Assembly: GCF_001644575.1 (NCBI RefSeq)
Contig: NZ_CP015596.1
Span: forward strand, 4,836,001-4,900,000
Direction: 5' to 3'
DNA: 64,000 bases
Source of the DNA: Mycobacterium adipatum
GTDB taxonomy: Bacteria; Actinomycetota; Actinomycetes; Mycobacteriales; Mycobacteriaceae
Under the pieces are notes generated by a model. The model was not told the DNA's origin and did not search any database. It saw only the letters and a list, made by a program, of their open reading frames with translations. Positions 1 through 64,000 of the stretch are shown one piece after another (the first letter of the stretch is position 1; each line of letters opens with the position of its first letter). A program made the translations under genes and the position numbers.

Positions 1-997
1 CGCCGATCGGTAGATCCACCAGGAACGGCGACACCTCACTGATGGCCTGACCCGGTCCCGCCGAATCGATCTCGGCGTCGGGATACACCGAGTTCGGCGC
101 CATCGCGCGCACGGTCGATGTCGCGGTCACCGGCTCGCCGCGGGACAGCAACCAGTTACGCAGCGCCCCGGCCACCACCGCGAGCACCACATCGTTGACA
201 TCACATTCGTAGCGCGCCCGCAGCGCGCGGTACTCCTCGAGCGGGTGCGCGGCCACCGTGAACCGCCGGTTGCGCGAGACGGTGGTGTTCAGCGGGCTGC
301 TCGGCGCGGTGCCGCGGGCCACTGTGCGTGCGACGTCGGCGATGCGACGGCCGGCGTCCACCAGCGCACCGGCAGTGGTGGCCAGGTCTCCCACCGCCGA
401 GCGGACCGCGGCGGCCTGCGCAGTGGGCCGGGTGACCCACTCCCCCAGCGCGGCGACGAACAGCTGGGAATCGCTGGGTTCGCGGGCCGGGATCCAGATG
501 TCCTCGCCGAACTCCGGTGGCTTCTGGGTCCGGTCGGCGATGACGTGCCCGATCTCCAGCGCCGACATGCCGTTGACGAGCGCCTGATGCGATTTCGTGT
601 AGATGGCGATGCGGTTGCGGGCCAGGCCTTCGACGATGTACATCTCCCACAACGGCCGGGACTTGTCCATCGGCCGGGAGCCGATCCGGGCGATCAGGTC
701 GTGCAGCTGGGCATCGCTGCCCGGTGAGGGCAGCGCCGAGCGCCGGACGTGATAGGTGATGTCGAACTCGGTGTCGTCGATCCACACCGGCCGCGCCAAC
801 CCCAGGCTCACCTCGCGAACCTTCTGCCGGTACCGCGGGATCTGCGGCAGCCGCTGCTCGACGGTGGCCAGTACCGCCTCGTAGCTCAACCCGCCGCGCG
901 GCTTACGCACGATCGACAGCGACCCCACGTACATGGGGGTCGAACTGTTCTCCAGGCGGTAGAACGCAGAGTCGGATGCCGACAGTCTCGTCACCAT
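1..997 (-). CDS. WS/DGAT-family acyltransferase (Tgs3/Rv3234c-like), C-terminus outside window
   Basis: Only the first 332 codons are present; the family is usually about 450-480 residues, so the C-terminal part lies beyond the left edge. The N-terminus (MVTRLSASDSAFYRLENSS) and the segment RPLWEMYIVEGL are typical of wax ester synthase/diacylglycerol acyltransferases, which esterify acyl-CoA to alcohols or diacylglycerol at the membrane. The family active site HHxxxDG appears here as HQALVNG (residues 137-143): the second, catalytic His is Gln and the Asp is Asn, so classical activity is doubtful. The divergent neighbour matches the M. tuberculosis order Rv3234c/Rv3235. ATG at 995-997 is used; the next codon is GTG, an alternative start. 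Confidence 0.85.
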   Translation of the reverse strand, partial: MVTRLSASDSAFYRLENSSTPMYVGSLSIVRKPRGGLSYEAVLATVEQRLPQIPRYRQKVREVSLGLARPVWIDDTEFDITYHVRRSALPSPGSDAQLHDLIARIGSRPMDKSRPLWEMYIVEGLARNRIAIYTKSHQALVNGMSALEIGHVIADRTQKPPEFGEDIWIPAREPSDSQLFVAALGEWVTRPTAQAAAVRSAVGDLATTAGALVDAGRRIADVARTVARGTAPSSPLNTTVSRNRRFTVAAHPLEEYRALRARYECDVNDVVLAVVAGALRNWLLSRGEPVTATSTVRAMAPNSVYPDAEIDSAGPGQAISEVSPFLVDLPIG

Positions 998-1165
998 CGC
1001 GACAGCGTCCTCCCCTCACCCGGTGCTGTTTCCCCGCCACCGTATCCGCCGACGTCCACTGCGCGCATCACGGGTGCACTGCAGCACCGCCGACCCGTGC
1101 GATCATCAATATGGCTGTGCCTCTCCAGCAGCGTCCCGTCCGTTTCCGTGCCCGCTGGAGAGCCC

Positions 1166-1681
1166 GTGACCCATGTCAGACCGCACCCCGTCCACCACGT
1201 CGAAGTGCACGCCGAACCGGGTCACCCCGCGGTGACGTCACCGATCATCGACTGCGAACCACCGGTCTGCGGGGCGGGGCGCCAGGCGCCCCATCCGCCC
1301 ACCCTGCGTCCGCGGCCGGCGCGGCCGGCGCGCCCGCCCGCCGTCGCCGGTGAGCTCCCGGTGCCGGCGGCGGCGGTGACGTTCACCGACGCCACCTTGC
1401 GCCGGGTCCTGGAGGTGGTGGACCGCCGACGACCGGTCAGCCAGTTGCGCGGCTTGCTGGCACCCCCGTTGATCGACATCGCGCAGACGTTGGCACGGGT
1501 GCCGCCGGCCGGCGGCACCGCGGTGCTGCGCCGGATCCGGCTGCGCCGCGTCGGGACCGCGACCGACGACGCCGCCGAGGTGTTCGCCACCTACACGCGC
1601 GGATCCCGGGTGCGCGCCATCGCCGCCCGCGTCGAATTAGTGGCCGGACGCTGGCAGCTGGTGGCGCTACAGATCGGCTGA
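1166..1681 (+). CDS. Rv3235 family protein (DUF6459-like)
   Basis: About 171 residues. The N-terminal half is rich in Pro, Arg, Ala and His and looks disordered; from about residue 65 on there is a compact alpha/beta region (VTFTDATLRRVLEVVDRRRPVSQ, then LRRIRLRRV and VELVAGRWQLVALQIG) like the conserved actinobacterial Rv3235 domain. The molecular function is unknown to me. I chose the GTG at 1166 because GGAGAG lies just upstream; the open frame extends further left into the promoter area of the divergent acyltransferase, which is unlikely to be translated. A GTG further in (VTSPIIDCEPP) is an alternative. It converges on secA1 with only five bases between the genes. Confidence 0.7.
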   Translation: MTHVRPHPVHHVEVHAEPGHPAVTSPIIDCEPPVCGAGRQAPHPPTLRPRPARPARPPAVAGELPVPAAAVTFTDATLRRVLEVVDRRRPVSQLRGLLAPPLIDIAQTLARVPPAGGTAVLRRIRLRRVGTATDDAAEVFATYTRGSRVRAIAARVELVAGRWQLVALQIG

Positions 1682-1686
1682 CCCGG

Positions 1687-4494
<2,808 letters not shown>

Positions 4495-4637
4495 GCTAAT
4501 TCCCCTGTGGGTTGATGAACAGTGTCGGCCGACGTGTGCGACGGGGGTGCCGCGCGCCGGCCTGCCAACACTCCATCGTAGGCGACTCGCCGAAACGGCC
4601 GGCTGAAAGTCTGCTGCGGGCGCGCCCGGACATGCGA

Positions 4638-4667
4638 CGAGCCCCCGGCGTCGCAGCCGGGGGCTCG
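4638..4667 (-). terminator. intrinsic terminator-like hairpin after hpf
   Basis: Perfect 12-bp inverted repeat CGAGCCCCCGGC / GCCGGGGGCTCG with a 6-base loop, 17 bases past the hpf stop and before secA1. There is no clear U-tract, as is usual for mycobacterial terminators. Confidence 0.7.
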
Positions 4668-4683
4668 CGCGTGGGCGGCCGGC

Positions 4684-5364
4684 TCAGGCCAGCCGGATGA
4701 GTCCGTAGTCGTAGGCGTGCCGGCGGTACACCACCGACGGCCGATCGGATTCCTTGTCGTGGAAGAGGAAGAAGTCGTGCCCGACGAGTTCCATCTCGTA
4801 GAGAGCATCGTCGATGCTCATGGGGGTGGCCGCGTGCTCCTTGGTGCGCACGATGCGACCGGGTTCGTGGTTGGGCTCCACGGCGAACGGGTCGTGCGGC
4901 GTGGGTTCCTCGACTGCTGCCAGCTCCGCGGTGGCCTCGTGCACCGAGACGGGCGTCTTGTCGCCGTAATGGATCTTGCGACGATCCTTGCTGCGGCGCA
5001 GTCGTGCTTCGAGTTTGCTCGCCGCCGACTCCAGTGCCGCGTAGAAGCTGTCCGCGCACGCCTCGCCGCGCACCACCGGGCCGCGCCCGCGGGCGGTGAT
5101 CTCGACGTGCTGACAGTTCTTGCGCTGGCGCCGGTTCTTCTCGTGATCGAGTTCGACGTCGAACAGGTAGATGGTTCTGTCGAAACGCTCCAACCGGGCC
5201 AGCTTCTCGGCGACATAGATGCGGAAGTGGTCGGGAACCTCGACGTTGCGGCCCTTGACGACGACGTCGGCGTTGAGCGCCGGCGCCTCGGTCGAACGGT
5301 CGTGATCCTCGAGGACCATGGTGGAGCTATTGGTTTCCACGGAATTGGTTGACATGCTTGACAA
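4684..5364 (-). CDS. hpf: ribosome hibernation promoting factor, long form (Rv3241c-like)
   Basis: About 226 residues with the two-domain layout of long HPF. The N-terminal S30AE domain (about residues 33-130) begins VVKGRNVEVPDHFRIYVAEK and binds the 30S decoding region. The C-terminal domain, ending in MELVGHDFFLFHDKES and YDYGLIRLA, mediates 100S dimer formation in other bacteria. It inactivates and protects ribosomes in stationary phase or stress. ATG at 5364 and a second ATG three codons later (MSTNSVE) are both plausible starts. A 294-base upstream region contains a hairpin with an orphan Shine-Dalgarno sequence, described separately. It is followed by a terminator before secA1. Confidence 0.93.
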   Translation of the reverse strand: MSSMSTNSVETNSSTMVLEDHDRSTEAPALNADVVVKGRNVEVPDHFRIYVAEKLARLERFDRTIYLFDVELDHEKNRRQRKNCQHVEITARGRGPVVRGEACADSFYAALESAASKLEARLRRSKDRRKIHYGDKTPVSVHEATAELAAVEEPTPHDPFAVEPNHEPGRIVRTKEHAATPMSIDDALYEMELVGHDFFLFHDKESDRPSVVYRRHAYDYGLIRLA

Positions 5365-5658
5365 CTCGTTTCTGTCGGAAGGCGCACGTGCGTCACGTGC
5401 TGCGGATCATCACAGTCACGTCGACGGACGTTGCATGTCGCTGCGCCCGCCGGCGTCAGGTGTCGAGTAATCACCTCCTACCGCACTCGGGCAGTCCCGG
5501 TGGCCCACGGGCGCCCTTACCGGGTGCCGCCGTGTGCAACACGGGGTTGTTGGACCCGACGGTAGTCGTTGTTCACCTGACTGTGCCACCAATTTCGCAG
5601 ACCTGTTTTGAGTTCTTCATCTGGCAGCAATAGACACCCCTGCCGTCGGCGTCGCGTT
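5365..5658 (-). other. gene-free leader between comF and hpf with a hairpin carrying AGGAGG
   Basis: No convincing gene. Read in the hpf direction, AGGAGG lies at 5474-5479, about 110 bases before the hpf start, with no ATG or GTG at a normal distance. It overlaps a hairpin AGGTG-N9-CACCT (5458-5476) that would hide it. Downstream of it the leader carries repeated GTCACG-like words. This could be a regulated 5' UTR of hpf; no known riboswitch class is recognised. Confidence 0.4.
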
Positions 5659-6291
5659 TCATGCATCGGCCAGGGCCAACACCGCGTGCACCTCGGCGCC
5701 AGCGGTTTGCAGGGCGCGCACCGATTCGCAGGCGGTGGCACCGGTGGTGACGACATCGTCGACCAGCACCACCGGACCGCGGACCGGTGTGCTCAGCCGC
5801 ACCCGCCCGGCCAGATTGCGCTGCCGGTCCGCGCTGGAGAGACCGACGGAGTCCCGGGTGAAGCCGGACAGCCGCAGCGCCGCCACCACGGTGACCGCGG
5901 GCAGCTGCGCGGTCGCCGCGAGTGCCAACCGGGTCACCGGGTCACCACCGCGCCTGCGTGCGGCCATCCGTCGGGTCGGGGCGGGCACCAGGGTCAGCGG
6001 CGCATCGAGCAGTCCCCAGCCGAGCAGCCGGGCCAGGCCGGTGTACAGGGCACCGGCCAGCGGCCCGACCAGATCGGCGCGGCCGTGTTCCTTGACCGCG
6101 ACGATCGCCTGGCGCCGGGCGGCGGCGTAGCGGCCCAGCGAGAACACCGGCACCCCGGGGTTCACCCGCGGGGTGACCAGTCGCGGTTCAGCGGCACGGG
6201 CCACCAACTCCGCCGCACAGGTGGGACACCAGCGCGTCGACGGTGCGCCGCAGCCGCCGCACTCCAGCGGCAGGATGAGGTCGAGCAGCAT
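5659..6291 (-). CDS. ComF family phosphoribosyltransferase-like protein (Rv3242c-like)
   Basis: About 210 residues. The N-terminus has the ComF zinc-binding cysteines (CGGCGAP and CPTC, within the first 25 residues). The C-terminal half is a type I phosphoribosyltransferase fold, with the PRPP loop VVLVDDVVTTGAT near residues 174-186. In naturally competent bacteria ComF acts in DNA uptake; in mycobacteria its role is not established. I chose the internal ATG at 6291 (MLLDLILPLECGGCG) because this places the cysteine motif directly at the N-terminus as in homologues; the upstream extension is low-complexity. The gene diverges from the following dehydrogenase. Confidence 0.85.
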   Translation of the reverse strand: MLLDLILPLECGGCGAPSTRWCPTCAAELVARAAEPRLVTPRVNPGVPVFSLGRYAAARRQAIVAVKEHGRADLVGPLAGALYTGLARLLGWGLLDAPLTLVPAPTRRMAARRRGGDPVTRLALAATAQLPAVTVVAALRLSGFTRDSVGLSSADRQRNLAGRVRLSTPVRGPVVLVDDVVTTGATACESVRALQTAGAEVHAVLALADA

Positions 6292-6365
6292 GTCTGCAGT
6301 GTGGCGCCGGGCACCGACAGCTCCGGCTCCGACCCGCATGTGAAGGTCACCGTTGCCATTACCGT

Positions 6366-6371
6366 TAGCAT
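6366..6371 (+). promoter_or_regulatory. -10 hexamer TAGCAT, leaderless start of the SDR gene
   Basis: TAGCAT ends 6 bases before the ATG at 6378, so transcription would begin at or beside the start codon. It fits the mycobacterial TAnnnT -10 consensus. No clear -35 is seen. Confidence 0.5.
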
Positions 6372-6377
6372 TTCGGC

Positions 6378-7184
6378 ATGTTCGCGGGAAAACAGGCCAT
6401 CGTCACCGGAGCCGGGTCCGGGATAGGGGCGGCCCTGTGCCGCGCACTGGCCGGAGCCGGCGCGCAGGTGCTGTGCACCGACGTCGACGAAGCCGCGGCG
6501 CGCGCCACCGCCGAACCGCTCGGCGCCCGGTGGCTCCGGCTCGACGTCACCGACGCGACCGCCGTCGCCGACTGTGTCACCGAGGTGGTGGACCGGACCG
6601 GCCGACTCGACCTGATGTTCAACAACGCCGGCATCACCTGGGGCGGGGACACCGAACTGCTGACCCTGGATCAGTGGAACGCGATCATCGACGTCAACAT
6701 CCGCGGCGTGGTGCACGGGGTGGCCGCCGCCTACCCGGTGCTGGTCACGCAGGGCCACGGGCACATCGTGAACACCGCGTCGATGGCCGGGCTGGCCGCG
6801 GCCGGCCAGATCACCAGCTATGTGATGACCAAACACGCCGTCGTCGGGCTGTCGTTGGCGCTGCGCAGCGAGGCCGCCGGCCACGGGGTCGGGGTGCTGG
6901 CGATCTGTCCGACCGCGGTCGAGACGCCCATCCTGGACAAGGGTGCGGTCGGCGGGTTCGTCGGCCGCGACTTCTACCGGATGGGCCGGCGCAGTACGCG
7001 ATTCGCCTCCGCCGACGAACTGGCCGCCGACACGCTGCGGGCCATCGAGCGCAACAAGGCGCTACTGGTCTGGCCGCGCCGAGCCCGCATGGCCTGGCGG
7101 TTGGCCCGATACGCGCCGGGACTGCTGCAACGCATGTCGATTCGGTTCGTCGCGCAGCAGCGCGCGGCGCAGCGCCCGCGCTGA
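6378..7184 (+). CDS. short-chain dehydrogenase/reductase (SDR) family oxidoreductase
   Basis: 268 residues, a classical SDR. The cofactor-binding motif TGAGSGIG is at about residues 10-17, the structural NNAG at 87-90, the catalytic Ser in NTASMAG, and the YxxxK pair in YVMTKHA at about residues 148-152. Asp at the end of beta-2 (LCTDVDEAAA) suggests NAD(H) rather than NADP(H), by analogy with the family. The substrate cannot be predicted; the C-terminus (PRRARMAWRLARYAPGLLQR) resembles mycobacterial SDRs acting on lipids or steroids. It converges with lpqB, with one base between the stop codons. A protein of another family (Rv3243c) occupies this place in M. tuberculosis. Confidence 0.9.
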   Translation: MFAGKQAIVTGAGSGIGAALCRALAGAGAQVLCTDVDEAAARATAEPLGARWLRLDVTDATAVADCVTEVVDRTGRLDLMFNNAGITWGGDTELLTLDQWNAIIDVNIRGVVHGVAAAYPVLVTQGHGHIVNTASMAGLAAAGQITSYVMTKHAVVGLSLALRSEAAGHGVGVLAICPTAVETPILDKGAVGGFVGRDFYRMGRRSTRFASADELAADTLRAIERNKALLVWPRRARMAWRLARYAPGLLQRMSIRFVAQQRAAQRPR

Positions 7185-7185
7185 C

Positions 7186-8958
7186 TCAGCCCGGCAGCAC
7201 CGGCAGCGCGCCGGCGATCATCAACGGCCGCACCTCCGACCAGGCCAGGTCGTCGTCGGCCGCCGAACCGGACAGCTGCAACACCCCGCGCCGGTCGGCG
7301 ACGTAGACCGTCGACGGATTCGCGGCCACCACCGTGACCGGGCCGGCCAGGTTGCCGCTGGGCCCGTCGGAGTTCACGCCGTCGAGGTTGACGTAGGACA
7401 CCGGATGGGCGCCGTCGGTGCGGGTGACGACGATATCGTCGCCGGTGCGCCAGGACAGCGAGACCGCGGTCTCCCCCAGCCCGAAGCCGAGCCGGCGCGG
7501 GTAGGTCAGGGCGTACCCACCGCCGGGGGTCTGCTCCACCCCGGCCAGGATCACCCGACCGTCGATCACCATCGCCGCCCGGGTGCCGTCGCGGGAGAGC
7601 TGCAATTCGGTGATGGCGCCCGGGAACTTGGCCGCCAGCGCGGTCGAGTCCACCGGGATCCGGGCGGGTTGCCCCAAGGCGTCCTGCAGCACCCGCACCA
7701 CGTTGACACCGTCGACGACGATCCAGATGGCATCGTCGAGCGCCCAGCTGGGCCGGGTCAGGGTACGGCCGTCCAGGGCCTGGCCGGCCGCGCCCCCGAT
7801 CGGCCCGATCCACAGCGAGGAGGCCATATCCGGGGCACCCGGGCGCAGCACCATCACCGAGGCCACTTCCTGCCCGGAACGCGACAGCGCCGCGGACACC
7901 TGGTCCGGCATCTGACCGAACGGGCCGGGTACCCGGGGCGCGCGCTGACCGTCCAGCGAGACCAGGGATCCTCCCACCAGTGCGTGCAGGCCCGCCCCGG
8001 CGCCGTCGGCGGCACCCGGGTCGGTGGCGGCCACATCGGCGGTGTTCCACCCCTCGGCGAAGCGGTCGTCCAGTGCCGCACCATCCACGTTGATCACGTA
8101 GGGGCCGTTGATACCAGCCCGCGACAACGTCCAGATGATCTGCGCGGCAAGCAATTGCCGGGTATGCGGGTCGGTGGTGGACAGATTCTCCAGCTCGATG
8201 CGCGCCCCGCCGTAGCCGCGGCCCACCCCGGTCTTGCCGCCGTCGGCGCGGGTGACCGGGCCGCGCAGGCGCAGCGGCGCGGCCAGCAGATTGCGTACGG
8301 TGCGCGCCATCTCCGGCCGCGGTCCGGTGATCAGTTTGCTCAGCAGTTCGGTGGCCAGCTGGTCGGAATCGGCGACCGCGACGTAACGCGGATCCGGCAC
8401 CACGGTGTTACCGGTGGGGTCGGTGAAGTACAGGGTGTTGCGCTTGTAGGTCTGTTGAAACTGCTGCCAATCCAGGAAGACTCCGTTCGGCAGGCGGTCG
8501 ATGCGCCAGCCGCCCGGGGTCTTCACCAGCTCGATCGGGCCCGGGTCCGGCAGCGCCCCCTCGGCGGTCTCGAACACCCCGAGCTCGGAGAGCGACCCGA
8601 GGATATCGGCCTGCATGCTCACCGTGACGAGCTCGGGCCGGCGGGTCTCGGTGAACACGACGCGGTCGATGAGCAGCGCGCTGCCGGCGTCATCCCATCC
8701 GCGCGAGGCGGACTCGGTGAGGAACTGCCGGGCGGCGAGATGCCGATTGGCGGGATCGGCAGTGGCCTTGAGGAATTCCCGCAACAGCACATCGGGTTCC
8801 ATGCCCGGTGTCGGGGTGGGCAGGCTCGGCGGTGGCGGTAGGTCGACGGTCCCGATGGCCTGTGGCGCAGAGGAACTGGGCACCCCGGCACAGCCGGCCG
8901 TGGCAACGGCGAGCACGGTGGCCACGGCCAGGCAGAAGGCCTTCACGGCGGGTGTCAT
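7186..8958 (-). CDS. lpqB: lipoprotein LpqB, accessory to the MtrAB system
   Basis: 590 residues. A signal peptide ends in the lipobox ATAGC, so the mature protein is lipid-anchored at Cys 23 on the outer face of the membrane. A GerMN-like region (about residues 60-280) is followed by a beta-propeller-like C-terminal domain. In mycobacteria LpqB interacts with the sensor domain of MtrB and influences MtrA phosphorylation and cell-wall homeostasis. Its start overlaps the mtrB stop by four bases (ATGA), so the two are translationally coupled. Order mtrA-mtrB-lpqB is conserved throughout actinobacteria. Confidence 0.96.
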
Positions 8959-10646
8959 ACGCCCTCCGACTCACGGTCACGCCGCATGCCCGCGGGGTCC
9001 TTGACGCGCGCCTGCGGTCCGGTGGACCCGCCGGAGAGCCCGGATGGTTTGAGCGGCAACGGACTTGTGGTGACCTTGTGGCCGCGTACCAGCGGCAGGG
9101 TCAGCCGGAAGCAGGCGCCGTTGCCGGGCTCGCCCCATGCCTCCAGGCGGCCCTGGTGCAGCCGGGCGTCCTCGATGCTGATGGCCAACCCGAGTCCGGT
9201 GCCGCCCGAACGGCGCACCCGCGACGGGTCGGACCGCCAGAACCGGCTGAACACCAGCTTTTCCTCGCCGGGGCGCAGGCCGACACCGTGATCGCGGACC
9301 GTCACCGCGACGGTGTCCTCGTCGGCGGCCATCCGGATCTCGACCGGCTTACGCTCGGCGTGGTCGATGGCGTTGGCGATGAGGTTGCGCAGGATGCGTT
9401 CCACCCGGCGCGGATCGACCTCGGCGATCACCCCGTCACCGGGCATGTCGACGTCGAGTTGCACGCCGGCGTCGGCCGCCAGGTGACCCACGTTGTCCAG
9501 CGCGCTCTGCACGGTGGAGCGCAGATCGACGGCTTCCACCGCGAGCTCGGCGACACCGGCGTCGTGCCGCGAGATCTCCAACAGATCGGCCAGCAGCGTC
9601 TCGAACCGGTCGAGTTCGTTGACCATCAGTTCGGTGGACCGGCGCAGCGCGGGATCCAGATCATCGCTGTGGTCGTGGATCAGGTCGGCCGCCATCCGCA
9701 CCGTGGTCAGCGGAGTGCGCAGCTCGTGGCTGACATCGGAGGTGAAGCGGCGCTGCAGGTTTCCGAACTCTTCGAGCTGAGTGATCTGGCGGGACAGGCT
9801 CTCGGCCATATCGTTGAACGACACCGCCAGCCGCGCCATATCGTCCTCGCCGCGCACCGGCATGCGTTCGGTGAGATGTCCCTCGGCGAAGCGTTCGGCG
9901 ATCCGGGACGCCGACCGCACGGGCAGCACGATCTGCCGGGCGACCAGCAACGCGATGGCCGCGAGCAGTCCGAGCAGCACGACGCCGCCGGTGGCCATGG
10001 TGCCGCGCACCAGCGCGATGGTGGATTCCTCGTTGTTCAGCGGGAAGATCAGGTAGAGCTCAAGATTGCTCACCGACGATGCGCTGGGGCTCCCGACGAT
10101 CAGCGCCGGCCCGGAGAACCCGTCGGTGTGCACGCCCGCGTACTGGTAGCTGACCTGCCCGGCCTGCACGAAATCGCGCAGCGCCTCGGGCACCTGCTGC
10201 ACCGGACCCGCGGCGGTGGCGGCGCGGGGACCGTCACCGGGCACCACGAGGACCGCGTCGTAGGCCCCGGCCAGGCCGGGTCCGGCATCGGCCTTGCGGT
10301 CGATGAGGGTGTTGCGGGCCAGTTGCAGGCTGCTGTCCAGCGAACGGGTCTCCTCGCCGCCGACGATGCCGCCGACGGTGTCGCGGGCGCGTTCGATCTC
10401 CTCGGTGGCTGCCCGCACCTTGACTTCCAGGATGCGGTCGGTGATCTGGCTGGTCAGCACGAAGCCGAGCACCATGATGACCGCGAGCGAGAGCCCCAGG
10501 GTCAGCGAGACCACCCGCAGCTGTAGCGACCGGCGCCAGGCATAGCTGACGGCACGGCCCACCGCACTGAGCCCGCGCAGCATCGGCGACGAGCCTCGGA
10601 AACGGCTGCGTACCCGGCGTCGTGTCCCCCAGATCACGAACGCCAC
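8955..10646 (-). CDS. mtrB: sensor histidine kinase MtrB
   Basis: 563 residues. Transmembrane helices at about 43-66 and 217-236 enclose an extracytoplasmic sensor region. A HAMP linker (about 237-290), the HisKA domain with the phosphorylated His 307 in SHELRTPL, and the HATPase domain (N box NLIANAID, G box GTGLGLAI) follow. MtrB phosphorylates MtrA and localises to septa in mycobacteria, linking cell-wall state to division and DNA replication. It starts 19 bases after mtrA and overlaps lpqB by four bases, forming one operon. Confidence 0.97.
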
Positions 10647-10665
10647 CCCGCCGCGGGCCCACCGA

Positions 10666-11352
10666 TCACGGAGGTCCGGCCTTGTATCCCACTCCTCGAA
10701 CGGTCAACACCACCTGCGGATTCTCCGGGTCGGTCTCGACCTTGGCCCGGAGCCGCTGGACGTGCACGTTCACCAGACGGGTGTCCGCGGGATGTCGGTA
10801 ACCCCACACCTGCTCGAGCAGCACATCACGAGTGAACACCTGGCGGGGTTTACGCGCCAGGGCCACCAGCAGGTCGAACTCCAGCGGTGTCAGCGAGATC
10901 TGCTCACCGGCGCGGGTGACCTTGTGCGCGGGCACGTCGATCTCGATGTCGTGGATGGACAGCAGCTCGGCCGGCTCGTCGTCGTTGCGCCGCAACCGGG
11001 CCCGCACCCGGGCCACCAGTTCCTTGGGCTTGAACGGCTTCATCACGTAGTCGTCGGCGCCGGACTCCAGTCCGAGCACCACGTCCACGGTGTCGGTCTT
11101 GGCGGTGAGCATCACGATCGGCACGCCGGAATCGGCGCGCAACACCCGGCACACGTCGATACCGTTCATGCCCGGCAGCATCAGGTCGAGCAGCACCAGG
11201 TCGGGGCGCAACTCCCGGACGGCGGTCAGCGCCTGGCTGCCGTCTCCGATGACAGCGGTGTCGAAACCCTCCCCACGCAGCACGATGGTGAGCATCTCAG
11301 CCAGCGAGGGATCGTCATCGACGACCAGGATCCGTTGCCTCATGGTGACCAT
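10666..11352 (-). CDS. mtrA: response regulator MtrA
   Basis: 228 residues, exactly the usual length when read from ATG at 11352 ([14 protein letters not shown]). The receiver domain has Asp 56 ([12 protein letters not shown]) as phosphorylation site, acidic residues near the N-terminus, and Lys in MKPFKP. The C-terminal OmpR/PhoB winged helix contains [12 protein letters not shown] and [21 protein letters not shown]. MtrA is essential in M. tuberculosis and controls cell-wall hydrolases and dnaA. The frame extends seven codons upstream, but homologues start at this Met. Confidence 0.97.
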
Positions 11353-11469
11353 GGTGTCACCACAAGGCGACAAAACCCGGGTGCCACACGCGGGTTTCTC
11401 ACGGTTATCCGATGATGCCGGGCGATCCGGGGCGCTGCGCTCGCAGATCCCGGCCCGGGCTCGTCACGG

Positions 11470-12093
11470 CTACAGCTGCGCGGCGAGCCGGCCCGGGTCG
11501 CAATCCGGTGCCACCACCCGCCAGGGGCCGGCCCAGTTCGCGGCGGCCAGTGCGCCGTAGGCCGCGGCGGTGCGCTGCTGCAGGCCGCGATCGCGTTCGT
11601 AGGCATCGCGGGCCCGGTCGGTCTCCTGCTGCGCCCGGCTGCGCGCGCGCCGGTCGGCAAGCTCAGGCGAAACATCGAGCAGCAGTTGGCAATCCGGCTT
11701 GGGAAGTCCGAACCGTTCGAACTCCAGCCGGTACACCCAGTCGACGACCCCGCCGTCGGTGCCCTGGTGCAGACGCGCCGCGCTGTAGGCGGCATTGGAG
11801 GCGACGTAGCGGTCCAGGATGACGACGTCGTGGCTGGCCGTCAGTTCCGCGATCTCGTCCTTGGCGCCGCGGCGGTCCAGTGCGAACAGCGTCGCCATCG
11901 CGTACACCGAGTCGGTGAGATCGCCGTGTTGGCCGTGCAGCGCCTCGGCGGCCAGGTCGGCGTGCACCGATGCGCCGTAGCGCGGGAAGGCCAGCGTGGT
12001 GACCGACTTTCCGTCCGCCTGCAGCGCCGCGCGCAGCCCCTCGGTCAGGGTGCGCTTGCCGGCACCGTCGAGGCCTTCGATCACGATGAGCAC
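11470..12093 (-). CDS. tmk: thymidylate kinase (dTMP kinase)
   Basis: 207 residues. It phosphorylates dTMP to dTDP in DNA precursor synthesis. The P-loop EGLDGAGKRT sits at residues 6-15, the DR(Y) motif is in VVILDRYVASNAAYS, and the lid region contains RARSRAQQETDRARD. The GTG start at 12093 is supported by a -10 hexamer TAGGCT six bases upstream, giving a leaderless mRNA, and by the MLIVIEG N-terminus typical of mycobacterial Tmk. It lies upstream of mtrA in the same direction with about 117 bases between. Confidence 0.95.
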   Translation of the reverse strand: MLIVIEGLDGAGKRTLTEGLRAALQADGKSVTTLAFPRYGASVHADLAAEALHGQHGDLTDSVYAMATLFALDRRGAKDEIAELTASHDVVILDRYVASNAAYSAARLHQGTDGGVVDWVYRLEFERFGLPKPDCQLLLDVSPELADRRARSRAQQETDRARDAYERDRGLQQRTAAAYGALAAANWAGPWRVVAPDCDPGRLAAQL

Positions 12094-12099
12094 GCTGCG

Positions 12100-12105
12100 A
12101 GCCTA
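12100..12105 (-). promoter_or_regulatory. -10 hexamer TAGGCT, leaderless start of tmk
   Basis: On the minus strand TAGGCT is followed after 6 bases by the GTG start at 12093. This fits a leaderless transcript. Confidence 0.5.
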
Positions 12106-12119
12106 GCGAGGCGCCCGTC

Positions 12120-12956
12120 TCAGGCCCCGGCCATCCAGCCCAAGAGCGTCAGCACGATGACACCGAGCACGAGCAGCGGGCCGGTGACCCCCGCGCCGGC
12201 CGTCGCGCCGGCCACCGCGGCCAGACCCGCGAAGACCGCCAGCACGAGGAACAACAGGCGCACGCCCAGCACCGGATGGCGGCGCAGCACGACCCGCAGG
12301 GTCGGGCCGGGCACGGTGCGCAGCGTCCACCCGATCGCGACGATCGGCACCCCGGTGAACACCGCGGCGGCGATGCGCGGCAGTACGGTCGGGGCCGCGT
12401 CGGCGTGCATCGCTCCGACCACGATGAGCGCGGTCGCCAGCAAGACCACCGCAGCGGTCGCCCAACGCAGCACCCGGGTGACCGCGAGCGCAATGTTGCC
12501 CTCCGCGAGTGCACGCAACCCGGGATCCAGCCGGGCGGCTTCCAGTAACCCGCGCACCGCCGCGGTCACCGTGCCCATGCGCATCCTGCTGACGGCCAGA
12601 TTGTGGACCGCCATGGCGTGCCCGGGGTGCAGTCGCAATGCCTGCCGGTAGTCGGCTTCGGCCGCGTGCGCCCCCGTCAGCGTCCGCTGCAGATCGCCGC
12701 GCAGCACCAGCGCGTCGGCCGACGGGCCGGCCGCCACCGTCTGGTCGATGACGGCCAGCGCTTCCCGAAACCGGCCGGCGTCCCGCAGCAGACTGGCGTA
12801 GGTGTATTGCGCACGAGCAGAATTGGGGTATGCGGTGACGGTGTGCCACGCGGCCGGCAGCGCCTCCGCGAGTCGGCCCTGCCCGTAGAGCGCCAATACC
12901 TGCGAGTGCATGGCGTTTTCGTCACCCGGCGCTGGGCCAAGCGGTGGCCTGGTCAC
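12120..12956 (-). CDS. tetratricopeptide-repeat membrane protein
   Basis: Up to 278 residues. The first half carries TPR-like helical pairs (QVLALYGQGRLAEALPAAW, ARAQYTYASLLRDAGRFREAL, DYRQALRLHPGHAMAVHNLA), a protein-interaction scaffold. The second half has about four hydrophobic helices (VVLLATALIVVGAM; AAVFTGVPIVAIGW; RLLFLVLAVFAGLAA; LLVLGVIVLTLLGWMAG). The topology suggests a cytoplasmic TPR domain tethered to the membrane; function is unknown. GTG at 12956 gives MTRPPLG; ATG at 12911 (MHSQVLAL) is equally possible and would start exactly at the first TPR helix. It sits upstream of tmk with about 26 bases between. Confidence 0.7.
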   Translation of the reverse strand: MTRPPLGPAPGDENAMHSQVLALYGQGRLAEALPAAWHTVTAYPNSARAQYTYASLLRDAGRFREALAVIDQTVAAGPSADALVLRGDLQRTLTGAHAAEADYRQALRLHPGHAMAVHNLAVSRMRMGTVTAAVRGLLEAARLDPGLRALAEGNIALAVTRVLRWATAAVVLLATALIVVGAMHADAAPTVLPRIAAAVFTGVPIVAIGWTLRTVPGPTLRVVLRRHPVLGVRLLFLVLAVFAGLAAVAGATAGAGVTGPLLVLGVIVLTLLGWMAGA

Positions 12957-13064
12957 GTTTCTGATCCCCCTCCCGGCAAGGGGTATGCAGCCGGATAGAC
13001 CCCCGCCCCCGAATTTCCAGCCTAAGTCACCCGCACCGGTGGCAGGACACCAAAGTGTCGGGGT

Positions 13065-14372
13065 TCAGTAGGTCCCGCAGTTCGGCGCCGTCGGCACCCC
13101 GTTGACCCGGTCGGCAACCCACTGCAACGCCGGTTCACCGTCGACCGCCATCGGCAGCGCGTGGTTGATCACCAGCTTGTTGAAGATCGGCGGAGCCTCG
13201 TTGGTGCGGAATTCCACATCGCCGCCCTTGGCGCACCAGTCCTTGCCCAGTTGCACCACCGGCGCGTACGGCACCAACGGGTCGTAGCGGTTGCTGTTGA
13301 GCAGCACGGGCGCATTGGGTTTCAGCGTGCCGAGCTTCTGCAGGTCGAAGATGCCGCGGAACTGCGGATCCTGCAACAGCTCTGAGATCGGATGGTTGAA
13401 GTAAGGCTGCAGGTGCCGGAACATGAACTTGGTCAGCGACTCGGCGACACACTGGTCGCGGGTCTTGTCGACGAAGTCCATGCCGCGCGGGGTGAGCAGC
13501 GCCCGGATCTTGGGTGCGGCCTCCGGGTAGGACTGCATGACGCTGTTGAGCGCGTAGCCGATCACGCCGACCAGCGCGCTGCCGTCGGCGTACGGGATCA
13601 GATCGACCAGATCGGCCGGCGGCGCACCCGCATAGGTGCCGACGATCTTGAGTTCCGGCGCATAGGCGTCGGCCAGTTCGGCCGCCGAGGCGGCCGCCCC
13701 GCCGCCCTGTGAATAGCCCCAGAACACCACCGGCCCATCGGGTGTCAGCGAGGTGCCCGGCAGCTTGCGGGCCACCCGGGCCGCGTCGAGCATGGCGTGC
13801 CCTTGCGAGAGCCGGTTGACGTAGGTGTGGGTGACGCCGATGGTGCCCAGACCTTCGTAGTCGGTCATCAGGACCGCGAACCCGCGGTTCACCATGGTGT
13901 TCACGAATCCGGACTCGTAGTTGACCATGATGTCCAGGTACGGCGACCAGTGGACGCCCTGGTTGAACTGTCGTGACGGTGCGCACTGGTCACCTTGGCC
14001 CTGGGTGCCGGGACCGAACACGATCAGCGGGCGCGGGCCCTGTCCCGGCCAGGCGTTGAACGGCTCGAAGTAGGTGCCGGTGACCACATTCGCATTGCCG
14101 CGGCCATCGGTGCTGCGGTACATGACGCGGGTGCCGGTCGCGTTGATCCGACCGACCTGACCCGACGGCTCGATCACCAATCGGGACGGTTCGGAGCGCA
14201 CCAGCTCCCCCGGCGGAACGTCCGGCAACGGATTCGGTGGGGTGTAGAACGCGGTGTACTCGTCCTCGTTGTAGTACGGATACCAGTCGTCGGCATGCGC
14301 CAAACCGGTTGCGAGACAACCGATGACGAACCCCATACATGCGACGACGATGAACGCCCCGGCCCGAATCAC
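13065..14372 (-). CDS. secreted lipase-family alpha/beta hydrolase (paralogue E)
   Basis: 435 residues. A signal peptide (about residues 1-26, ending LATGLAHA) indicates export. The fold is that of secretory lipases (LIP family, PF03583-like): oxyanion-region FGPGTQGQGDQC, DYEGLG, the nucleophile elbow GYSQGG with Ser 221, an Asp in NSNRYDPLVPY, and a His near the C-terminus (VINHALP). Four cysteines could form disulfides. The family hydrolyses acylglycerols or other acyl esters. It is the least similar of five family members in the window; the other four are in the polysaccharide locus at 40-50 kb. Substrate unknown. Confidence 0.85.
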   Translation of the reverse strand: MIRAGAFIVVACMGFVIGCLATGLAHADDWYPYYNEDEYTAFYTPPNPLPDVPPGELVRSEPSRLVIEPSGQVGRINATGTRVMYRSTDGRGNANVVTGTYFEPFNAWPGQGPRPLIVFGPGTQGQGDQCAPSRQFNQGVHWSPYLDIMVNYESGFVNTMVNRGFAVLMTDYEGLGTIGVTHTYVNRLSQGHAMLDAARVARKLPGTSLTPDGPVVFWGYSQGGGAAASAAELADAYAPELKIVGTYAGAPPADLVDLIPYADGSALVGVIGYALNSVMQSYPEAAPKIRALLTPRGMDFVDKTRDQCVAESLTKFMFRHLQPYFNHPISELLQDPQFRGIFDLQKLGTLKPNAPVLLNSNRYDPLVPYAPVVQLGKDWCAKGGDVEFRTNEAPPIFNKLVINHALPMAVDGEPALQWVADRVNGVPTAPNCGTY

Positions 14373-14528
14373 TACCGGACAGTAACAAACAGGTAGCCGA
14401 ATGGCTACGAATTCCTCACGTTCCGTTTTGCCACCGAGATGTAATGCCTGTCATCGAAATTTGCCGGGGGTTCGGATCCACCGGCAAGCAGACCATACAC
14501 CAGCTACCGAGGTGTCGAACCGAACTGC

Positions 14529-14987
14529 TCAATCCAGGCTGGTCGCCTGCAGCACCAGCGTGGCTACGTCGCGATCCAGGAATGCATAGGTTGCGGTGGA
14601 CGCGGAGGAAAAACCCGCGTCGAGAAGTTCGCCGGTCAGGAACGGGCCGGGCGGCACCTCGGCGGAAAGTGCATCGGCCACCCTGGGCGCCCGCCCGGTG
14701 TCGGTGGGCGCGAACTGGTCGACCATGGCGCCCGCGACGGCCGGTGAGAGCTTGACGACGGCATCCGTCCAGCGCACCGCGTCCTCGGCCGGGTCGCCCC
14801 ACTGCAGCCAGGCCACCGCGTCGGGTGCGCCGACGGCGGGGAACACGGCGACCAGACCGGGAATGTCGCGACGGATGTCGGTGGGCGGGGGCGACGCCTC
14901 CGGCGCGGCCTGCTCGGACGTGTCAGAACAGCCGGTCGCCACGGCGGCACACAGGGCCGCCGTGGCGATGGCATTGCGAACATGCAC
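14529..14987 (-). CDS. small putative lipoprotein downstream of sahH
   Basis: 152 residues. A short signal peptide ends in a lipobox-like AVATGC, followed by a Ser/Pro/Glu-rich linker and a small globular domain (about residues 40-152, rich in Ala and Asp). I do not recognise the family. It starts only six bases after the sahH stop, so the two are very probably cotranscribed, though an exported lipoprotein has no obvious link to S-adenosylhomocysteine hydrolysis. Confidence 0.65.
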   Translation of the reverse strand: MHVRNAIATAALCAAVATGCSDTSEQAAPEASPPPTDIRRDIPGLVAVFPAVGAPDAVAWLQWGDPAEDAVRWTDAVVKLSPAVAGAMVDQFAPTDTGRAPRVADALSAEVPPGPFLTGELLDAGFSSASTATYAFLDRDVATLVLQATSLD

Positions 14988-14993
14988 GCTGGG

Positions 14994-16454
<1,461 letters not shown>

Positions 16455-16575
16455 GTGGATAGAGCCCCTTATTCATCGTCGTTCTCGATCGGTTGCCCGG
16501 CGCGCACAGCTGTGCGGGGGCGACACCGGTGGCCTGCGGGCTCGCGGGACAGGCACTTCTGCAGCGCTCTGCCAG
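16455..16575 (-). other. sahH leader region, possible structured RNA
   Basis: Between the tetR stop and sahH. Read toward sahH it contains AGAGCGCTGCAG near 16560-16570 and CGCAGGCC some 30 bases on, loosely like the core words of SAH riboswitches (GAGGNGCGYUGC and CAGGCUCGG). The match is incomplete, and GCAGCGCTC is itself nearly palindromic, so this is only a hint. Confidence 0.2.
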
Positions 16576-17208
16576 CTACCGGGTGTCTATGACACCGTAC
16601 CGCTCGGCGAACGGCGTCATGAGCCTAGCCAGATCCATGGCCACATCGTGGTCGGCTTCCGGGGGCATGGAGACATAGCTCATGGCCAGCCGGACGATGG
16701 CCCTGGCCAGCACTCCGGAGTCTTCGTCGGTGGCCTTGATCCAGCTGTGCTGGAACGTCTCGGTCAGCCGCTGCGAACACCGGGTGATGATCGGTCCGCT
16801 GTCGGTGGTGATGATCTGCAGGAGATCCGGCTTGGCTTCCCCGTTGAGCAACGAGATCACCAGCGGATCCGAGGCCGAGTCGATGAAGAACGCGCGGAAA
16901 CCCTCCAGGAACGCGTCGTAGACGCGGCCGACGTTGTGGTTGATCGCCGCGTCGACGGCGTTGACGAGGCGATCGGCCAGCCGCAGCGCATAACCCTCGG
17001 CCAGGCCCTGACGCGATCCGAATTCGTTGTAGATGGTCTGGCGGCTGATGCCGGCCGCCCGCGCGACGTCGGTGAGGGTGATCGACGACCAATCCCGGGT
17101 CAGCAGCATGTCGCGCATGCCGTCGAGGATCGAGTCCCGCAACAGCACCCGGGACGCCTCGGCGTACGGCACGCGCGGTGCCGTACGCCGGGTGTCGGGT
17201 GCGTTCAT
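16576..17208 (-). CDS. TetR family regulator of the alkane hydroxylase genes
   Basis: 210 residues. The N-terminal helix-turn-helix (about residues 35-70) includes ITLTDVARAAGISRQTIYNEFGSRQGL, the standard TetR DNA-binding segment; the rest is an all-helical ligand-binding and dimerisation domain. Its position directly after alkB-rubA-rubB matches the Rv3249c arrangement, so it probably represses that operon and is released by an alkane-derived or fatty acyl ligand (inference). The ATG at 17208 is chosen because a TAGGGT hexamer lies seven bases upstream and because homologues start near here; the upstream extension would overlap rubB. A palindrome over the alkB -35 box is its likely operator. 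Confidence 0.88.
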   Translation of the reverse strand: MNAPDTRRTAPRVPYAEASRVLLRDSILDGMRDMLLTRDWSSITLTDVARAAGISRQTIYNEFGSRQGLAEGYALRLADRLVNAVDAAINHNVGRVYDAFLEGFRAFFIDSASDPLVISLLNGEAKPDLLQIITTDSGPIITRCSQRLTETFQHSWIKATDEDSGVLARAIVRLAMSYVSMPPEADHDVAMDLARLMTPFAERYGVIDTR

Positions 17209-17215
17209 AGTCGCG

Positions 17216-17221
17216 ACCCTA
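17216..17221 (-). promoter_or_regulatory. -10 hexamer TAGGGT, leaderless start of tetR
   Basis: TAGGGT on the minus strand is separated by 7 bases from the ATG at 17208. It would give the regulator its own promoter besides read-through from alkB. Confidence 0.45.
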
Positions 17222-17270
17222 TAACTTCGCGCCGCCGGGAGGCGCTGTTGACGCCCCGGCGCCCGAACGG

Positions 17271-17450
17271 TCACGGCCGGGCGATCTCGACCATGTCGAA
17301 ATCGGATTTCGCCGCGCCGCAGTCCGGGCAACTCCAGTCCTCGGGGATGTCATCCCAGCGGGTACCGGGGGCGATACCGTCCTCGGGCCAGCCCTTGGCT
17401 TCGTCGTATTCGAAGCCGCATTGCACGCAGACGAACAGTTTGTAGTCCAT
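17271..17450 (-). CDS. rubB: rubredoxin (RubB-like)
   Basis: 59 residues: [20 protein letters not shown], then [20 protein letters not shown] and [10 protein letters not shown]. The two CxxC pairs (C8/C11 and C41/C44) bind one iron. Rubredoxins carry electrons from a reductase to the alkane hydroxylase. The first CxxC is followed by G-F-E-Y-D, the family signature. It starts 27 bases after rubA and is read in the same direction. It resembles AlkG2-type rubredoxins able to replace one another in alkane oxidation, by analogy. Confidence 0.93.
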
Positions 17451-17477
17451 GGGTGTTCCTCTCGGGTCCGGCCGGTT

Positions 17478-17660
17478 CTATGTCCCGGCGCTTGCCTCGT
17501 CGTGCACTTCGAAGTCGACCTTCTCCCGTACCGCGCAGTCCGGGCAGCACCAGTCGTCAGGTATGCGATCCCAGCTCGTTCCGGCCGGAAAGCCTTCGCG
17601 GGGAGCACCTTTGGCCTCGTCGTACACGTAGCCACACGCCGGGCAACGGTAGGCGCTCAC
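17478..17660 (-). CDS. rubA: rubredoxin (RubA-like)
   Basis: 60 residues beginning MSAYRCPACGYVYDEAKGAP, with CPDC in the second half; the four cysteines (C6/C9 and C39/C42) bind the iron. It overlaps the alkB stop by four bases and so is translationally coupled to the hydroxylase that it serves. It differs from the second rubredoxin in the iron-loop residues (CCPDC versus SCPDC), consistent with the usual pair of AlkG1- and AlkG2-type rubredoxins; only one type normally supports hydroxylation. Confidence 0.95.
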   Translation of the reverse strand: MSAYRCPACGYVYDEAKGAPREGFPAGTSWDRIPDDWCCPDCAVREKVDFEVHDEASAGT

Positions 17661-18883
17661 TGGGGTGCCGCCGCGTGACCGTACTTCGCCAGCACCTTGT
17701 CACGCATCCGGGGATGGATGTTCACCTTGGTGAGGTCGCCGCCGTAGTGCGCCAGCACCCGGTGATCCATCACCTTGCGCCACAGCGGCGGAAAGTAGGT
17801 CAGCCCCACCATCGACGCGTAGCCGCTGGGCAGGTTCGGTGCGCCCTCCATGCTGCGCAACGTCTGGTAGCGCCGGGTCGGGTTGGCGTGGTGATCGCTG
17901 TGGCGCTGCAGGTGATAGAGGAACAGGTTGGTGACGATGTGGTCGGAGTTCCAGCTGTGCTCGGGTGCGCAGCGTTCGTAGCGCCCGTTGGCGGTCTTCT
18001 GCCGCAGCAGGCCGTAATGCTCGAGGTAGTTCACCGTCTCCAGCAGCGAGAAGCCGAACACCACGGAGATCAGCACATACGGGATGACCGCGACGCCGAA
18101 GACCGCCAGGATCGCCCCGTAGAGCACCACCGACATCGCCCAGGCATTCAGCACATCGTTGGACCAGTGCCACTTGCTCTTGCCGACTCGCTCGAGCCGC
18201 TTGGCCTCCAGCTCCCACGAGGATTTCAGGCTGCCCCACACGCTGCGCGGGAGGAACTCCCAGAACGTCTCGCCGAACCGCGCGGACGCCGGATCCTCCG
18301 GGGTGGCCACGCGCACGTGGTGACCGCGGTTGTGCTCGATGAAGAAATGGCCGTAGCAGGTCTGCGCGAGGGTGACCTTGCTGAGCCAGCGCTCCAAAGT
18401 CTCCTTCTTGTGCCCCATTTCGTGGGCGGTGTTGATCCCGACGCCACCCATCATGCCCACCGACAGGGCAAGACCGATCTTGGCCGGCCAGCCCAGCGAT
18501 CCGTCGAAGCCGAGCCAGCTCAGGTCCGCCGCGGTGAACAGGTAGGCGCCCAGCACCAGCGTCAGGTACTGGAACGGGATGAAGCTGTAGGTGCAGTAGC
18601 GGTAGTAGCGGTCGTTCTCCAGCCGCTCCATCAGCTCGTCGGGCGGGTTCTCCCCGTCGGGCCCGAACCGCCGATCCAGCAACGGCAGCACGATGTACAC
18701 CAGGATCGGACCGATCCAGAACGGCACCTGCGCCGCGGCGTGCCAACCGAACTGGTTGAGCGCCCAGACGATCGGGAGCATCACCAGCACCGCGGTGGGC
18801 ACGATCAGCCCCATCAGCCACAAGTGCCGCTTGCGGTCGCGCCACTGCCCGACCGGGGTCGTCGCTTCGGATTGCGTCGTCAC
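17657..18883 (-). CDS. alkB: alkane 1-monooxygenase
   Basis: 408 residues, an integral membrane non-heme di-iron enzyme that converts n-alkanes to primary alcohols with O2 and rubredoxin electrons. All three histidine boxes are intact: HEMGH (154-158), HNRGHH (184-189) and LQRHSDHH (326-332), plus the NYLEHYG motif at about 285-291. Hydrophobic helices surround them. The GTG start at 18883 follows GGAGG by ten bases. It is the first gene of alkB-rubA-rubB-tetR and has a strong promoter with an operator-like palindrome just upstream. The gene indicates hydrocarbon or fatty-alkane use. Confidence 0.97.
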   Translation of the reverse strand: MTTQSEATTPVGQWRDRKRHLWLMGLIVPTAVLVMLPIVWALNQFGWHAAAQVPFWIGPILVYIVLPLLDRRFGPDGENPPDELMERLENDRYYRYCTYSFIPFQYLTLVLGAYLFTAADLSWLGFDGSLGWPAKIGLALSVGMMGGVGINTAHEMGHKKETLERWLSKVTLAQTCYGHFFIEHNRGHHVRVATPEDPASARFGETFWEFLPRSVWGSLKSSWELEAKRLERVGKSKWHWSNDVLNAWAMSVVLYGAILAVFGVAVIPYVLISVVFGFSLLETVNYLEHYGLLRQKTANGRYERCAPEHSWNSDHIVTNLFLYHLQRHSDHHANPTRRYQTLRSMEGAPNLPSGYASMVGLTYFPPLWRKVMDHRVLAHYGGDLTKVNIHPRMRDKVLAKYGHAAAPQ

Positions 18884-18925
18884 AGCCCATTCACCTCCAT
18901 GTGAGTGCCATCACTAATGGATTTG

Positions 18926-18954
18926 ACTATAGAGCCCACTTTGTCCGATGTCTA
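18926..18954 (-). promoter_or_regulatory. alkB promoter (TAGACA-N17-TATAGT)
   Basis: Read on the minus strand: -35 TAGACA (18949-18954), a 17-base spacer and -10 TATAGT (18926-18931), about 43 bases before the alkB start. Both boxes are close to the consensus for the housekeeping sigma factor. Confidence 0.75.
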
Positions 18955-18960
18955 GACAAA
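18940..18960. promoter_or_regulatory. candidate TetR operator over the alkB -35 box
   Basis: TTTGTC-N9-GACAAA spans 18940-18960, and within it TGTCTAGACA (18949-18958) is a perfect 10-bp palindrome. It overlaps the -35 hexamer, so a bound TetR dimer would block RNA polymerase. Confidence 0.6.
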
Positions 18961-19119
18961 ACATAACTATTTGTAAAAGTGATCGGCCGATGCGGACCGA
19001 CACCTCGACGAGGACGGGCGTGCCGACACCATCGGCCACGGCGGCGGCAATAGCCGAGGAGGAGACGGTCGGTGGCCTTGGGTTCGGTGCAGGGGCGCCG
19101 CCGGTGCGGCGCAGCGGGG

Positions 19120-20346
19120 TCAGAACCCGACGGTCACCCGGAACAACCGCGCGGGCTCGGCGGTGTACAGCCGGATCTGCCCGTCATCGGCGGACACCCA
19201 TGCGGCGCCGCCACGCTCCAGGGTCACCGACCCGGACTTGGCGCGCACCTCGACGGTGCCCTCGATGCACAACAGCACCTGCGGGCCGTCGTGTTCGGCC
19301 GGCGCGTCGATAACGTGTCCCACCTGTTCGCCGCTCACCTGCAGCACCGACACCGCGAACTCCGGGGCCGGGGTGTCATAGACCAGTTCGGCCCCACCGC
19401 GGGTCGATCGGGGCAGGATCACCGAGTCGTCGGCCGGCGTGAAGTCCAGCACGCGCAGCAGTTCCGGCACGTCGACGTGCTTGGGCGTCAACCCGCCCCG
19501 CAGCACATTGTCGGAGTTCGCCATCACCTCGAAGCCCACGCCGTGCAGATAGGCGTGCAGGTTGCCGGCCGGCAGGTAGATCCCCTCGCCGGGCGCCAGC
19601 GTGATGCGGTTCAGCAGCATCGCGGCCAGCACCCCCGCGTCACCGGGATAGCGTTCACCGAGTTCGAGGATCGTCTTGGCCTCGGCCTGGAAGGTCGTCT
19701 CACCCGAACGGATGTAGTTGATCGCGCCGTCGAGCACGGCGGGCACCAGCAGATCGAGTGCGGGCTGGGGCGCGGTGATCCAGGTGGTGAACAACGCGCG
19801 CAGCCCGTCGGCGTCGGATTGGCCCTCGAGCAGGGCGATGTAGGGATCCAGGTCGGCGACGGCCAGCGCACGCATGAATTCCACGCTGGCCGCGGCCGGG
19901 CGGAACCCTGCCAGCGCCTCGAACTGGCCCAGCGCCACGATCAGTTCCGGCTTGTGGCTGGCGTCCCGGTAATTGCGGGTCGGCGCCGACACCGGAATGC
20001 CGAGCCGCTCCTCGCGTTCGAAGCCGTGCACGGCCTGCTGACTGCTGGGGTGCGCCTGCAGCGACAACGGCTCGTCCGCGGCGAGTACCTTGGCCAGAAA
20101 CGGCAACCCGTCACCGAATCGGGCCCGCGCGCCCTCGCCGAGTTGCCCCGCCGGGTCGGCGCCGATCACGTCCAGCAGCGAGCGCTCACCCTCATCGGTC
20201 ACGCAGTGCGCCGAGTCACCCGGGTGCGCGCCGAACCACAGCTCCGCCTCGGGATGTTGTGTGGGGCTTTGCCTTCCGGTGAACTCAGCTATCGCGGTAC
20301 GCGACCCCCACGCGTATTTCCGGACAGCGCCACGGAGCAGATTCAC
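19120..20346 (-). CDS. manA: mannose-6-phosphate isomerase, class I
   Basis: 408 residues, a zinc-dependent enzyme that interconverts fructose-6-phosphate and mannose-6-phosphate, the entry to GDP-mannose for mannosylated cell-envelope lipids. The type I signature NYRDASHKPELIVAL (about residues 128-142), LQAHPSSQQA near 95 with metal-binding residues, and PAGNLHAYLHGVGFEVMANSDN near 260-285 are intact. The GTG start lies four bases after the upstream gene's stop. It is the last of pmmA, the Rv3256c-like gene and manA, a mannose-activation operon. Confidence 0.95.
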   Translation of the reverse strand: MNLLRGAVRKYAWGSRTAIAEFTGRQSPTQHPEAELWFGAHPGDSAHCVTDEGERSLLDVIGADPAGQLGEGARARFGDGLPFLAKVLAADEPLSLQAHPSSQQAVHGFEREERLGIPVSAPTRNYRDASHKPELIVALGQFEALAGFRPAAASVEFMRALAVADLDPYIALLEGQSDADGLRALFTTWITAPQPALDLLVPAVLDGAINYIRSGETTFQAEAKTILELGERYPGDAGVLAAMLLNRITLAPGEGIYLPAGNLHAYLHGVGFEVMANSDNVLRGGLTPKHVDVPELLRVLDFTPADDSVILPRSTRGGAELVYDTPAPEFAVSVLQVSGEQVGHVIDAPAEHDGPQVLLCIEGTVEVRAKSGSVTLERGGAAWVSADDGQIRLYTAEPARLFRVTVGF

Positions 20347-20350
20347 ACCC

Positions 20351-21421
20351 TCAACCTCGCACCAGTCGTAGGTACACGGCGGTCATCTCCAGACGCACCG
20401 CCAGCGTCGCCAACTGCTGTTCCAGGCGCACGCCCCCGATCACGGTCCCGGCGTCGGGCACATCGTCGGCGCTGACCACATCCAGGTCGGCAAAGCCCTC
20501 GGTCCGCGTCACCACCGCGGGTCGGCGCTCATCGGAGGTCAGCACCACGGTGCGCACCCGCGACGGCAGCGGACCGTCGAATTCCTCGTCGTGGAACAGC
20601 GCGGTCTCGTAGTCCACCGGCGCGATGTTCAGCGGGCTCACCGCCGCCAGCGCGTCGGCGAGCCCGACCGCCGCCACCACCTGACGCGCCACCCGCAGCA
20701 GCACCGCAGCGCCGTGCTGCGCCAGCGCCAGCATCGCCGCGCTGTCCGCGGCCAGCACGACGTCGCGGCCGGTCAAGCGCTCGGCCAGCGTCTTGGCCGG
20801 ATTGGTGAACAGCTCGCGGGCCGCGCTGTTGCGCAGGGCCTCGGCATCGAGGGCATCGGCCAGCGCACCGATATCGACGCGCGCCGCGTCGTCGACGACG
20901 GACAGCACCGCCACCCCGGCCGCCAGATAACGGGTCAACCCGAACTCGTCGGGGACCGGCAGCCGCGGCGCCAGCACGGCCGCGCGACCGGCCGTCGCGT
21001 CGCGCAGCGGTCCCTCGTGCGGCGCGACCACGGCGACCCGTGCACCGCGGCGCACACCGGTCGCGGCGGCGGTCACCAGCACCGGATCACCGGCATCGGC
21101 GCCGGCCACCACCACGACATCCAGCGCACCGGTCCACGGCGGAACCTCGGGCGCCACCACGATGGGGACACCGCTGGCCGCCCCGAGCGCCGCCGCCAGC
21201 ACGGCGCCGGCGGCCCGGGCCGCGCCGGCCTCGGCAATCCAGATGAGCGTGCGCGGCGGGATCTCGGACCGCAGCAGATCCAAGGCACCCTCGTCGACCG
21301 CGGCCGCGGTGGCGCGCACCTGCGCGCCGGCCATGGCGGCCGCCCGCAGCAGCCCCTCGCGGTCGGCAGCCAGCAACCCCTCGACATCGTCGAGGTCGAT
21401 GGTGGCCGCCCGAGAGGTCAC
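20351..21421 (-). CDS. Rv3256c-like protein, TobH/SIS-type
   Basis: 356 residues. The sequence has Rossmann-like alternation with Gly/Ala-rich strands (VDVVVVAGADAGDPVLVTAAATG, RVAVVAPHEGPLRDATAGR) reminiscent of SIS-type phosphosugar isomerases, though catalytic residues are not evident. Homologues are annotated TobH in actinobacteria. It overlaps pmmA by four bases and is followed after four bases by manA, so a role in mannose-phosphate metabolism or its regulation is likely by context only. A short N-terminal segment MTSRAATIDLDDVEGLLAADREGLLRA is conserved-looking. Confidence 0.8.
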   Translation of the reverse strand: MTSRAATIDLDDVEGLLAADREGLLRAAAMAGAQVRATAAAVDEGALDLLRSEIPPRTLIWIAEAGAARAAGAVLAAALGAASGVPIVVAPEVPPWTGALDVVVVAGADAGDPVLVTAAATGVRRGARVAVVAPHEGPLRDATAGRAAVLAPRLPVPDEFGLTRYLAAGVAVLSVVDDAARVDIGALADALDAEALRNSAARELFTNPAKTLAERLTGRDVVLAADSAAMLALAQHGAAVLLRVARQVVAAVGLADALAAVSPLNIAPVDYETALFHDEEFDGPLPSRVRTVVLTSDERRPAVVTRTEGFADLDVVSADDVPDAGTVIGGVRLEQQLATLAVRLEMTAVYLRLVRG

Positions 21422-22818
21422 GGCGCCGGCTCGCTGCGCGCGGCAATGAGACTGGCCACCTGCTGCACCACCTCGTCGACTTCCTCGGTGGTGCGGGCCT
21501 CGACATTGAGCCGCAGCAGCGGCTCGGTGTTGGAGGTGCGCAAGTTGAACCAGCGGCCATCACCGAGATCCACCGTCACACCGTCGAGATGATCCAACGA
21601 CTGGATACGGCTGCCGAATGCGGTGAGCACGGCATCCACACACCCCGGGGCGTCGGCGACGGTGAAGTTGATCTCGCCGGAGGATTCGTAGCGCTGGTAG
21701 TCGGCCATCAGCTCCGAGAGCGGACGCTGTTGTTCGCCGAGGGCGGCCAGCACGTGCAGCGCGGCCAGCATTCCCGAGTCGGCACCCCAGAAGTCACGGA
21801 AGTAGTAGTGCGCCGAGTGCTCACCGCCGAAGATGGCGCCGGTCTCGGCCATCAGCCCCTTGATGTAGGAGTGGCCCACCCGCGAGCGCACCGCGGTGCC
21901 ACCTCGTTCGGTGATTAACTCCGGCACCGCACGTGAGGTGATCAGGTTGTGGATCACCGTGGCACCGATCTCGCGGCCCAGCTCGCGGGCCGCGACCAGG
22001 GCGGTCACCGCGGACGGCGACACGGGCCGCCCCCGCTCGTCGACGACGAAACACCGGTCGGCGTCCCCGTCGAAGGCCAGCCCGATATCGGCACCCGATG
22101 CCAGCACGTGCGCCTGCAGATCGACCAGATTGGCCGGATCCAGCGGGTTGGCCTCATGGTTGGGGAAGGTGCCGTCGAGTTCGAAATACAACGGCAGCAC
22201 CGTGATACCGGGAATCGCCCCGAGCACTGCAGGGGTGGTGTGCCCACCCATGCCGTTTCCGGCGTCGACGGCGACCCGCAACGAACGCATCGCGGACAGA
22301 TCGACCAGTGAACGCAGGAATTCGCCGTACTCGGCGAGCAGATCGCGATCGGTGATCGTGCCGGCGGCACCGTCGTACGCGGGTACGCCGTCGATGACCT
22401 CTTGAGCGATGGTGGCAAGACCTGTTTCCCGCCCGACCGGCAAGGCGGCGGCGCGGCACAGCTTGATGCCGTTGTAAGCGGCCGGGTTGTGGCTGGCGGT
22501 GAACATCGCGCCAGGGCAGTTCAGCAGGCCCGAAGCAAAGTACAGCTGATCGGTGGAGGCGAGCCCGATGCGGACCACGTCGAGGCCCTGGGCGATGACG
22601 CCCTCTGCGAACGCGTCGGACAGCGACGGCGAGCTCGCGCGCATGTCATGCCCGATGACGACGGTGTCGACCGTTGCGGCACTGTCCTCGTCGCGCACCA
22701 GCCGGGCGAAGGCACCGCCGACGTCACGGACGAACGCGTCGTCGATCTGTTCTCCGACCAGCCCCCGCACGTCATAGGCCTTGATGACAGCGTGGACAGC
22801 CTCAGCGGGCCGAGACAT
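21418..22818 (-). CDS. pmmA: phosphomannomutase/phosphoglucomutase
   Basis: 466 residues of the alpha-D-phosphohexomutase family. It converts mannose-6-phosphate to mannose-1-phosphate. The phosphoserine loop TASHNPAAYNGIK places the active Ser at 109; the Mg-binding loop FDGDADRCF is near 243-251; the sugar-binding region GGEHSAHYYF near 325 and the phosphate-binding NTEPLLRLN near 440 are intact. GAGGAGAGCC precedes the ATG. With manA (downstream) and manB (27.6 kb) it completes the route from fructose-6-phosphate to GDP-mannose. Confidence 0.95.
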   Translation of the reverse strand: MSRPAEAVHAVIKAYDVRGLVGEQIDDAFVRDVGGAFARLVRDEDSAATVDTVVIGHDMRASSPSLSDAFAEGVIAQGLDVVRIGLASTDQLYFASGLLNCPGAMFTASHNPAAYNGIKLCRAAALPVGRETGLATIAQEVIDGVPAYDGAAGTITDRDLLAEYGEFLRSLVDLSAMRSLRVAVDAGNGMGGHTTPAVLGAIPGITVLPLYFELDGTFPNHEANPLDPANLVDLQAHVLASGADIGLAFDGDADRCFVVDERGRPVSPSAVTALVAARELGREIGATVIHNLITSRAVPELITERGGTAVRSRVGHSYIKGLMAETGAIFGGEHSAHYYFRDFWGADSGMLAALHVLAALGEQQRPLSELMADYQRYESSGEINFTVADAPGCVDAVLTAFGSRIQSLDHLDGVTVDLGDGRWFNLRTSNTEPLLRLNVEARTTEEVDEVVQQVASLIAARSEPAP

Positions 22819-22960
22819 GGCTCTCCTCGCTCTCTGTGTACAGGGGAATCAAAGAACTGCTTGGCACACTCAGCCTAGTGTCTCGCCACGGCGGCCGCCG
22901 CAGGTCCCGTGAGCGGGCACGACGCAATCCGCCGCCCGCCGGGATCCGAGCCGGGCCGGA

Positions 22961-23392
22961 TTACTCCGAGTTCGGCTCGGGGTCCGGAAGCACCCGCAGA
23001 TGACCGCGCCGGCGGCCGTTGGGCTCCGGGCGACGCACCGGAGGGGCCATCAGGGCACCGCCGGGCAAGCCGGTGCCGGGATCGGAGAATCCGGCGGGCA
23101 CGCCGTTCACCAGCGATTGCACGCCGTCACGGCCTTCCCGGACGGCATCGGCGAGGGCCGACAGATCGTCCTCGTCGGGATGGGTCGGCAACGGACCGGC
23201 ATGGCGCACCAATTCCCATCCGCGGGGAGCGGTGATCCGGCCGGCATGCACGACACACAAATCCCAGGAGTGCGGCTCGGACACGGTCGCCAGGGGTCCG
23301 ACGACGGCTGTCGAGTCCGAATAGACAAAGGTCAGCGTCGCCACGGCGTAGTGCGGGCACCCGGGCCTGCAGCAGCGACGGGGAACGTTCAC
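22961..23392 (-). CDS. DUF3499 family protein (Rv3258c-like)
   Basis: About 143 residues. The start (VNVPRRCCRPGCPHYAVATLTFVYSDS) with a Cys-rich CCRPGC and the later CVVHAGRITAPRGWE are characteristic of the actinobacterial DUF3499 family; the cysteines and His could bind a metal. The C-terminus is Pro/Arg-rich and variable. Function unknown. The frame runs another 65 codons upstream, but that stretch has no homologue-like features and would cover the promoter of the divergent gene; GTG at 23392 matches the family start. It precedes pmmA in the same direction. Confidence 0.8.
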   Translation of the reverse strand: MNVPRRCCRPGCPHYAVATLTFVYSDSTAVVGPLATVSEPHSWDLCVVHAGRITAPRGWELVRHAGPLPTHPDEDDLSALADAVREGRDGVQSLVNGVPAGFSDPGTGLPGGALMAPPVRRPEPNGRRRGHLRVLPDPEPNSE

Positions 23393-23467
23393 GCAGGGAA
23401 GATTATCGTGCGGCGACGCGTCGGGCCTCCGGACACGCGCGCGCCGGGGTCGCCGATCTCCAACCGT

Positions 23468-23473
23468 TACCAT
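23468..23473 (+). promoter_or_regulatory. -10 hexamer TACCAT, leaderless start of the Rv3259-like gene
   Basis: TACCAT ends 7 bases before the GTG at 23481, consistent with a leaderless mRNA. Confidence 0.5.
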
Positions 23474-23480
23474 CTCTGGC

Positions 23481-23945
23481 GTGGCGCAGCGTATCCATCG
23501 GGGTTCCCGGCGCGGCCGTGGAATGCGCGGGTCGCTGCTGCCGCCGACCGTGCCGGGGTGGCGCAGCCGCGCCGAGCGATTCGACATGGCGGTACTGGAG
23601 GCCTACGAGCCGATCGAGCGCCGGTGGCATCAGCGGGTGTCCGGATTGGACGTCGCGGTCGACGAGATCCCGCGCATCGCGCCCAAGGATCCCGATAGCG
23701 TGCAATGGCCGGCCGAGGTGGTGGCCGACGGCCCGATCGCGTTGGCACGCCTGATCCCGGCCGGAGTGGATGTCCGCGGTAACGCCACGCGGGCGCGAAT
23801 TGTCTTGTTCCGCAAGCCGATCGAGCGACGCGCCAAAGACACCGACGAACTCGCCGACTTGCTACATGAGGTGTTGGTGGCGCAGGTGGCCACCTATCTG
23901 GGCGTCGAGCCCTCCGTCATCGACCCTTCGGCCGAGGACGAATAG
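23481..23945 (+). CDS. metallopeptidase-like (zincin-fold) protein with degenerate HExxH, Rv3259-like
   Basis: 154 residues. Similar in outline to the DUF1025/PF06262 putative metallopeptidases: basic N-terminus, then an alpha/beta region (LDVAVDEIPRI, RARIVLFRKPIERRA) and a helix with LLHEVLVAQVATYLG. The family's HExxHxxG becomes HE(129-130)VLVAQV here: the second metal-binding His is absent, so protease activity is unlikely unless another residue substitutes. It lies between the DUF3499 gene (divergent) and whiB2 (convergent), as in M. tuberculosis. The GTG start is supported by the -10 box upstream. Confidence 0.75.
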   Translation: MAQRIHRGSRRGRGMRGSLLPPTVPGWRSRAERFDMAVLEAYEPIERRWHQRVSGLDVAVDEIPRIAPKDPDSVQWPAEVVADGPIALARLIPAGVDVRGNATRARIVLFRKPIERRAKDTDELADLLHEVLVAQVATYLGVEPSVIDPSAEDE

Positions 23946-23980
23946 CGCGTTGCGACCGGTGCGGCCGCAACGCGCCTGCG

Positions 23981-24376
23981 TCAGATGATGCCGCGCTTGA
24001 GGCGGCGACGCTCCCGCTCGGAGAGGCCACCCCAGATACCGAAGCGCTCATCGTTGGCCAGTGCGTACTCCAGGCACCGGTCACGTACCTCACAACCCTG
24101 GCAGATCCGCTTGGCCTCGCGGGTCGAGCCGCCCTTCTCCGGGAAGAACGCCTCGGGGTCGGTCTGCGCACACAGACCGCGCTCCTGCCACTGGTCGTCG
24201 TCCTCGATCGTGTCGGGCGCCAACTCGATACGGTCGGGCACCAGACTCAGATTCGGGCGCCCGACGACGTCGCTCGCCGCTGGATCGGTAGTGGTGTGCG
24301 GTGCACTGTCCACTGAACCGAGCATCCGGTCTTCGAACCGGAGCGCGCGGTCGAAATCGACCTGCTCAAAAGACAT
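23981..24376 (-). CDS. whiB2: WhiB-family iron-sulfur regulator WhiB2 (WhmD)
   Basis: 131 residues from the ATG at 24376, which follows GAGGAGGCGGAAC. Four cysteines for a 4Fe-4S cluster are present: GLC, then ICQGCEVRDRC (CxxCx5C). The turn GIWGG and basic tail ERRRLKRGII complete the WhiB fold that binds sigma factor A region 4 and DNA. The M. smegmatis orthologue WhmD is essential and required for septation. The acidic N-terminal 60 residues are typical of WhiB2. The 344-base region upstream holds a LexA-box-like palindrome. Confidence 0.96.
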   Translation of the reverse strand: MSFEQVDFDRALRFEDRMLGSVDSAPHTTTDPAASDVVGRPNLSLVPDRIELAPDTIEDDDQWQERGLCAQTDPEAFFPEKGGSTREAKRICQGCEVRDRCLEYALANDERFGIWGGLSERERRRLKRGII

Positions 24377-24498
24377 GTTCCGCCTCCTCACCTGATAATT
24401 TTCCCCGTTGTTGCCGATCGGAGCCCATACTGAATCGCGGATCGGCAAACCCTCCAGCACTGCCCCAGCTATCACTATTGTGATGTCAGGCCATCTAC

Positions 24499-24520
24499 GA
24501 TTCGAACATACGATCGAATC
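24499..24520. promoter_or_regulatory. candidate LexA (SOS) box
   Basis: GATTCGA-N8-TCGAATC is a perfect 7-bp inverted repeat. Its inner 16 bases, TCGAACATACGATCGA (24502-24517), match the mycobacterial LexA consensus TCGAAC-N4-GTTCGA with one mismatch. It is about 125 bases from the whiB2 start and 200 from fbiA. Confidence 0.55.
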
Positions 24521-24706
24521 CCGGTCTGCGGCACCGAAACCGGCGGGCGAACCACGAATGACACTGATGTGATTAGACACGCGTTAGCTGTCAGGGTCAA
24601 GCGGAATGGCTGGTTTTCATACCATCTCGTGACATAGATCCGGCGTGTCCACGCTCCGGCGTGTTCGCCACACCCGGGTGGCCACACCGACAAATGCTGG
24701 CTGGCC

Positions 24707-24712
24707 TAGGGT
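24707..24712 (+). promoter_or_regulatory. -10 hexamer TAGGGT, leaderless start of fbiA
   Basis: TAGGGT ends 8 bases before the GTG at 24721. It supports this GTG over upstream starts in the same frame. Confidence 0.5.
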
Positions 24713-24720
24713 CTGAGGGC

Positions 24721-25707
24721 GTGAAGGTCACAGTTCTGGTCGGCGGCGTGGGTGGCGCCCGCTTCCTGCTCGGCGTCCAGCATCTGCTGCGACTGGGGCA
24801 GTTTGCCGATGCCGGCGCCGAATCCGAGCACGAGTTGACCGCCGTGGTCAATGTGGGAGACGACGCGTGGATGTTCGGGGTGCGCATCTGCCCCGACCTC
24901 GACACCTGCATGTACACCCTCGGCGGCGGTATCGATCCCGAACGCGGCTGGGGTCACCGTGACGAAACGTGGCATGCCAAGGAGGAACTGGCCGCCTACG
25001 GCGTCGCGCCGGATTGGTTCGGACTCGGCGACCGGGACCTGGCCACCCATCTGGTGCGCAGCCAGATGCTGCGCGCCGGCTATCCGCTCTCGCAGGTCAC
25101 CGAGGCACTGTGCACACGATGGGCGCCCGGTGCCCGGCTGCTGCCGGCCAGCGATGACCGCAGCGAAACCCACGTCGTCATCACCGATCCCGAGGGTGAA
25201 CGCAAGGCGATCCATTTCCAGGAGTGGTGGGTGCGTTACCGCGCCAAGGTCCAGACCCACAGCTTCGCCCACATCGGCTCGGACAAGGCGACCGCCGCCC
25301 CCGGTGTCACCGAAGCGATCTCCGACGCCGATGTCGTGCTGATCGCGCCGTCCAATCCGGTCGTCAGCATCGGCTCCATCCTGACGATCGGGGGGATCCG
25401 CGGCGCCCTGCGATCCACCCCGGCTCCCGTCATCGGTTACTCCCCCATCATCGCCGGAAAGCCGTTGCGCGGTATGGCCGACGAGTGCCTCTCGGTGATC
25501 GGTGTCGAATCATCCTCGGAGGCCGTCGGAAAACACTTCGGCGCCCGCAGCGGAGTCGGCATCCTGGACGGCTGGTTGATCGATCAGGGCGACTCCGCCA
25601 CCATCGACGGCGTGCAGGTGCGCCAGGCGCCATTGCTGATGAGCGACCCGGCGGTCACCGCCGACATGGTGCGGGCCGGCCTGCAATTGGCGGGCGTCGC
25701 GCTATGA
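24721..25707 (+). CDS. fbiA: 2-phospho-L-lactate transferase family, coenzyme F420 synthesis
   Basis: 328 residues. FbiA joins the phosphate-linked three-carbon unit (phosphoenolpyruvate-derived in mycobacteria) to the deazaflavin Fo, making (dehydro-)F420-0. The N-terminal [46 protein letters not shown] and [14 protein letters not shown] are diagnostic of the CofD/FbiA fold. Its stop overlaps the fbiB start (ATGA), so both are coupled. GTG at 24721 is chosen from homologues and from the -10 box. Confidence 0.96.
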
Positions 25708-27047
25708 GCGCCGAGCACGGAACCGCCGGGCCCATCGAGATCATCCCGGTGACCGGGCTGGGCGAGTTCCGGCCCGGCGATGATCTGGCCGCCGCGATCG
25801 CCGATGCCGCCGCCTGGCTGCGCGATGACGACGTGGTGGTCATCACCAGCAAGGTGCTCTCCAAGACCGAGGGCCGTATCGTCAGCGCACCCACCGACCC
25901 CGAGCAGCGGGACACCCTGCGCCGCAAGCTCATCGACGACGAGGCCGTGCGGGTACTGGCCCGCAAGGGCAAAACCCTGATCACCGAGAACGCCATCGGG
26001 TTGATCCAGGCCGCCGCCGGCGTGGACGGCTCCAATATCGACACCGCCGAACTCGCCCTGCTGCCGGTGGACCCGGACGGCAGCGCCGCGGCGATCCGCG
26101 CCGGCCTTGCCACCCTTCTCGAGGTCCGGGTCGGCATCGTCATCACTGACACCATGGGGCGCGCCTGGCGCAACGGACAGACCGATGTCGCCATCGGCGC
26201 CGCCGGGCTCACGGTCCTGCACGGCTACGCCGGAGCCACCGACCCGCACGGCAACGAACTCGTGGTCACCGAGATCGCCGTCGCGGACGAACTGGCGGCC
26301 GCGGCAGATCTGGTGAAGGGCAAGCTGACCGGCATCCCGGTGGCGGTGGTGCGTGGCCTGCGGTTGCACGATGACGGCTCCAACGGGCGCACCTTGGTCC
26401 GCAGCGGCGAGGATGACCTGTTCTGGCTCGGCACCGCCGAGGCGATCGAGCTGGGCCGCAGACAAGCACAGCTGCTGCGGCGTTCGGTACGGCAGTTCGG
26501 TACCGAACCGGTGCCCGCGGAACTCATCGAGGAGTCGGTCGCCGAGGCGCTGACCGCGCCGGCCCCGCACCACACCCGCCCGGTGCGATTCGTATGGGTG
26601 CGCGACCCGCAGACCCGGCTGCGATTGCTCGATGCGATGAAGCGGCAGTGGCAGGCCGACCTGACCGGGGACGGCCGCTCCGAAGACGACGCTCGGCGAC
26701 GCACCGATCGCGGCCAAATCCTCTACGACGCACCTGAACTCGTCATCCCGTTCATGGTGGGCGATGGTGCGCACAGCTACCCGGACCCACAGCGCACCGC
26801 CGCCGAACACACCATGTTCACCGTCGCCGCGGGTGCGGCGGTACAGGGACTGCTGGTGGCGCTGGCCGCCCGCGGGATCGGCAGCTGCTGGATCGGTTCG
26901 ACCATCTTCGCCGCCGAGATCACCCGCCGCGAGCTCGCCGTCGAAGACGAGTGGGAACCGTTGGGGGCCATCGCAATCGGCTACCCCACCACGGCGGCCG
27001 GGCCCCGCGACCCGGCGTCGACCGATGGGTTGCTGATCGAGCGATGA
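25704..27047 (+). CDS. fbiB: coenzyme F420:L-glutamate ligase, bifunctional FbiB
   Basis: 447 residues in two domains. The N-terminal CofE-like domain (about 1-245) adds the poly-gamma-glutamate tail with GTP; motifs include [22 protein letters not shown] and [19 protein letters not shown]. The C-terminal nitroreductase-like domain (about 255-447; [42 protein letters not shown]) binds FMN and reduces the dehydro-F420 intermediate in mycobacteria. It is coupled to fbiA at its start and to the Nudix gene at its end, by ATGA overlaps at both junctions. Confidence 0.96.
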
Positions 27048-27577
27048 GCCTGCACGCGTCCGTCGTCGACACGTTGTCGCGTTGGCATGCACCCGATCCC
27101 GAGCAGGACGCTCTGCGCCATGCGGTCCTGGCATTCGTGTTGGCCCGGCCCGACGCCTGCGCCCGGGCCTGCGCGCCCGGGCACATCACCGCCTCGGCGC
27201 TGGTCGTCGACCACAGTGGCGGGCACGCGCTGCTGACGCTGCATCCGCGCGTCGGGAAGTGGCTGCAATTGGGTGGGCACTGTGAGGACTCCGACTCCGA
27301 TATCAGCGCCGCGGCGCTACGCGAGGCCACCGAGGAGTCGGGCATCGAGGGACTGCGTATCGAGCCGGACCTGGCGGCCCTGCATGTCCATCCGTTGACC
27401 TGCTCGTTGGGCTCGCCCACCAGACATCTGGATCTGCAGTTCATCGTGCGCGCCCCGACCGGGGCCGAATTCATACGCAGTGCGGAATCGCTGGACCTGC
27501 GGTGGTGGCCGCTGGATGCGATGCCCCAGGATGATCCGGCACTGTTGACCCTGGCCCGGGCGGCCCGCACGGCGTAG
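27044..27577 (+). CDS. Nudix hydrolase (Rv3263-region, F420 operon)
   Basis: 177 residues from the ATG at 27044, which overlaps the fbiB stop. The Nudix box runs [25 protein letters not shown] near residues 86-110, with REATEESG intact; the Glu usually found eight residues before REx is shifted, as in other GGH-type actinobacterial Nudix proteins. These enzymes hydrolyse nucleoside diphosphates linked to another moiety; the substrate is unknown. Position as third gene of the fbiA-fbiB operon raises the possibility that it cleans up a nucleotide by-product or regulates cofactor pools, but this is only contextual. Confidence 0.88.
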
Positions 27578-27628
27578 CGGCGCGATCACCAATTAGCTTC
27601 GTGCGCAGCGTATTCCGAAGCGCCGCCG

Positions 27629-28717
27629 CTAGACGTCGGTGGAGTAGCGGATGCCGCCGTCGGGGATGGTGACCCCCGGCCACACCCGGGCACCACGCAG
27701 CAGCTCGCAGCGGGCCCCGATATCGGCTCCGTCGCCGATGACACCGTCGCGGATGAGCGCCCGCGGCCCGATGCGCGCACCGAACCCGATGATCGAGCGT
27801 TCGATGACCGCGCCGGCCTCCACCCGGACACCGTCGAAGATGACCGCGCCGTCCAGGCGCGCGCCGGCACCGATCTCCGCGCCGCGCCCGACCACGGTGC
27901 CGCCCAGCAGCAGCGCACCCGGGGCGACGGCCGCTCCGTCGTGGACGAGGAACTCCCCGCGTTGATGCTGCAAGGCCGGCGACGGCGCGATGCCGCGCAC
28001 CAGATCCGCCGAACCCCGCACGAAATCGTCGGGGGTGCCCATATCGCGCCAGTAACTGGCGTCGACGTAACCGCACACCAACTTTCCGTCGCTGAGCAGC
28101 TTCGGGAACACCTCGCGTTCCACCGAAAGGGCCCGGTCCTTCGGGATCTGCTCGATGATCTCGCGGCGGAACACATAACAGCCGGCATTGATCTGGTCGG
28201 TCGGCGGGTCCTGCGTCTTTTCCAGGAATGCGGTGACCCGGCCGTCGGCGTCGGTGGGCACACACCCGAACGCGCGCGGATCTCCCACCCGCACCAGGTG
28301 CAGCGTCACATCGGCCCGGTGGCCGGCGTGGTAGTCCAGCAGCGCACCGAGATCGGCGCCGGAGAGCACGTCCCCGTTGAACACCAGCACGGTGTCGTTG
28401 CGCAGCTTGTCGGCCACGTTGGCGATACCACCACCGGTGCCCAGTGCCTCCTTCTCGACCACATACTCGATCTCCAGCCCGAGTTTGGAGCCGTCACCGA
28501 AGGCAGCTTCGAACACCTCGGCCTTGTACGAGGTACCCAGCACCACGTGGTGGATCCCCGCCGCGGCGATCCTGGAGAGCAGGTGGGTCAAAAACGGCAG
28601 GCCGGCCGTCGGCAGCATCGGCTTGGGCGCCGACAAGGTCAGCGGACGCAAGCGGGTGCCCTGCCCACCGACCAGGATTACCGCGTCCACCTTCGACGGA
28701 TCGAGTGTGCCGGCCAT
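27629..28717 (-). CDS. manB: mannose-1-phosphate guanylyltransferase (GDP-mannose pyrophosphorylase), Rv3264c-like
   Basis: 362 residues from ATG at 28717 (MAGTLDPSKVDAVILVGG). The nucleotidyltransferase domain (about 10-245) has the signature GGQGTRLRPLT, the Lys in SAPKPMLP and FNGDVLSGAD as metal site. The C-terminal third is a left-handed beta-helix of hexapeptide repeats (GAEIGAGARLDGAVIF, RIGPRALIRDG). It makes GDP-mannose from mannose-1-phosphate and GTP, for mannosylated lipids and glycans. It is the last gene of the rmlD-wbbL-manB operon, one base after wbbL. Confidence 0.94.
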   Translation of the reverse strand: MAGTLDPSKVDAVILVGGQGTRLRPLTLSAPKPMLPTAGLPFLTHLLSRIAAAGIHHVVLGTSYKAEVFEAAFGDGSKLGLEIEYVVEKEALGTGGGIANVADKLRNDTVLVFNGDVLSGADLGALLDYHAGHRADVTLHLVRVGDPRAFGCVPTDADGRVTAFLEKTQDPPTDQINAGCYVFRREIIEQIPKDRALSVEREVFPKLLSDGKLVCGYVDASYWRDMGTPDDFVRGSADLVRGIAPSPALQHQRGEFLVHDGAAVAPGALLLGGTVVGRGAEIGAGARLDGAVIFDGVRVEAGAVIERSIIGFGARIGPRALIRDGVIGDGADIGARCELLRGARVWPGVTIPDGGIRYSTDV

Positions 28718-28718
28718 G

Positions 28719-29594
28719 TCAGAGCCGTCCTTTCGTCTGCTTACGTCGAGAGTTCCGGACCACGAGACCGGCGCGGGCGGCCAGCGCACCCCTGATCGTC
28801 CACCTCAGCGGGGCCTGCCACCAGCGCGAATGGCGGTCAGCCAGGAAAGTGTAGGTGCTGCGGTGGTGGGCCGCCAGGTTCCGGGCGGGATCCCGTCCGG
28901 TCGAATGTCCCTTGTCATGCAGGATCTCGGCGGACGGCACGTAGATGTTCTGCCGGCCCGAGCGCTCCAGGCGATCACCGAGGTCGACATCCTCCATGTA
29001 CATGAAATAGCGCTCGTCGAAACCGCCGACGTCGACGAAAGCGTCCCGGCGTAACAGCAGGCAGGCACCGGACAGCCAGCCGACCGGACGTTCGCTGGGG
29101 GTCAGTCGCTCCTGCCGGTAGGCCGCCGTCCACGGATTCGATTTCCACACCGGGCCGACGACAGCGTGCATGCCGCCGCGGATCAGGCTGGGCTGATGCC
29201 GGGCGGACGGATACACCGAACCGTCCGGATCGCGGATCAGCGGACCGAACGCGCCGGCGGCCGGCCAGCGCTGCGCGGCCGCCAGCAGTTCGTCGATACT
29301 GCCCGGACCCCATTGCACGTCCGGGTTGGCCACGATGAACAGCTCGCCGTCGGTGACGTGGGCGTCGACGGCCCGGTTGACGGCGGTGCCGTAGCCGAGG
29401 TTGCCGCCGGTGTGCAGCAATGTCACGTTCGGGTAGCGCGCGACCGCGTCCTCGGGGGCACCGTCGGTGGAGCCGTTGTCGGCCATGATCACCGTCACCG
29501 GCAGCTCGGTGGCGTGCGCCAGTGAGGCCAGGAAGCGATCCAGATGCGGGCCCGGCGAGTAGGTCACCGTCACGACCTTGAGTTCGTCAGTCAC
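28719..29594 (-). CDS. wbbL: rhamnosyltransferase WbbL for the arabinogalactan linker
   Basis: 291 residues, a GT2-type (GT-A fold) transferase. It adds rhamnose from dTDP-rhamnose to GlcNAc-PP-decaprenol, making the linker that joins arabinogalactan to peptidoglycan, an essential step in mycobacteria. Motifs: MADNGSTDGAPEDA (nucleotide site), IVANPDVQWGPG (DxD equivalent), VGWLSGACLLLRRDAF and MYMEDVDLGDRL (catalytic-base region). A basic C-terminus (RNSRRKQTKGRL) suggests peripheral membrane attachment. Neighbours rmlD and manB confirm the assignment. Confidence 0.95.
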   Translation of the reverse strand: MTDELKVVTVTYSPGPHLDRFLASLAHATELPVTVIMADNGSTDGAPEDAVARYPNVTLLHTGGNLGYGTAVNRAVDAHVTDGELFIVANPDVQWGPGSIDELLAAAQRWPAAGAFGPLIRDPDGSVYPSARHQPSLIRGGMHAVVGPVWKSNPWTAAYRQERLTPSERPVGWLSGACLLLRRDAFVDVGGFDERYFMYMEDVDLGDRLERSGRQNIYVPSAEILHDKGHSTGRDPARNLAAHHRSTYTFLADRHSRWWQAPLRWTIRGALAARAGLVVRNSRRKQTKGRL

Positions 29595-29654
29595 CGCGGG
29601 AAGCCAGTTCGTCGCTCACGCTGCTAGAGGTTAACCGGACCGCCGAACGGGACG

Positions 29655-30509
29655 TCAATTCAGCTCCGCCAACGCCGCACCCAGCCCGTCCCGCCACGAC
29701 CGCAGCGGGCGGTAGCGGGCGTCGAAACGCGCGGTCGACAGCGCCGAGTAGACCGGACGCGGAGCCGGTCGCGGGTGTTTGTCGGTGCTCACCGGGCGCA
29801 CCCGTTCCGGGTCGGCACCGCTGCCGGCGAAGACCGCGCGGGCCAGCTCGTAGCGGCTGGCCGGGCCGGTGTTCACCACGTGCAGCAGCGGCGGGGCCCC
29901 GGGGTCGTCGGCGATCTGCAGCAGCGCCCCGACCAGGTCGGCGACATAGGTGGGTGAGCCGGTCTGGTCGGCCACCACCTCTATCTCGTCACGTTCGGAC
30001 TCCAGCCGGCGCATGGTGGCCACGAAATCGCTGCCCACCCCGGTGTACACCCAGGCGGTGCGCACCACGGTCGCGTCCGGCAGCGCGTCGTGCACGGCGC
30101 GTTCCCCGGCGAGCTTGCTCTGGCCGTAGACGCTGCGCGGGCCGACCGGATCATCCACGTCGTAGGGCCTCGGCGCCCCGTCGAAGTCGCCGCCGAACAC
30201 ATAGTCGGTGGAGATGTGCACCAGCCGGGCGCCCCTGGCCGCGCACGCGCGCGCGACGTTGCCCGCCCCGGTCGCGTTGACCGCGTATGCGCGGGCCGGT
30301 TCGGCCTCGGCGACGTCGACCGCGGTCAGGGCGGCACAGTTGATGACGACGTCGCCGGGCGCCACGATGTCGTCGCCGGCCGCCGGATCGGTGATGTCCC
30401 ATTGCACCGACGTGCACGCAAGCAGATCACGGCCCCGGGCGGTGAGTTCAGCGCCCAGGAAGCGTCCAACCTGCCCGCCCGCGCCGGTGATGACGATTCG
30501 GGCAGGCAC
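29655..30509 (-). CDS. rmlD: dTDP-4-dehydrorhamnose reductase
   Basis: 284 residues. It performs the last step of dTDP-L-rhamnose synthesis using NADPH. The N-terminal GAGGQVG is the nucleotide-binding motif; STDYVFGGDFDGAPRPY and the catalytic YGQSK (YxxxK) follow. The GTG start at 30509 (VPARIVITGAGGQVG) is chosen because the Rossmann strand begins immediately; the frame extends upstream into the preceding gene. Only five bases separate it from the stop of the secreted glycoside hydrolase upstream. Its product feeds WbbL, next in the operon. Confidence 0.94.
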   Translation of the reverse strand: MPARIVITGAGGQVGRFLGAELTARGRDLLACTSVQWDITDPAAGDDIVAPGDVVINCAALTAVDVAEAEPARAYAVNATGAGNVARACAARGARLVHISTDYVFGGDFDGAPRPYDVDDPVGPRSVYGQSKLAGERAVHDALPDATVVRTAWVYTGVGSDFVATMRRLESERDEIEVVADQTGSPTYVADLVGALLQIADDPGAPPLLHVVNTGPASRYELARAVFAGSGADPERVRPVSTDKHPRPAPRPVYSALSTARFDARYRPLRSWRDGLGAALAELN

Positions 30510-30514
30510 GACCG

Positions 30515-31567
30515 CTATCCGGCGAGCACCCCGGCGGCAACCTTGGGCTGCCAGTCCGTGGTGAGCAGCGCGCCGTAGTTGGCCTCGCGGTCGTTGCGGT
30601 TGGCGGTGTCCAGATCGCGCACGGCGTGGATGAAGGCCGGGCCGGCCCAACCCACCGCCGCCGCGGCGCCCAGCACGTCGACGATCTGCTTGGCCTGCTC
30701 CTGCTGGCTCACGCCGTCACCGGGAATATCGCTGGTGGACGCGCCCATCTCGGTCAGCCAGATCTTCTTGCCGCCGTCACCGTTGGCCACCATGACATCG
30801 TGCATGCGCAGAACATCGGACCAGCCGTTGTTGCTGTCGGCGGCCAGGCCACCCGGGAAGACGTAGGGGTGGGCCGCGGCGGCGTCGAAGGAGCCCTTGG
30901 CGCCCGCGTCATACATCTGCTGCAGGAACCCGGGCGGTGAGTCCGGTCCGGCCAGCGGGCTGAGCCCGGCGGCGACCACGGTGGCGCCCGGGTTGGCGCC
31001 CTTGATGGCGGGGTAGGCGGCCTTGAGCATGCCGGTGTAGCGAACCGCCTTGTTGTCGGCGAAGCCCATGAACAACGGCAGGTTCGGCTCGTTCCAGATC
31101 TCCCAGGCGTTGACCCGGCCGGCGTAGCGGCTGGCCGCGGCCGCGGCGAAGGCACCGAACTCACCGTTGTCCTTGGGCGGTGAGGACGGGAACAGCAGCT
31201 GCGCCCCCTGGGTACGCGCCCAGAACGGCGTGTTGGAGATCAGCCCGAGGACGCGCAGGCCATTCGCGCTCGCGGCGTTGACCAGGCTGTCGAAGTAGCC
31301 CCAGTTGTATTCACCCGGACCGATCCCGACGATCCCCCAGTCCAGCGGAAGACGCACCCAACTCGCACTGGTCTTGCCCACCGCGGCGATCTCGCGGGCG
31401 GAATCGGCCGGGTTCCCGGTGGCCCAGGTGTATCCCTGGGCGAATCCGTAACCGTCGGCCGGGGCCACCACGGCGTTCGCGGTGGCCGGGCTGACCGTGA
31501 CCATCGACACCACCAAGGCGATCATGACCACCGCACGGCTGCAGGCCCTGCCCCACGTTTTTCGCAT
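30515..31567 (-). CDS. secreted clan-A glycoside hydrolase
   Basis: 350 residues. A signal peptide (about residues 1-33, ending SPATANA) precedes a TIM-barrel hydrolase. The acid/base Glu is in WEIWNEPNLP and the nucleophile Glu in WLTEMGAS, the standard clan GH-A pair (GH5/GH39-like); the barrel strands SWVRLPLDWG and DAAAAHPYVFP are also typical. It would act outside the membrane on a glycan. The substrate cannot be told from sequence. It heads the rmlD-wbbL-manB operon, which suggests a role in cell-wall glycan processing rather than nutrition (inference). ATG at 31567 is supported by a TAACTT hexamer seven bases upstream. Confidence 0.85.
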   Translation of the reverse strand: MRKTWGRACSRAVVMIALVVSMVTVSPATANAVVAPADGYGFAQGYTWATGNPADSAREIAAVGKTSASWVRLPLDWGIVGIGPGEYNWGYFDSLVNAASANGLRVLGLISNTPFWARTQGAQLLFPSSPPKDNGEFGAFAAAAASRYAGRVNAWEIWNEPNLPLFMGFADNKAVRYTGMLKAAYPAIKGANPGATVVAAGLSPLAGPDSPPGFLQQMYDAGAKGSFDAAAAHPYVFPGGLAADSNNGWSDVLRMHDVMVANGDGGKKIWLTEMGASTSDIPGDGVSQQEQAKQIVDVLGAAAAVGWAGPAFIHAVRDLDTANRNDREANYGALLTTDWQPKVAAGVLAG

Positions 31568-31574
31568 ACCGCTC

Positions 31575-31580
31575 AAGTTA
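31575..31580 (-). promoter_or_regulatory. -10 hexamer TAACTT, leaderless start of the glycoside hydrolase operon
   Basis: On the minus strand TAACTT is followed after 7 bases by ATG at 31567. It would drive the glycoside hydrolase-rmlD-wbbL-manB operon. Confidence 0.5.
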
Positions 31581-31770
31581 CCGGACCTCCCATGTACTCA
31601 TCGATCGAACGCCCAGCACAGACGGGGGAATGCCACGGTCTGCCGATAACGATCGGTACGCCATGTGTCGTTCACCGACCCGCCATCGTTACCGCGACCG
31701 CCACCGCGGATCCGGCACCGACGTGGTTGGCACGCCGACGCGCTTGGGCGGACATCCCGGTTGCGGCCAG

Positions 31771-31776
31771 TAGCCT
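31771..31776 (+). promoter_or_regulatory. -10 hexamer TAGCCT, leaderless start of the LCP ligase gene
   Basis: TAGCCT ends 6 bases before the ATG at 31783. With the divergent box at 31575-31580 the two promoters share a 215-base intergenic region. Confidence 0.5.
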
Positions 31777-31782
31777 GGGCTG

Positions 31783-33282
31783 ATGCAAAATCGGCTGACC
31801 AGGACGGTCGGCGTCATTGCCGCGGTGGCGGTCGTGGTGTCCACCGGTGTGGCCTGGAGCACGGTGCGTTCCTTCGAGGACGGCATCAACCACGTCAATT
31901 CCGCCGCGCTCGGCGGGGGCGGCGAGGACGGCGCGATCGACATCCTGCTGGTCGGCGTCGACAGCCGCACCGATGCGCACGGGAACCCGTTGTCGGCCGA
32001 GGAGTTGGCCACCCTGCGGGTCGGCGACGACGTGGCCACCAACACCGACACCATCATCCTGGTCCGCATCCCGAACAACGGGAAGTCCGCGACGGCGATC
32101 TCCATCCCCCGTGACACCTATGTCGACCTGCCGGACGACCAGGGAAAGATGAAGATCAACGGGGTGTACGGCGACGCCAAGCTGGCCACCATGAAACAGC
32201 TCATCGAGGTCGAGGGCATGGACCCCGCCGAGGGTGAGAAGCAGGGCATCGAAGCCGGCCGCGAAGCGCTCATCGAAACGGTGGCGCACCTGACCGGTGT
32301 CACCGTCGACCACTACGCCGAGATCGGGCTGCTGGGCTTCAGCCTCATCACCGATGCGCTCGGCGGGGTCGATGTGTGCCTCAAAGAGCCGGTGTACGAA
32401 CCGATGTCCGGGGCGGATTTCCCGGCAGGCTGGCAGAAGCTGGACGGTCCGCGGGCACTGAGCTTCGTGCGCCAGCGCCACGACCTGCCGCGCGGCGACC
32501 TGGACCGGGTGACCCGCCAGCAGGCGGTCATGGCATCGCTGGCGCATCAGGTGATCTCCGGTAAGACGCTGTCCAGCCCGGCCACTCTGGGCCGGCTGCA
32601 GACCGCGGTGCAGCGTTCGGTGGTGCTCTCGGAGGGCTGGGACATCATGGACTTCATCAAGCAGCTCCAGGAGATCGCGGCGGGTTCGGTGGCATTTGCC
32701 ACCATCCCGATCCTGCGCGAAGACGGCTGGAGCGATGACGGTATGCAGTCCGTCGTGCGCATCGACCCCGAACAGGTGAAGGAATGGGTGGACAGCCTGC
32801 TCACCGAGCAGGCCGAGGGCAACACCGAGAAGGTGGCCTACTCCCCCGACAAGACCACCGTCGACGTGATCAACGACACCGACATCAACGGCCTGGCCGC
32901 TGCGGTGTCGGAGGTGCTGACCGGCGGCGGATTCACGGCGGGCTCCGTCGGTAACCACGAGGGCCCCGGCGTGGCCAACAGCCAGGTGCGCGCGCACAGC
33001 ACCGATGACCTTGGCGCTCAAGCAGTTTCAAAGAGCCTGGGCAATCTGCCCGTCGTCGAGGACCCCTCGATGACGGACGGCACCGTGCAGGTCGTGCTGT
33101 CCGACGACTACTCGGGACCGGGTTCGGGCCTGGAGGGCAGCACGCCGGCGGCCGATCCCGCGTCCACCGAGTGGTATCAGGGGTATGAGGGTGGCGATCT
33201 GGTGTCCTCCCCGGAATCCGCCGCGCCACCACCGTCGCCGATCATCACCGCCGGTTCCGACGACCCGCAGTGCGTGAACTGA
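31783..33282 (+). CDS. lcp1: LytR-CpsA-Psr (LCP) family ligase, Lcp1/Rv3267-like
   Basis: 499 residues. One N-terminal membrane helix (about 8-27) is followed by the extracytoplasmic LCP catalytic domain (about 50-240), with DILLVGVDSRTD, TDTIILVRI, the Arg/Asp pair in SIPRDTYVDLP and RALSFVRQRHDLPRGDLDR. A LytR_C domain (about 345-440; TTVDVINDTDINGLA) and a Pro/Ser-rich tail complete it. In M. tuberculosis the orthologue attaches arabinogalactan to peptidoglycan. It faces the rmlD-wbbL genes that build the linker it transfers. It could also attach the exopolysaccharide encoded at 40-58 kb, but nothing in the sequence shows this. Confidence 0.93.
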   Translation: MQNRLTRTVGVIAAVAVVVSTGVAWSTVRSFEDGINHVNSAALGGGGEDGAIDILLVGVDSRTDAHGNPLSAEELATLRVGDDVATNTDTIILVRIPNNGKSATAISIPRDTYVDLPDDQGKMKINGVYGDAKLATMKQLIEVEGMDPAEGEKQGIEAGREALIETVAHLTGVTVDHYAEIGLLGFSLITDALGGVDVCLKEPVYEPMSGADFPAGWQKLDGPRALSFVRQRHDLPRGDLDRVTRQQAVMASLAHQVISGKTLSSPATLGRLQTAVQRSVVLSEGWDIMDFIKQLQEIAAGSVAFATIPILREDGWSDDGMQSVVRIDPEQVKEWVDSLLTEQAEGNTEKVAYSPDKTTVDVINDTDINGLAAAVSEVLTGGGFTAGSVGNHEGPGVANSQVRAHSTDDLGAQAVSKSLGNLPVVEDPSMTDGTVQVVLSDDYSGPGSGLEGSTPAADPASTEWYQGYEGGDLVSSPESAAPPPSPIITAGSDDPQCVN

Positions 33283-33283
33283 C

Positions 33284-34018
33284 GTGTCGACCCTCAGCGC
33301 GGCACTGCTCGACCCGTTGATGAAACGCGATCCGATGGGCCCGCGGATCACCTACTACGACGACGCCACCGGTGAGCGCATCGAGGTGTCCACCGTGACG
33401 CTGGCCAACTGGGCCGCCAAGACCGCCAACCTGCTGCGCGATGAGCTGGGGGCCGGGCCGGGCAGCAGGATCGCGGTACTGCTGCCCGCGCACTGGCAGA
33501 CGGCCGCCGTGCTGCTGGGTGCCTGGTGGATCGGGTCGGAGGTGATCTTCGGGGACCCCGACGGCGCCGATACCGTGGCCGATATCGCGTTGTGCACCGC
33601 CGAGCGCCTGGACGAGGCCGACGCCGCGGTGGGCACGGACTCCGGGCTCGGGGAGGTGGTGGCACTCTCCCTCGATGCGTTCGGCAAGCCGGTACCCGAT
33701 CTGCCGATCGGGGTCACCGACTACGCGACCTCGGTGCGCGTGCACGGTGACCAGATCGTGCCCGAGCGCACACCCGGCGCCGCGCTGAACGGCCGGACCG
33801 CCGCCGAGGTCTTGGCGCTGGCCACCGATGCGGCCCACGAGCAGGGATTCACCCCGGTCGACCGCATGCTCTCGACCGCCCCGTGGCGCACCGCCGACGA
33901 TATGATCGGGCACTTTCTGGCCGTGCTGGCCGCGGGTGCGTCACTGGTGCTGGTCGCCAATGCCGATCCAGACGTACTGGACCGGCGGCGTGTGACGGAG
34001 AAGGTGAGCCGGGGGTAA
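33284..34018 (+). CDS. TIGR03089 family protein (Rv3268-like)
   Basis: 244 residues beginning at the GTG one base after the lcp1 stop. It resembles the N-terminal part of AMP-binding (adenylate-forming) enzymes: ITYYDDATGERIEVSTVTLANW, NLLRDELGAGPGSRIAVLLP, and the late LSTAPWRTADDMIGHFL. The ATP-binding P-loop and the C-terminal lid domain of true acyl-CoA ligases are missing, so it is probably not catalytic as a ligase. The family is restricted to actinobacteria and its role is unknown. The tight link with lcp1 is conserved in M. tuberculosis. Confidence 0.85.
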   Translation: MSTLSAALLDPLMKRDPMGPRITYYDDATGERIEVSTVTLANWAAKTANLLRDELGAGPGSRIAVLLPAHWQTAAVLLGAWWIGSEVIFGDPDGADTVADIALCTAERLDEADAAVGTDSGLGEVVALSLDAFGKPVPDLPIGVTDYATSVRVHGDQIVPERTPGAALNGRTAAEVLALATDAAHEQGFTPVDRMLSTAPWRTADDMIGHFLAVLAAGASLVLVANADPDVLDRRRVTEKVSRG

Positions 34019-34095
34019 TTCCTCCGGTCCACGGCAATATCAAATACCCTGAGCGTCAATATCGTCCTCGCATAGGCCGACCGGCCTCGGGTGAG

Positions 34096-34101
34096 TACCC
34101 T
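34096..34101 (+). promoter_or_regulatory. -10 hexamer TACCCT, leaderless start of the methyltransferase gene
   Basis: TACCCT ends 7 bases before GTG at 34109, favouring that start over the ATG five codons on. Confidence 0.45.
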
Positions 34102-34108
34102 GTGACAG

Positions 34109-34909
34109 GTGGGAAGCATCGCCATGAAATTCGCTGCGTATCGGCATCTTGGCCATCGACGTGTGCAGGGCTATACGGAGTCGTCGGCCATAGGGTTGCT
34201 GCACGCCGTCGATCGGTATCAGCGCGAGGCCGGGATCAGCGGTCCGATCGCGGAGATCGGCGTCCATCACGGGCAACTGTTCATCGCGATGAAGCTGCTG
34301 CAGCAACCGGGCGAAGCCGCCATTGCCATCGACCTGTTCGAAGACCAGGAAGCCAATATCGACAAGTCCGGCCAGGGTGACCGGGACCGCTTCCTGCGCC
34401 ACCTCGATCGCTGGACCGACCGCACCGGCCTGGTCATCCACCAGGGCGACTCCACCGCGATCGTGCCCGGTGACATCCCGGCGATGTCGAACGTGCGGAT
34501 CTTCTCCGTCGACGGCGGACACACCCAGGAAATCGTGCTCTCCGATATGCGGCTGGCCGAGAAGAGCCTGGCCGACGGCGGCGTGGTGATCGCCGACGAT
34601 GTGTTCAACCAGCAGTGGCCCGGGGTGTGCGTCGGTACCGTGCACTATCTGGAGCAGGGCGGCGCGCTGGTGCCGTTCTACATCGGCCACAACAAGGTGC
34701 TGTTCACCCAGCCTGAGCATGCCGAACGCTACCGCCGCACCCTCGATGCCGCCTACGCGGACAAGACCATGACCGCGGTGTTCGAATCGACCTTCGTGGG
34801 CCATCCGGTCAGCATCCTGGTGCCGGTGCCCAAGCACCCGGTGCACATCGCGCGGCGCAGCGAGACCGTGCGCACCACCTACCAGAAGGTCACCAAACTG
34901 CTCCGGTAG
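34109..34909 (+). CDS. class I SAM-dependent methyltransferase-like protein (CmcI/TylF-like)
   Basis: 266 residues. The Rossmann motif I is IAEIGVHHGQLFIAM (about residues 46-60), followed by AIAIDLFEDQ, VRIFSVDGGHTQEIVLSDM and GGVVIADDVFNQQWPG; the acidic residues of DGGH and DD are typical of metal-dependent O-methyltransferases of the macrocin/cephalosporin-hydroxylase type. The substrate is unknown; the basic C-terminus (ARRSETVRTTYQKVTKLLR) may contact membrane or nucleic acid. It does not closely match a gene I know at this place in M. tuberculosis. It converges on fadE25 across a strong hairpin. Confidence 0.8.
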   Translation: MGSIAMKFAAYRHLGHRRVQGYTESSAIGLLHAVDRYQREAGISGPIAEIGVHHGQLFIAMKLLQQPGEAAIAIDLFEDQEANIDKSGQGDRDRFLRHLDRWTDRTGLVIHQGDSTAIVPGDIPAMSNVRIFSVDGGHTQEIVLSDMRLAEKSLADGGVVIADDVFNQQWPGVCVGTVHYLEQGGALVPFYIGHNKVLFTQPEHAERYRRTLDAAYADKTMTAVFESTFVGHPVSILVPVPKHPVHIARRSETVRTTYQKVTKLLR

Positions 34910-34921
34910 CCCACCGCACCC

Positions 34922-34983
34922 CGCGAGCAGACACATATGGCCGCAATTCCGTGAAGAATTGCGGCCATATGTGTCTGCTCGCG
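34922..34983. terminator. perfect 28-bp hairpin, bidirectional terminator
   Basis: Arms 34922-34949 and 34956-34983 are exact reverse complements (CGCGAGCAGACACATATGGC continuing to AATTC) with a 6-base loop. It lies between the convergent methyltransferase and fadE25 genes, ending 12 and 16 bases from their stops. Symmetry makes it work for either strand. The GCGAGCAGAC arm resembles hairpins often found between convergent mycobacterial genes, from memory. Confidence 0.85.
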
Positions 34984-34999
34984 CAGAAAAGAGGGAAGG

Positions 35000-36160
35000 C
35001 TACTTGAGCAGCTGGCGGCTCATCACGACGCGCTGGATCTGGTTGGTGCCCTCGTAGATCTGGGTGATCTTGGCATCGCGCATGTAGCGCTCCACCGGGA
35101 AGTCCACGGTGTAGCCGTAACCGCCGAACAGCTGCACCGCGTTGGTGGTCACCTCCATCGCCACGTCGGAGGCGAAGCACTTCGATGCCGAGGCCAGGAA
35201 CTGCAGGTTGGGTTCCATCCGCTCGGCCCGGGCAGCGGCGGTGTAGACCATCAGCCGGGCCGCCTCGATCTTCATGGCCATATCGGCGAGCATGAACTGG
35301 GTGTTCTGGAAATCGGCGATCGACTTCCCGAACTGCTTGCGCTCCTTGGTGTACGCGATCGACGCGTCCAGGGCACCCTGGGCGATGCCGACGGCCTGGG
35401 CGCCGATGGTGGGCCGGGTGTGGTCCAGGGTGGCCAGCGCGGTCTTGAAGCCGGTGCCGGGCTCGCCGATGATGCGGTCGCCGGGGATCCGGCAGTTCTC
35501 GAAGTACAGCTCCGTGGTGGGCGACCCCTTGATGCCCATCTTGTGTTCCTTGGGCCCGGCGGAAAAACCCTCGTCGTCTTTGTGCACGATGAACGCCGAG
35601 ATGCCGTTGGCGCCCTTGTCGGGGTCGGTCACCGCCATGACGGTGTACCAGGTGGACTTGCCGCCGTTGGAGATCCAGCACTTGGTGCCGTTGAGGATCC
35701 AGTCGTCCCCGTCGGCGACGGCCCTGGTGCGCATCGCGCCGGCGTCGCTGCCGGCCTCGCGCTCACTGAGCGCGTAGGAGGCGGTGGCCTCGCCGGCCGC
35801 GATGGACGGCAGCACCTTGGCCTTGAGTTCCTCGGAGCCGCGCATCAGCAGTCCGGTGGTCCCCAGCTTGTTGCAGATCGGGATGAGCGAGGACGACGCA
35901 CACACCCGCGCGACCTCCTCGATCACGATGCACGCCGCGACCGCGTCGGCGCCCTGACCGCCGTACTCCTCGGGGATGAAGACCGCCGAGAAGCCCGAGC
36001 CGTCCAGGGCGGCCAGCGCCTCGTCGGTGTAGCGGGCCTGCGCGTCCACCTCGGCGGCGTACGGTGCGATCTCCTTCTCACACAACGCGCGCAGCACTGT
36101 GCGCAGCTCGTTGTGCTCGTCGGACAGCTGGAACAGGTCAAATGACGGATTGGCAACCAT
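35000..36160 (-). CDS. fadE25: acyl-CoA dehydrogenase FadE25
   Basis: 386 residues, a soluble FAD enzyme that introduces the alpha-beta double bond in acyl-CoAs. The FAD/substrate signature YALSEREAGSDAGAMRT (about 131-147), WISNGGKSTWY, the flavin-binding QLFGGYGYTVDFPVERYMRDA and the catalytic base Glu in QIYEGTNQIQ (near 370) are all intact. Length and order next to purE match Rv3274c, which is often linked to branched or medium-chain acyl-CoA oxidation; substrate range is not determined by sequence here. Confidence 0.96.
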   Translation of the reverse strand: MVANPSFDLFQLSDEHNELRTVLRALCEKEIAPYAAEVDAQARYTDEALAALDGSGFSAVFIPEEYGGQGADAVAACIVIEEVARVCASSSLIPICNKLGTTGLLMRGSEELKAKVLPSIAAGEATASYALSEREAGSDAGAMRTRAVADGDDWILNGTKCWISNGGKSTWYTVMAVTDPDKGANGISAFIVHKDDEGFSAGPKEHKMGIKGSPTTELYFENCRIPGDRIIGEPGTGFKTALATLDHTRPTIGAQAVGIAQGALDASIAYTKERKQFGKSIADFQNTQFMLADMAMKIEAARLMVYTAAARAERMEPNLQFLASASKCFASDVAMEVTTNAVQLFGGYGYTVDFPVERYMRDAKITQIYEGTNQIQRVVMSRQLLK

Positions 36161-36197
36161 TTGGGATCTCCTCGCTACTCGTCGATAACTTTAGCGC

Positions 36198-36728
36198 TCA
36201 GTCTCCGCCACCCAGCAGCCGGTTCCGCAGCGCGGCGTCTTTCTCCAGCACCATCGCCTCCAGACCGGCCTGGAACGCCTCGATCCGCGCGCGCAGCGCG
36301 GGGTCGAACGCGCCGATGATGCGCACCGCCAGCAGGCCGGCGTTGCGGGCCCCACCGATGGACACCGTCGCCACCGGAACCCCGGCCGGCATCTGCACGA
36401 TCGACAGCAACGAGTCCAGACCGTCCAGGCGGGCCAGCGGCACCGGCACCCCGATCACCGGCAACGGGGTGGCGGCGGCGACCATGCCGGGCAGATGCGC
36501 GGCCCCGCCGGCACCGGCGATGATGACCTCGATACCGCGCCCCGCCGCGTTCTGGGCGTAGTCGAGCATCCGGCCCGGCGTGCGGTGCGCCGAGACGACG
36601 CCGATCTCGAAGGGGATGTCGAACTCCGCGAGCGCCTCGACCGCGGCCTCCATCACCGACCAGTCGCTGTCGCTGCCCATGATGACCCCGACGCGGGGGC
36701 TCAATTTCTCACTCACCTCAGTGCCCAT
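36198..36728 (-). CDS. purE: N5-carboxyaminoimidazole ribonucleotide mutase
   Basis: 176 residues from ATG at 36728, or 172 from the GTG four codons later ([10 protein letters not shown]). It converts N5-CAIR to CAIR in purine synthesis. Motifs: [12 protein letters not shown] (phosphate binding), [10 protein letters not shown] (catalytic His), [14 protein letters not shown] and [14 protein letters not shown]. The ATG lies inside the end of purK, an 11-base overlap, so the two subunits of the pathway are translationally coupled. It is downstream of purK, as in M. tuberculosis. Confidence 0.96.
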
Positions 36729-37941
36729 CCCATCCGTCGGTCCACTCTGCATGCGACAGCCAGTGCGCCGCGCGTTGCGCCCGTTCCCGCAGTGCGCCAA
36801 CATATTCCGGGTCATCCGGTGAACCGTCGGCGGACCCCACCAGGTTGACGTGACCGATCTTGCGGCCCGGGCGCTCCCCCTTGCCGTACAGGTGGATCTT
36901 GGAATCGGGCATCCGGGCGCACAGGTGGTGCACCCGCTCGTCCATCGACATGGCCGGGGTCTGCGCGGCACCCAGGACGTTGCCCATCACCGTCACCGGG
37001 GCCAGTGCCGCGGTGTCGCCGAGCGGGTAGTCCAGCACCGCGCGCAGGTGCTGTTCGAACTGGCCGGTGCGGGCCCCGTCCATGCTCCAGTGCCCGGAGT
37101 TGTGCGGGCGCATCGCGAGCTCGTTCACCAGGATCTCGCCGGTCTCGGTCTCGAACAACTCGACCGCCAGCACGCCGACCACGCCCAGTTCGGCGGCCAG
37201 CCGCAGGCCCAGCGCCTCCGCACCGGCCGCGACCTCTGCGGGCAGGCCCGGTGCCGGTGCGATGACCTCCACACAGATCCCGTCGCGCTGCACGGTCTGC
37301 ACCACCGGCCACGCCGCACCCTGGCCGAACGGGGAGCGCGCCACCAGCGCCGAGAGCTCGCGGCGCATCGCCACCCGCTCCTCCAGCATGACCTCGACAC
37401 CGTCGGCCAGATACCCGGCGACCGCCTCCCTGGCGTGCGCGAGGTCCCGGGTGAGCACCACGCCGCGGCCGTCGTAACCGCCGCGGACGGTCTTGATGAC
37501 AACCGGGGCGCCGGTCCGCTCGGCGAACGCGTCGACATCGTCGACGGTGCGGACCGCCGAGAACGCCGGAATGGGTGCGCCGAGGACCTCCAGGCGTCGG
37601 CGCATGACCAGCTTGTCCTGGGCATGAATGAGCGCCTGCGGCGGCGGAGCCACCGTCACCCCCTCGGCGACCAGCCGTTCCAGGTGTTCGGTCGGCACGT
37701 GTTCGTGGTCGAAGGTCAGCACCGTCGCCCCCTGCGCGGCACGGCGCAGGGCGTCCAGGTCGGTGTGGCCCCCGATGACCACGTCCGGTGTGACCTGCGC
37801 CGCAGGGTCCTCGGGTGCGGCGGCCAGCACCCGCAGCGTCTGCCCGAGCGCGATGGCGGCCTGGTGGGTCATTCTGGCGAGCTGGCCCCCGCCGATCATC
37901 GCGACGACGGGCGCTCGGGAGTCAGTGGGCGTTCGGGGCAC
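36718..37941 (-). CDS. purK: N5-carboxyaminoimidazole ribonucleotide synthase
   Basis: About 407 residues from the GTG at 37941 ([24 protein letters not shown]). ATP-grasp enzyme that carboxylates AIR with bicarbonate and ATP. The N-terminal GGGQLARM loop, the central ATP-grasp ([16 protein letters not shown]), and the C-terminal metal-binding [18 protein letters not shown] are intact. The frame reaches further upstream (to 38016) without convincing homology. It is divergent from gtrA with about 108 bases between starts. Confidence 0.94.
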
Positions 37942-38035
37942 GGCACATATGGTGTCATGCCCCACGCGACCGGGATGCGGGCCGACCGGCACGGGCGGTG
38001 ACCTGCACAGGTTCACCTTCGGCAGGGTGGTTACG

Positions 38036-38041
38036 TAGACT
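38036..38041 (+). promoter_or_regulatory. -10 hexamer TAGACT, leaderless start of gtrA-like gene
   Basis: TAGACT ends 8 bases before GTG at 38050; a weak -35 (TTCACC) lies 18 bases upstream. Confidence 0.45.
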
Positions 38042-38049
38042 CGTCCCTC

Positions 38050-38739
38050 GTGTCCTTCGCTGATGCCACGATTGCGCGGCTACCCCGCCCGATCCGGCCC
38101 TTCGCCGAGCGGCACCATGAGCTCATCAAGTTCGCCCTCGTGGGAGCGACGACGTTCGTCATCGACTCGGCGATCTTCTACACGCTCAAGCTGACCATTC
38201 TCGAGCCCAAGCCGGTGACGGCCAAGATCATCGCCGGCATCGTGGCGGTCATCGCGTCCTACATCCTGAACCGGGAATGGAGCTTCAAGGACCGTGGCGG
38301 CCGCGAACGCCACCACGAGGCGCTGCTGTTCTTCGGGGTCAGCGGCGTCGGCGTGGTGCTGGCCATGGCCCCGCTGTACTTCTCCAGCTACGTGCTGGGC
38401 CTGCGCGTCCCCGAGGTGTCGCTGACGGTGGAGAACATCGCCGACTTCATCGCCGCCTACATCATCGGCAACCTGCTCCAGATGGCGTTCCGGTTCTGGG
38501 CGTTCCGTCGCTGGGTGTTCCCCGACGAGCACGCCCGCAACCCGGAGAAGGCCCTGGAGTCCACCCTCACCGCCGGCGGTATCGCCGAAGCCTTCGAGGA
38601 CCACGCCGAGCAGCACCACCTCGGTCAGCGCGCCGGTCACGGCGTCGACGACAACACCGTGACCCCGCTACGCCGGCGGGTCCGCGACGCCGATCAGCTC
38701 GGTGACTCCTCGGAATCGAGGGTGTCGAAGACTTCGTGA
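38050..38739 (+). CDS. GtrA family membrane protein (Rv3277-like)
   Basis: 229 residues with four predicted membrane helices (FALVGATTFVIDSAIFYTL; IIAGIVAVIASYILN; LLFFGVSGVGVVLAMAPLYF; ADFIAAYIIGNLLQMAFRF) and the family signatures LVGATTF and RFWAFRRWVF. GtrA proteins are thought to flip polyprenyl-phosphate-linked sugars; in mycobacteria members help transfer decaprenyl-phosphate arabinose or similar donors. A hydrophilic C-terminal tail of about 65 residues (about 165-229), rich in His, Glu and Asp, extends beyond the core. Its 3' end overlaps the convergent PH-domain gene by 46 bases, so the last dozen residues may be dispensable. Confidence 0.88.
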   Translation: MSFADATIARLPRPIRPFAERHHELIKFALVGATTFVIDSAIFYTLKLTILEPKPVTAKIIAGIVAVIASYILNREWSFKDRGGRERHHEALLFFGVSGVGVVLAMAPLYFSSYVLGLRVPEVSLTVENIADFIAAYIIGNLLQMAFRFWAFRRWVFPDEHARNPEKALESTLTAGGIAEAFEDHAEQHHLGQRAGHGVDDNTVTPLRRRVRDADQLGDSSESRVSKTS

Positions 38740-39212
38740 TAGAGCAGCGAATGCACCTGCTCGACGCGCGGAATGTCGTAGAACTCCAGTGGGTCCTGTG
38801 ACGCGGACTCGATGATCAGCGTTCCGGTGCGCAGCATCCGGTCCAGCACACCGTGCTTGAATTCGACGCTGTTGATCCGGGCCAGCGGGATGTCGATACC
38901 GCTGCGGGTCAACAGGCCGTGGCGGAACATCACCCGGCGGTCGGTGATCACGAAATGCGTTGTCCACCACGTCAGGAATGGCCAGATGCTCAGCCAGCCG
39001 ACGAGCACCAGCCAGAGCGCGGCGATCACGCCGAAGATGATCCGCTTGGCGTTGACGTCCCAGTCGGTCTGATTGACCCAGCCGGCACCGAACGCGGCCA
39101 GCGCGGTGGCCACCAGCAGCACCAGCGCCGGCCCGAGCAGCCGCTTCCAGTGCGGATGCCGGTGCAGCACCACATGCTCGTCTCTGGCCAGCACGTTCTC
39201 CGGATAGCCCAC
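38694..39212 (-). CDS. PH (bPH2) domain membrane protein (Rv3278c-like)
   Basis: 172 residues from GTG at 39212 (VGYPENVLARDEHVVLHRHPHWKRL). Two membrane helices (ALVLLVATALAAFGAGWV; IIFGVIAALWLVLVGWLSIW) are followed by a bacterial PH domain (TTHFVITDRRVMFRHGLLTRSGIDIPLARINSVEFKH). The VITDRR and SGIDIPLARI signatures define the family, whose function is unknown. It lies ten bases after birA in the same direction. Confidence 0.88.
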   Translation of the reverse strand: MGYPENVLARDEHVVLHRHPHWKRLLGPALVLLVATALAAFGAGWVNQTDWDVNAKRIIFGVIAALWLVLVGWLSIWPFLTWWTTHFVITDRRVMFRHGLLTRSGIDIPLARINSVEFKHGVLDRMLRTGTLIIESASQDPLEFYDIPRVEQVHSLLYHEVFDTLDSEESPS

Positions 39213-39222
39213 GAGGTGGACT

Positions 39223-40026
39223 CTACTCAAACACCTCGCCGGATAGCGGGCGCAAATGCACAATATCGGCGGCGGCGACGACCTCGGTGGCCTCATCGGT
39301 GGCGATGCACAGCCGGCCCTGGGCATCGACCGCCGTGGCGGTCCCCACGATCTCCCGGCCGCCGGGCAGCAGCGCGCGCACCGGTCTGCCCACGGTGGCA
39401 CTGCGCTCCCGGTAGTCCGACAGCAGCGCCGCGGCCGCACCGGACTGCCAGTCCCGGACGCGGGTGCCCAGCTCACGCAGCAGTATCCGCGCGATCTCGG
39501 TGCGCTCGGCGCCCACCCCGAGCGCGCGTACGGAGGTGGCCTGGGGCTGCCCGATCTCCTCGGGCAGCACCTCCACGTTGAGGCCGATGCCCAGCACCAC
39601 GACCGGCTTGGGCGATGCCACCTCGGCGAGGATGCCGGCGATCTTCGCCCCGCCGACCAGGACGTCGTTGGGCCACTTCACGCCGGCCCGGATACCGATC
39701 GCGGCCAGGGTGTCCGCGACGGCGACACCGGCCAGCAGCGGCAGCAGCCCCCACTGCTGTTCGTCGACGCCGTGCGCCGAGATCCCGACCGACACGATGA
39801 CCAGTCCGCGCGGCACCGCGGTCCAGGCCCGCCCGCCGCGCCCGCGTCCGGCACTCTGATGCTCGGCCAGCAGCACCGCCCCGGCGATGTCCTCGCCGGC
39901 GGCGGCCCGCGCGATCAGATCGGCGTTGGTCGATCCCGTCTCGGCGACGATGGCGAGCCGATCCCACGGTGCGCACAGGTCGGCGCGCAGGGCGTCGCGG
40001 TCCAACGGCAGCCGTTCAGCAGTCAT
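39223..40026 (-). CDS. birA: biotin-[acetyl-CoA carboxylase] ligase
   Basis: 267 residues from ATG at 40026. It activates biotin to biotinyl-AMP and attaches it to carrier proteins of acyl-CoA carboxylases. Motifs: ETGSTNADLI, the biotinyl-AMP loop SAGRGRGGRAW, KWPNDVLVGGAKIAGILAE, and GIGLNVEV. There is no N-terminal HTH domain, so it is a monofunctional ligase. Its start lies inside the last codons of the upstream lipase-family gene (11-base overlap), an arrangement possible only because of the inserted locus; in M. tuberculosis birA abuts the divergent accD5 instead, its functional partner. Confidence 0.95.
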   Translation of the reverse strand: MTAERLPLDRDALRADLCAPWDRLAIVAETGSTNADLIARAAAGEDIAGAVLLAEHQSAGRGRGGRAWTAVPRGLVIVSVGISAHGVDEQQWGLLPLLAGVAVADTLAAIGIRAGVKWPNDVLVGGAKIAGILAEVASPKPVVVLGIGLNVEVLPEEIGQPQATSVRALGVGAERTEIARILLRELGTRVRDWQSGAAAALLSDYRERSATVGRPVRALLPGGREIVGTATAVDAQGRLCIATDEATEVVAAADIVHLRPLSGEVFE

Positions 40027-41281
40027 TCGGCACCGGCTGATCGGCGAATCTCTTTGCCATCCAATCCAATTGGCTCGCGAGATCGACACCCGCGTGGCCC
40101 TTGTCCGGTTCGAACTGCACCGTCACCGTTCCTCCCATGGCACATGCGCGCGCGATGGCCGCTGCTGTCCACTCCGCGTCGACCAGGGTATCGGCCCCGC
40201 CGTACCAGACCGACAGTGGTGCCGACAGCGGCCGCTGCGGCAGTGCCCAGGCGCGGAGCAGCTCGCGCAACTGGTCGGCCGCCGCGGCCGACTGCGGTGC
40301 CACATCCTGCTGGCGCAGATGCTCGGCGGCGGCCTGGCGCTGGTAGATCTGCGGGGCCTGGCATGCGGTGAGCACCGACCAGTACTGCTCGGCTGCCCCC
40401 GCCCGGAAGTCGTCGCGCTGCAGCTCCGGGTGGATCCGGGCCAACGATTCGACGATGACCGGCATGGCCAGCAGTTGGTCGGAGGTGAGCCCGCCGCGCA
40501 TCGACTTGTCCGCGAAACCGCTGACATCGGCGGCCGGCGCCGCCGCCACCGTACCGAGCAACCGCAGTTCGGGCGCGTACACCGCGGCCTGCTCATTGGC
40601 CGCCCAGGTGGCCGCCCCGCCCTGGGAATGACCGAAGCCCAGCCATTTCGTGGACACCTCCCCGAAGGTATGACGCAGCGCACGCACGCTGTCGATCATG
40701 TTCAGACCTGCGGTCCTGGCATCGAGATACGGATGGATTCCCTTGGCGCCCAAGCCCTGATAGTCGGGCACCGCCACCGCGAACCCGCGATCGATGAACG
40801 GCGTCACGAACGCCAGCGCACCGAGCATGGTGTCCGACAGCGACGGTGCGCACGGGTTGTCGATGCCGACGGTGCCGTGGCCGATGGCGACCACCGGCCA
40901 GCCACCCGGCGGCGCCGGCCCTTTGGGCGTGAACACCGAACCCGAGACCACCGTGGGCTCGCCGGTGTCACCGAATGTGGACCGGTACAGCACCCGCGCG
41001 GCGCGGAGGTTGCGCGCTTCCACCCGGCGGGTGACCCCCGGCATGGTGGTCGCCGTGACCAGTGAGCCGGGGCCGGCGTCGGTGATATCGGCGGTGTCGA
41101 TGGCCACCGGCGCCCCGCCGGCGGACGGGAAGCTGTTCACGAACTCCAGACCCAGTGGCACCGCGAACGGCAGCAGTGCCCGGCCGAGCAGAAGCTGGGC
41201 GAGGACGACGACGATGACCGTGACGGCGACCGCTGTCCGTGCGAGCCAACGCGGCCGGTCGTTGCCTCGGGAAAGCCGCAC
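40016..41281 (-). CDS. membrane-anchored lipase-family hydrolase (paralogue A)
   Basis: 421 residues. An uncleaved-looking N-terminal membrane helix (about 14-36) is followed by an extracytoplasmic alpha/beta hydrolase of the secretory-lipase type. Shared family blocks: VLYRSTFGDTGEPTVVSG, GGWPVVAIGHGTVGI (oxyanion region), DYQGLGAKGIHPYLDARTAG, the nucleophile GHSQGG with Ser 219, the acid region YGGADTLVD and the His in DKGHAGVD. Most similar in the window to the gene at 43635-44891. It lies between the initiating sugar transferase and birA and probably acts on an acylated cell-surface molecule; the substrate is not known. Confidence 0.85.
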   Translation of the reverse strand: MRLSRGNDRPRWLARTAVAVTVIVVVLAQLLLGRALLPFAVPLGLEFVNSFPSAGGAPVAIDTADITDAGPGSLVTATTMPGVTRRVEARNLRAARVLYRSTFGDTGEPTVVSGSVFTPKGPAPPGGWPVVAIGHGTVGIDNPCAPSLSDTMLGALAFVTPFIDRGFAVAVPDYQGLGAKGIHPYLDARTAGLNMIDSVRALRHTFGEVSTKWLGFGHSQGGAATWAANEQAAVYAPELRLLGTVAAAPAADVSGFADKSMRGGLTSDQLLAMPVIVESLARIHPELQRDDFRAGAAEQYWSVLTACQAPQIYQRQAAAEHLRQQDVAPQSAAAADQLRELLRAWALPQRPLSAPLSVWYGGADTLVDAEWTAAAIARACAMGGTVTVQFEPDKGHAGVDLASQLDWMAKRFADQPVPNDC

Positions 41282-41332
41282 GGACCTACGCTACCGGACC
41301 GTCGTTGCAGGCAGGGTTGGGCGGAAGGGGCG

Positions 41333-42907
41333 TCAGTAGGCGCCGGTGCCACCCAGCACGGTACGCACGGTCTTGATAGCGATCAGCAGGTCACCGCTGA
41401 TGGACCAGTTCTCGACGTAGGACAGGTCGAGGCGCACCGAATCGTCCCAGGACAGATCGGCGCGGCCACTGACCTGCCAGAGGCCGGTGATGCCCGGCAG
41501 CACCAGCAGCCGCCGCCGAACCTGATCGGTGTAGGCATCGGCTTCACACGGCAGCGGCGGCCGCGGTCCGACCACGCTCATATCCTTGCGCAGCACGTTG
41601 ATGAACTGCGGCAGCTCGTCGATGCTGTAGCGGCGCAGGATGCGGCCCACCGCGGTGACCCGGGGGTCACGGCGGATCTTGAACAGCACGCCGCCGTCCA
41701 TCTCGTTCATATCGGCGAGACCGGCAACCATCTTGTCGGCGTTCTCGACCATCGTGCGCAGCTTGATCATCTGGAACGGCTTACCGTCCAGGCCGATGCG
41801 CTCGGACAGGTAGAACACCGGCCCACGGCTGGTGAGCTTGATGGCGATGGCGCTGACCAGCAGCAGCGGGAACGCGGCAGTCAACACAGCCAGCGACACG
41901 AAGATGTCGAAGGCGCGCTTCTGCACCTTGGTGGTGCCGCTGTACTGCGGCTTCTCGACGTGGATCAGGTTCAGCCCGGCCACCGGGCGCATGGTCAGCC
42001 GCGGGCCCGCGACATCGACCATGCCGGGCGAGACCACCAGGTCTACGCCGAGCCGGTCGAGATCCCAGGACAATTCGCGGACTCCCTCCGGGCCGAGGTG
42101 CTCGGTGGTGGTCAGCGCCACGGTGTCCGCATTGGCCTTGACGATCGCCTCTTCCACCTGGTGCTCGTCGCCCAGGATCGGGAGCGGGCCGACGCCCGGC
42201 ACGTCGAGGGTGCCGCCGCCGACGCGGCCGGTCAGGCAGACCCCGACCACCGAGTATCCGTAACCCCACGCGCGGTCCAGGGACTGCACCAGGCTGCGCA
42301 CCGCGGCCGCGTTACCGACCGCGACCACGGAGTTGACGCACTGACCACGCTTGCGGTACCAGCCGAGGACCCGTCGGCACGCGGCGCGGCCGAGGACCAG
42401 GAACACCAGGCCCAACGGGAAAGCCAGCGCCAGATAGCCGCGGGCGTACTCGGGCCGGAAGATCATGAGGGTGACGGCGACGACACCGATCGTCGCCAGC
42501 GTCGCCGAGAGCACCCGGCGGTATTCCTCGATGCCGGCTCCGACGATCCGCGGCGACCGGCTGCGGTAGGCCGTCAGCAAACCCAGCCAGATCAAGCCGA
42601 AGATCACCGACAAGAGGCCGAAGTACTTGGTGAGTGGATCGAAATCGGTAACTGGGCGCCCCAGGCGCACCATTTGAGCACAGGCCATTGCGGCACCGAC
42701 CACGACGACATCGGTGATCAGCAGGGCCAACCCGTAGCGGCGCTGCCACTGCAGCCCGTCGCCGTCGCGGGCGGGCGCCGGGCTCACCAGAGCGATCGGC
42801 GGTTCCGTCTCTCTCACCAGCGTCACGTGCGCTTCCACCTTCGTTTGCTGCACCGGTCCATGCGTGCTGCCTAAGACTATCGCTTTGTTTCCTGCTTCTT
42901 GCAACAT
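41333..42907 (-). CDS. exopolysaccharide polyprenyl glycosylphosphotransferase (initiating sugar transferase)
   Basis: 524 residues from ATG at 42907, preceded by GGGGGGA. Several N-terminal membrane helices (about 55-170) and a central nucleotide-sugar-like CoA-binding-type domain precede the bacterial sugar-transferase domain (about 335-524): KRAFDIFVSLAVL, PVFYLSERIGLDGKPFQMIKLRTM, YSIDELPQFINVLRKDMSVVGPRPP and LPGITGLWQVSGRADLSWD. It is of the WbaP/CpsE type, which moves a sugar-1-phosphate (often glucose or galactose) onto undecaprenyl/decaprenyl phosphate and starts the repeat unit. It is followed by paralogue A after 51 bases. A 727-base leader lies upstream. Confidence 0.93.
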   Translation of the reverse strand: MLQEAGNKAIVLGSTHGPVQQTKVEAHVTLVRETEPPIALVSPAPARDGDGLQWQRRYGLALLITDVVVVGAAMACAQMVRLGRPVTDFDPLTKYFGLLSVIFGLIWLGLLTAYRSRSPRIVGAGIEEYRRVLSATLATIGVVAVTLMIFRPEYARGYLALAFPLGLVFLVLGRAACRRVLGWYRKRGQCVNSVVAVGNAAAVRSLVQSLDRAWGYGYSVVGVCLTGRVGGGTLDVPGVGPLPILGDEHQVEEAIVKANADTVALTTTEHLGPEGVRELSWDLDRLGVDLVVSPGMVDVAGPRLTMRPVAGLNLIHVEKPQYSGTTKVQKRAFDIFVSLAVLTAAFPLLLVSAIAIKLTSRGPVFYLSERIGLDGKPFQMIKLRTMVENADKMVAGLADMNEMDGGVLFKIRRDPRVTAVGRILRRYSIDELPQFINVLRKDMSVVGPRPPLPCEADAYTDQVRRRLLVLPGITGLWQVSGRADLSWDDSVRLDLSYVENWSISGDLLIAIKTVRTVLGGTGAY

Positions 42908-43634
42908 TTCCCCCCAAAAATCCACCCTTCGGCTGACGCGCACGCAAATTCGCCGGCAAATATGATCTCGGTTCGGGCGGCGCGGCCGAGTGGGCGATGC
43001 GGTGAAAACTGACGCCCGCGACGATTTGACCAGGTGATTCGCGCTGGGACGAGTCTGTCAATGGGATGTACCCAAGGGTTATCGCCGGGGTTGCCGATGC
43101 GTTACACGACGACCAAGATCTCCCCGCCCCCGGCGGGTCACCCCTGGGGTCATTGCTGAAACTGCGCGCCCGTGCGAGGTTCGGCTGTTTAACGGCTTAG
43201 CCGCGACACCCGCCACCGGCAACCTGCCCAGACCTCCCGGCGAGCCCCGACCGGCCGGCCGCCGCCGCGGTGCGGCGTTGCGAGAAGTCACCGGCGGCCG
43301 GCCTGCGACTGCTTGCGAACGCGAATATTCCCTATCGCTGATATACCCCCAACGGACCGCCGACCAGCCCCGCAGATCGGCCGACGGGGCCGATACCAGC
43401 ACCGCGCCGATGGATCGGCATGGGCCGGCCGTTTCACTTCCACACCAGCGGCACCAACGCGTCTGGCACACTCGTGCCGTTCGCCGGCCGCCGCGGCGCG
43501 GCCAGCGAATCGCCTGGCGTTCGGGCCGGACCGGACGCCGCCGCGCATCGAGCCTGCCCGCACATCACCGGAACTTCGCTGCCGACGAGCGAGGCAACAC
43601 CGTCGTCCGCCGTTCCGCGAGGCGGAAGACGGCC
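42908..43634 (-). promoter_or_regulatory. 727-base gene-free leader of the sugar transferase gene
   Basis: No open frame here looks like a real gene. Reading toward the sugar transferase there is a terminator-like hairpin of the previous operon at 43600-43632, a TTGACA hexamer at 43056-43061 without a good -10, a GC-rich palindromic stretch around 43115-43150 (ACCCCTGGGGT at 43140-43150), and an AT-richer CATATTTGC at about 42960. It probably holds the promoter and a long, possibly structured 5' UTR. Confidence 0.45.
43600..43632 (-). terminator. hairpin terminator after paralogue B
   Basis: Arms 43600-43611 and 43621-43632 (CCGTCGTCCGCC / GGCGGAAGACGG) pair over 12 bp with one mismatch; the loop has 9 bases. 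It begins three bases after the TAG of the hydrolase at 43635. Confidence 0.65.
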
Positions 43635-44891
43635 CTACCCGCACGCGTTGGCCGCGGCATCCCCCGTCGCAGGCGCCACCGGCAGGCCCTGCAGCCGCTC
43701 GGCCAGCCAGCCGAGTTGATTCGCCACCTCAAGGTCGCCGTGCCCCTTGTCCGGCTGGAAATCCCACACCACGGTGCCGCCCAGCGCGCAGGCGCGCGCC
43801 AACGCGTCCGTCGTCCAGCGCGGGTCGATGTACTCGTCCTCGCCGCCGTACACCACCGACATCGGGGCGGCCGGCCGCTGCTGGGGCAACGCCCACCGGC
43901 TCAGATAGCCCCGCAACCGATCGGCGGCCTCCGGAGTGACCGGTGACAGGTCACCGGATACGAGGCGGTCGATCACACCCTCGCGGGTGTGCACCGCATC
44001 CCCGGAACAGGCGATCAGGACGTCCCAGTTCTCGGCGGCCGTGCCATGCCGGTAGTCGTCCCGGTTGATCTCGGGATGCAGCCGGGCCAGCGATTCCACG
44101 ACGAGCACCAGTGCGGCGACCTGTTCCTTGGTCAATGTGCCCTCGACGGACTTGTCCACCAGACCGGCGACATCGGCGACCGGCGCCAGCGCCAACACCC
44201 CGCGCGGCAGCAGTTCCGGGGAGTACGTCCCGGCCTGCTCCCCCGCCGCCCAAACCGCGCCACCGCCCTGCGAGCCGCCGAGGGCCGCCCAGCTGTCCGA
44301 GATGCCGGGAAAGGTATGCCGAAGTGCCCGTACCGAGTCGATCATGTTGAGCCCGGCCGTCTTCGAATCCAGATAGGGGTGGATACCCGGGGATCCGAGC
44401 CCCTGGAAGTCGGCCATCGCCACCGCGAAACCCAGTTCGGTGAGCTTGACCACCCAATCGGTCAGACCGAGCAGCGTCGCCGACAACGACGGCCCGCACG
44501 GTTCGTCGATGCCAAGGGTGCCGTGCCCGAAGGCGACCACCGGCCAGCCGCCCGCGGGTGCGGCACCGCCGGGGGTGAACACCGCCCCGGACACCACCGT
44601 CGGCTCGCCGCTGTCGCCATTGGTCGAGCGGTACACGACCCGGGCGGAATTCAGCCCCGACCCCTGCGGGCTGCGACTGAACTCCGGCATCGTCATGGCA
44701 CTGACCAGCGATCCGGGACCGCTGCCCGACAGGTCGGCACCCTCGATCGGCTGGGGGGAGACCGCGGCCGGCGGCTCACCGGAGAGCCCGACCGTCTGGC
44801 GCGCCGACGGGGACACCACCAGCACCACCGCCGCAATGAGGATCAGGACGGACAGCACGATGCCGGCCGGCAGCAGGTAACGGCGCATCAA
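43635..44891 (-). CDS. membrane-anchored lipase-family hydrolase (paralogue B)
   Basis: 418 residues. N-terminal membrane helix (about 7-28), then the secretory-lipase fold: VVYRSTNGDSGEPTVVSG, GGWPVVAFGHGTLGI, DFQGLGSPGIHPYLDSKTAG, nucleophile GGSQGG with Ser 208, acid region YGGEDEYIDPRW, His in DKGHGDLE. It shares the block LNMIDSVRALRHTF with paralogue A. Its ATG overlaps the stop of the upstream membrane acyltransferase by four bases, so the two are made together; adding and removing acyl groups on the same glycan is a natural hypothesis. A terminator follows. Confidence 0.85.
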   Translation of the reverse strand: MMRRYLLPAGIVLSVLILIAAVVLVVSPSARQTVGLSGEPPAAVSPQPIEGADLSGSGPGSLVSAMTMPEFSRSPQGSGLNSARVVYRSTNGDSGEPTVVSGAVFTPGGAAPAGGWPVVAFGHGTLGIDEPCGPSLSATLLGLTDWVVKLTELGFAVAMADFQGLGSPGIHPYLDSKTAGLNMIDSVRALRHTFPGISDSWAALGGSQGGGAVWAAGEQAGTYSPELLPRGVLALAPVADVAGLVDKSVEGTLTKEQVAALVLVVESLARLHPEINRDDYRHGTAAENWDVLIACSGDAVHTREGVIDRLVSGDLSPVTPEAADRLRGYLSRWALPQQRPAAPMSVVYGGEDEYIDPRWTTDALARACALGGTVVWDFQPDKGHGDLEVANQLGWLAERLQGLPVAPATGDAAANACG

Positions 44892-46198
44892 CTCTTCCGG
44901 AACCGCTTGACCAGGCCCAGACCCGGACGCTCCACGGCGTAGTAGGTGATGGTGGACAGCAGGATCGTCACGACGGCCACCACCGCAACATTACGGAACA
45001 TCCCGCTCCACGAGTCGCCGGCGGCCAGGTCGTAGCGGCCGAGCAGCAACAGCACCGGGTAGTGCCACAGGTACACCGACAGTGAGATCACGCCGACGAA
45101 ATGGAAGGGTTTGAGGTCGAGGAACCGCGCGATCGGGGAGTCCTTGCCGCGGGCCAGCGGCAGGACGACGATGGCGATGAACACGGCGGAGACGAAACCG
45201 ATTCCGGCGGTGGCGAATACGGTGCCCTTCACCGCGAGCACCAGCGCGGCGACGAAGGATACCGCCAGCAGCGGGAAACACAGCAGATGGATGCGCCGGG
45301 CCGCCGGGGCGGAGATGACGCCCTGTTCGATCGCGACGAACAGGATCGCGGCGAACATCCCGTAGGCGAACAGGTCGGCGTTGGTGATGAAGCTGCGCAT
45401 GAACACCGCCGCCCAGGTGGGACCCCAGTTCTGCATCAGCACCGTGTCCGCGCCGGATGCCGAGAACACCAGCGGCGCGAACAGCCGGCCGATGACCCCG
45501 ACCGCCAGCAGAATCGCCGGAGCGAGGCAGGCCAGCACCAACGGCTTGACGTCGGTGCGCTTACGCAACGCGAACAGCAGCAGGCCCAGCAGCGGCAACA
45601 TCGCGTAGAACGCGATCTCCAGCGTCAGCGACCAGGACGGGCTGATACCGGTCTGCACGTACTCGGGAATGTAGGTCTGGGTGAGCGTGAGGTTGGCCAG
45701 CAGTTCCCAGGGGTCGGTGATCATCCCGGTGCCGGCGTCGGTGCCGTGCGGCTGGATCGCCGAGTTCTGCACATAGGCCACCTGCAGCACGAAATTGCAG
45801 ATCAAGAAGATGGTCAGGTAGCCGGGGAACACCCGGAAGAACCGGTGCAGGGCGTACTGCTTGGTGTCCGGCATGACGGCTTTGGCGCGGTCCTTGGTCA
45901 GTCGCCGGATATAGGGCAGGAACAACAGGAAGCCGCTGAGCACGAAGAACAGGATCAGCGCCAGGCCCAGCACACCGAGGAATGCCTTGTCGTGGGTGAC
46001 CGGCGAATAACTCAGCGCGACGTGACCCATCACCACGGCCAGGCAGCCCAGCCCGCGGATGCCGTCGAGACCGATGATCCTGGTGTGCGTCGGCGAACTG
46101 GCCAGCACCTGGGATTCGATGACCGGCTCCGGTTGCGCCTCGGACTGCGCTTCGGCGGGGGCCCCCGCGTTTCCGCGCGCCGCGTTCGTGTCTGTCAT
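44888..46198 (-). CDS. acyltransferase 3 family membrane protein
   Basis: 436 residues with about ten membrane helices. The N-terminal IIGLDGIRGLGCLAVVMGHVALSY (about residues 40-63) has the Arg and His conserved in acyltransferase-3 proteins, which move acyl groups (often acetyl) from the cytoplasm to sugars outside. A short hydrophilic Ala/Glu-rich N-terminal tail precedes it. In a polysaccharide locus it most likely O-acylates the repeat unit. It starts 90 bases after paralogue C and is coupled to paralogue B. Confidence 0.9.
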   Translation of the reverse strand: MTDTNAARGNAGAPAEAQSEAQPEPVIESQVLASSPTHTRIIGLDGIRGLGCLAVVMGHVALSYSPVTHDKAFLGVLGLALILFFVLSGFLLFLPYIRRLTKDRAKAVMPDTKQYALHRFFRVFPGYLTIFLICNFVLQVAYVQNSAIQPHGTDAGTGMITDPWELLANLTLTQTYIPEYVQTGISPSWSLTLEIAFYAMLPLLGLLLFALRKRTDVKPLVLACLAPAILLAVGVIGRLFAPLVFSASGADTVLMQNWGPTWAAVFMRSFITNADLFAYGMFAAILFVAIEQGVISAPAARRIHLLCFPLLAVSFVAALVLAVKGTVFATAGIGFVSAVFIAIVVLPLARGKDSPIARFLDLKPFHFVGVISLSVYLWHYPVLLLLGRYDLAAGDSWSGMFRNVAVVAVVTILLSTITYYAVERPGLGLVKRFRKS

Positions 46199-46288
46199 GG
46201 GCGTTCTCCCGGTCGCGGTAGTTGGGGACCAAGGCCTCGTTCTGGCGGGGTGAGCGGCGGCTGCCGGTCGGTGTCGAATTATCGGCGA

Positions 46289-47548
46289 TCAGGTGGTCTT
46301 CAGGATCGACGGCCCGCCTTCGACCCCACAGGTGCTGTCGGCCGGCGCGTCGTCGAACCGTTTCATGATCCAGTCCAGCGACACGATGGGGTCGAAATCA
46401 CCGTGTCCCCGGCCGCCAGCGATGAACGATGCCACGGTGTCGCCCATATCGCAGGCTCTTCGCACCGCTTCGGTCGTCCAGACCACCGGCACCACGTCGT
46501 CGGCGTCGCCGTGCACCACGAACATCGGCGCGCTGGCCGGGGCCCGGGGCAGACCGCTCATCTGGTTGAGGTAGCCGCGCAGGACGTCGAGTGCTTCCGG
46601 GGTCGACGGGCGCAGGTCCTCCGGCGGCACCTGCTCGGCCACCGACAGCCGGTCCTCGGTGGCGTCGGTCGAGCAGCCCGCCAGCAGGTCCCACTTCTCC
46701 TGGACCAGGCCGCGGCGGTAATCGTCGAGGTCGAGGTCGGGATGCGCGTTCTTCAGCGACGACAGGATGAGCACCATGGCGATCCGCTGCTGCGGGGACA
46801 GCGTCCCCTCCGCGGCCATATCGGCCAGGCCGGTGATATCGGCGGCCGGCGACACGCTCACCGAGCCGATCAGCCGGGTGTCCTGCGCGCCGTATCCGGC
46901 GATCAGTTCGTTCGCCGCCCATGACGCCTGGCCGCCCTGGGACACCCCGAACGCGACCCAGCGCTCCGAGGACTCCGGCACCAGCTTGCGGGCCGCACTG
47001 GCCGCGTCGATCATGTTGTAACCGGCGGTGGTGGCGTCCAGATACGGGTGGTAGCTGTCGATGGTTCCCAGCCCCTGGTAGTCGGGCACCACCATGACGT
47101 AGCCGAGGGTCACCAGCGCGCGCACCGCGTCCGCGGCGCCCAGCAGGTTCGGCGACAGTGACGGCGCGCAATCCGACAAGACGCCGGTGGTGCCGTGCCC
47201 GAACACGATGACGGGCCAGCCGCCCTCCGGCGGTGTCCCGGACGGAGCGAACACGCTGCCGGACACCACCTGCGCGCTCCCGTCGACCCCGGAGGTCGAG
47301 TTGTAGGTGATGTGGGCGGCGACGGAGGTGACCCGCAGTAGCCGGCGGTCGATGGTCGGCAACCGGGTGGCGCTGACGAGCGCCCCGGGACCGGTCGCCG
47401 AATAGTCGGCGGGCAACTGGAGTTCGGAGTTCACCGCCGCCGTCGGACCGGGATCGGGCTGCGCGCAGCCGGCGAGCACCAACGCCGATGCCAGCACCGC
47501 ACCCGCCAGCGCCTTGCGTGTCGTCGTCGCCCGGACTCCCTGTGCCAT
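46289..47548 (-). CDS. lipoprotein lipase-family hydrolase (paralogue C)
   Basis: 419 residues from ATG at 47548, which follows AGGAG by four bases. A signal peptide ends in the lipobox VLAGC (Cys 28), so it is lipid-anchored rather than helix-anchored like A and B. The hydrolase blocks are GGWPVIVFGHGTTGV, DYQGLGTIDSYHPYLDATTAG, nucleophile GVSQGG (Ser 203), VVHGDADDVVPVVW and GGRGHGDFD. It follows the Wzz-like gene by seven bases and is part of the same transcription unit. Confidence 0.85.
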   Translation of the reverse strand: MAQGVRATTTRKALAGAVLASALVLAGCAQPDPGPTAAVNSELQLPADYSATGPGALVSATRLPTIDRRLLRVTSVAAHITYNSTSGVDGSAQVVSGSVFAPSGTPPEGGWPVIVFGHGTTGVLSDCAPSLSPNLLGAADAVRALVTLGYVMVVPDYQGLGTIDSYHPYLDATTAGYNMIDAASAARKLVPESSERWVAFGVSQGGQASWAANELIAGYGAQDTRLIGSVSVSPAADITGLADMAAEGTLSPQQRIAMVLILSSLKNAHPDLDLDDYRRGLVQEKWDLLAGCSTDATEDRLSVAEQVPPEDLRPSTPEALDVLRGYLNQMSGLPRAPASAPMFVVHGDADDVVPVVWTTEAVRRACDMGDTVASFIAGGRGHGDFDPIVSLDWIMKRFDDAPADSTCGVEGGPSILKTT

Positions 47549-47555
47549 CGAACTC

Positions 47556-48299
47556 CTAAGACCTGGCGTCACCGCTGGGCGACGTGAACGAGTTGGCGAC
47601 CTGGCGGAGCTGGCCGGGAGTCAGCACCTCGTCGCGGGCGAGTCCGAACGCCAGCACCAGCACCACGCTCAGCGCGAACCCGACACCGGCGGCCACCAGC
47701 AGGATATTGGTGATATCGGGCTGGACCTCGTGGACGACGGTCGCCGGGTCCACGGCCACCAGCTCGGCCACCGGTCCGGTGTACTGGATGGGGTCGGTGG
47801 GCTTGGCCTCGATCCATTCGAGCTCACCGGACATCTTCATCAGCACCGAGGCCAGAGTGTTGACGGTGTCGATGGTGGTTTGCGGGTCGGTGCCCGTCAC
47901 CTTCACCCGCAACAGCGCCGAGGACGGCCTGCCGAACCGCGACACACCGTAGGGCTCCCACGCCGCGGTGACGTTCGCCGCGAGTTCACTTGGCGTGAGC
48001 GGCAATCCGAGGGTTTCGATGGTGCGCTCACTGATGACCGTGGACTGGGCCAACGACACGTAGGTGGACATCCGGCTGTTGGCCCCGATGCCGCCGGCGT
48101 AGGCAGAGTAAGTACCCGGATCGCCGGCGACCTGGGCGAACAACAGTACCGAGGCGGTGTAGCTGCGCTCGGCGGTGAGCTTGTGCAGGCCGAACGCCGC
48201 GGCCGGCGCCAGCAGCGTCGCCACCAGGATGACGATCCAGCCCTTGGCGAGGATCGTCAGGTAATCCCGTGCCCGTGGCACGTCGACCGGCGCCCTCAA
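47556..48299 (-). CDS. Wzz-like chain-length/capsule biosynthesis protein
   Basis: 247 residues. Two membrane helices (about 19-40 and 196-217) flank an extracytoplasmic region, the layout of Wzz/YveK-type polysaccharide co-polymerases. Features: ARDYLTILAKGWIVILVATLLA at the start, YTASVLLFAQVAG and RVKVTGTDPQTTIDTVNTLASVL with the segment typical of Wzz domains. It controls polymer length or supports export. It lacks a kinase domain; the separate Wzz-kinase-like protein is two genes upstream. The TTG start at 48299 overlaps the previous stop; a GTG six codons later is an alternative. Confidence 0.85.
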   Translation of the reverse strand: MRAPVDVPRARDYLTILAKGWIVILVATLLAPAAAFGLHKLTAERSYTASVLLFAQVAGDPGTYSAYAGGIGANSRMSTYVSLAQSTVISERTIETLGLPLTPSELAANVTAAWEPYGVSRFGRPSSALLRVKVTGTDPQTTIDTVNTLASVLMKMSGELEWIEAKPTDPIQYTGPVAELVAVDPATVVHEVQPDITNILLVAAGVGFALSVVLVLAFGLARDEVLTPGQLRQVANSFTSPSGDARS

Positions 48300-49546
48300 T
48301 TTCTGCTCAGGCAGTCGTTGGGCGGCGGCTGTGCCCCGTCGAGGCGATCCATCAGCCAGGGCAACGTGAAACCACTGTCCAGGTCGGCGTGGCCCTTTCC
48401 GGGCCCCTTGCGGATCTCGATGTAGCTGCCCATCGCGCAGGCCCGGTCCAGGGCCCGCTCGAACCAGGACTCGTCGACCAGCATGTCCTGGGTGCCGTAC
48501 CCGACCACCATGGGCGTGGTGTTCGGCGCTTGCGGCACAGCGATTTCGGCGAGCCGGTCACGCAACCACACAACATCCTCGTAGGTGGCCGGCCGGAGGT
48601 CCTCGTTGGTCATCAGCGCCCGCACCCTGGCGATATCGTCGAAGTTGGGCGGGATGCAGTCCAGCAACTCGTCCCAGTGCTCGGCGGTGGCCCCGCGCCG
48701 GTAGTTGTCCAGGTTCATCTCCGGGTTGAACCACTTGAGCGACTGCAGCGCGAAGACCAGGGTCACCCGCTGATCGGGAGTCAGTGTGCCGTTCCACGCG
48801 GCGTCGGCGAGGCCGGACATGTCGGCGGCCGGGGCCATCGAGACCGTGCCCAGCAGGTTGAGTCCTTGACCGTAGGTGGGGGCCTGCTCGGCGGCCGCCC
48901 ACACCGCCAGCCCGCCGGCCGAGTGCCCGTAGGCCAGCCACGTCCCGGTGGTCTCCGCACCGACCCGCTGCGCGGCGCGCACCGAGTCGATGACGTTGTA
49001 GCCGTAGGTCTTGGCATTGAGGAACGGATGCTGGTAGCCCTCGACACCGGCGCCCTGGAAATCGGACACGGTCACCAGAAACCCGGACCGCACGAAGACC
49101 GACATGGTCCACGCGTTCAGCGGCAGGCTGCCGTAGAGGCTGCTCGCGCACTTGTTGAGGACACCCTTGGTGCCTTGGCCGAAAGCCAGGATCGGCCAGC
49201 CGCCCTTGGGCGGATCGCCCGGGGGTATCGCGATGGCACCGGACACCTCGGTCGGCGAGCCGTCCACCCCGGAGGTCGACCGGTAGACCACCCGCATGTA
49301 GGTGGCGTCGTCCTGGTTGAGCAGTTCGCTGCCGCTCATCGGCTCCACGGACACCAGCGAACCCGGTCCGTCGTCGGTCATATCGGGCGGCGGCAGATGC
49401 GGCTTGCCGTCGAACGGCGGCGCGAAGGTCTTGATCGCGACGGTCTCCGAGCCCGCCGGTGGTGCCGGTGCGTCCGCCGGTGCGCAGGAGGTCACCAGGA
49501 CGACTGCGACGAACAGCACCGCCGCACCACGAATCAGACTCGGCAC
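48296..49546 (-). CDS. lipoprotein lipase-family hydrolase (paralogue D)
   Basis: 416 residues from the GTG at 49546. The signal peptide ends in VLVTSC (Cys 21), a lipobox. The hydrolase core is the most divergent of the four: the oxyanion block reads FGQGT instead of FGHGT, and the nucleophile is GHSAGG (Ser 209) instead of GxSQGG; DFQGAGVEGYQHPFLNAKT corresponds to the DYQGLG block. GYGTQDMLVDESW and KGPGKGHADLD provide the acid and His. It starts four bases after the Wzz/kinase-like gene and overlaps the Wzz-like gene, so it is embedded in the export operon. Confidence 0.85.
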   Translation of the reverse strand: MPSLIRGAAVLFVAVVLVTSCAPADAPAPPAGSETVAIKTFAPPFDGKPHLPPPDMTDDGPGSLVSVEPMSGSELLNQDDATYMRVVYRSTSGVDGSPTEVSGAIAIPPGDPPKGGWPILAFGQGTKGVLNKCASSLYGSLPLNAWTMSVFVRSGFLVTVSDFQGAGVEGYQHPFLNAKTYGYNVIDSVRAAQRVGAETTGTWLAYGHSAGGLAVWAAAEQAPTYGQGLNLLGTVSMAPAADMSGLADAAWNGTLTPDQRVTLVFALQSLKWFNPEMNLDNYRRGATAEHWDELLDCIPPNFDDIARVRALMTNEDLRPATYEDVVWLRDRLAEIAVPQAPNTTPMVVGYGTQDMLVDESWFERALDRACAMGSYIEIRKGPGKGHADLDSGFTLPWLMDRLDGAQPPPNDCLSRN

Positions 49547-49550
49547 GCCG

Positions 49551-51011
49551 TTATCCCGAGCTGTGCGATGAGGTCTGCGACCTCGCGGTGCGGCTGTCGG
49601 CGTCGTCCTCGGCGGCGGCCGAGGGCGCGGCGGCCGCGTGCGCGCCACCGTGGTGCTTGCGATCGGCGGACAACTCGCGCCGATGCCCGGGTTCGCAGGT
49701 CGCCACCACGCCGAGCACCGGGGCATGCGCGGTCTGCAGCACCTTGAGCGCCTTGCGCAGCGCCGAGGTCTTGGTGTGCCCCAGTCGGCCGAGCACCAGT
49801 GCACCGTCGCCGAGCGCGGCGGGCACCGCACCGTCGGCGTACTTGGTCAGCGGCGGGGTGTCGATGATGACGTAGTCGAAGTGGCCGCGCAGCAGCTCGA
49901 GCACCCGCTGCACCCGCTGGTCGCCCCACAGCTCACGACGCACCGACGGCACGGGGCCGGACGGCAGCAGCGCGAACCCGGACTGCGGGACCTCGATCAG
50001 CGACTCGGACAGATCATGCTGGCCGGCCAGCAGCGTGGTGAACCCCTTGGTGCCGGCCTGCGACAGGGCGGCGCCCTCGAGCGCGAGCAGCTGCGGCAGT
50101 TCCGGATTCACCAGGTCGCCGTCCACCAGTACCACCGAGTGGCCCGATTCGGCGAAGGCGACGGCCAGGTCGATGGCGGTCGAGGACCGGCCGTCCTGGG
50201 CCGACGGGCTGGTCACCGCGATCACCCGGGGGTGCTGTCCGGTGGCGTTGCGGGCGAACTGCACGTTGGTGCGCAGCTCACGCAGGCGCTCCACGGCCAG
50301 GCCGCCGGCGTCGATGTCGATGATGCCGTCGCGGCTCTGCTTGTCGTCGACCAGCGTGCCCAGCAGCGGGATCCCGGTGACATCTTCGATGCGCTCGCTG
50401 CGGCGCAGCTTGGTGTCCGAAAGACCCAGCGCGATCGCCAGCAACACACCGAGCACCAAACCACCCACCGCGCCGGCGGCCAGCCGGGTGGTCAGTCCCA
50501 TCGCGGGCACCTTGGTGCCGTAGCTGGCGTCGTCGACGAGCACGGCGGCCGCCGCGGCCTCACCACCGCGGCGCGAGGTCTCCAGCTCGGCCGTCACGTT
50601 GACCAGTTGGTCGGCGACGGCATTGGCGTAGCGCTGGGCGGCCGCGGGATCCGGATCGGTGGCGGTGACGTCGAGCAGCACGGTCTGAGGCAACGGGACG
50701 GCCGTGATCTTGGCGCGCAGCTCGTCGACGGTCAGCGGCGCCTTGAGCTGGTCGATGGCCCGCGCGGCCACCTGATCGCTGGTGGCCAGACCGGCGTAGG
50801 AGAAGACGCGCTCCTGGGAGAACAGGTTGTTCTGGTAGGCATCGCCCACCGAGGATCCGCTCTGCGTGGTGACGAACAACCGCGTCGTCGATGAGTACTG
50901 CGTCGTCGAGAAGAAGGTGGTTGCGTAACCCACGGCGACACCGATCAGCGTCGCCAAGAGCACCACCCACCACAACCGGCGAAAAATTCGCAGGTAATCA
51001 CCGATGGCCAA
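49551..51011 (-). CDS. Wzz/BY-kinase-like polysaccharide co-polymerase with degenerate P-loop
   Basis: 486 residues from a TTG at 51011, preceded by GGAG at seven bases. Wzz domain with membrane helices at about 13-33 and 176-196, then a CpsD/Wzc-like nucleotide-binding domain. The Walker A reads SPSAQDGRSST (about 268-278): the invariant Lys of GxGKST is Arg and the flanking glycines differ. Walker A' VVLVDGD (297-299) and DTPP (384) remain. The C-terminal tail is Ala/Ser-rich and has no Tyr cluster. It therefore looks like a structural regulator rather than an active tyrosine kinase (inference). First gene of the operon that runs to paralogue B. Confidence 0.88.
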   Translation of the reverse strand: MAIGDYLRIFRRLWWVVLLATLIGVAVGYATTFFSTTQYSSTTRLFVTTQSGSSVGDAYQNNLFSQERVFSYAGLATSDQVAARAIDQLKAPLTVDELRAKITAVPLPQTVLLDVTATDPDPAAAQRYANAVADQLVNVTAELETSRRGGEAAAAAVLVDDASYGTKVPAMGLTTRLAAGAVGGLVLGVLLAIALGLSDTKLRRSERIEDVTGIPLLGTLVDDKQSRDGIIDIDAGGLAVERLRELRTNVQFARNATGQHPRVIAVTSPSAQDGRSSTAIDLAVAFAESGHSVVLVDGDLVNPELPQLLALEGAALSQAGTKGFTTLLAGQHDLSESLIEVPQSGFALLPSGPVPSVRRELWGDQRVQRVLELLRGHFDYVIIDTPPLTKYADGAVPAALGDGALVLGRLGHTKTSALRKALKVLQTAHAPVLGVVATCEPGHRRELSADRKHHGGAHAAAAPSAAAEDDADSRTARSQTSSHSSG

Positions 51012-51192
51012 GGGAGCACTCCATTCGCTCTTGGGTCGCCACAACAATGCAACGATAGCGTCAACAACAGTAGCTGCACACTTTGCCGAGCGCCCCTGTA
51101 GCGCGGCCAGCTGAGTCGATGCAAGGATAGTTAAATGCAACGACGGTGCGGTAAAGCCGTGAGGATCATGACGCAATGAGGACGAGTCCGCA
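51012..51192. promoter_or_regulatory. divergent promoter region of the kinase-like and Wzy-like genes, with repeated AATGCAACGA
   Basis: 181 bases between divergent starts. The 10-mer AATGCAACGA occurs at 51046-51055 and 51134-51143, and GATGCAAGGA (two mismatches) at 51118-51127. A TTGACG hexamer (minus) and AT-rich TAACTAT / TAGTTA words near 51124-51135 may be promoter elements. The repeats could bind a regulator of the whole locus. Confidence 0.45.
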
Positions 51193-52686
51193 ATGAAACT
51201 CGGCACGTCGGGGCGCCCCAACCTGCTGGTCGCAGCCGCGATCATCGTCGTGGTCCCGTTGATCGCCGCCGCGGTGGCACAGGGCGGCAAGCTCGGGGTC
51301 ATGGCCGTCGGCGGGTTGATTGCTCTGGCGGTCGGCGTCTACATCGGTCTTCGCCATCCGCTGTGGCTGTACTGGGGTATGGCGATCGCCGTCGGCGCGC
51401 TGCCGTTCGGCTACTTCCCGGGTGTGCACCTGCCGCTGTATCTGCCGTTCGCCGGCGGGGCGCTGGTGGCCGCGCTGGTGCATCCCAACGCCGCCAAGCG
51501 CTTCCCGGTGTTGGGCAGCACGCTGGCCAAGGCCGTGCTGGTGCTGGTGGTCATCTCCGCGGTGTCGATGGTGATCACCTTCTCCTCGATCGTGAACATC
51601 CTCGACTACACCAAATGGGCGATCGCGACGGGCGCCTTCTTCGCACTACTGGCGCTACCGCGCCAGCATCTGGTCAAGTTCGGCCGGATCTTCGTCTACG
51701 CGGCCAGTTTCAATGCGTTGATCGGTATCGGGTCCATTGTGCTGGGGTCGAATCGGCTACTGCTGCAGCCATTCCGGATCTTCGGTTATGCGGTGGCCGA
51801 TACCGAACGCTTCTTCTTCACCGGTGGCACGGCCGACCTGCGCGGTGACGGCCGGTTCGCGGTGGCCGCCGACAGTCAGGCCTTCAGCCGGCTCGGCGGG
51901 CTGTGGCTGGACCCCAACGCCGCCGGTATCGGTCTGGTCATCTCGTTCGTGATCGCCATGGTGGTGTTCACCGGCTGGCGCCGGGTGGTGCTCGCCGCGA
52001 TCCTCGGTTCGGCCATCGCGCTGACCCTGAGCCGCTCGGCCATCGTCAGCGTATTGGTCGGTGTGGTACTGGTTTTCGTGTTCCACCCGATGCGCTCGCG
52101 CGATCGCCAGATTCTGATCGGCACGTTGACGCTGGCCTTCATCGGCGCCTTCATGGTGCCCTCGGTGCGGACCCGGCTGATGGGCACGCTCAGCTCGAAT
52201 GACGCCGGTGCCAGCGACCGGGTGGACTCGATCCGGGAGTTTCCCGGCCGCATGGACGGGCACTGGCTGTTCGGTTGGGGGTGGTCGCAGCGCGAGTTCA
52301 AGGACGGCGCATACGCCTTCATCGAGAACTTCGTCTCCAACGCCCCGTTGATCGCGATCCACCGCGGCGGGATCTTCGTCGGCGCGGCGTTCCTGGCCGT
52401 CGTCGTCACCGGGTGTGTAATTGGTTACCGGTTGTTGCGTTCGAATTCGCTACCCGCCGCACTTTATGGCGGTGTATTCATCGGATTCTCGATTGTGGCA
52501 TTGAATCTCGACCACCCCGTGGTGGTGATCCCACAGATCGTGTTTCTGTACACCATTTTCCTGACATTCCTGGCCTACGCCGATCAACTCCGGCGCGAGG
52601 ACAACGAGCGCTCGGCGCTGGAGTCGCGCATCGCCGAGGCCACCCGACCGGCACCGCCGGCCCCGGCGCGCGCCGGCGCCGGCTAG
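51193..52686 (+). CDS. O-antigen ligase/polymerase-like membrane protein (Wzy-type)
   Basis: 497 residues with about ten to twelve membrane helices and one large extracytoplasmic loop (about 325-400: RDGHWLFGWGWSQREFKDG-like region with DRVDSIREF), the layout of Wzy polymerases and O-antigen ligases; the WLDPNAAGIGL and LTLSRSAIV segments are typical of the PF04932 family. In this setting it most likely polymerises lipid-linked repeat units outside the membrane. The C-terminal 30 residues are Pro/Ala-rich and cytoplasmic. It is the only gene of the locus on the plus strand; its TAG stop shares CTAG with the convergent glycosyltransferase. Confidence 0.85.
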   Translation: MKLGTSGRPNLLVAAAIIVVVPLIAAAVAQGGKLGVMAVGGLIALAVGVYIGLRHPLWLYWGMAIAVGALPFGYFPGVHLPLYLPFAGGALVAALVHPNAAKRFPVLGSTLAKAVLVLVVISAVSMVITFSSIVNILDYTKWAIATGAFFALLALPRQHLVKFGRIFVYAASFNALIGIGSIVLGSNRLLLQPFRIFGYAVADTERFFFTGGTADLRGDGRFAVAADSQAFSRLGGLWLDPNAAGIGLVISFVIAMVVFTGWRRVVLAAILGSAIALTLSRSAIVSVLVGVVLVFVFHPMRSRDRQILIGTLTLAFIGAFMVPSVRTRLMGTLSSNDAGASDRVDSIREFPGRMDGHWLFGWGWSQREFKDGAYAFIENFVSNAPLIAIHRGGIFVGAAFLAVVVTGCVIGYRLLRSNSLPAALYGGVFIGFSIVALNLDHPVVVIPQIVFLYTIFLTFLAYADQLRREDNERSALESRIAEATRPAPPAPARAGAG

Positions 52687-53822
52687 CGCGGCGGGGTTGC
52701 CGCCAGCAGCGCCTCGACCGCGCGGTGGGGTCGCCGCTGCTGCCAGTACTGACGGTTGAGCGCGTACAGCCGGTCCCCCGCCGCGACGGCGGCCGGCACA
52801 TCCAGCAGCAGCCGCCGGCATTGCCCGACGAAATCGGCATCGTCATCGTGGACGCCCAGCTCCAGCAGGTCACCGAGCGATCCGACCGCCGCCGTGGTGC
52901 CCACCACCGGCAAACCCATTCTGGCCGCATCGAGGATCTTCACCCGGACGCCGCCGCCGGTGCTGATCGGCGCGATCATGGCCCGGCAGGTGCCGAGGAA
53001 TCCGGCCAGGTCGTCGACGAAGCCCAGGTCACGCACACCGTCGGGATAGTGCGGCGCCTTGGCCTTGGCGTGTTTGGCGCCGATCACGCACAGTTCGGCA
53101 CCGGGGATACCCGCCGCGATCTGCGGCCACAGCCGCAGCGCGGTCAGGAAGGCTTCCTGGTTCGGGGGCCAGTCCCTGGTGCCCATCAGGACCAACCGGC
53201 GCCCGGTGCCCGCCACATCGACCTGCGCCGCCGGGGGCAGCGTGATGTCGAGCCATCGTGCGGACGCAATCCCGTTGGCGCGGTAGAACTCCGCCTCCTG
53301 GGCGTCGTAGGTGCCGACCGCGTCGGCGGCCCGGGCGACCCGCAATTCGTCGCGCACCAACCGACCGGCCTGCAACCGCCCCAGCAGACCCCGGCTGGCC
53401 CGCCAGACCAGCGATTCGCTGACGTGGGTGTTGACGACGAAGCGCGCCCCCCCGAATTGCGTGCTGCGCAGGAACGATTCGGCCATGTAGCTGTGCTCGG
53501 CGACGAACACATCGGCCGGGGAGGCGGAGATCGCGGCCACCAGATCGTCGTTGTCGAACCGCGCGTGCGCCAGGCTGCGCCCGGTACGCACGGTATCGGT
53601 GAGCAACGCCAGCGGCCGCACCCCCGACTTGGCCACCCGCTGCAGTTCGGCGCCACCCTCGACCAGGTCGGTGCTCACGCGCCCCGGTCGCTGGTGCGAC
53701 AGGCAGATGACCGATACCGCATGGGAATCCGCGGCCAGCCGCATCACCAACCGGGAGAGTTCCACATCCCCGCCGTGTTCGGCGACCGGATCTTTGGACA
53801 GCAGGAACGTCGCTGTGGTCAT
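52683..53822 (-). CDS. glycosyltransferase, group 1 (GT4-like)
   Basis: 379 residues, GT-B fold. The C-terminal nucleotide-sugar domain has RRLVLMGTRDWPPNQEAFL, ELCVIGAKHAKAKA, and the sugar-nucleotide loop PISTGGGVRVKILDAARMGLPVVGT (about 300-325), which is the family's acidic/Gly-rich signature with the E of the EX7E motif replaced. The N-terminal domain is acceptor-binding. The sugar is unknown. Last gene of the minus-strand unit 58079-52683; its start overlaps the flippase stop by four bases. Confidence 0.88.
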   Translation of the reverse strand: MTTATFLLSKDPVAEHGGDVELSRLVMRLAADSHAVSVICLSHQRPGRVSTDLVEGGAELQRVAKSGVRPLALLTDTVRTGRSLAHARFDNDDLVAAISASPADVFVAEHSYMAESFLRSTQFGGARFVVNTHVSESLVWRASRGLLGRLQAGRLVRDELRVARAADAVGTYDAQEAEFYRANGIASARWLDITLPPAAQVDVAGTGRRLVLMGTRDWPPNQEAFLTALRLWPQIAAGIPGAELCVIGAKHAKAKAPHYPDGVRDLGFVDDLAGFLGTCRAMIAPISTGGGVRVKILDAARMGLPVVGTTAAVGSLGDLLELGVHDDDADFVGQCRRLLLDVPAAVAAGDRLYALNRQYWQQRRPHRAVEALLAATPPR

Positions 53823-55009
53823 TCGCGGACCTTCTCGGCGGGGGTCGTCGTGGGCTTGCGGTACAGCACGTAGGCATAGATGGCCAGCAGCAGAGCGTCG
53901 GCGATCACCGTGGCGATCGCGGCCCCGACCGCACCCGCCACCGCCAGCAGCGCGACCAGCCCGAGCTTGACCGGGAGCAGGCTGATATTGGCCACCAACC
54001 GGGTGGTGTCACGCCGCTGTAGGTAGAGCACCGCCTGGAACACCGAGGTGATGGTGCGCATCCCGCAGAACACGCTCATGATGATCATCGCCACGGCGAG
54101 CTGCTGGGGTGCGGGGGTGAACAACATCACCACGCCGACGATGAGGACCAGCGACCCGGCGACCCCACCGAGGATCAGCGTGCTCTTCAGCGGCGGGCCG
54201 GCCGAGAGCTGCCCGCCTCCTTCGCGCAGCGAGCGGTTGTAGGACATGCCGAAGGACTGCCCGACCGCGACGATCGCGATGGTGACGGTGACGGTCAGCG
54301 CGTAGTACCCGACGATGGTGTCATCGGTCAGCCACCCCAGCAGCAGCACGTCGCCCTGCAGATAGGCGGCCAACCCGAGCATCTCGCCGATCAGGATCGC
54401 GATCAGCTTCGGCGGGCCCGGCATGCCGGGGCGGTGCCGCAGCACCACGAAGCCGACCACCACGGCGATCACCGCATACGGCGCCACCAGGAACAGGCTG
54501 GCGACCTGCAGGGTGGGATCGTCGACCGCGAAGACGTACCCGGCGGCGCACGCCACGCTGGCAACCTGGCGGATGGTGTCCAGCTGCGCGACCCGCTGCG
54601 GCTGACCGTCGCGCGCCCAGTGACTCTGGTAGGCCTTCAAGATGATCTCGCCGCCGGCCACGAACAGCCCGAACCAGGCGATGTAGCTGACCTCGACCAG
54701 GGCCGCCCCGGCCGCCATCAACGTCAGGCCGAGCAGGTACCGGGTCACCCGTTCGCGCAGGAACCGTTCCTGCGACTCGCGCACCGCGCGTACCGCGAAC
54801 GGATTGTCCAGCGGCGGCCCGATCAGCGAGAACGCGGCGTAGGCCATGCCGTACTGGCCGTAATCGGCAATACCGAGCTGAGCGATGATGATCACCGTCC
54901 AGAGCAGACCGACCCCACGTCCGCCGTAGAGCCAGAACACCGCCCACAGGGTGCGCATCAGGTGATGCGAGGTGGGGGCGGGCGCCACCGGCTCGGTCGG
55001 TTCGCTCAC
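53819..55009 (-). CDS. Wzx-like polysaccharide repeat-unit flippase
   Basis: 396 residues from GTG at 55009, four bases after the previous gene. About twelve hydrophobic helices; the first (TLWAVFWLYGGRGVGLLWTVIIIAQLG) and the motif DYGQYGMAYAAFSLIGPPLDN are typical of MVF/PST-type transporters (Wzx). It would flip lipid-linked repeat units across the membrane. It completes, with the Wzy- and Wzz-like proteins, a Wzx/Wzy-dependent assembly line. The frame continues upstream, but that part overlaps the previous gene and has another composition. Confidence 0.88.
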   Translation of the reverse strand: MSEPTEPVAPAPTSHHLMRTLWAVFWLYGGRGVGLLWTVIIIAQLGIADYGQYGMAYAAFSLIGPPLDNPFAVRAVRESQERFLRERVTRYLLGLTLMAAGAALVEVSYIAWFGLFVAGGEIILKAYQSHWARDGQPQRVAQLDTIRQVASVACAAGYVFAVDDPTLQVASLFLVAPYAVIAVVVGFVVLRHRPGMPGPPKLIAILIGEMLGLAAYLQGDVLLLGWLTDDTIVGYYALTVTVTIAIVAVGQSFGMSYNRSLREGGGQLSAGPPLKSTLILGGVAGSLVLIVGVVMLFTPAPQQLAVAMIIMSVFCGMRTITSVFQAVLYLQRRDTTRLVANISLLPVKLGLVALLAVAGAVGAAIATVIADALLLAIYAYVLYRKPTTTPAEKVRE

Positions 55010-55013
55010 CCGC

Positions 55014-56150
55014 TCAGGCGCTCTCGGTCTGTCCGGCCAGTACCCGCGCCCAGATCTCGACCAGCGCCGCGGCGGTGCGCTCGGCCGAACGCTCCTGGCG
55101 GGTCCGCTCGGCATTGCGACCCAACTCGGCGAGCCGGGCAGGATCGTTGAGCAGCGCCTCGATGCCCGCGGCCAGCCCGGTGGCGACGGCGTCCTCACCG
55201 GCGCCGCGCGGGCTCACGTTGAGAACACCGTGCGCACTGTCCAATTCGGCCAGCGAACCGTACCCGGTGCACACCACCGGGGTGCTGTAGGCCATCGCGT
55301 GGGCCACCACGCCGGAGGCCGGGTAGGTCTCGGCGTAGAAATGCCGCTTGCCGTAGGGAACGACGATGGCGCGCACCGAATCGAAGAAGGCGTCTTCCGC
55401 CGGACCGTCCACGCCGCCGAGGATCTCGATGCCCTCGGCCGGCGGCAGCGCTTCGGTGCCGCGGCCGGCGACCCGGATGGCGATATCGGCGGGCAGCAGC
55501 TCGCGGATCCGGGCGATCTGCTCGAAACCCTTGCCCCGGTAGACGAACCCGAAGAAGCCGACCGCCTTGGGGCGTTCTTCGGCGGGCCGGATCGCGGGCC
55601 GGTCCCGCACCAGATGCGGCACGTAGTAGGTGGTGGTGCGCGGATACGTGCGTTCGATCGACTGCCTGCCCGTCTCGGTGAGCGCGATCAGCGTCCGGTC
55701 CCCGTGCACCCGGCCCTCGATCGCCCGGGACAGCGGTCGCAGCGGGTAGTGAATACCGTGGGTGAGCAGCCGGGACTTCGCGATGGTGCGGGTGCGGGCC
55801 AGAAACCACAGACCCTGCGGCGGGTCGTGGATGGTGGCGGTGACCGGGACGCCCTTCAGCCCGGCGACCGCCCAGAAGGTGGGCAGCACGCCGGTGGACA
55901 GTTCGGCGTGCACCAGGGTCCGCCCGGGCGGGCCCTCGGCGACCAGCCGACGCACCTGCGCGCGGTGCCGGCGCAGATCGGCGATGCCGTCCTGACCCGG
56001 GCCGGCGGTCCGGTGTTCGACGATCTCACCGAAATGCGGGCGCAGCGCGGTGAGGAGATCCTGCGCGTAGTCACCGACCGCGGTCTGGCCGACATCGGGC
56101 GCGACGAAAACGAGCCGGTGCTCACCGAACGGGGTGGACGCAGCGCCCAT
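55014..56150 (-). CDS. glycosyltransferase, GT4-like
   Basis: 378 residues, GT-B fold. N-terminal domain with VFVAPDVGQTAVGDYAQDLL and TATIHDPPQGLW; C-terminal domain with KAVGFFGFVYRGKGFEQI (nucleotide-binding strand), IRVAGRG, and VVPYGKRHFYAETYPASGVVAHAMAYSTPVV, the position of the sugar-phosphate-binding EX7E loop. Donor and acceptor unknown. Its ATG shares one base with the stop of the acetyltransferase upstream, so the genes are coupled. Confidence 0.87.
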   Translation of the reverse strand: MGAASTPFGEHRLVFVAPDVGQTAVGDYAQDLLTALRPHFGEIVEHRTAGPGQDGIADLRRHRAQVRRLVAEGPPGRTLVHAELSTGVLPTFWAVAGLKGVPVTATIHDPPQGLWFLARTRTIAKSRLLTHGIHYPLRPLSRAIEGRVHGDRTLIALTETGRQSIERTYPRTTTYYVPHLVRDRPAIRPAEERPKAVGFFGFVYRGKGFEQIARIRELLPADIAIRVAGRGTEALPPAEGIEILGGVDGPAEDAFFDSVRAIVVPYGKRHFYAETYPASGVVAHAMAYSTPVVCTGYGSLAELDSAHGVLNVSPRGAGEDAVATGLAAGIEALLNDPARLAELGRNAERTRQERSAERTAAALVEIWARVLAGQTESA

Positions 56151-56827
56151 CAGTAGAACAGCGGGCGGTGATTGTTGGTGTAACCCAGCGAATCGGCCGG
56201 GCGCTTACCGATCACCTTGGCCGGCACCCCACCGACGATCGCCAGTTCGTCGACGTCCTTGTTGACCACGGCATGCGCGGCCACCACGGCACCGCGGCCG
56301 ATCAGCGACGGCAGCACCATCGCGCGGCTGGCGATCCAGACGTAGTCCTGCACCACCGTCGGGATCGGGACGGGCAGGAAGTCGGGGTGGTTGATGTCGT
56401 GACCGCCGCCGATGAAGTGCACGTCGCTGGCGATCGTGACGTTGTTGCCGATATAGAGCCCGGCGCGGGAGTCGAGCAGGCAGCGGAACCCGATCGCGAC
56501 GCCGTCCCCGATGGTGAGGAACTCGATATCGAGCACGGTGGTGCCGCGCAGGATGGAGCTGCGCTTGCCGATCCGGGCGCCCATCAGCCGCAGGTATCCC
56601 TGGCGGATGGTGTGCGACGGGATGTAGGTGATGAAACTGTTGAAGAACAGCTCACCGAGCCGGTTGCGGATCTTGCGACCGCGGGTCATGCCCTGCATCT
56701 TGTAGTCGATGACCCGGTTGTTCTCGTCGAGGATCCACTCGGGCGGCGGAGGCATTCGCAGATCGGGAGCGGCGGCCTGTTTGCGGGCGACGTCTGCCGG
56801 GTCTGCCGACGCGGGTACTCCGGTCAT
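56150..56827 (-). CDS. hexapeptide-repeat acyltransferase (left-handed beta-helix)
   Basis: 225 residues from ATG at 56827. The left-handed beta-helix is seen in hexapeptide repeats (IGKRSSILRGTTVLDIEFLTIGDGVAIGF, GLYIGNNVTIASDVHFIGGGHDINH), with the catalytic His in GGGHD; the C-terminal VVNKDVDELAIVGGVPAKVIG is the usual ending of WcaF/CapG-like O-acetyltransferases. It acetylates a sugar using acetyl-CoA in the cytoplasm, so the polymer may carry acetyl groups added here as well as by the membrane acyltransferase. A hydrophilic N-terminal 60 residues precede the helix. Confidence 0.88.
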   Translation of the reverse strand: MTGVPASADPADVARKQAAAPDLRMPPPPEWILDENNRVIDYKMQGMTRGRKIRNRLGELFFNSFITYIPSHTIRQGYLRLMGARIGKRSSILRGTTVLDIEFLTIGDGVAIGFRCLLDSRAGLYIGNNVTIASDVHFIGGGHDINHPDFLPVPIPTVVQDYVWIASRAMVLPSLIGRGAVVAAHAVVNKDVDELAIVGGVPAKVIGKRPADSLGYTNNHRPLFY

Positions 56828-56870
56828 AGGTGTTGTGCTCCTTTGAGAAATTCGCGTCAACCATAACTAT

Positions 56871-56893
56871 CCGAGCAACGTCGCGCCGCTCGG
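56871..56893 (-). other. small hairpin between two coupled EPS genes
   Basis: CCGAGC / GCTCGG arms with an 11-base loop, eight bases after the stop of the 56901 glycosyltransferase. Possible weak terminator or mRNA processing element. Confidence 0.3.
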
Positions 56894-56900
56894 TTGGCCG

Positions 56901-58079
56901 TTACCCGGCCCGATCGGGATTCTGCTGTGCGGTCAATGCGTCGACGGCCGCGTACAACGATTCCGCGTACCGCTGCTCGGTGAACCGTTGGGCGTGTGAT
57001 CGCAGCTTGTCCGGATCGAACTCGCAGGCCTCGAACCGGTCCAGCGCCTCGGCGATGGAATCGGCGGCGGGCCGGTCGAAGAACATCCCGGTGGTGCCCT
57101 CGATGACGGTGTCCAGGAACCCGCCCCAGCGCAGCACCACCGCCGGTCGCCCGGACACCGCGGCTTCGATGGGGGTCAGCCCGAAGTCCTCGTAGCTGGC
57201 CGCGATCAGCGCCCGGCACGACTGGTACAGCCAGGCCATCTGCCCGTCGGTGAGCGCCGAGAGCATCCTCACGTTGGGCGTCTTCATCCGCTCGATCCGG
57301 GTGGCCTCCGGGCCGTGACCGACCACCACCAGGCGGCGGTCGGTGTCGGCGAAGGCGCCGACCACCGCGTCGACGTTCTTGTAGGCCATCAGCCGGGACA
57401 CACACAGGTAGAACGGGGCACCCCCGTCGGTGGCCCAGTCCTGCAGTTCGGGTACCGGTTCGGAGGCGGTGTGCGGCTTCATCGCGATCGGGGACGGCAA
57501 CACATCGGCGTCGATCCCGTAGGCATCACGGATTCGGTGCTTGATGGCCGTGGACACGGCCAGGTAGCGGTCGACCGAGGAGGCCGCGCGCCGGTCCCAC
57601 GACTTCAGCAGCGGCGAGCCGACTTTCAGCGCGGCCCGCTTGAGCAGGTCCCCGTCGGGTTTGAGGTAGTGCTCGCGGGCGTAGAGCCAGTGCGCCGGGG
57701 TGTGGCAGTGCACGAGTTTGACGCCGTTGGTCCGGAAACCGTGGGCCCAGCCGCTGCTGCTGGTCACCACCACATCGGCATCGACGAACATCGCGCTCGC
57801 CGTGAACGGCAGCACCGGCAACGCCGCTCGATGGTGTTTGCGGAACGCCGACACCCGATTCAGTGGCGACACCCGGATATCGCGATCGGCGAACTCCGGG
57901 TAGGTGCCCTCCGGGTCATAGAGCAGGGTGTAGATCGGGGCGTCCGGGAACGCCTTGCTCATGGAGAGCACCACCTTCTCGGCGCCACCGCGCTGGGTCA
58001 GGTAGTCGTGGGCAATCGCCACCCGCGGGCCGTCGGAACCGTCGTACCGGTGCGGCGGCGCGCTGCGGTCCTCGGGCAC
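56901..58079 (-). CDS. glycosyltransferase, GT4-like (WbaZ type)
   Basis: 392 residues, GT-B fold. RVAIAHDYLTQRGGAEKVVLSM and HCHTPAHWLYAREHYL near 135 are typical of WbaZ/mannosyltransferase-type GT4 enzymes; the C-terminal domain has YLCVSRLMAYKNVDAVVGAF, LVVVGHGPEATRI and SYEDFGLTPIEAAVSGRPAV (EX7E at about 308-316). A mannosyl or similar transferase is likely; the exact sugar is unknown. GTG start preceded by AGAGGAGAGG. First gene of the second EPS unit. Confidence 0.9.
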   Translation of the reverse strand: MPEDRSAPPHRYDGSDGPRVAIAHDYLTQRGGAEKVVLSMSKAFPDAPIYTLLYDPEGTYPEFADRDIRVSPLNRVSAFRKHHRAALPVLPFTASAMFVDADVVVTSSSGWAHGFRTNGVKLVHCHTPAHWLYAREHYLKPDGDLLKRAALKVGSPLLKSWDRRAASSVDRYLAVSTAIKHRIRDAYGIDADVLPSPIAMKPHTASEPVPELQDWATDGGAPFYLCVSRLMAYKNVDAVVGAFADTDRRLVVVGHGPEATRIERMKTPNVRMLSALTDGQMAWLYQSCRALIAASYEDFGLTPIEAAVSGRPAVVLRWGGFLDTVIEGTTGMFFDRPAADSIAEALDRFEACEFDPDKLRSHAQRFTEQRYAESLYAAVDALTAQQNPDRAG

Positions 58080-58214
58080 GGCCCTCTCCTCTTCGCTGAA
58101 ACGTCATGTGCGCGTCGGTTCGGCCGACGGCGGGTTGCTCACGTGACGTTAGCCGACCCAGTTGACCATGCCTGCCCGCCGCCCGCCAGTCGCTGCCCGC
58201 ACGCCCCGGCCCCC

Positions 58215-59339
58215 TCAGCGGGCCGTCAGCTTCTCCAGGTTCGCGTTGACCTCCTGCTCCCAGATGCCGAACGCGTGCGTGGTGTCCACCTCCAACTCGA
58301 AGCGAGCGGTCATCTCGGGGGTGACCTCGTCCAGGTCCACGTAGAACTGTTCGTACCAGCGGCGGTGCTGATAGACCGCGCCGTCCTCCTCGGTGAGCAG
58401 CGGGTTGTCGATGCGGGTCTTGTGCTTCCAGATCTCGACGTCCTCCAAGAAGCCCTCACCGAAGGACCGGCTCATCGCCGAGGCGAGCTTGGCGGCCTTG
58501 TCGGCGGGCAGGCCCGGCATCTGCTGCACCGCCACGCCGTACTGCAGCACGAACGAGTTGTGCGTCACCGGGTAGTGGCAGTTGATCAGCGCCACCTCCA
58601 CGGTGAATCCCGGGGCCAGGTCGTTGTGCAACCAGTTGATCATGTACGCCGGCCCGAAGTAGGTGGCCTCCGACCGCAGATAGGTTCCGTCCCAGAGCTT
58701 GTCGGGGTCGGCGATGTAGTCCGGCCGGGGTTTGGACTCCATGAACTGGCTGGCGGTGTGCCCTTCGATGACGTTCGTGAAGAACGTCGGGTAGGCGTGA
58801 TGGATGTAGAAGAAATGCGCCATGTCGACGTTGTTGTCCACGATCTCGCGGCAGTGCGAGCCCTCGATGAGCATCGAATTCCACTGCCACGGCGACCACC
58901 GGCCTTCGGGGTAGCCCTCGATGGACGGCGGCGCCAATTCCGGCGGCGGGTCCGAACGTTGCGGATCGTGCCAGACCAGCAGCTGACCGTTCACCTCGTG
59001 GGTGGGCCAGGTGCGGGTGCGCGCCAACCGCGGGGTGCGCTTGGCGTAGGGCACCAACGCGCATTTGCCGTCGCTGCCCCACCGCCAGTCGTGGAACGGG
59101 CAGGCCAGGTTGTCGTCCTTGACGGTGCCCCGGGACAGATCACCGCCCATGTGGCGGCAGTAGCCGTCGAGCACGTGTACCGCCCCGGCGGAGTCGCTGT
59201 AGACCACCAGCCGGGTACCGAACGCGTCGACACCGTGCGGCTGCCCGTCGCGGAACTCCTCGGCCAGGCCCAGGCAGTGCCAGCCGCGGGCGAACCTGGT
59301 CATGGATGTGCCGGCGTCGATCTCCCGGATCTCAGTCAT
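58215..59339 (-). CDS. kshA: 3-ketosteroid 9-alpha-hydroxylase oxygenase component
   Basis: 374 residues, a Rieske non-heme iron oxygenase. The Rieske cluster ligands C61-x-H63 and C80-x2-H83 (YCRHMGGDLSRGT, CPFHDWRWG) and the mononuclear iron site H175, H180 (DMAHFFYIH) and probably D300 (FLEDVEIWKHK) are present. The whole sequence, including HNSFVLQYGVAVQQ-type and EEDGAVYQHRRWYEQFYVDL segments, is close to KshA. It hydroxylates the steroid at C9; with KstD this opens ring B. It needs a reductase (KshB), which is not in this window. Third gene of fadD-kstD-kshA, two bases after kstD. Confidence 0.94.
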   Translation of the reverse strand: MTEIREIDAGTSMTRFARGWHCLGLAEEFRDGQPHGVDAFGTRLVVYSDSAGAVHVLDGYCRHMGGDLSRGTVKDDNLACPFHDWRWGSDGKCALVPYAKRTPRLARTRTWPTHEVNGQLLVWHDPQRSDPPPELAPPSIEGYPEGRWSPWQWNSMLIEGSHCREIVDNNVDMAHFFYIHHAYPTFFTNVIEGHTASQFMESKPRPDYIADPDKLWDGTYLRSEATYFGPAYMINWLHNDLAPGFTVEVALINCHYPVTHNSFVLQYGVAVQQMPGLPADKAAKLASAMSRSFGEGFLEDVEIWKHKTRIDNPLLTEEDGAVYQHRRWYEQFYVDLDEVTPEMTARFELEVDTTHAFGIWEQEVNANLEKLTAR

Positions 59340-59341
59340 GC

Positions 59342-60947
59342 TCAGCCCCCCTGCTCTTCGCGCAAGCGCTCATCACTTCTGATCTGCTCTTCGCGCAAGC
59401 GCTCATCACTTCTGCCTAGCATGTCTTTCACGGCGAGGTGGCTGAACAGCATGCTCGTCCCGATCGGATTGCCGCCGCCGGGATAGCTGGTCCCGCTGGG
59501 CGCGGCCATGGTGTTGCCCGCCGCGTACAGCCCGGCGATCACCCGGCCCTCGGTGTCGAGCACCCGGGCGGCGGTATCGGTGCGCAATCCGCCCTTGGTC
59601 CCGAGGTCGGACACCCCGAACGCCGCAGCATGAAACGGTCCCCGCTCGATCGGCACCAGCGGCGAGGCGCCCCCACTGAACGCGCGGTCATACGGTTCCT
59701 CGCCACGGCCGAAATCCTCGTCGGTACCGCGGCGGACGAAGTCGTTGTACCGGGCCACCGTCGCGACCAGACCGTCCGGCGGCACCCCGATCGCGGCGGC
59801 GAGATCGGCCAGCGTGTCGGCGCTGCGCCACAGTCCGGCCTCGATATAGCGCTCGGTGTCGACCATCGAGACGTTGGTGGCCTTCACCGGCGGGACGACA
59901 CCCTCGCGATCGTCGTAGACCATCCAGTACGGCAGGGTCACCGTCCCGGCCGACATCGCGTCCAACACCGCCCGGCCCAGCCGGTCGTAGGCGGCCGATT
60001 CGTTGACGAACCGCCGGCCGCGGTCGTCGACGAAGATGCCACCGGTGAACCACAGCGCGAAGGCCGAGCTGCCGTCGGGGTGGGTGAGACCCGGTGACCA
60101 CCAGGCCTGCTCCATCAGATCGGTGTCGGCGCCGGCAGCGATGCCGGCCAGGTGGGCCAAACCGCGATTGCCCCACGGCCCCATGGTGTCCCGCGAATTC
60201 CCTGGCACCCCGTAACGGGCCCGCATCTCGTCGTTGCGCTCGAAGCCGCCGGCCGCCAGCAGTACCCCGCGGCGGGCCCGGATCGCCCGGCGCCGCCCGC
60301 CGGTCTCGACGATGGCGCCGGTCACCGCCCCGCCGGAGCGCACCAACTCGACCACCGCGGTGTTCAGTCGTGCGGAGGTGTTCGGGTACCGGCCGGTGGC
60401 GGTGAGCAGCCGGGCGATCAGCGCCCGGCCGCCGACGAAGTAGTCCTGCGGCTGCGGGTGGCCCAGGCGGTCGGCGTCCAGCGGGCCCCGCACCGCTTCC
60501 CGCAGTTCGGGTGCGGCGGCGATCTTCCACGGTTTGGCCGCGATGTGGCGCATGCCGTCGGCGCGGGCCTTGGGCGCCTTGCCGAAGTAGTCCGGCCACG
60601 GCAGCAGCGAAAACTTCAGCAGCTCATCGGCTTCCAGATATTCGATCAGCGGCGCTCCGCCGCGCACGTACGTTTCCTGCAGGTCCGCAGGCGTGCGGTC
60701 CCCGACTACGGCGTGGTAGTACTCCCAGGCATCGTCGAGGGTGTCATCGACCCCGGCGCGGGCCAGAACGGGGTTGCACGGGAACCACATCCCGCCGCCG
60801 CCGGAGTAGGCGGTGGTGCCCCCGAACTTGTCGGACGCCTCGACGAGAATCACCTCCAGACCTTCCCGGGCGGCGGTGTAGGCGCCGGTCACCCCGCCCG
60901 CCCCCGACCCGGCGACCAACACGTCGGTGGTCTCATCCCAGTGCGGG

Positions 60948-60955
<8 letters not shown>
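59342..60955 (-). CDS. kstD: 3-ketosteroid delta-1-dehydrogenase
   Basis: 537 residues from ATG at 60955. FAD enzyme that introduces the C1-C2 double bond in ring A of 3-ketosteroids. DVLVAGSGAGGVTGAYTAAREG is the FAD-binding N-terminus; FGGTTAYSGGGGMWFPCN is the family block near the active site; the C-terminal SYPGGGNPIGTS supplies the catalytic Tyr/Gly region. The last 25 residues contain an exact tandem repeat (RSDERLREEQ twice) from a recent 33-base duplication. The start overlaps the end of the fadD gene by eight bases. Confidence 0.92.
59351..59414 (-). repeat. 33-base tandem duplication at the end of kstD
   Basis: The 31-base segment CTGCTCTTCGCGCAAGCGCT...CTTCTG occurs at 59351-59381 and, 33 bases on, at 59384-59414 without a mismatch. 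Being a multiple of three, it adds eleven residues and keeps the frame. Confidence 0.9.

Positions 60956-64000
<3,045 letters not shown>

Follow-up and report, generated by a model that had tools for sequence, protein, structure and literature searches.

Four genes for LIP-family hydrolases, termed LipA to LipD, lie within an EPS gene cluster of the window (the whole 64,000-nt stretch of DNA that was analysed), in the following arrangement:

40016..41281, minus strand: LipA, LIP-family hydrolase with a predicted N-terminal helix anchor; triad intact (GHSQGG)
41333..42943, minus strand: EPS polyprenyl glycosylphosphotransferase (initiating sugar transferase); TIGR03025, 403.2 bits (cut-off 295.55)
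42944..43634, no strand: gap between LipB and the sugar transferase, with no convincing gene
43635..44888, minus strand: LipB, LIP-family hydrolase with a predicted N-terminal helix anchor; triad intact (GGSQGG)
44888..46198, minus strand: AT3 (Acyl_transf_3) membrane acyltransferase without SGNH; PF01757, 85.1 bits (cut-off 31)
46289..47572, minus strand: LipC, LIP-family hydrolase, predicted lipoprotein; triad intact (GVSQGG)
47556..48299, minus strand: Wzz2, chain-length-determinant-like; weak PF02706 match, below cut-off
48296..49546, minus strand: LipD, LIP-family alpha/beta hydrolase, predicted lipoprotein; triad intact (GHSAGG)
49551..51302 (ORF as listed), minus strand: Wzz-ParA polysaccharide co-polymerase with Wzz and ATPase domains
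51193..52686, plus strand: Wzy-type polymerase/ligase; PF04932, 35.5 bits (cut-off 31.7)
52683..58079, minus strand: glycosyltransferases, a Wzx flippase candidate (weak match) and a hexapeptide-repeat protein of the same cluster

A sequence-only reading of this stretch had proposed four paralogous lipase-like genes here, and ORFs were indeed found at those positions, all on the minus strand and all matching Pfam PF03583 above its curated cut-off of 23 bits (LipA 75.3, LipB 41.6, LipC 56.8 and LipD 51.3 bits). Pairwise BLASTP identities are 42–53% over 352–395 residues (E 1e-83 to 1e-148). LipB starts at the ATG at 44888, with a TTG at 44891; LipC has an alternative start at 47548, the one used in that reading; and the LipD ORF as called begins further upstream, at 49831. 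The sequence blocks described as shared recur in all four proteins, with GxSxGG present throughout, but some carry substitutions (YNST in LipC, GQGT in LipD, DFQG in LipB and LipD, HPFLN in LipD). Ser219, Asp364 and His396 (LipA numbering), which we take from motif and spacing to be the catalytic triad, are invariant, as are Cys144, Cys307, Cys380 and Cys421. The proposed split into two helix-anchored proteins and two lipoproteins agrees with a strong hydrophobic N-terminal helix in LipA and LipB (a hydrophobicity-based prediction) and with lipoboxes ending in LAGC in LipC and VTSC in LipD. LipA–D are, by sequence, LIP-fold serine hydrolases whose predicted anchors put them on the outer side of the cytoplasmic membrane. 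The window also contains, at 13065–14372, a fifth and only distantly related LIP gene.

The four genes alternate with EPS genes, as had been noted: the sugar transferase, the AT3 acyltransferase and the Wzz proteins are interspersed among them, LipD lies between the two Wzz genes, and its stop shares 4 nt with the TTG start of Wzz2. Wzz-ParA joins a Wzz domain (PF02706, 36.2 bits, cut-off 25.5) to a tyrosine-autokinase-type ATPase domain (TIGR01007, 110.7 bits, cut-off 108.05), and its true start is probably near 50984, where the match of its relatives begins. BY-kinase co-polymerases of the Wzc/CapB type carry a Walker A Lys and a C-terminal Tyr cluster. Unlike these, the window protein has Arg in place of the Walker A Lys (GRSST) and no Tyr in its last 60 residues; among 36 WzzParA rows, including the window gene, a Walker A motif was found in 28, always with Arg, and was not found in 8. 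The Wzx candidate (53819–55198) scores 16.3 bits against PF01943, below the cut-off of 28.2, and has no NCBIfam match. Reading all six frames of the 690-bp gap for a hidden gene gave nothing convincing, and no known conserved RNA element was found in the window at Rfam gathering scores.

Across genera, the order WzzParA–D–Wzz2–C–AT3–B–...–sugar transferase–A is recurrent in Mycolicibacterium, and Williamsia and Gordonia have abbreviated forms of it. A tree with family members from other genomes, the check proposed in the sequence-only reading, showed slot-by-slot orthology across genera, with slots D, C and A/B forming separate clades (99–100% bootstrap). The tree and the triad counts given below leave out LIP domains with fewer than 230 matched profile positions, most of them truncated where a contig stops, as well as loci L010–L019 (repeats of genomes already included), and the compared genomes are partly of the same genus and hence non-independent samples. 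Each slot has its own neighbours and largely its own type of anchor, and LIP clusters co-occur with one WzzParA type, so that the suggested tie of the LIP genes to a polysaccharide cluster, at distinct positions, is upheld. Scattered, unlinked best homologues, which would have pointed to chance neighbourhood, were not seen for the closest homologues; some unlinked copies do exist, and in the fetched DNA of 14 of the 65 named loci no gene of the EPS cluster lies beside the LIP gene. For cluster-type copies, conserved order and co-occurrence rule out a chance neighbourhood. Many relatives have a SASA carbohydrate-esterase gene in the interval from an A/B-type LIP gene to the sugar transferase, and in two inspected loci (L060 and L062) a DUF218 gene lies there; the SASA protein of L062 has no match in the window at E 1e-5.

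These patterns weigh against the view that the LIPs serve mainly to scavenge external esters and that their location in an EPS cluster is incidental. The family name (Secretory lipase), the generic names of close homologues (e.g., lipase family protein, among the best 120 of 773) and the loci with a LIP alone would suit such scavenging, but across genera the slots are fixed and gene ends overlap or abut, each slot has largely its own type of anchor, a single WzzParA type co-occurs with the LIPs, and pseudoenzyme orthologues are kept in place (see below). These features speak against it, and we consider it the least probable of the explanations weighed here. Because the LIP genes are built into an operon whose order is kept across several genera, the comparison instead suggests acyl-group handling on the EPS, in which LIPs may attach fatty or acetyl groups, shift them or take them off, and some copies may now act as non-catalytic partners.

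One tight link is with AT3. The window AT3 (436 aa) has PF01757 as its sole Pfam match and no fused SGNH domain; a weak match to SucT (19.2 bits, cut-off 1275) is confined to positions 6–379 of 723. The AT3 stop codon and the LipB start codon overlap (TGATG), and of 26 junctions inspected, 25 have an SGNH-less AT3 gene abutting or overlapping an A/B-type LIP gene. Five of the 30 named AT3 loci are absent from this junction set: four have no LIP gene within 600 nt downstream of AT3 (L078, L087 and L099 from Williamsia, L083 from Gordonia), and in L086 the sequence ends after AT3. Six AT3 homologues, in 5 of 12 genomes, lie away from any LIP gene, one of them being the only AT3 found in its genome (G034), and no AT3 was found in one clustered-LIP genome that is 73% complete (G069). 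In four fetched loci (L059, L060, L062 and L065), the LIP-bearing stretch between WzzParA and birA has no recognised AT3. How AT3 acyltransferases without SGNH finish their reaction is stated to be open in passages of the AT3 literature (PMC9558356, PMC9833829).

Our best explanation, which we hold tentatively and at somewhat less than even odds, is that LipA–D form an acyl-ester module of a Wzx/Wzy EPS line in mycolic-acid bacteria. AT3, lacking an SGNH domain, would carry acyl groups across the membrane to LipB, whose catalytic Ser would receive them and whose activity would esterify either the polymer or the repeat unit on its lipid carrier. LipA also belongs to the A/B clade and could perform the same chemistry at another step. 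The lipoproteins LipC and LipD may be located at the Wzz proteins, where they would process the acylated chain or hold it during polymerisation, with slot D serving as a pseudoenzyme partner in a related lineage. Within this model, LipB is most likely the outside partner that takes acyl groups from AT3. The direction of the chemistry we infer: given the tight junction, the polymer is at least as likely to gain acyl groups as to lose them. Against LipB transfer counts that LIP relatives with known activity are hydrolases. Shared operon membership also falls short of proving that the proteins touch. SASA would be an alternative esterase or transferase for AT3; the single SASA protein read has no evident signal peptide.

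The clusters without a recognised AT3 would also fit LIPs that, independently of AT3, move acyl chains from envelope lipids to the EPS and so yield a fatty-acylated polymer. Mycobacterial Chp2, described as an alpha/beta hydrolase with one N-terminal transmembrane helix that transesterifies a glycolipid on the periplasmic face (PMC4183827), offers a precedent, and Rhodococcus EPS is reported to contain fatty acids (PMC12298843). Chp2 is, however, described with a cutinase-like motif, the lipid donor is hypothetical, and the tight AT3 junction would be left unexplained; we consider this route unlikely.

Catalytic residues are unevenly kept among the slots. Triads are intact in slots A and B of relatives, and LipD and LipC have full triads in the window and its closest relatives; from these residues LipD looks catalytically competent in the window species. 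Of 38 slot-D proteins, 14 have lost both Ser and His, every Ser-less one lacking His too (14/14), and judged by these losses slot D is a pseudoenzyme in one related lineage. These slot-D genes nevertheless stay in place under purifying selection: median dN/dS (NG86, pairs of 70–97% identity with dS <1.6, pairs non-independent) is 0.144 for dead D copies (15 pairs) and 0.147 for dead C copies (27 pairs), compared with medians of 0.132–0.201 for live D, C, A and B copies. Frames of dead copies are open across the whole domain, and the four Cys are almost always kept, which together with dN/dS values like those of live copies rules out pseudogene decay as the source of the Ser/His loss. Because 14 of the 38 proteins are without catalytic Ser and His, slot D is evidently not needed as a serine hydrolase in that lineage.

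In two fused LIPs the N-terminal domain is dead and the C-terminal domain intact, and in L084 two dead LIPs stand ahead of one live LIP. The two-domain protein of L077 was predicted as two alpha/beta domains (pLDDT 81.6), with a pTM of 0.56 that leaves the domain arrangement unsettled and only 2 of 20 alignment rows spanning the first domain; we set this model aside as a single-chain view of a pseudoenzyme/active pair. Such pairings, with the joint loss of Ser and His and the constraint on dead copies, are what would be expected if the LIPs formed a structural complex at the Wzz co-polymerase in which D and C mainly bind acyl groups and only A/B-type copies are catalytic. We judge this quite improbable, since D and C triads are complete in the window and its closest relatives, the complex is hypothetical, and the fused model leaves the domain arrangement open.

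The sequence-only reading had instead assigned the copies distinct tasks, each removing a different acyl group. Distinct slots and clades agree with its first half; the 14 slot-D proteins lacking Ser and His do not support removal by each, and the AT3 junction fits transfer at least as well. That surface LIPs trim groups placed on the polymer by AT3, with a preference particular to each slot, is a possible though doubtful reading: triads are intact in all four window LIPs, the nearest solved relatives are named esterases or lipases, a SASA carbohydrate-esterase gene belongs to the operon in relatives, and co-translation is also expected for an acyl esterase adjoining its acyltransferase, but besides the slot-D losses, LIPs persist in the four clusters where no AT3 was recognised, and there the cluster itself offers no obvious supplier of groups to remove.

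Should the acyl-ester module hold, the locus would provide a gene-level candidate partner for an SGNH-less AT3, a marker by which clusters for a probably acylated EPS could be recognised in Gordonia, Williamsia and environmental mycobacteria, and an example of an enzyme/pseudoenzyme group held together by gene order. More speculatively, stand-alone AT3 proteins of polysaccharide clusters might use a LIP-fold hydrolase rather than SGNH as outside partner, and Wzz-side lipase-derived lipoproteins might have lost catalysis more than once to become acyl- or polymer-binding pseudoenzymes.

Several known systems resemble parts of this arrangement. The AlphaFold2 model of LipB (mean pLDDT 93.7) has a CalA/LipA-like fold, and the closest solved LIP relatives carry esterase or lipase names. 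Lipases of the Candida antarctica lipase A (CalA) type share the Pfam family PF03583, the Ser-Asp-His triad and, in VIA-align structural alignments, a fold alike over ~340 residues including the cap region, at 15–17% identity to LipB; a fold of low rank may have escaped this structural comparison. Unlike these lipases, the window LIPs are predicted to be membrane-anchored, lie in EPS operons and, in some lineages, have orthologues that are pseudoenzymes. The esterase LipA of Xanthomonas oryzae (3h2g–3h2k; 18–19% identity) is secreted and plant-directed, and we know of no link between it and a polysaccharide assembly operon. Chp2, likened here by description only, would share an N-terminal transmembrane segment and an outer alpha/beta hydrolase, a plan that LipA and LipB fit by hydrophobicity and LipB by its model, with export predicted; it differs in its cutinase-like motif and in a substrate that is an acyltrehalose rather than a Wzy polymer. 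The Rhodococcus EPS (PMC12298843) is alike in bearing acyl groups on the EPS of mycolic-acid bacteria, and the main text of that report, containing no word beginning with "lipase", draws no link to a LIP gene. AT3-SGNH acyltransferases (OatA, OafB and mycobacterial SucT) would follow the same logic if AT3 works with an extracytoplasmic partner of Ser-hydrolase fold; unlike in those enzymes, the window AT3 stands alone, and its tightly linked candidate partner has a LIP fold and is encoded by a separate gene.

A Pfam search confirmed the four open reading frames that a sequence-only reading had put forward as paralogous surface-anchored hydrolases: all are present where it placed them, and all four score above the PF03583 (LIP family) cut-off. 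Paralogy was borne out by pairwise identities of 42–53% and by Ser219, Asp364, His396 and four cysteines common to LipA–LipD. Their alternation with EPS genes, all on the minus strand, also held, in this order:

49551-51302, minus strand, WzzParA, Wzz-ParA co-polymerase
48296-49546, minus strand, LipD, LIP hydrolase of slot D
47556-48299, minus strand, Wzz2
46289-47572, minus strand, LipC, LIP hydrolase of slot C
44888-46198, minus strand, AT3, membrane acyltransferase
43635-44888, minus strand, LipB, LIP hydrolase of slot B
41333-42943, minus strand, sugar transferase
40016-41281, minus strand, LipA, LIP hydrolase of slot A

Several gene ends abut: the Wzz2 start lies 4 nt within LipD, the AT3 stop and the LipB ATG have one base in common, and LipC would overlap Wzz2 by 17 nt if its start is at 47572 (with a later start it would begin 7 nt behind Wzz2). 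Among contigs with organism names, LipA is closest (89–91% identity) to proteins from Mycolicibacterium frederiksbergense LB 501T and from two strains that carry no species name. The 6.05-Mb host genome (window on contig 1, 4836001-4900000), of a GTDB genus whose named relatives go by Mycobacterium or Mycolicibacterium, holds seven PF03583 matches; two of the three non-cluster proteins score 119 and 123 bits against a profile of the four (among matches listed), compared to 678–712 for LipA–LipD themselves. A fifth PF03583 gene of the window, outside the cluster (13065-14372, minus strand), reaches 189 bits with the family model, far above the four, and just 119 bits with their profile. Bordering the cluster at 58215-61180 (minus strand) are genes for KshA and for a flavoprotein that may be KstD.

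Linkage to polysaccharide genes was compared across at least 65 loci, a sample rather than a census, scanned by peptide patterns from the window LIP proteins. Two or more scored LIP domains occurred at 44 of 65 loci (including L072 and L077, each as one fused protein), and within the fetched DNA these 44 carried a Wzz gene in 41 cases, a sugar transferase in 36 and AT3 in 29. With the same queries, 14 of 65 loci had a LIP without any cluster gene beside it (L070-L072, L074, L075, L077, L091-L093, L096, L097, L100-L102). Counting genes visible to the queries, every slot-D gene in related loci (37/37) directly follows a Wzz gene, and 33 of the 37 are then followed by a second. Among 118 same-genus genomes drawn, 113 had a LIP match at E<=0.001, mostly to distant LIPs, and 12 had at least two closely spaced copies on a single contig, each scoring over 280 bits (among matches listed). 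AT3 at E<=1e-30 was present in 11 genomes, every one among those 12, and WzzParA above 420 bits in exactly the 12 (next match, 278 bits); Fisher tests, with common descent ignored, gave about 1e-14 and about 1e-16, respectively. Family-wide, 142 of 301 genomes had a copy at E<=1e-60 and 33, from five genera, three or more (few candidates scored per genome; copies counted, clustering checked for some). The LIP row of L093, a Kitasatospora record, groups tightly with Williamsia rows, a possible contamination of that assembly. Related clusters also contain LGFP-repeat glycoside-hydrolase-like genes (L060 2909-4453; L099 11997-13565 and 15152-16708).

Trees with members from other genomes recovered D, C and A/B groups both in a quick version (206 domains) and in a careful one (68 rows), where each occupies one side of one branch (support 99/97, 100/99 and 100/98). 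In the quick tree, D and C each include Mycolicibacterium, Williamsia and Gordonia members, and A and B are mycobacterial groups of 26 and 33 rows (SH-aLRT 96 and 87, respectively). On these topologies the slots are old and orthologous across loci, the A/B split being later than D and C. The three groups leave out eight careful-tree rows and sixteen quick-tree rows. Six of the latter are the pairs of LIPs that precede an A/B-type LIP in each of L080, L081 and L084, whose clusters differ in gene content; these pairs were left without a slot.

Predicted anchor type largely goes with slot, by a rule of thumb that takes a lipobox close to the strongest hydrophobic stretch, with provisional start codons. 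In related loci plus window, all D (38/38) and C (46/46) proteins are predicted lipoproteins and all A proteins (26/26) have a predicted helix anchor. Helix anchors are also predicted for 27 of 33 B proteins (of the rest, 4 have a lipobox, 1 lacks a strong stretch and 1 is too short) and 27 of 37 other A/B proteins (8 of the rest with a lipobox, 2 lacking a strong stretch). Five B-clade genes lie directly after Wzz2, the C position; four of them (L052, L055, L057, L064) are all four B lipoproteins, the exception, L058, having no lipobox.

AT3 (436 aa) has PF01757 as its sole Pfam match, and the Pfam and NCBIfam searches gave no SGNH domain; against SucT (NCBIfam) the match was weak and confined to the first half of SucT. 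We counted 26 junctions (25 related loci plus window) at which a LIP lies no more than 600 nt downstream of AT3. In 25 of them, from Mycolicibacterium, other mycobacteria and Gordonia, the closest LIP start in frame falls −8 to +5 nt from where the AT3 stop codon ends. The sole exception is the only Williamsia junction counted (L076, +16), where a cruder reading gives an ATGA overlap. The junction, the lack of an SGNH domain in AT3 and the predicted anchor at the membrane lead us to favour, tentatively, the reading that LipB would act as the outside partner of AT3; the LipB model shows a CalA/LipA-like fold. Five AT3-bearing loci lacked a counted junction (L078, L083, L087 and L099, no LIP within 600 nt; L086, ending after AT3). 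AT3 was not recognised in L059, L060, L062 and L065, though LIPs are present there from WzzParA to birA, and five genomes hold a total of six AT3 homologues that stand apart from any LIP, the one in G034 being the only AT3 found there. These four AT3-less clusters and six separate homologues weaken a strict AT3–LIP pairing.

Ranked next after the LipB–AT3 partnership, and somewhat less likely, is deacylation by the LIPs; the sequence-only reading had suggested distinct tasks on the polymer, for instance the removal of different acyl groups. The window copies all look catalytically competent from their residues, and triads are intact in all 26 A genes, 32 of 33 B genes (the remaining one cut at a contig end) and 35 of 37 other A/B genes; the remaining two are the N-terminal halves of fused proteins in which the second domain is intact. 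Two such open frames (L077 8477-10975; L072 7877-10990) carry two LIP domains, the first without the catalytic Ser. For C, 41 of 46 are intact (related loci plus window; exceptions, the second copy of L043 and solitary L097, L100, L101 and L102), as are 0 of 10 C copies in further genomes without the cluster. Neither Ser nor His is kept in the solitary slot-C-like LIPs (L097 9842-11029; L100-L102). After the L097 LIP comes, on its own strand, a gene of the Esterase family (PF00756), and after that a run of genes in the opposite orientation that includes one for a GT2-type glycosyltransferase; L101 has an opposite-strand run of similar look. Slot D departs from removal by every copy: 23 of 38 triads are intact, 14 lack Ser as well as His, and 1 lacks His only. 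Since the 14 dead genes form a single clade of the quick tree, loss within slot D may have occurred once; simple parsimony gave six Ser-state changes on the whole quick tree and three on the pruned careful tree. Dead and live copies show the same evolutionary constraint, which argues that slot D is worth keeping without serine hydrolase function, at least in that lineage.

We infer the location outside the membrane in vivo, EPS as acceptor, acyl type and reaction direction; for the module as a whole, the LIPs very probably serve acyl-ester chemistry of this polysaccharide. A SASA (carbohydrate-esterase family) gene was found in 27 related loci. In 24 it comes next after a LIP of A/B type, and in the other 3 the upstream LIP is cut at the locus end; of the SASA genes checked, three pass PF03629. 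No SASA gene is present in the window's cluster. The host genome has one elsewhere (C1, about 3355834-3356715; L104 9834-10715), 67% identical to the SASA of the L062 cluster, with surrounding genes giving no match to the cluster; in one SASA protein inspected by eye, no signal peptide was evident. WzzParA (49551-51302, minus strand) has Arg for the Walker A Lys, likewise in 28 of 28 rows with the motif found (36 rows), and the window protein has no Tyr among its last 60 residues; it is possibly a pseudokinase co-polymerase.

Among open-licence PMC papers, the titles and abstract openings of the top matches contained no description of LIP hydrolases in such EPS clusters. Rhodococcus EPS genes are discussed in PMC12298843, whose main text has no word beginning "lipase". 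Close homologues (best 120 of 773) carry generic names only (for example lipase family protein, putative lipase, alpha/beta hydrolase or hypothetical protein).
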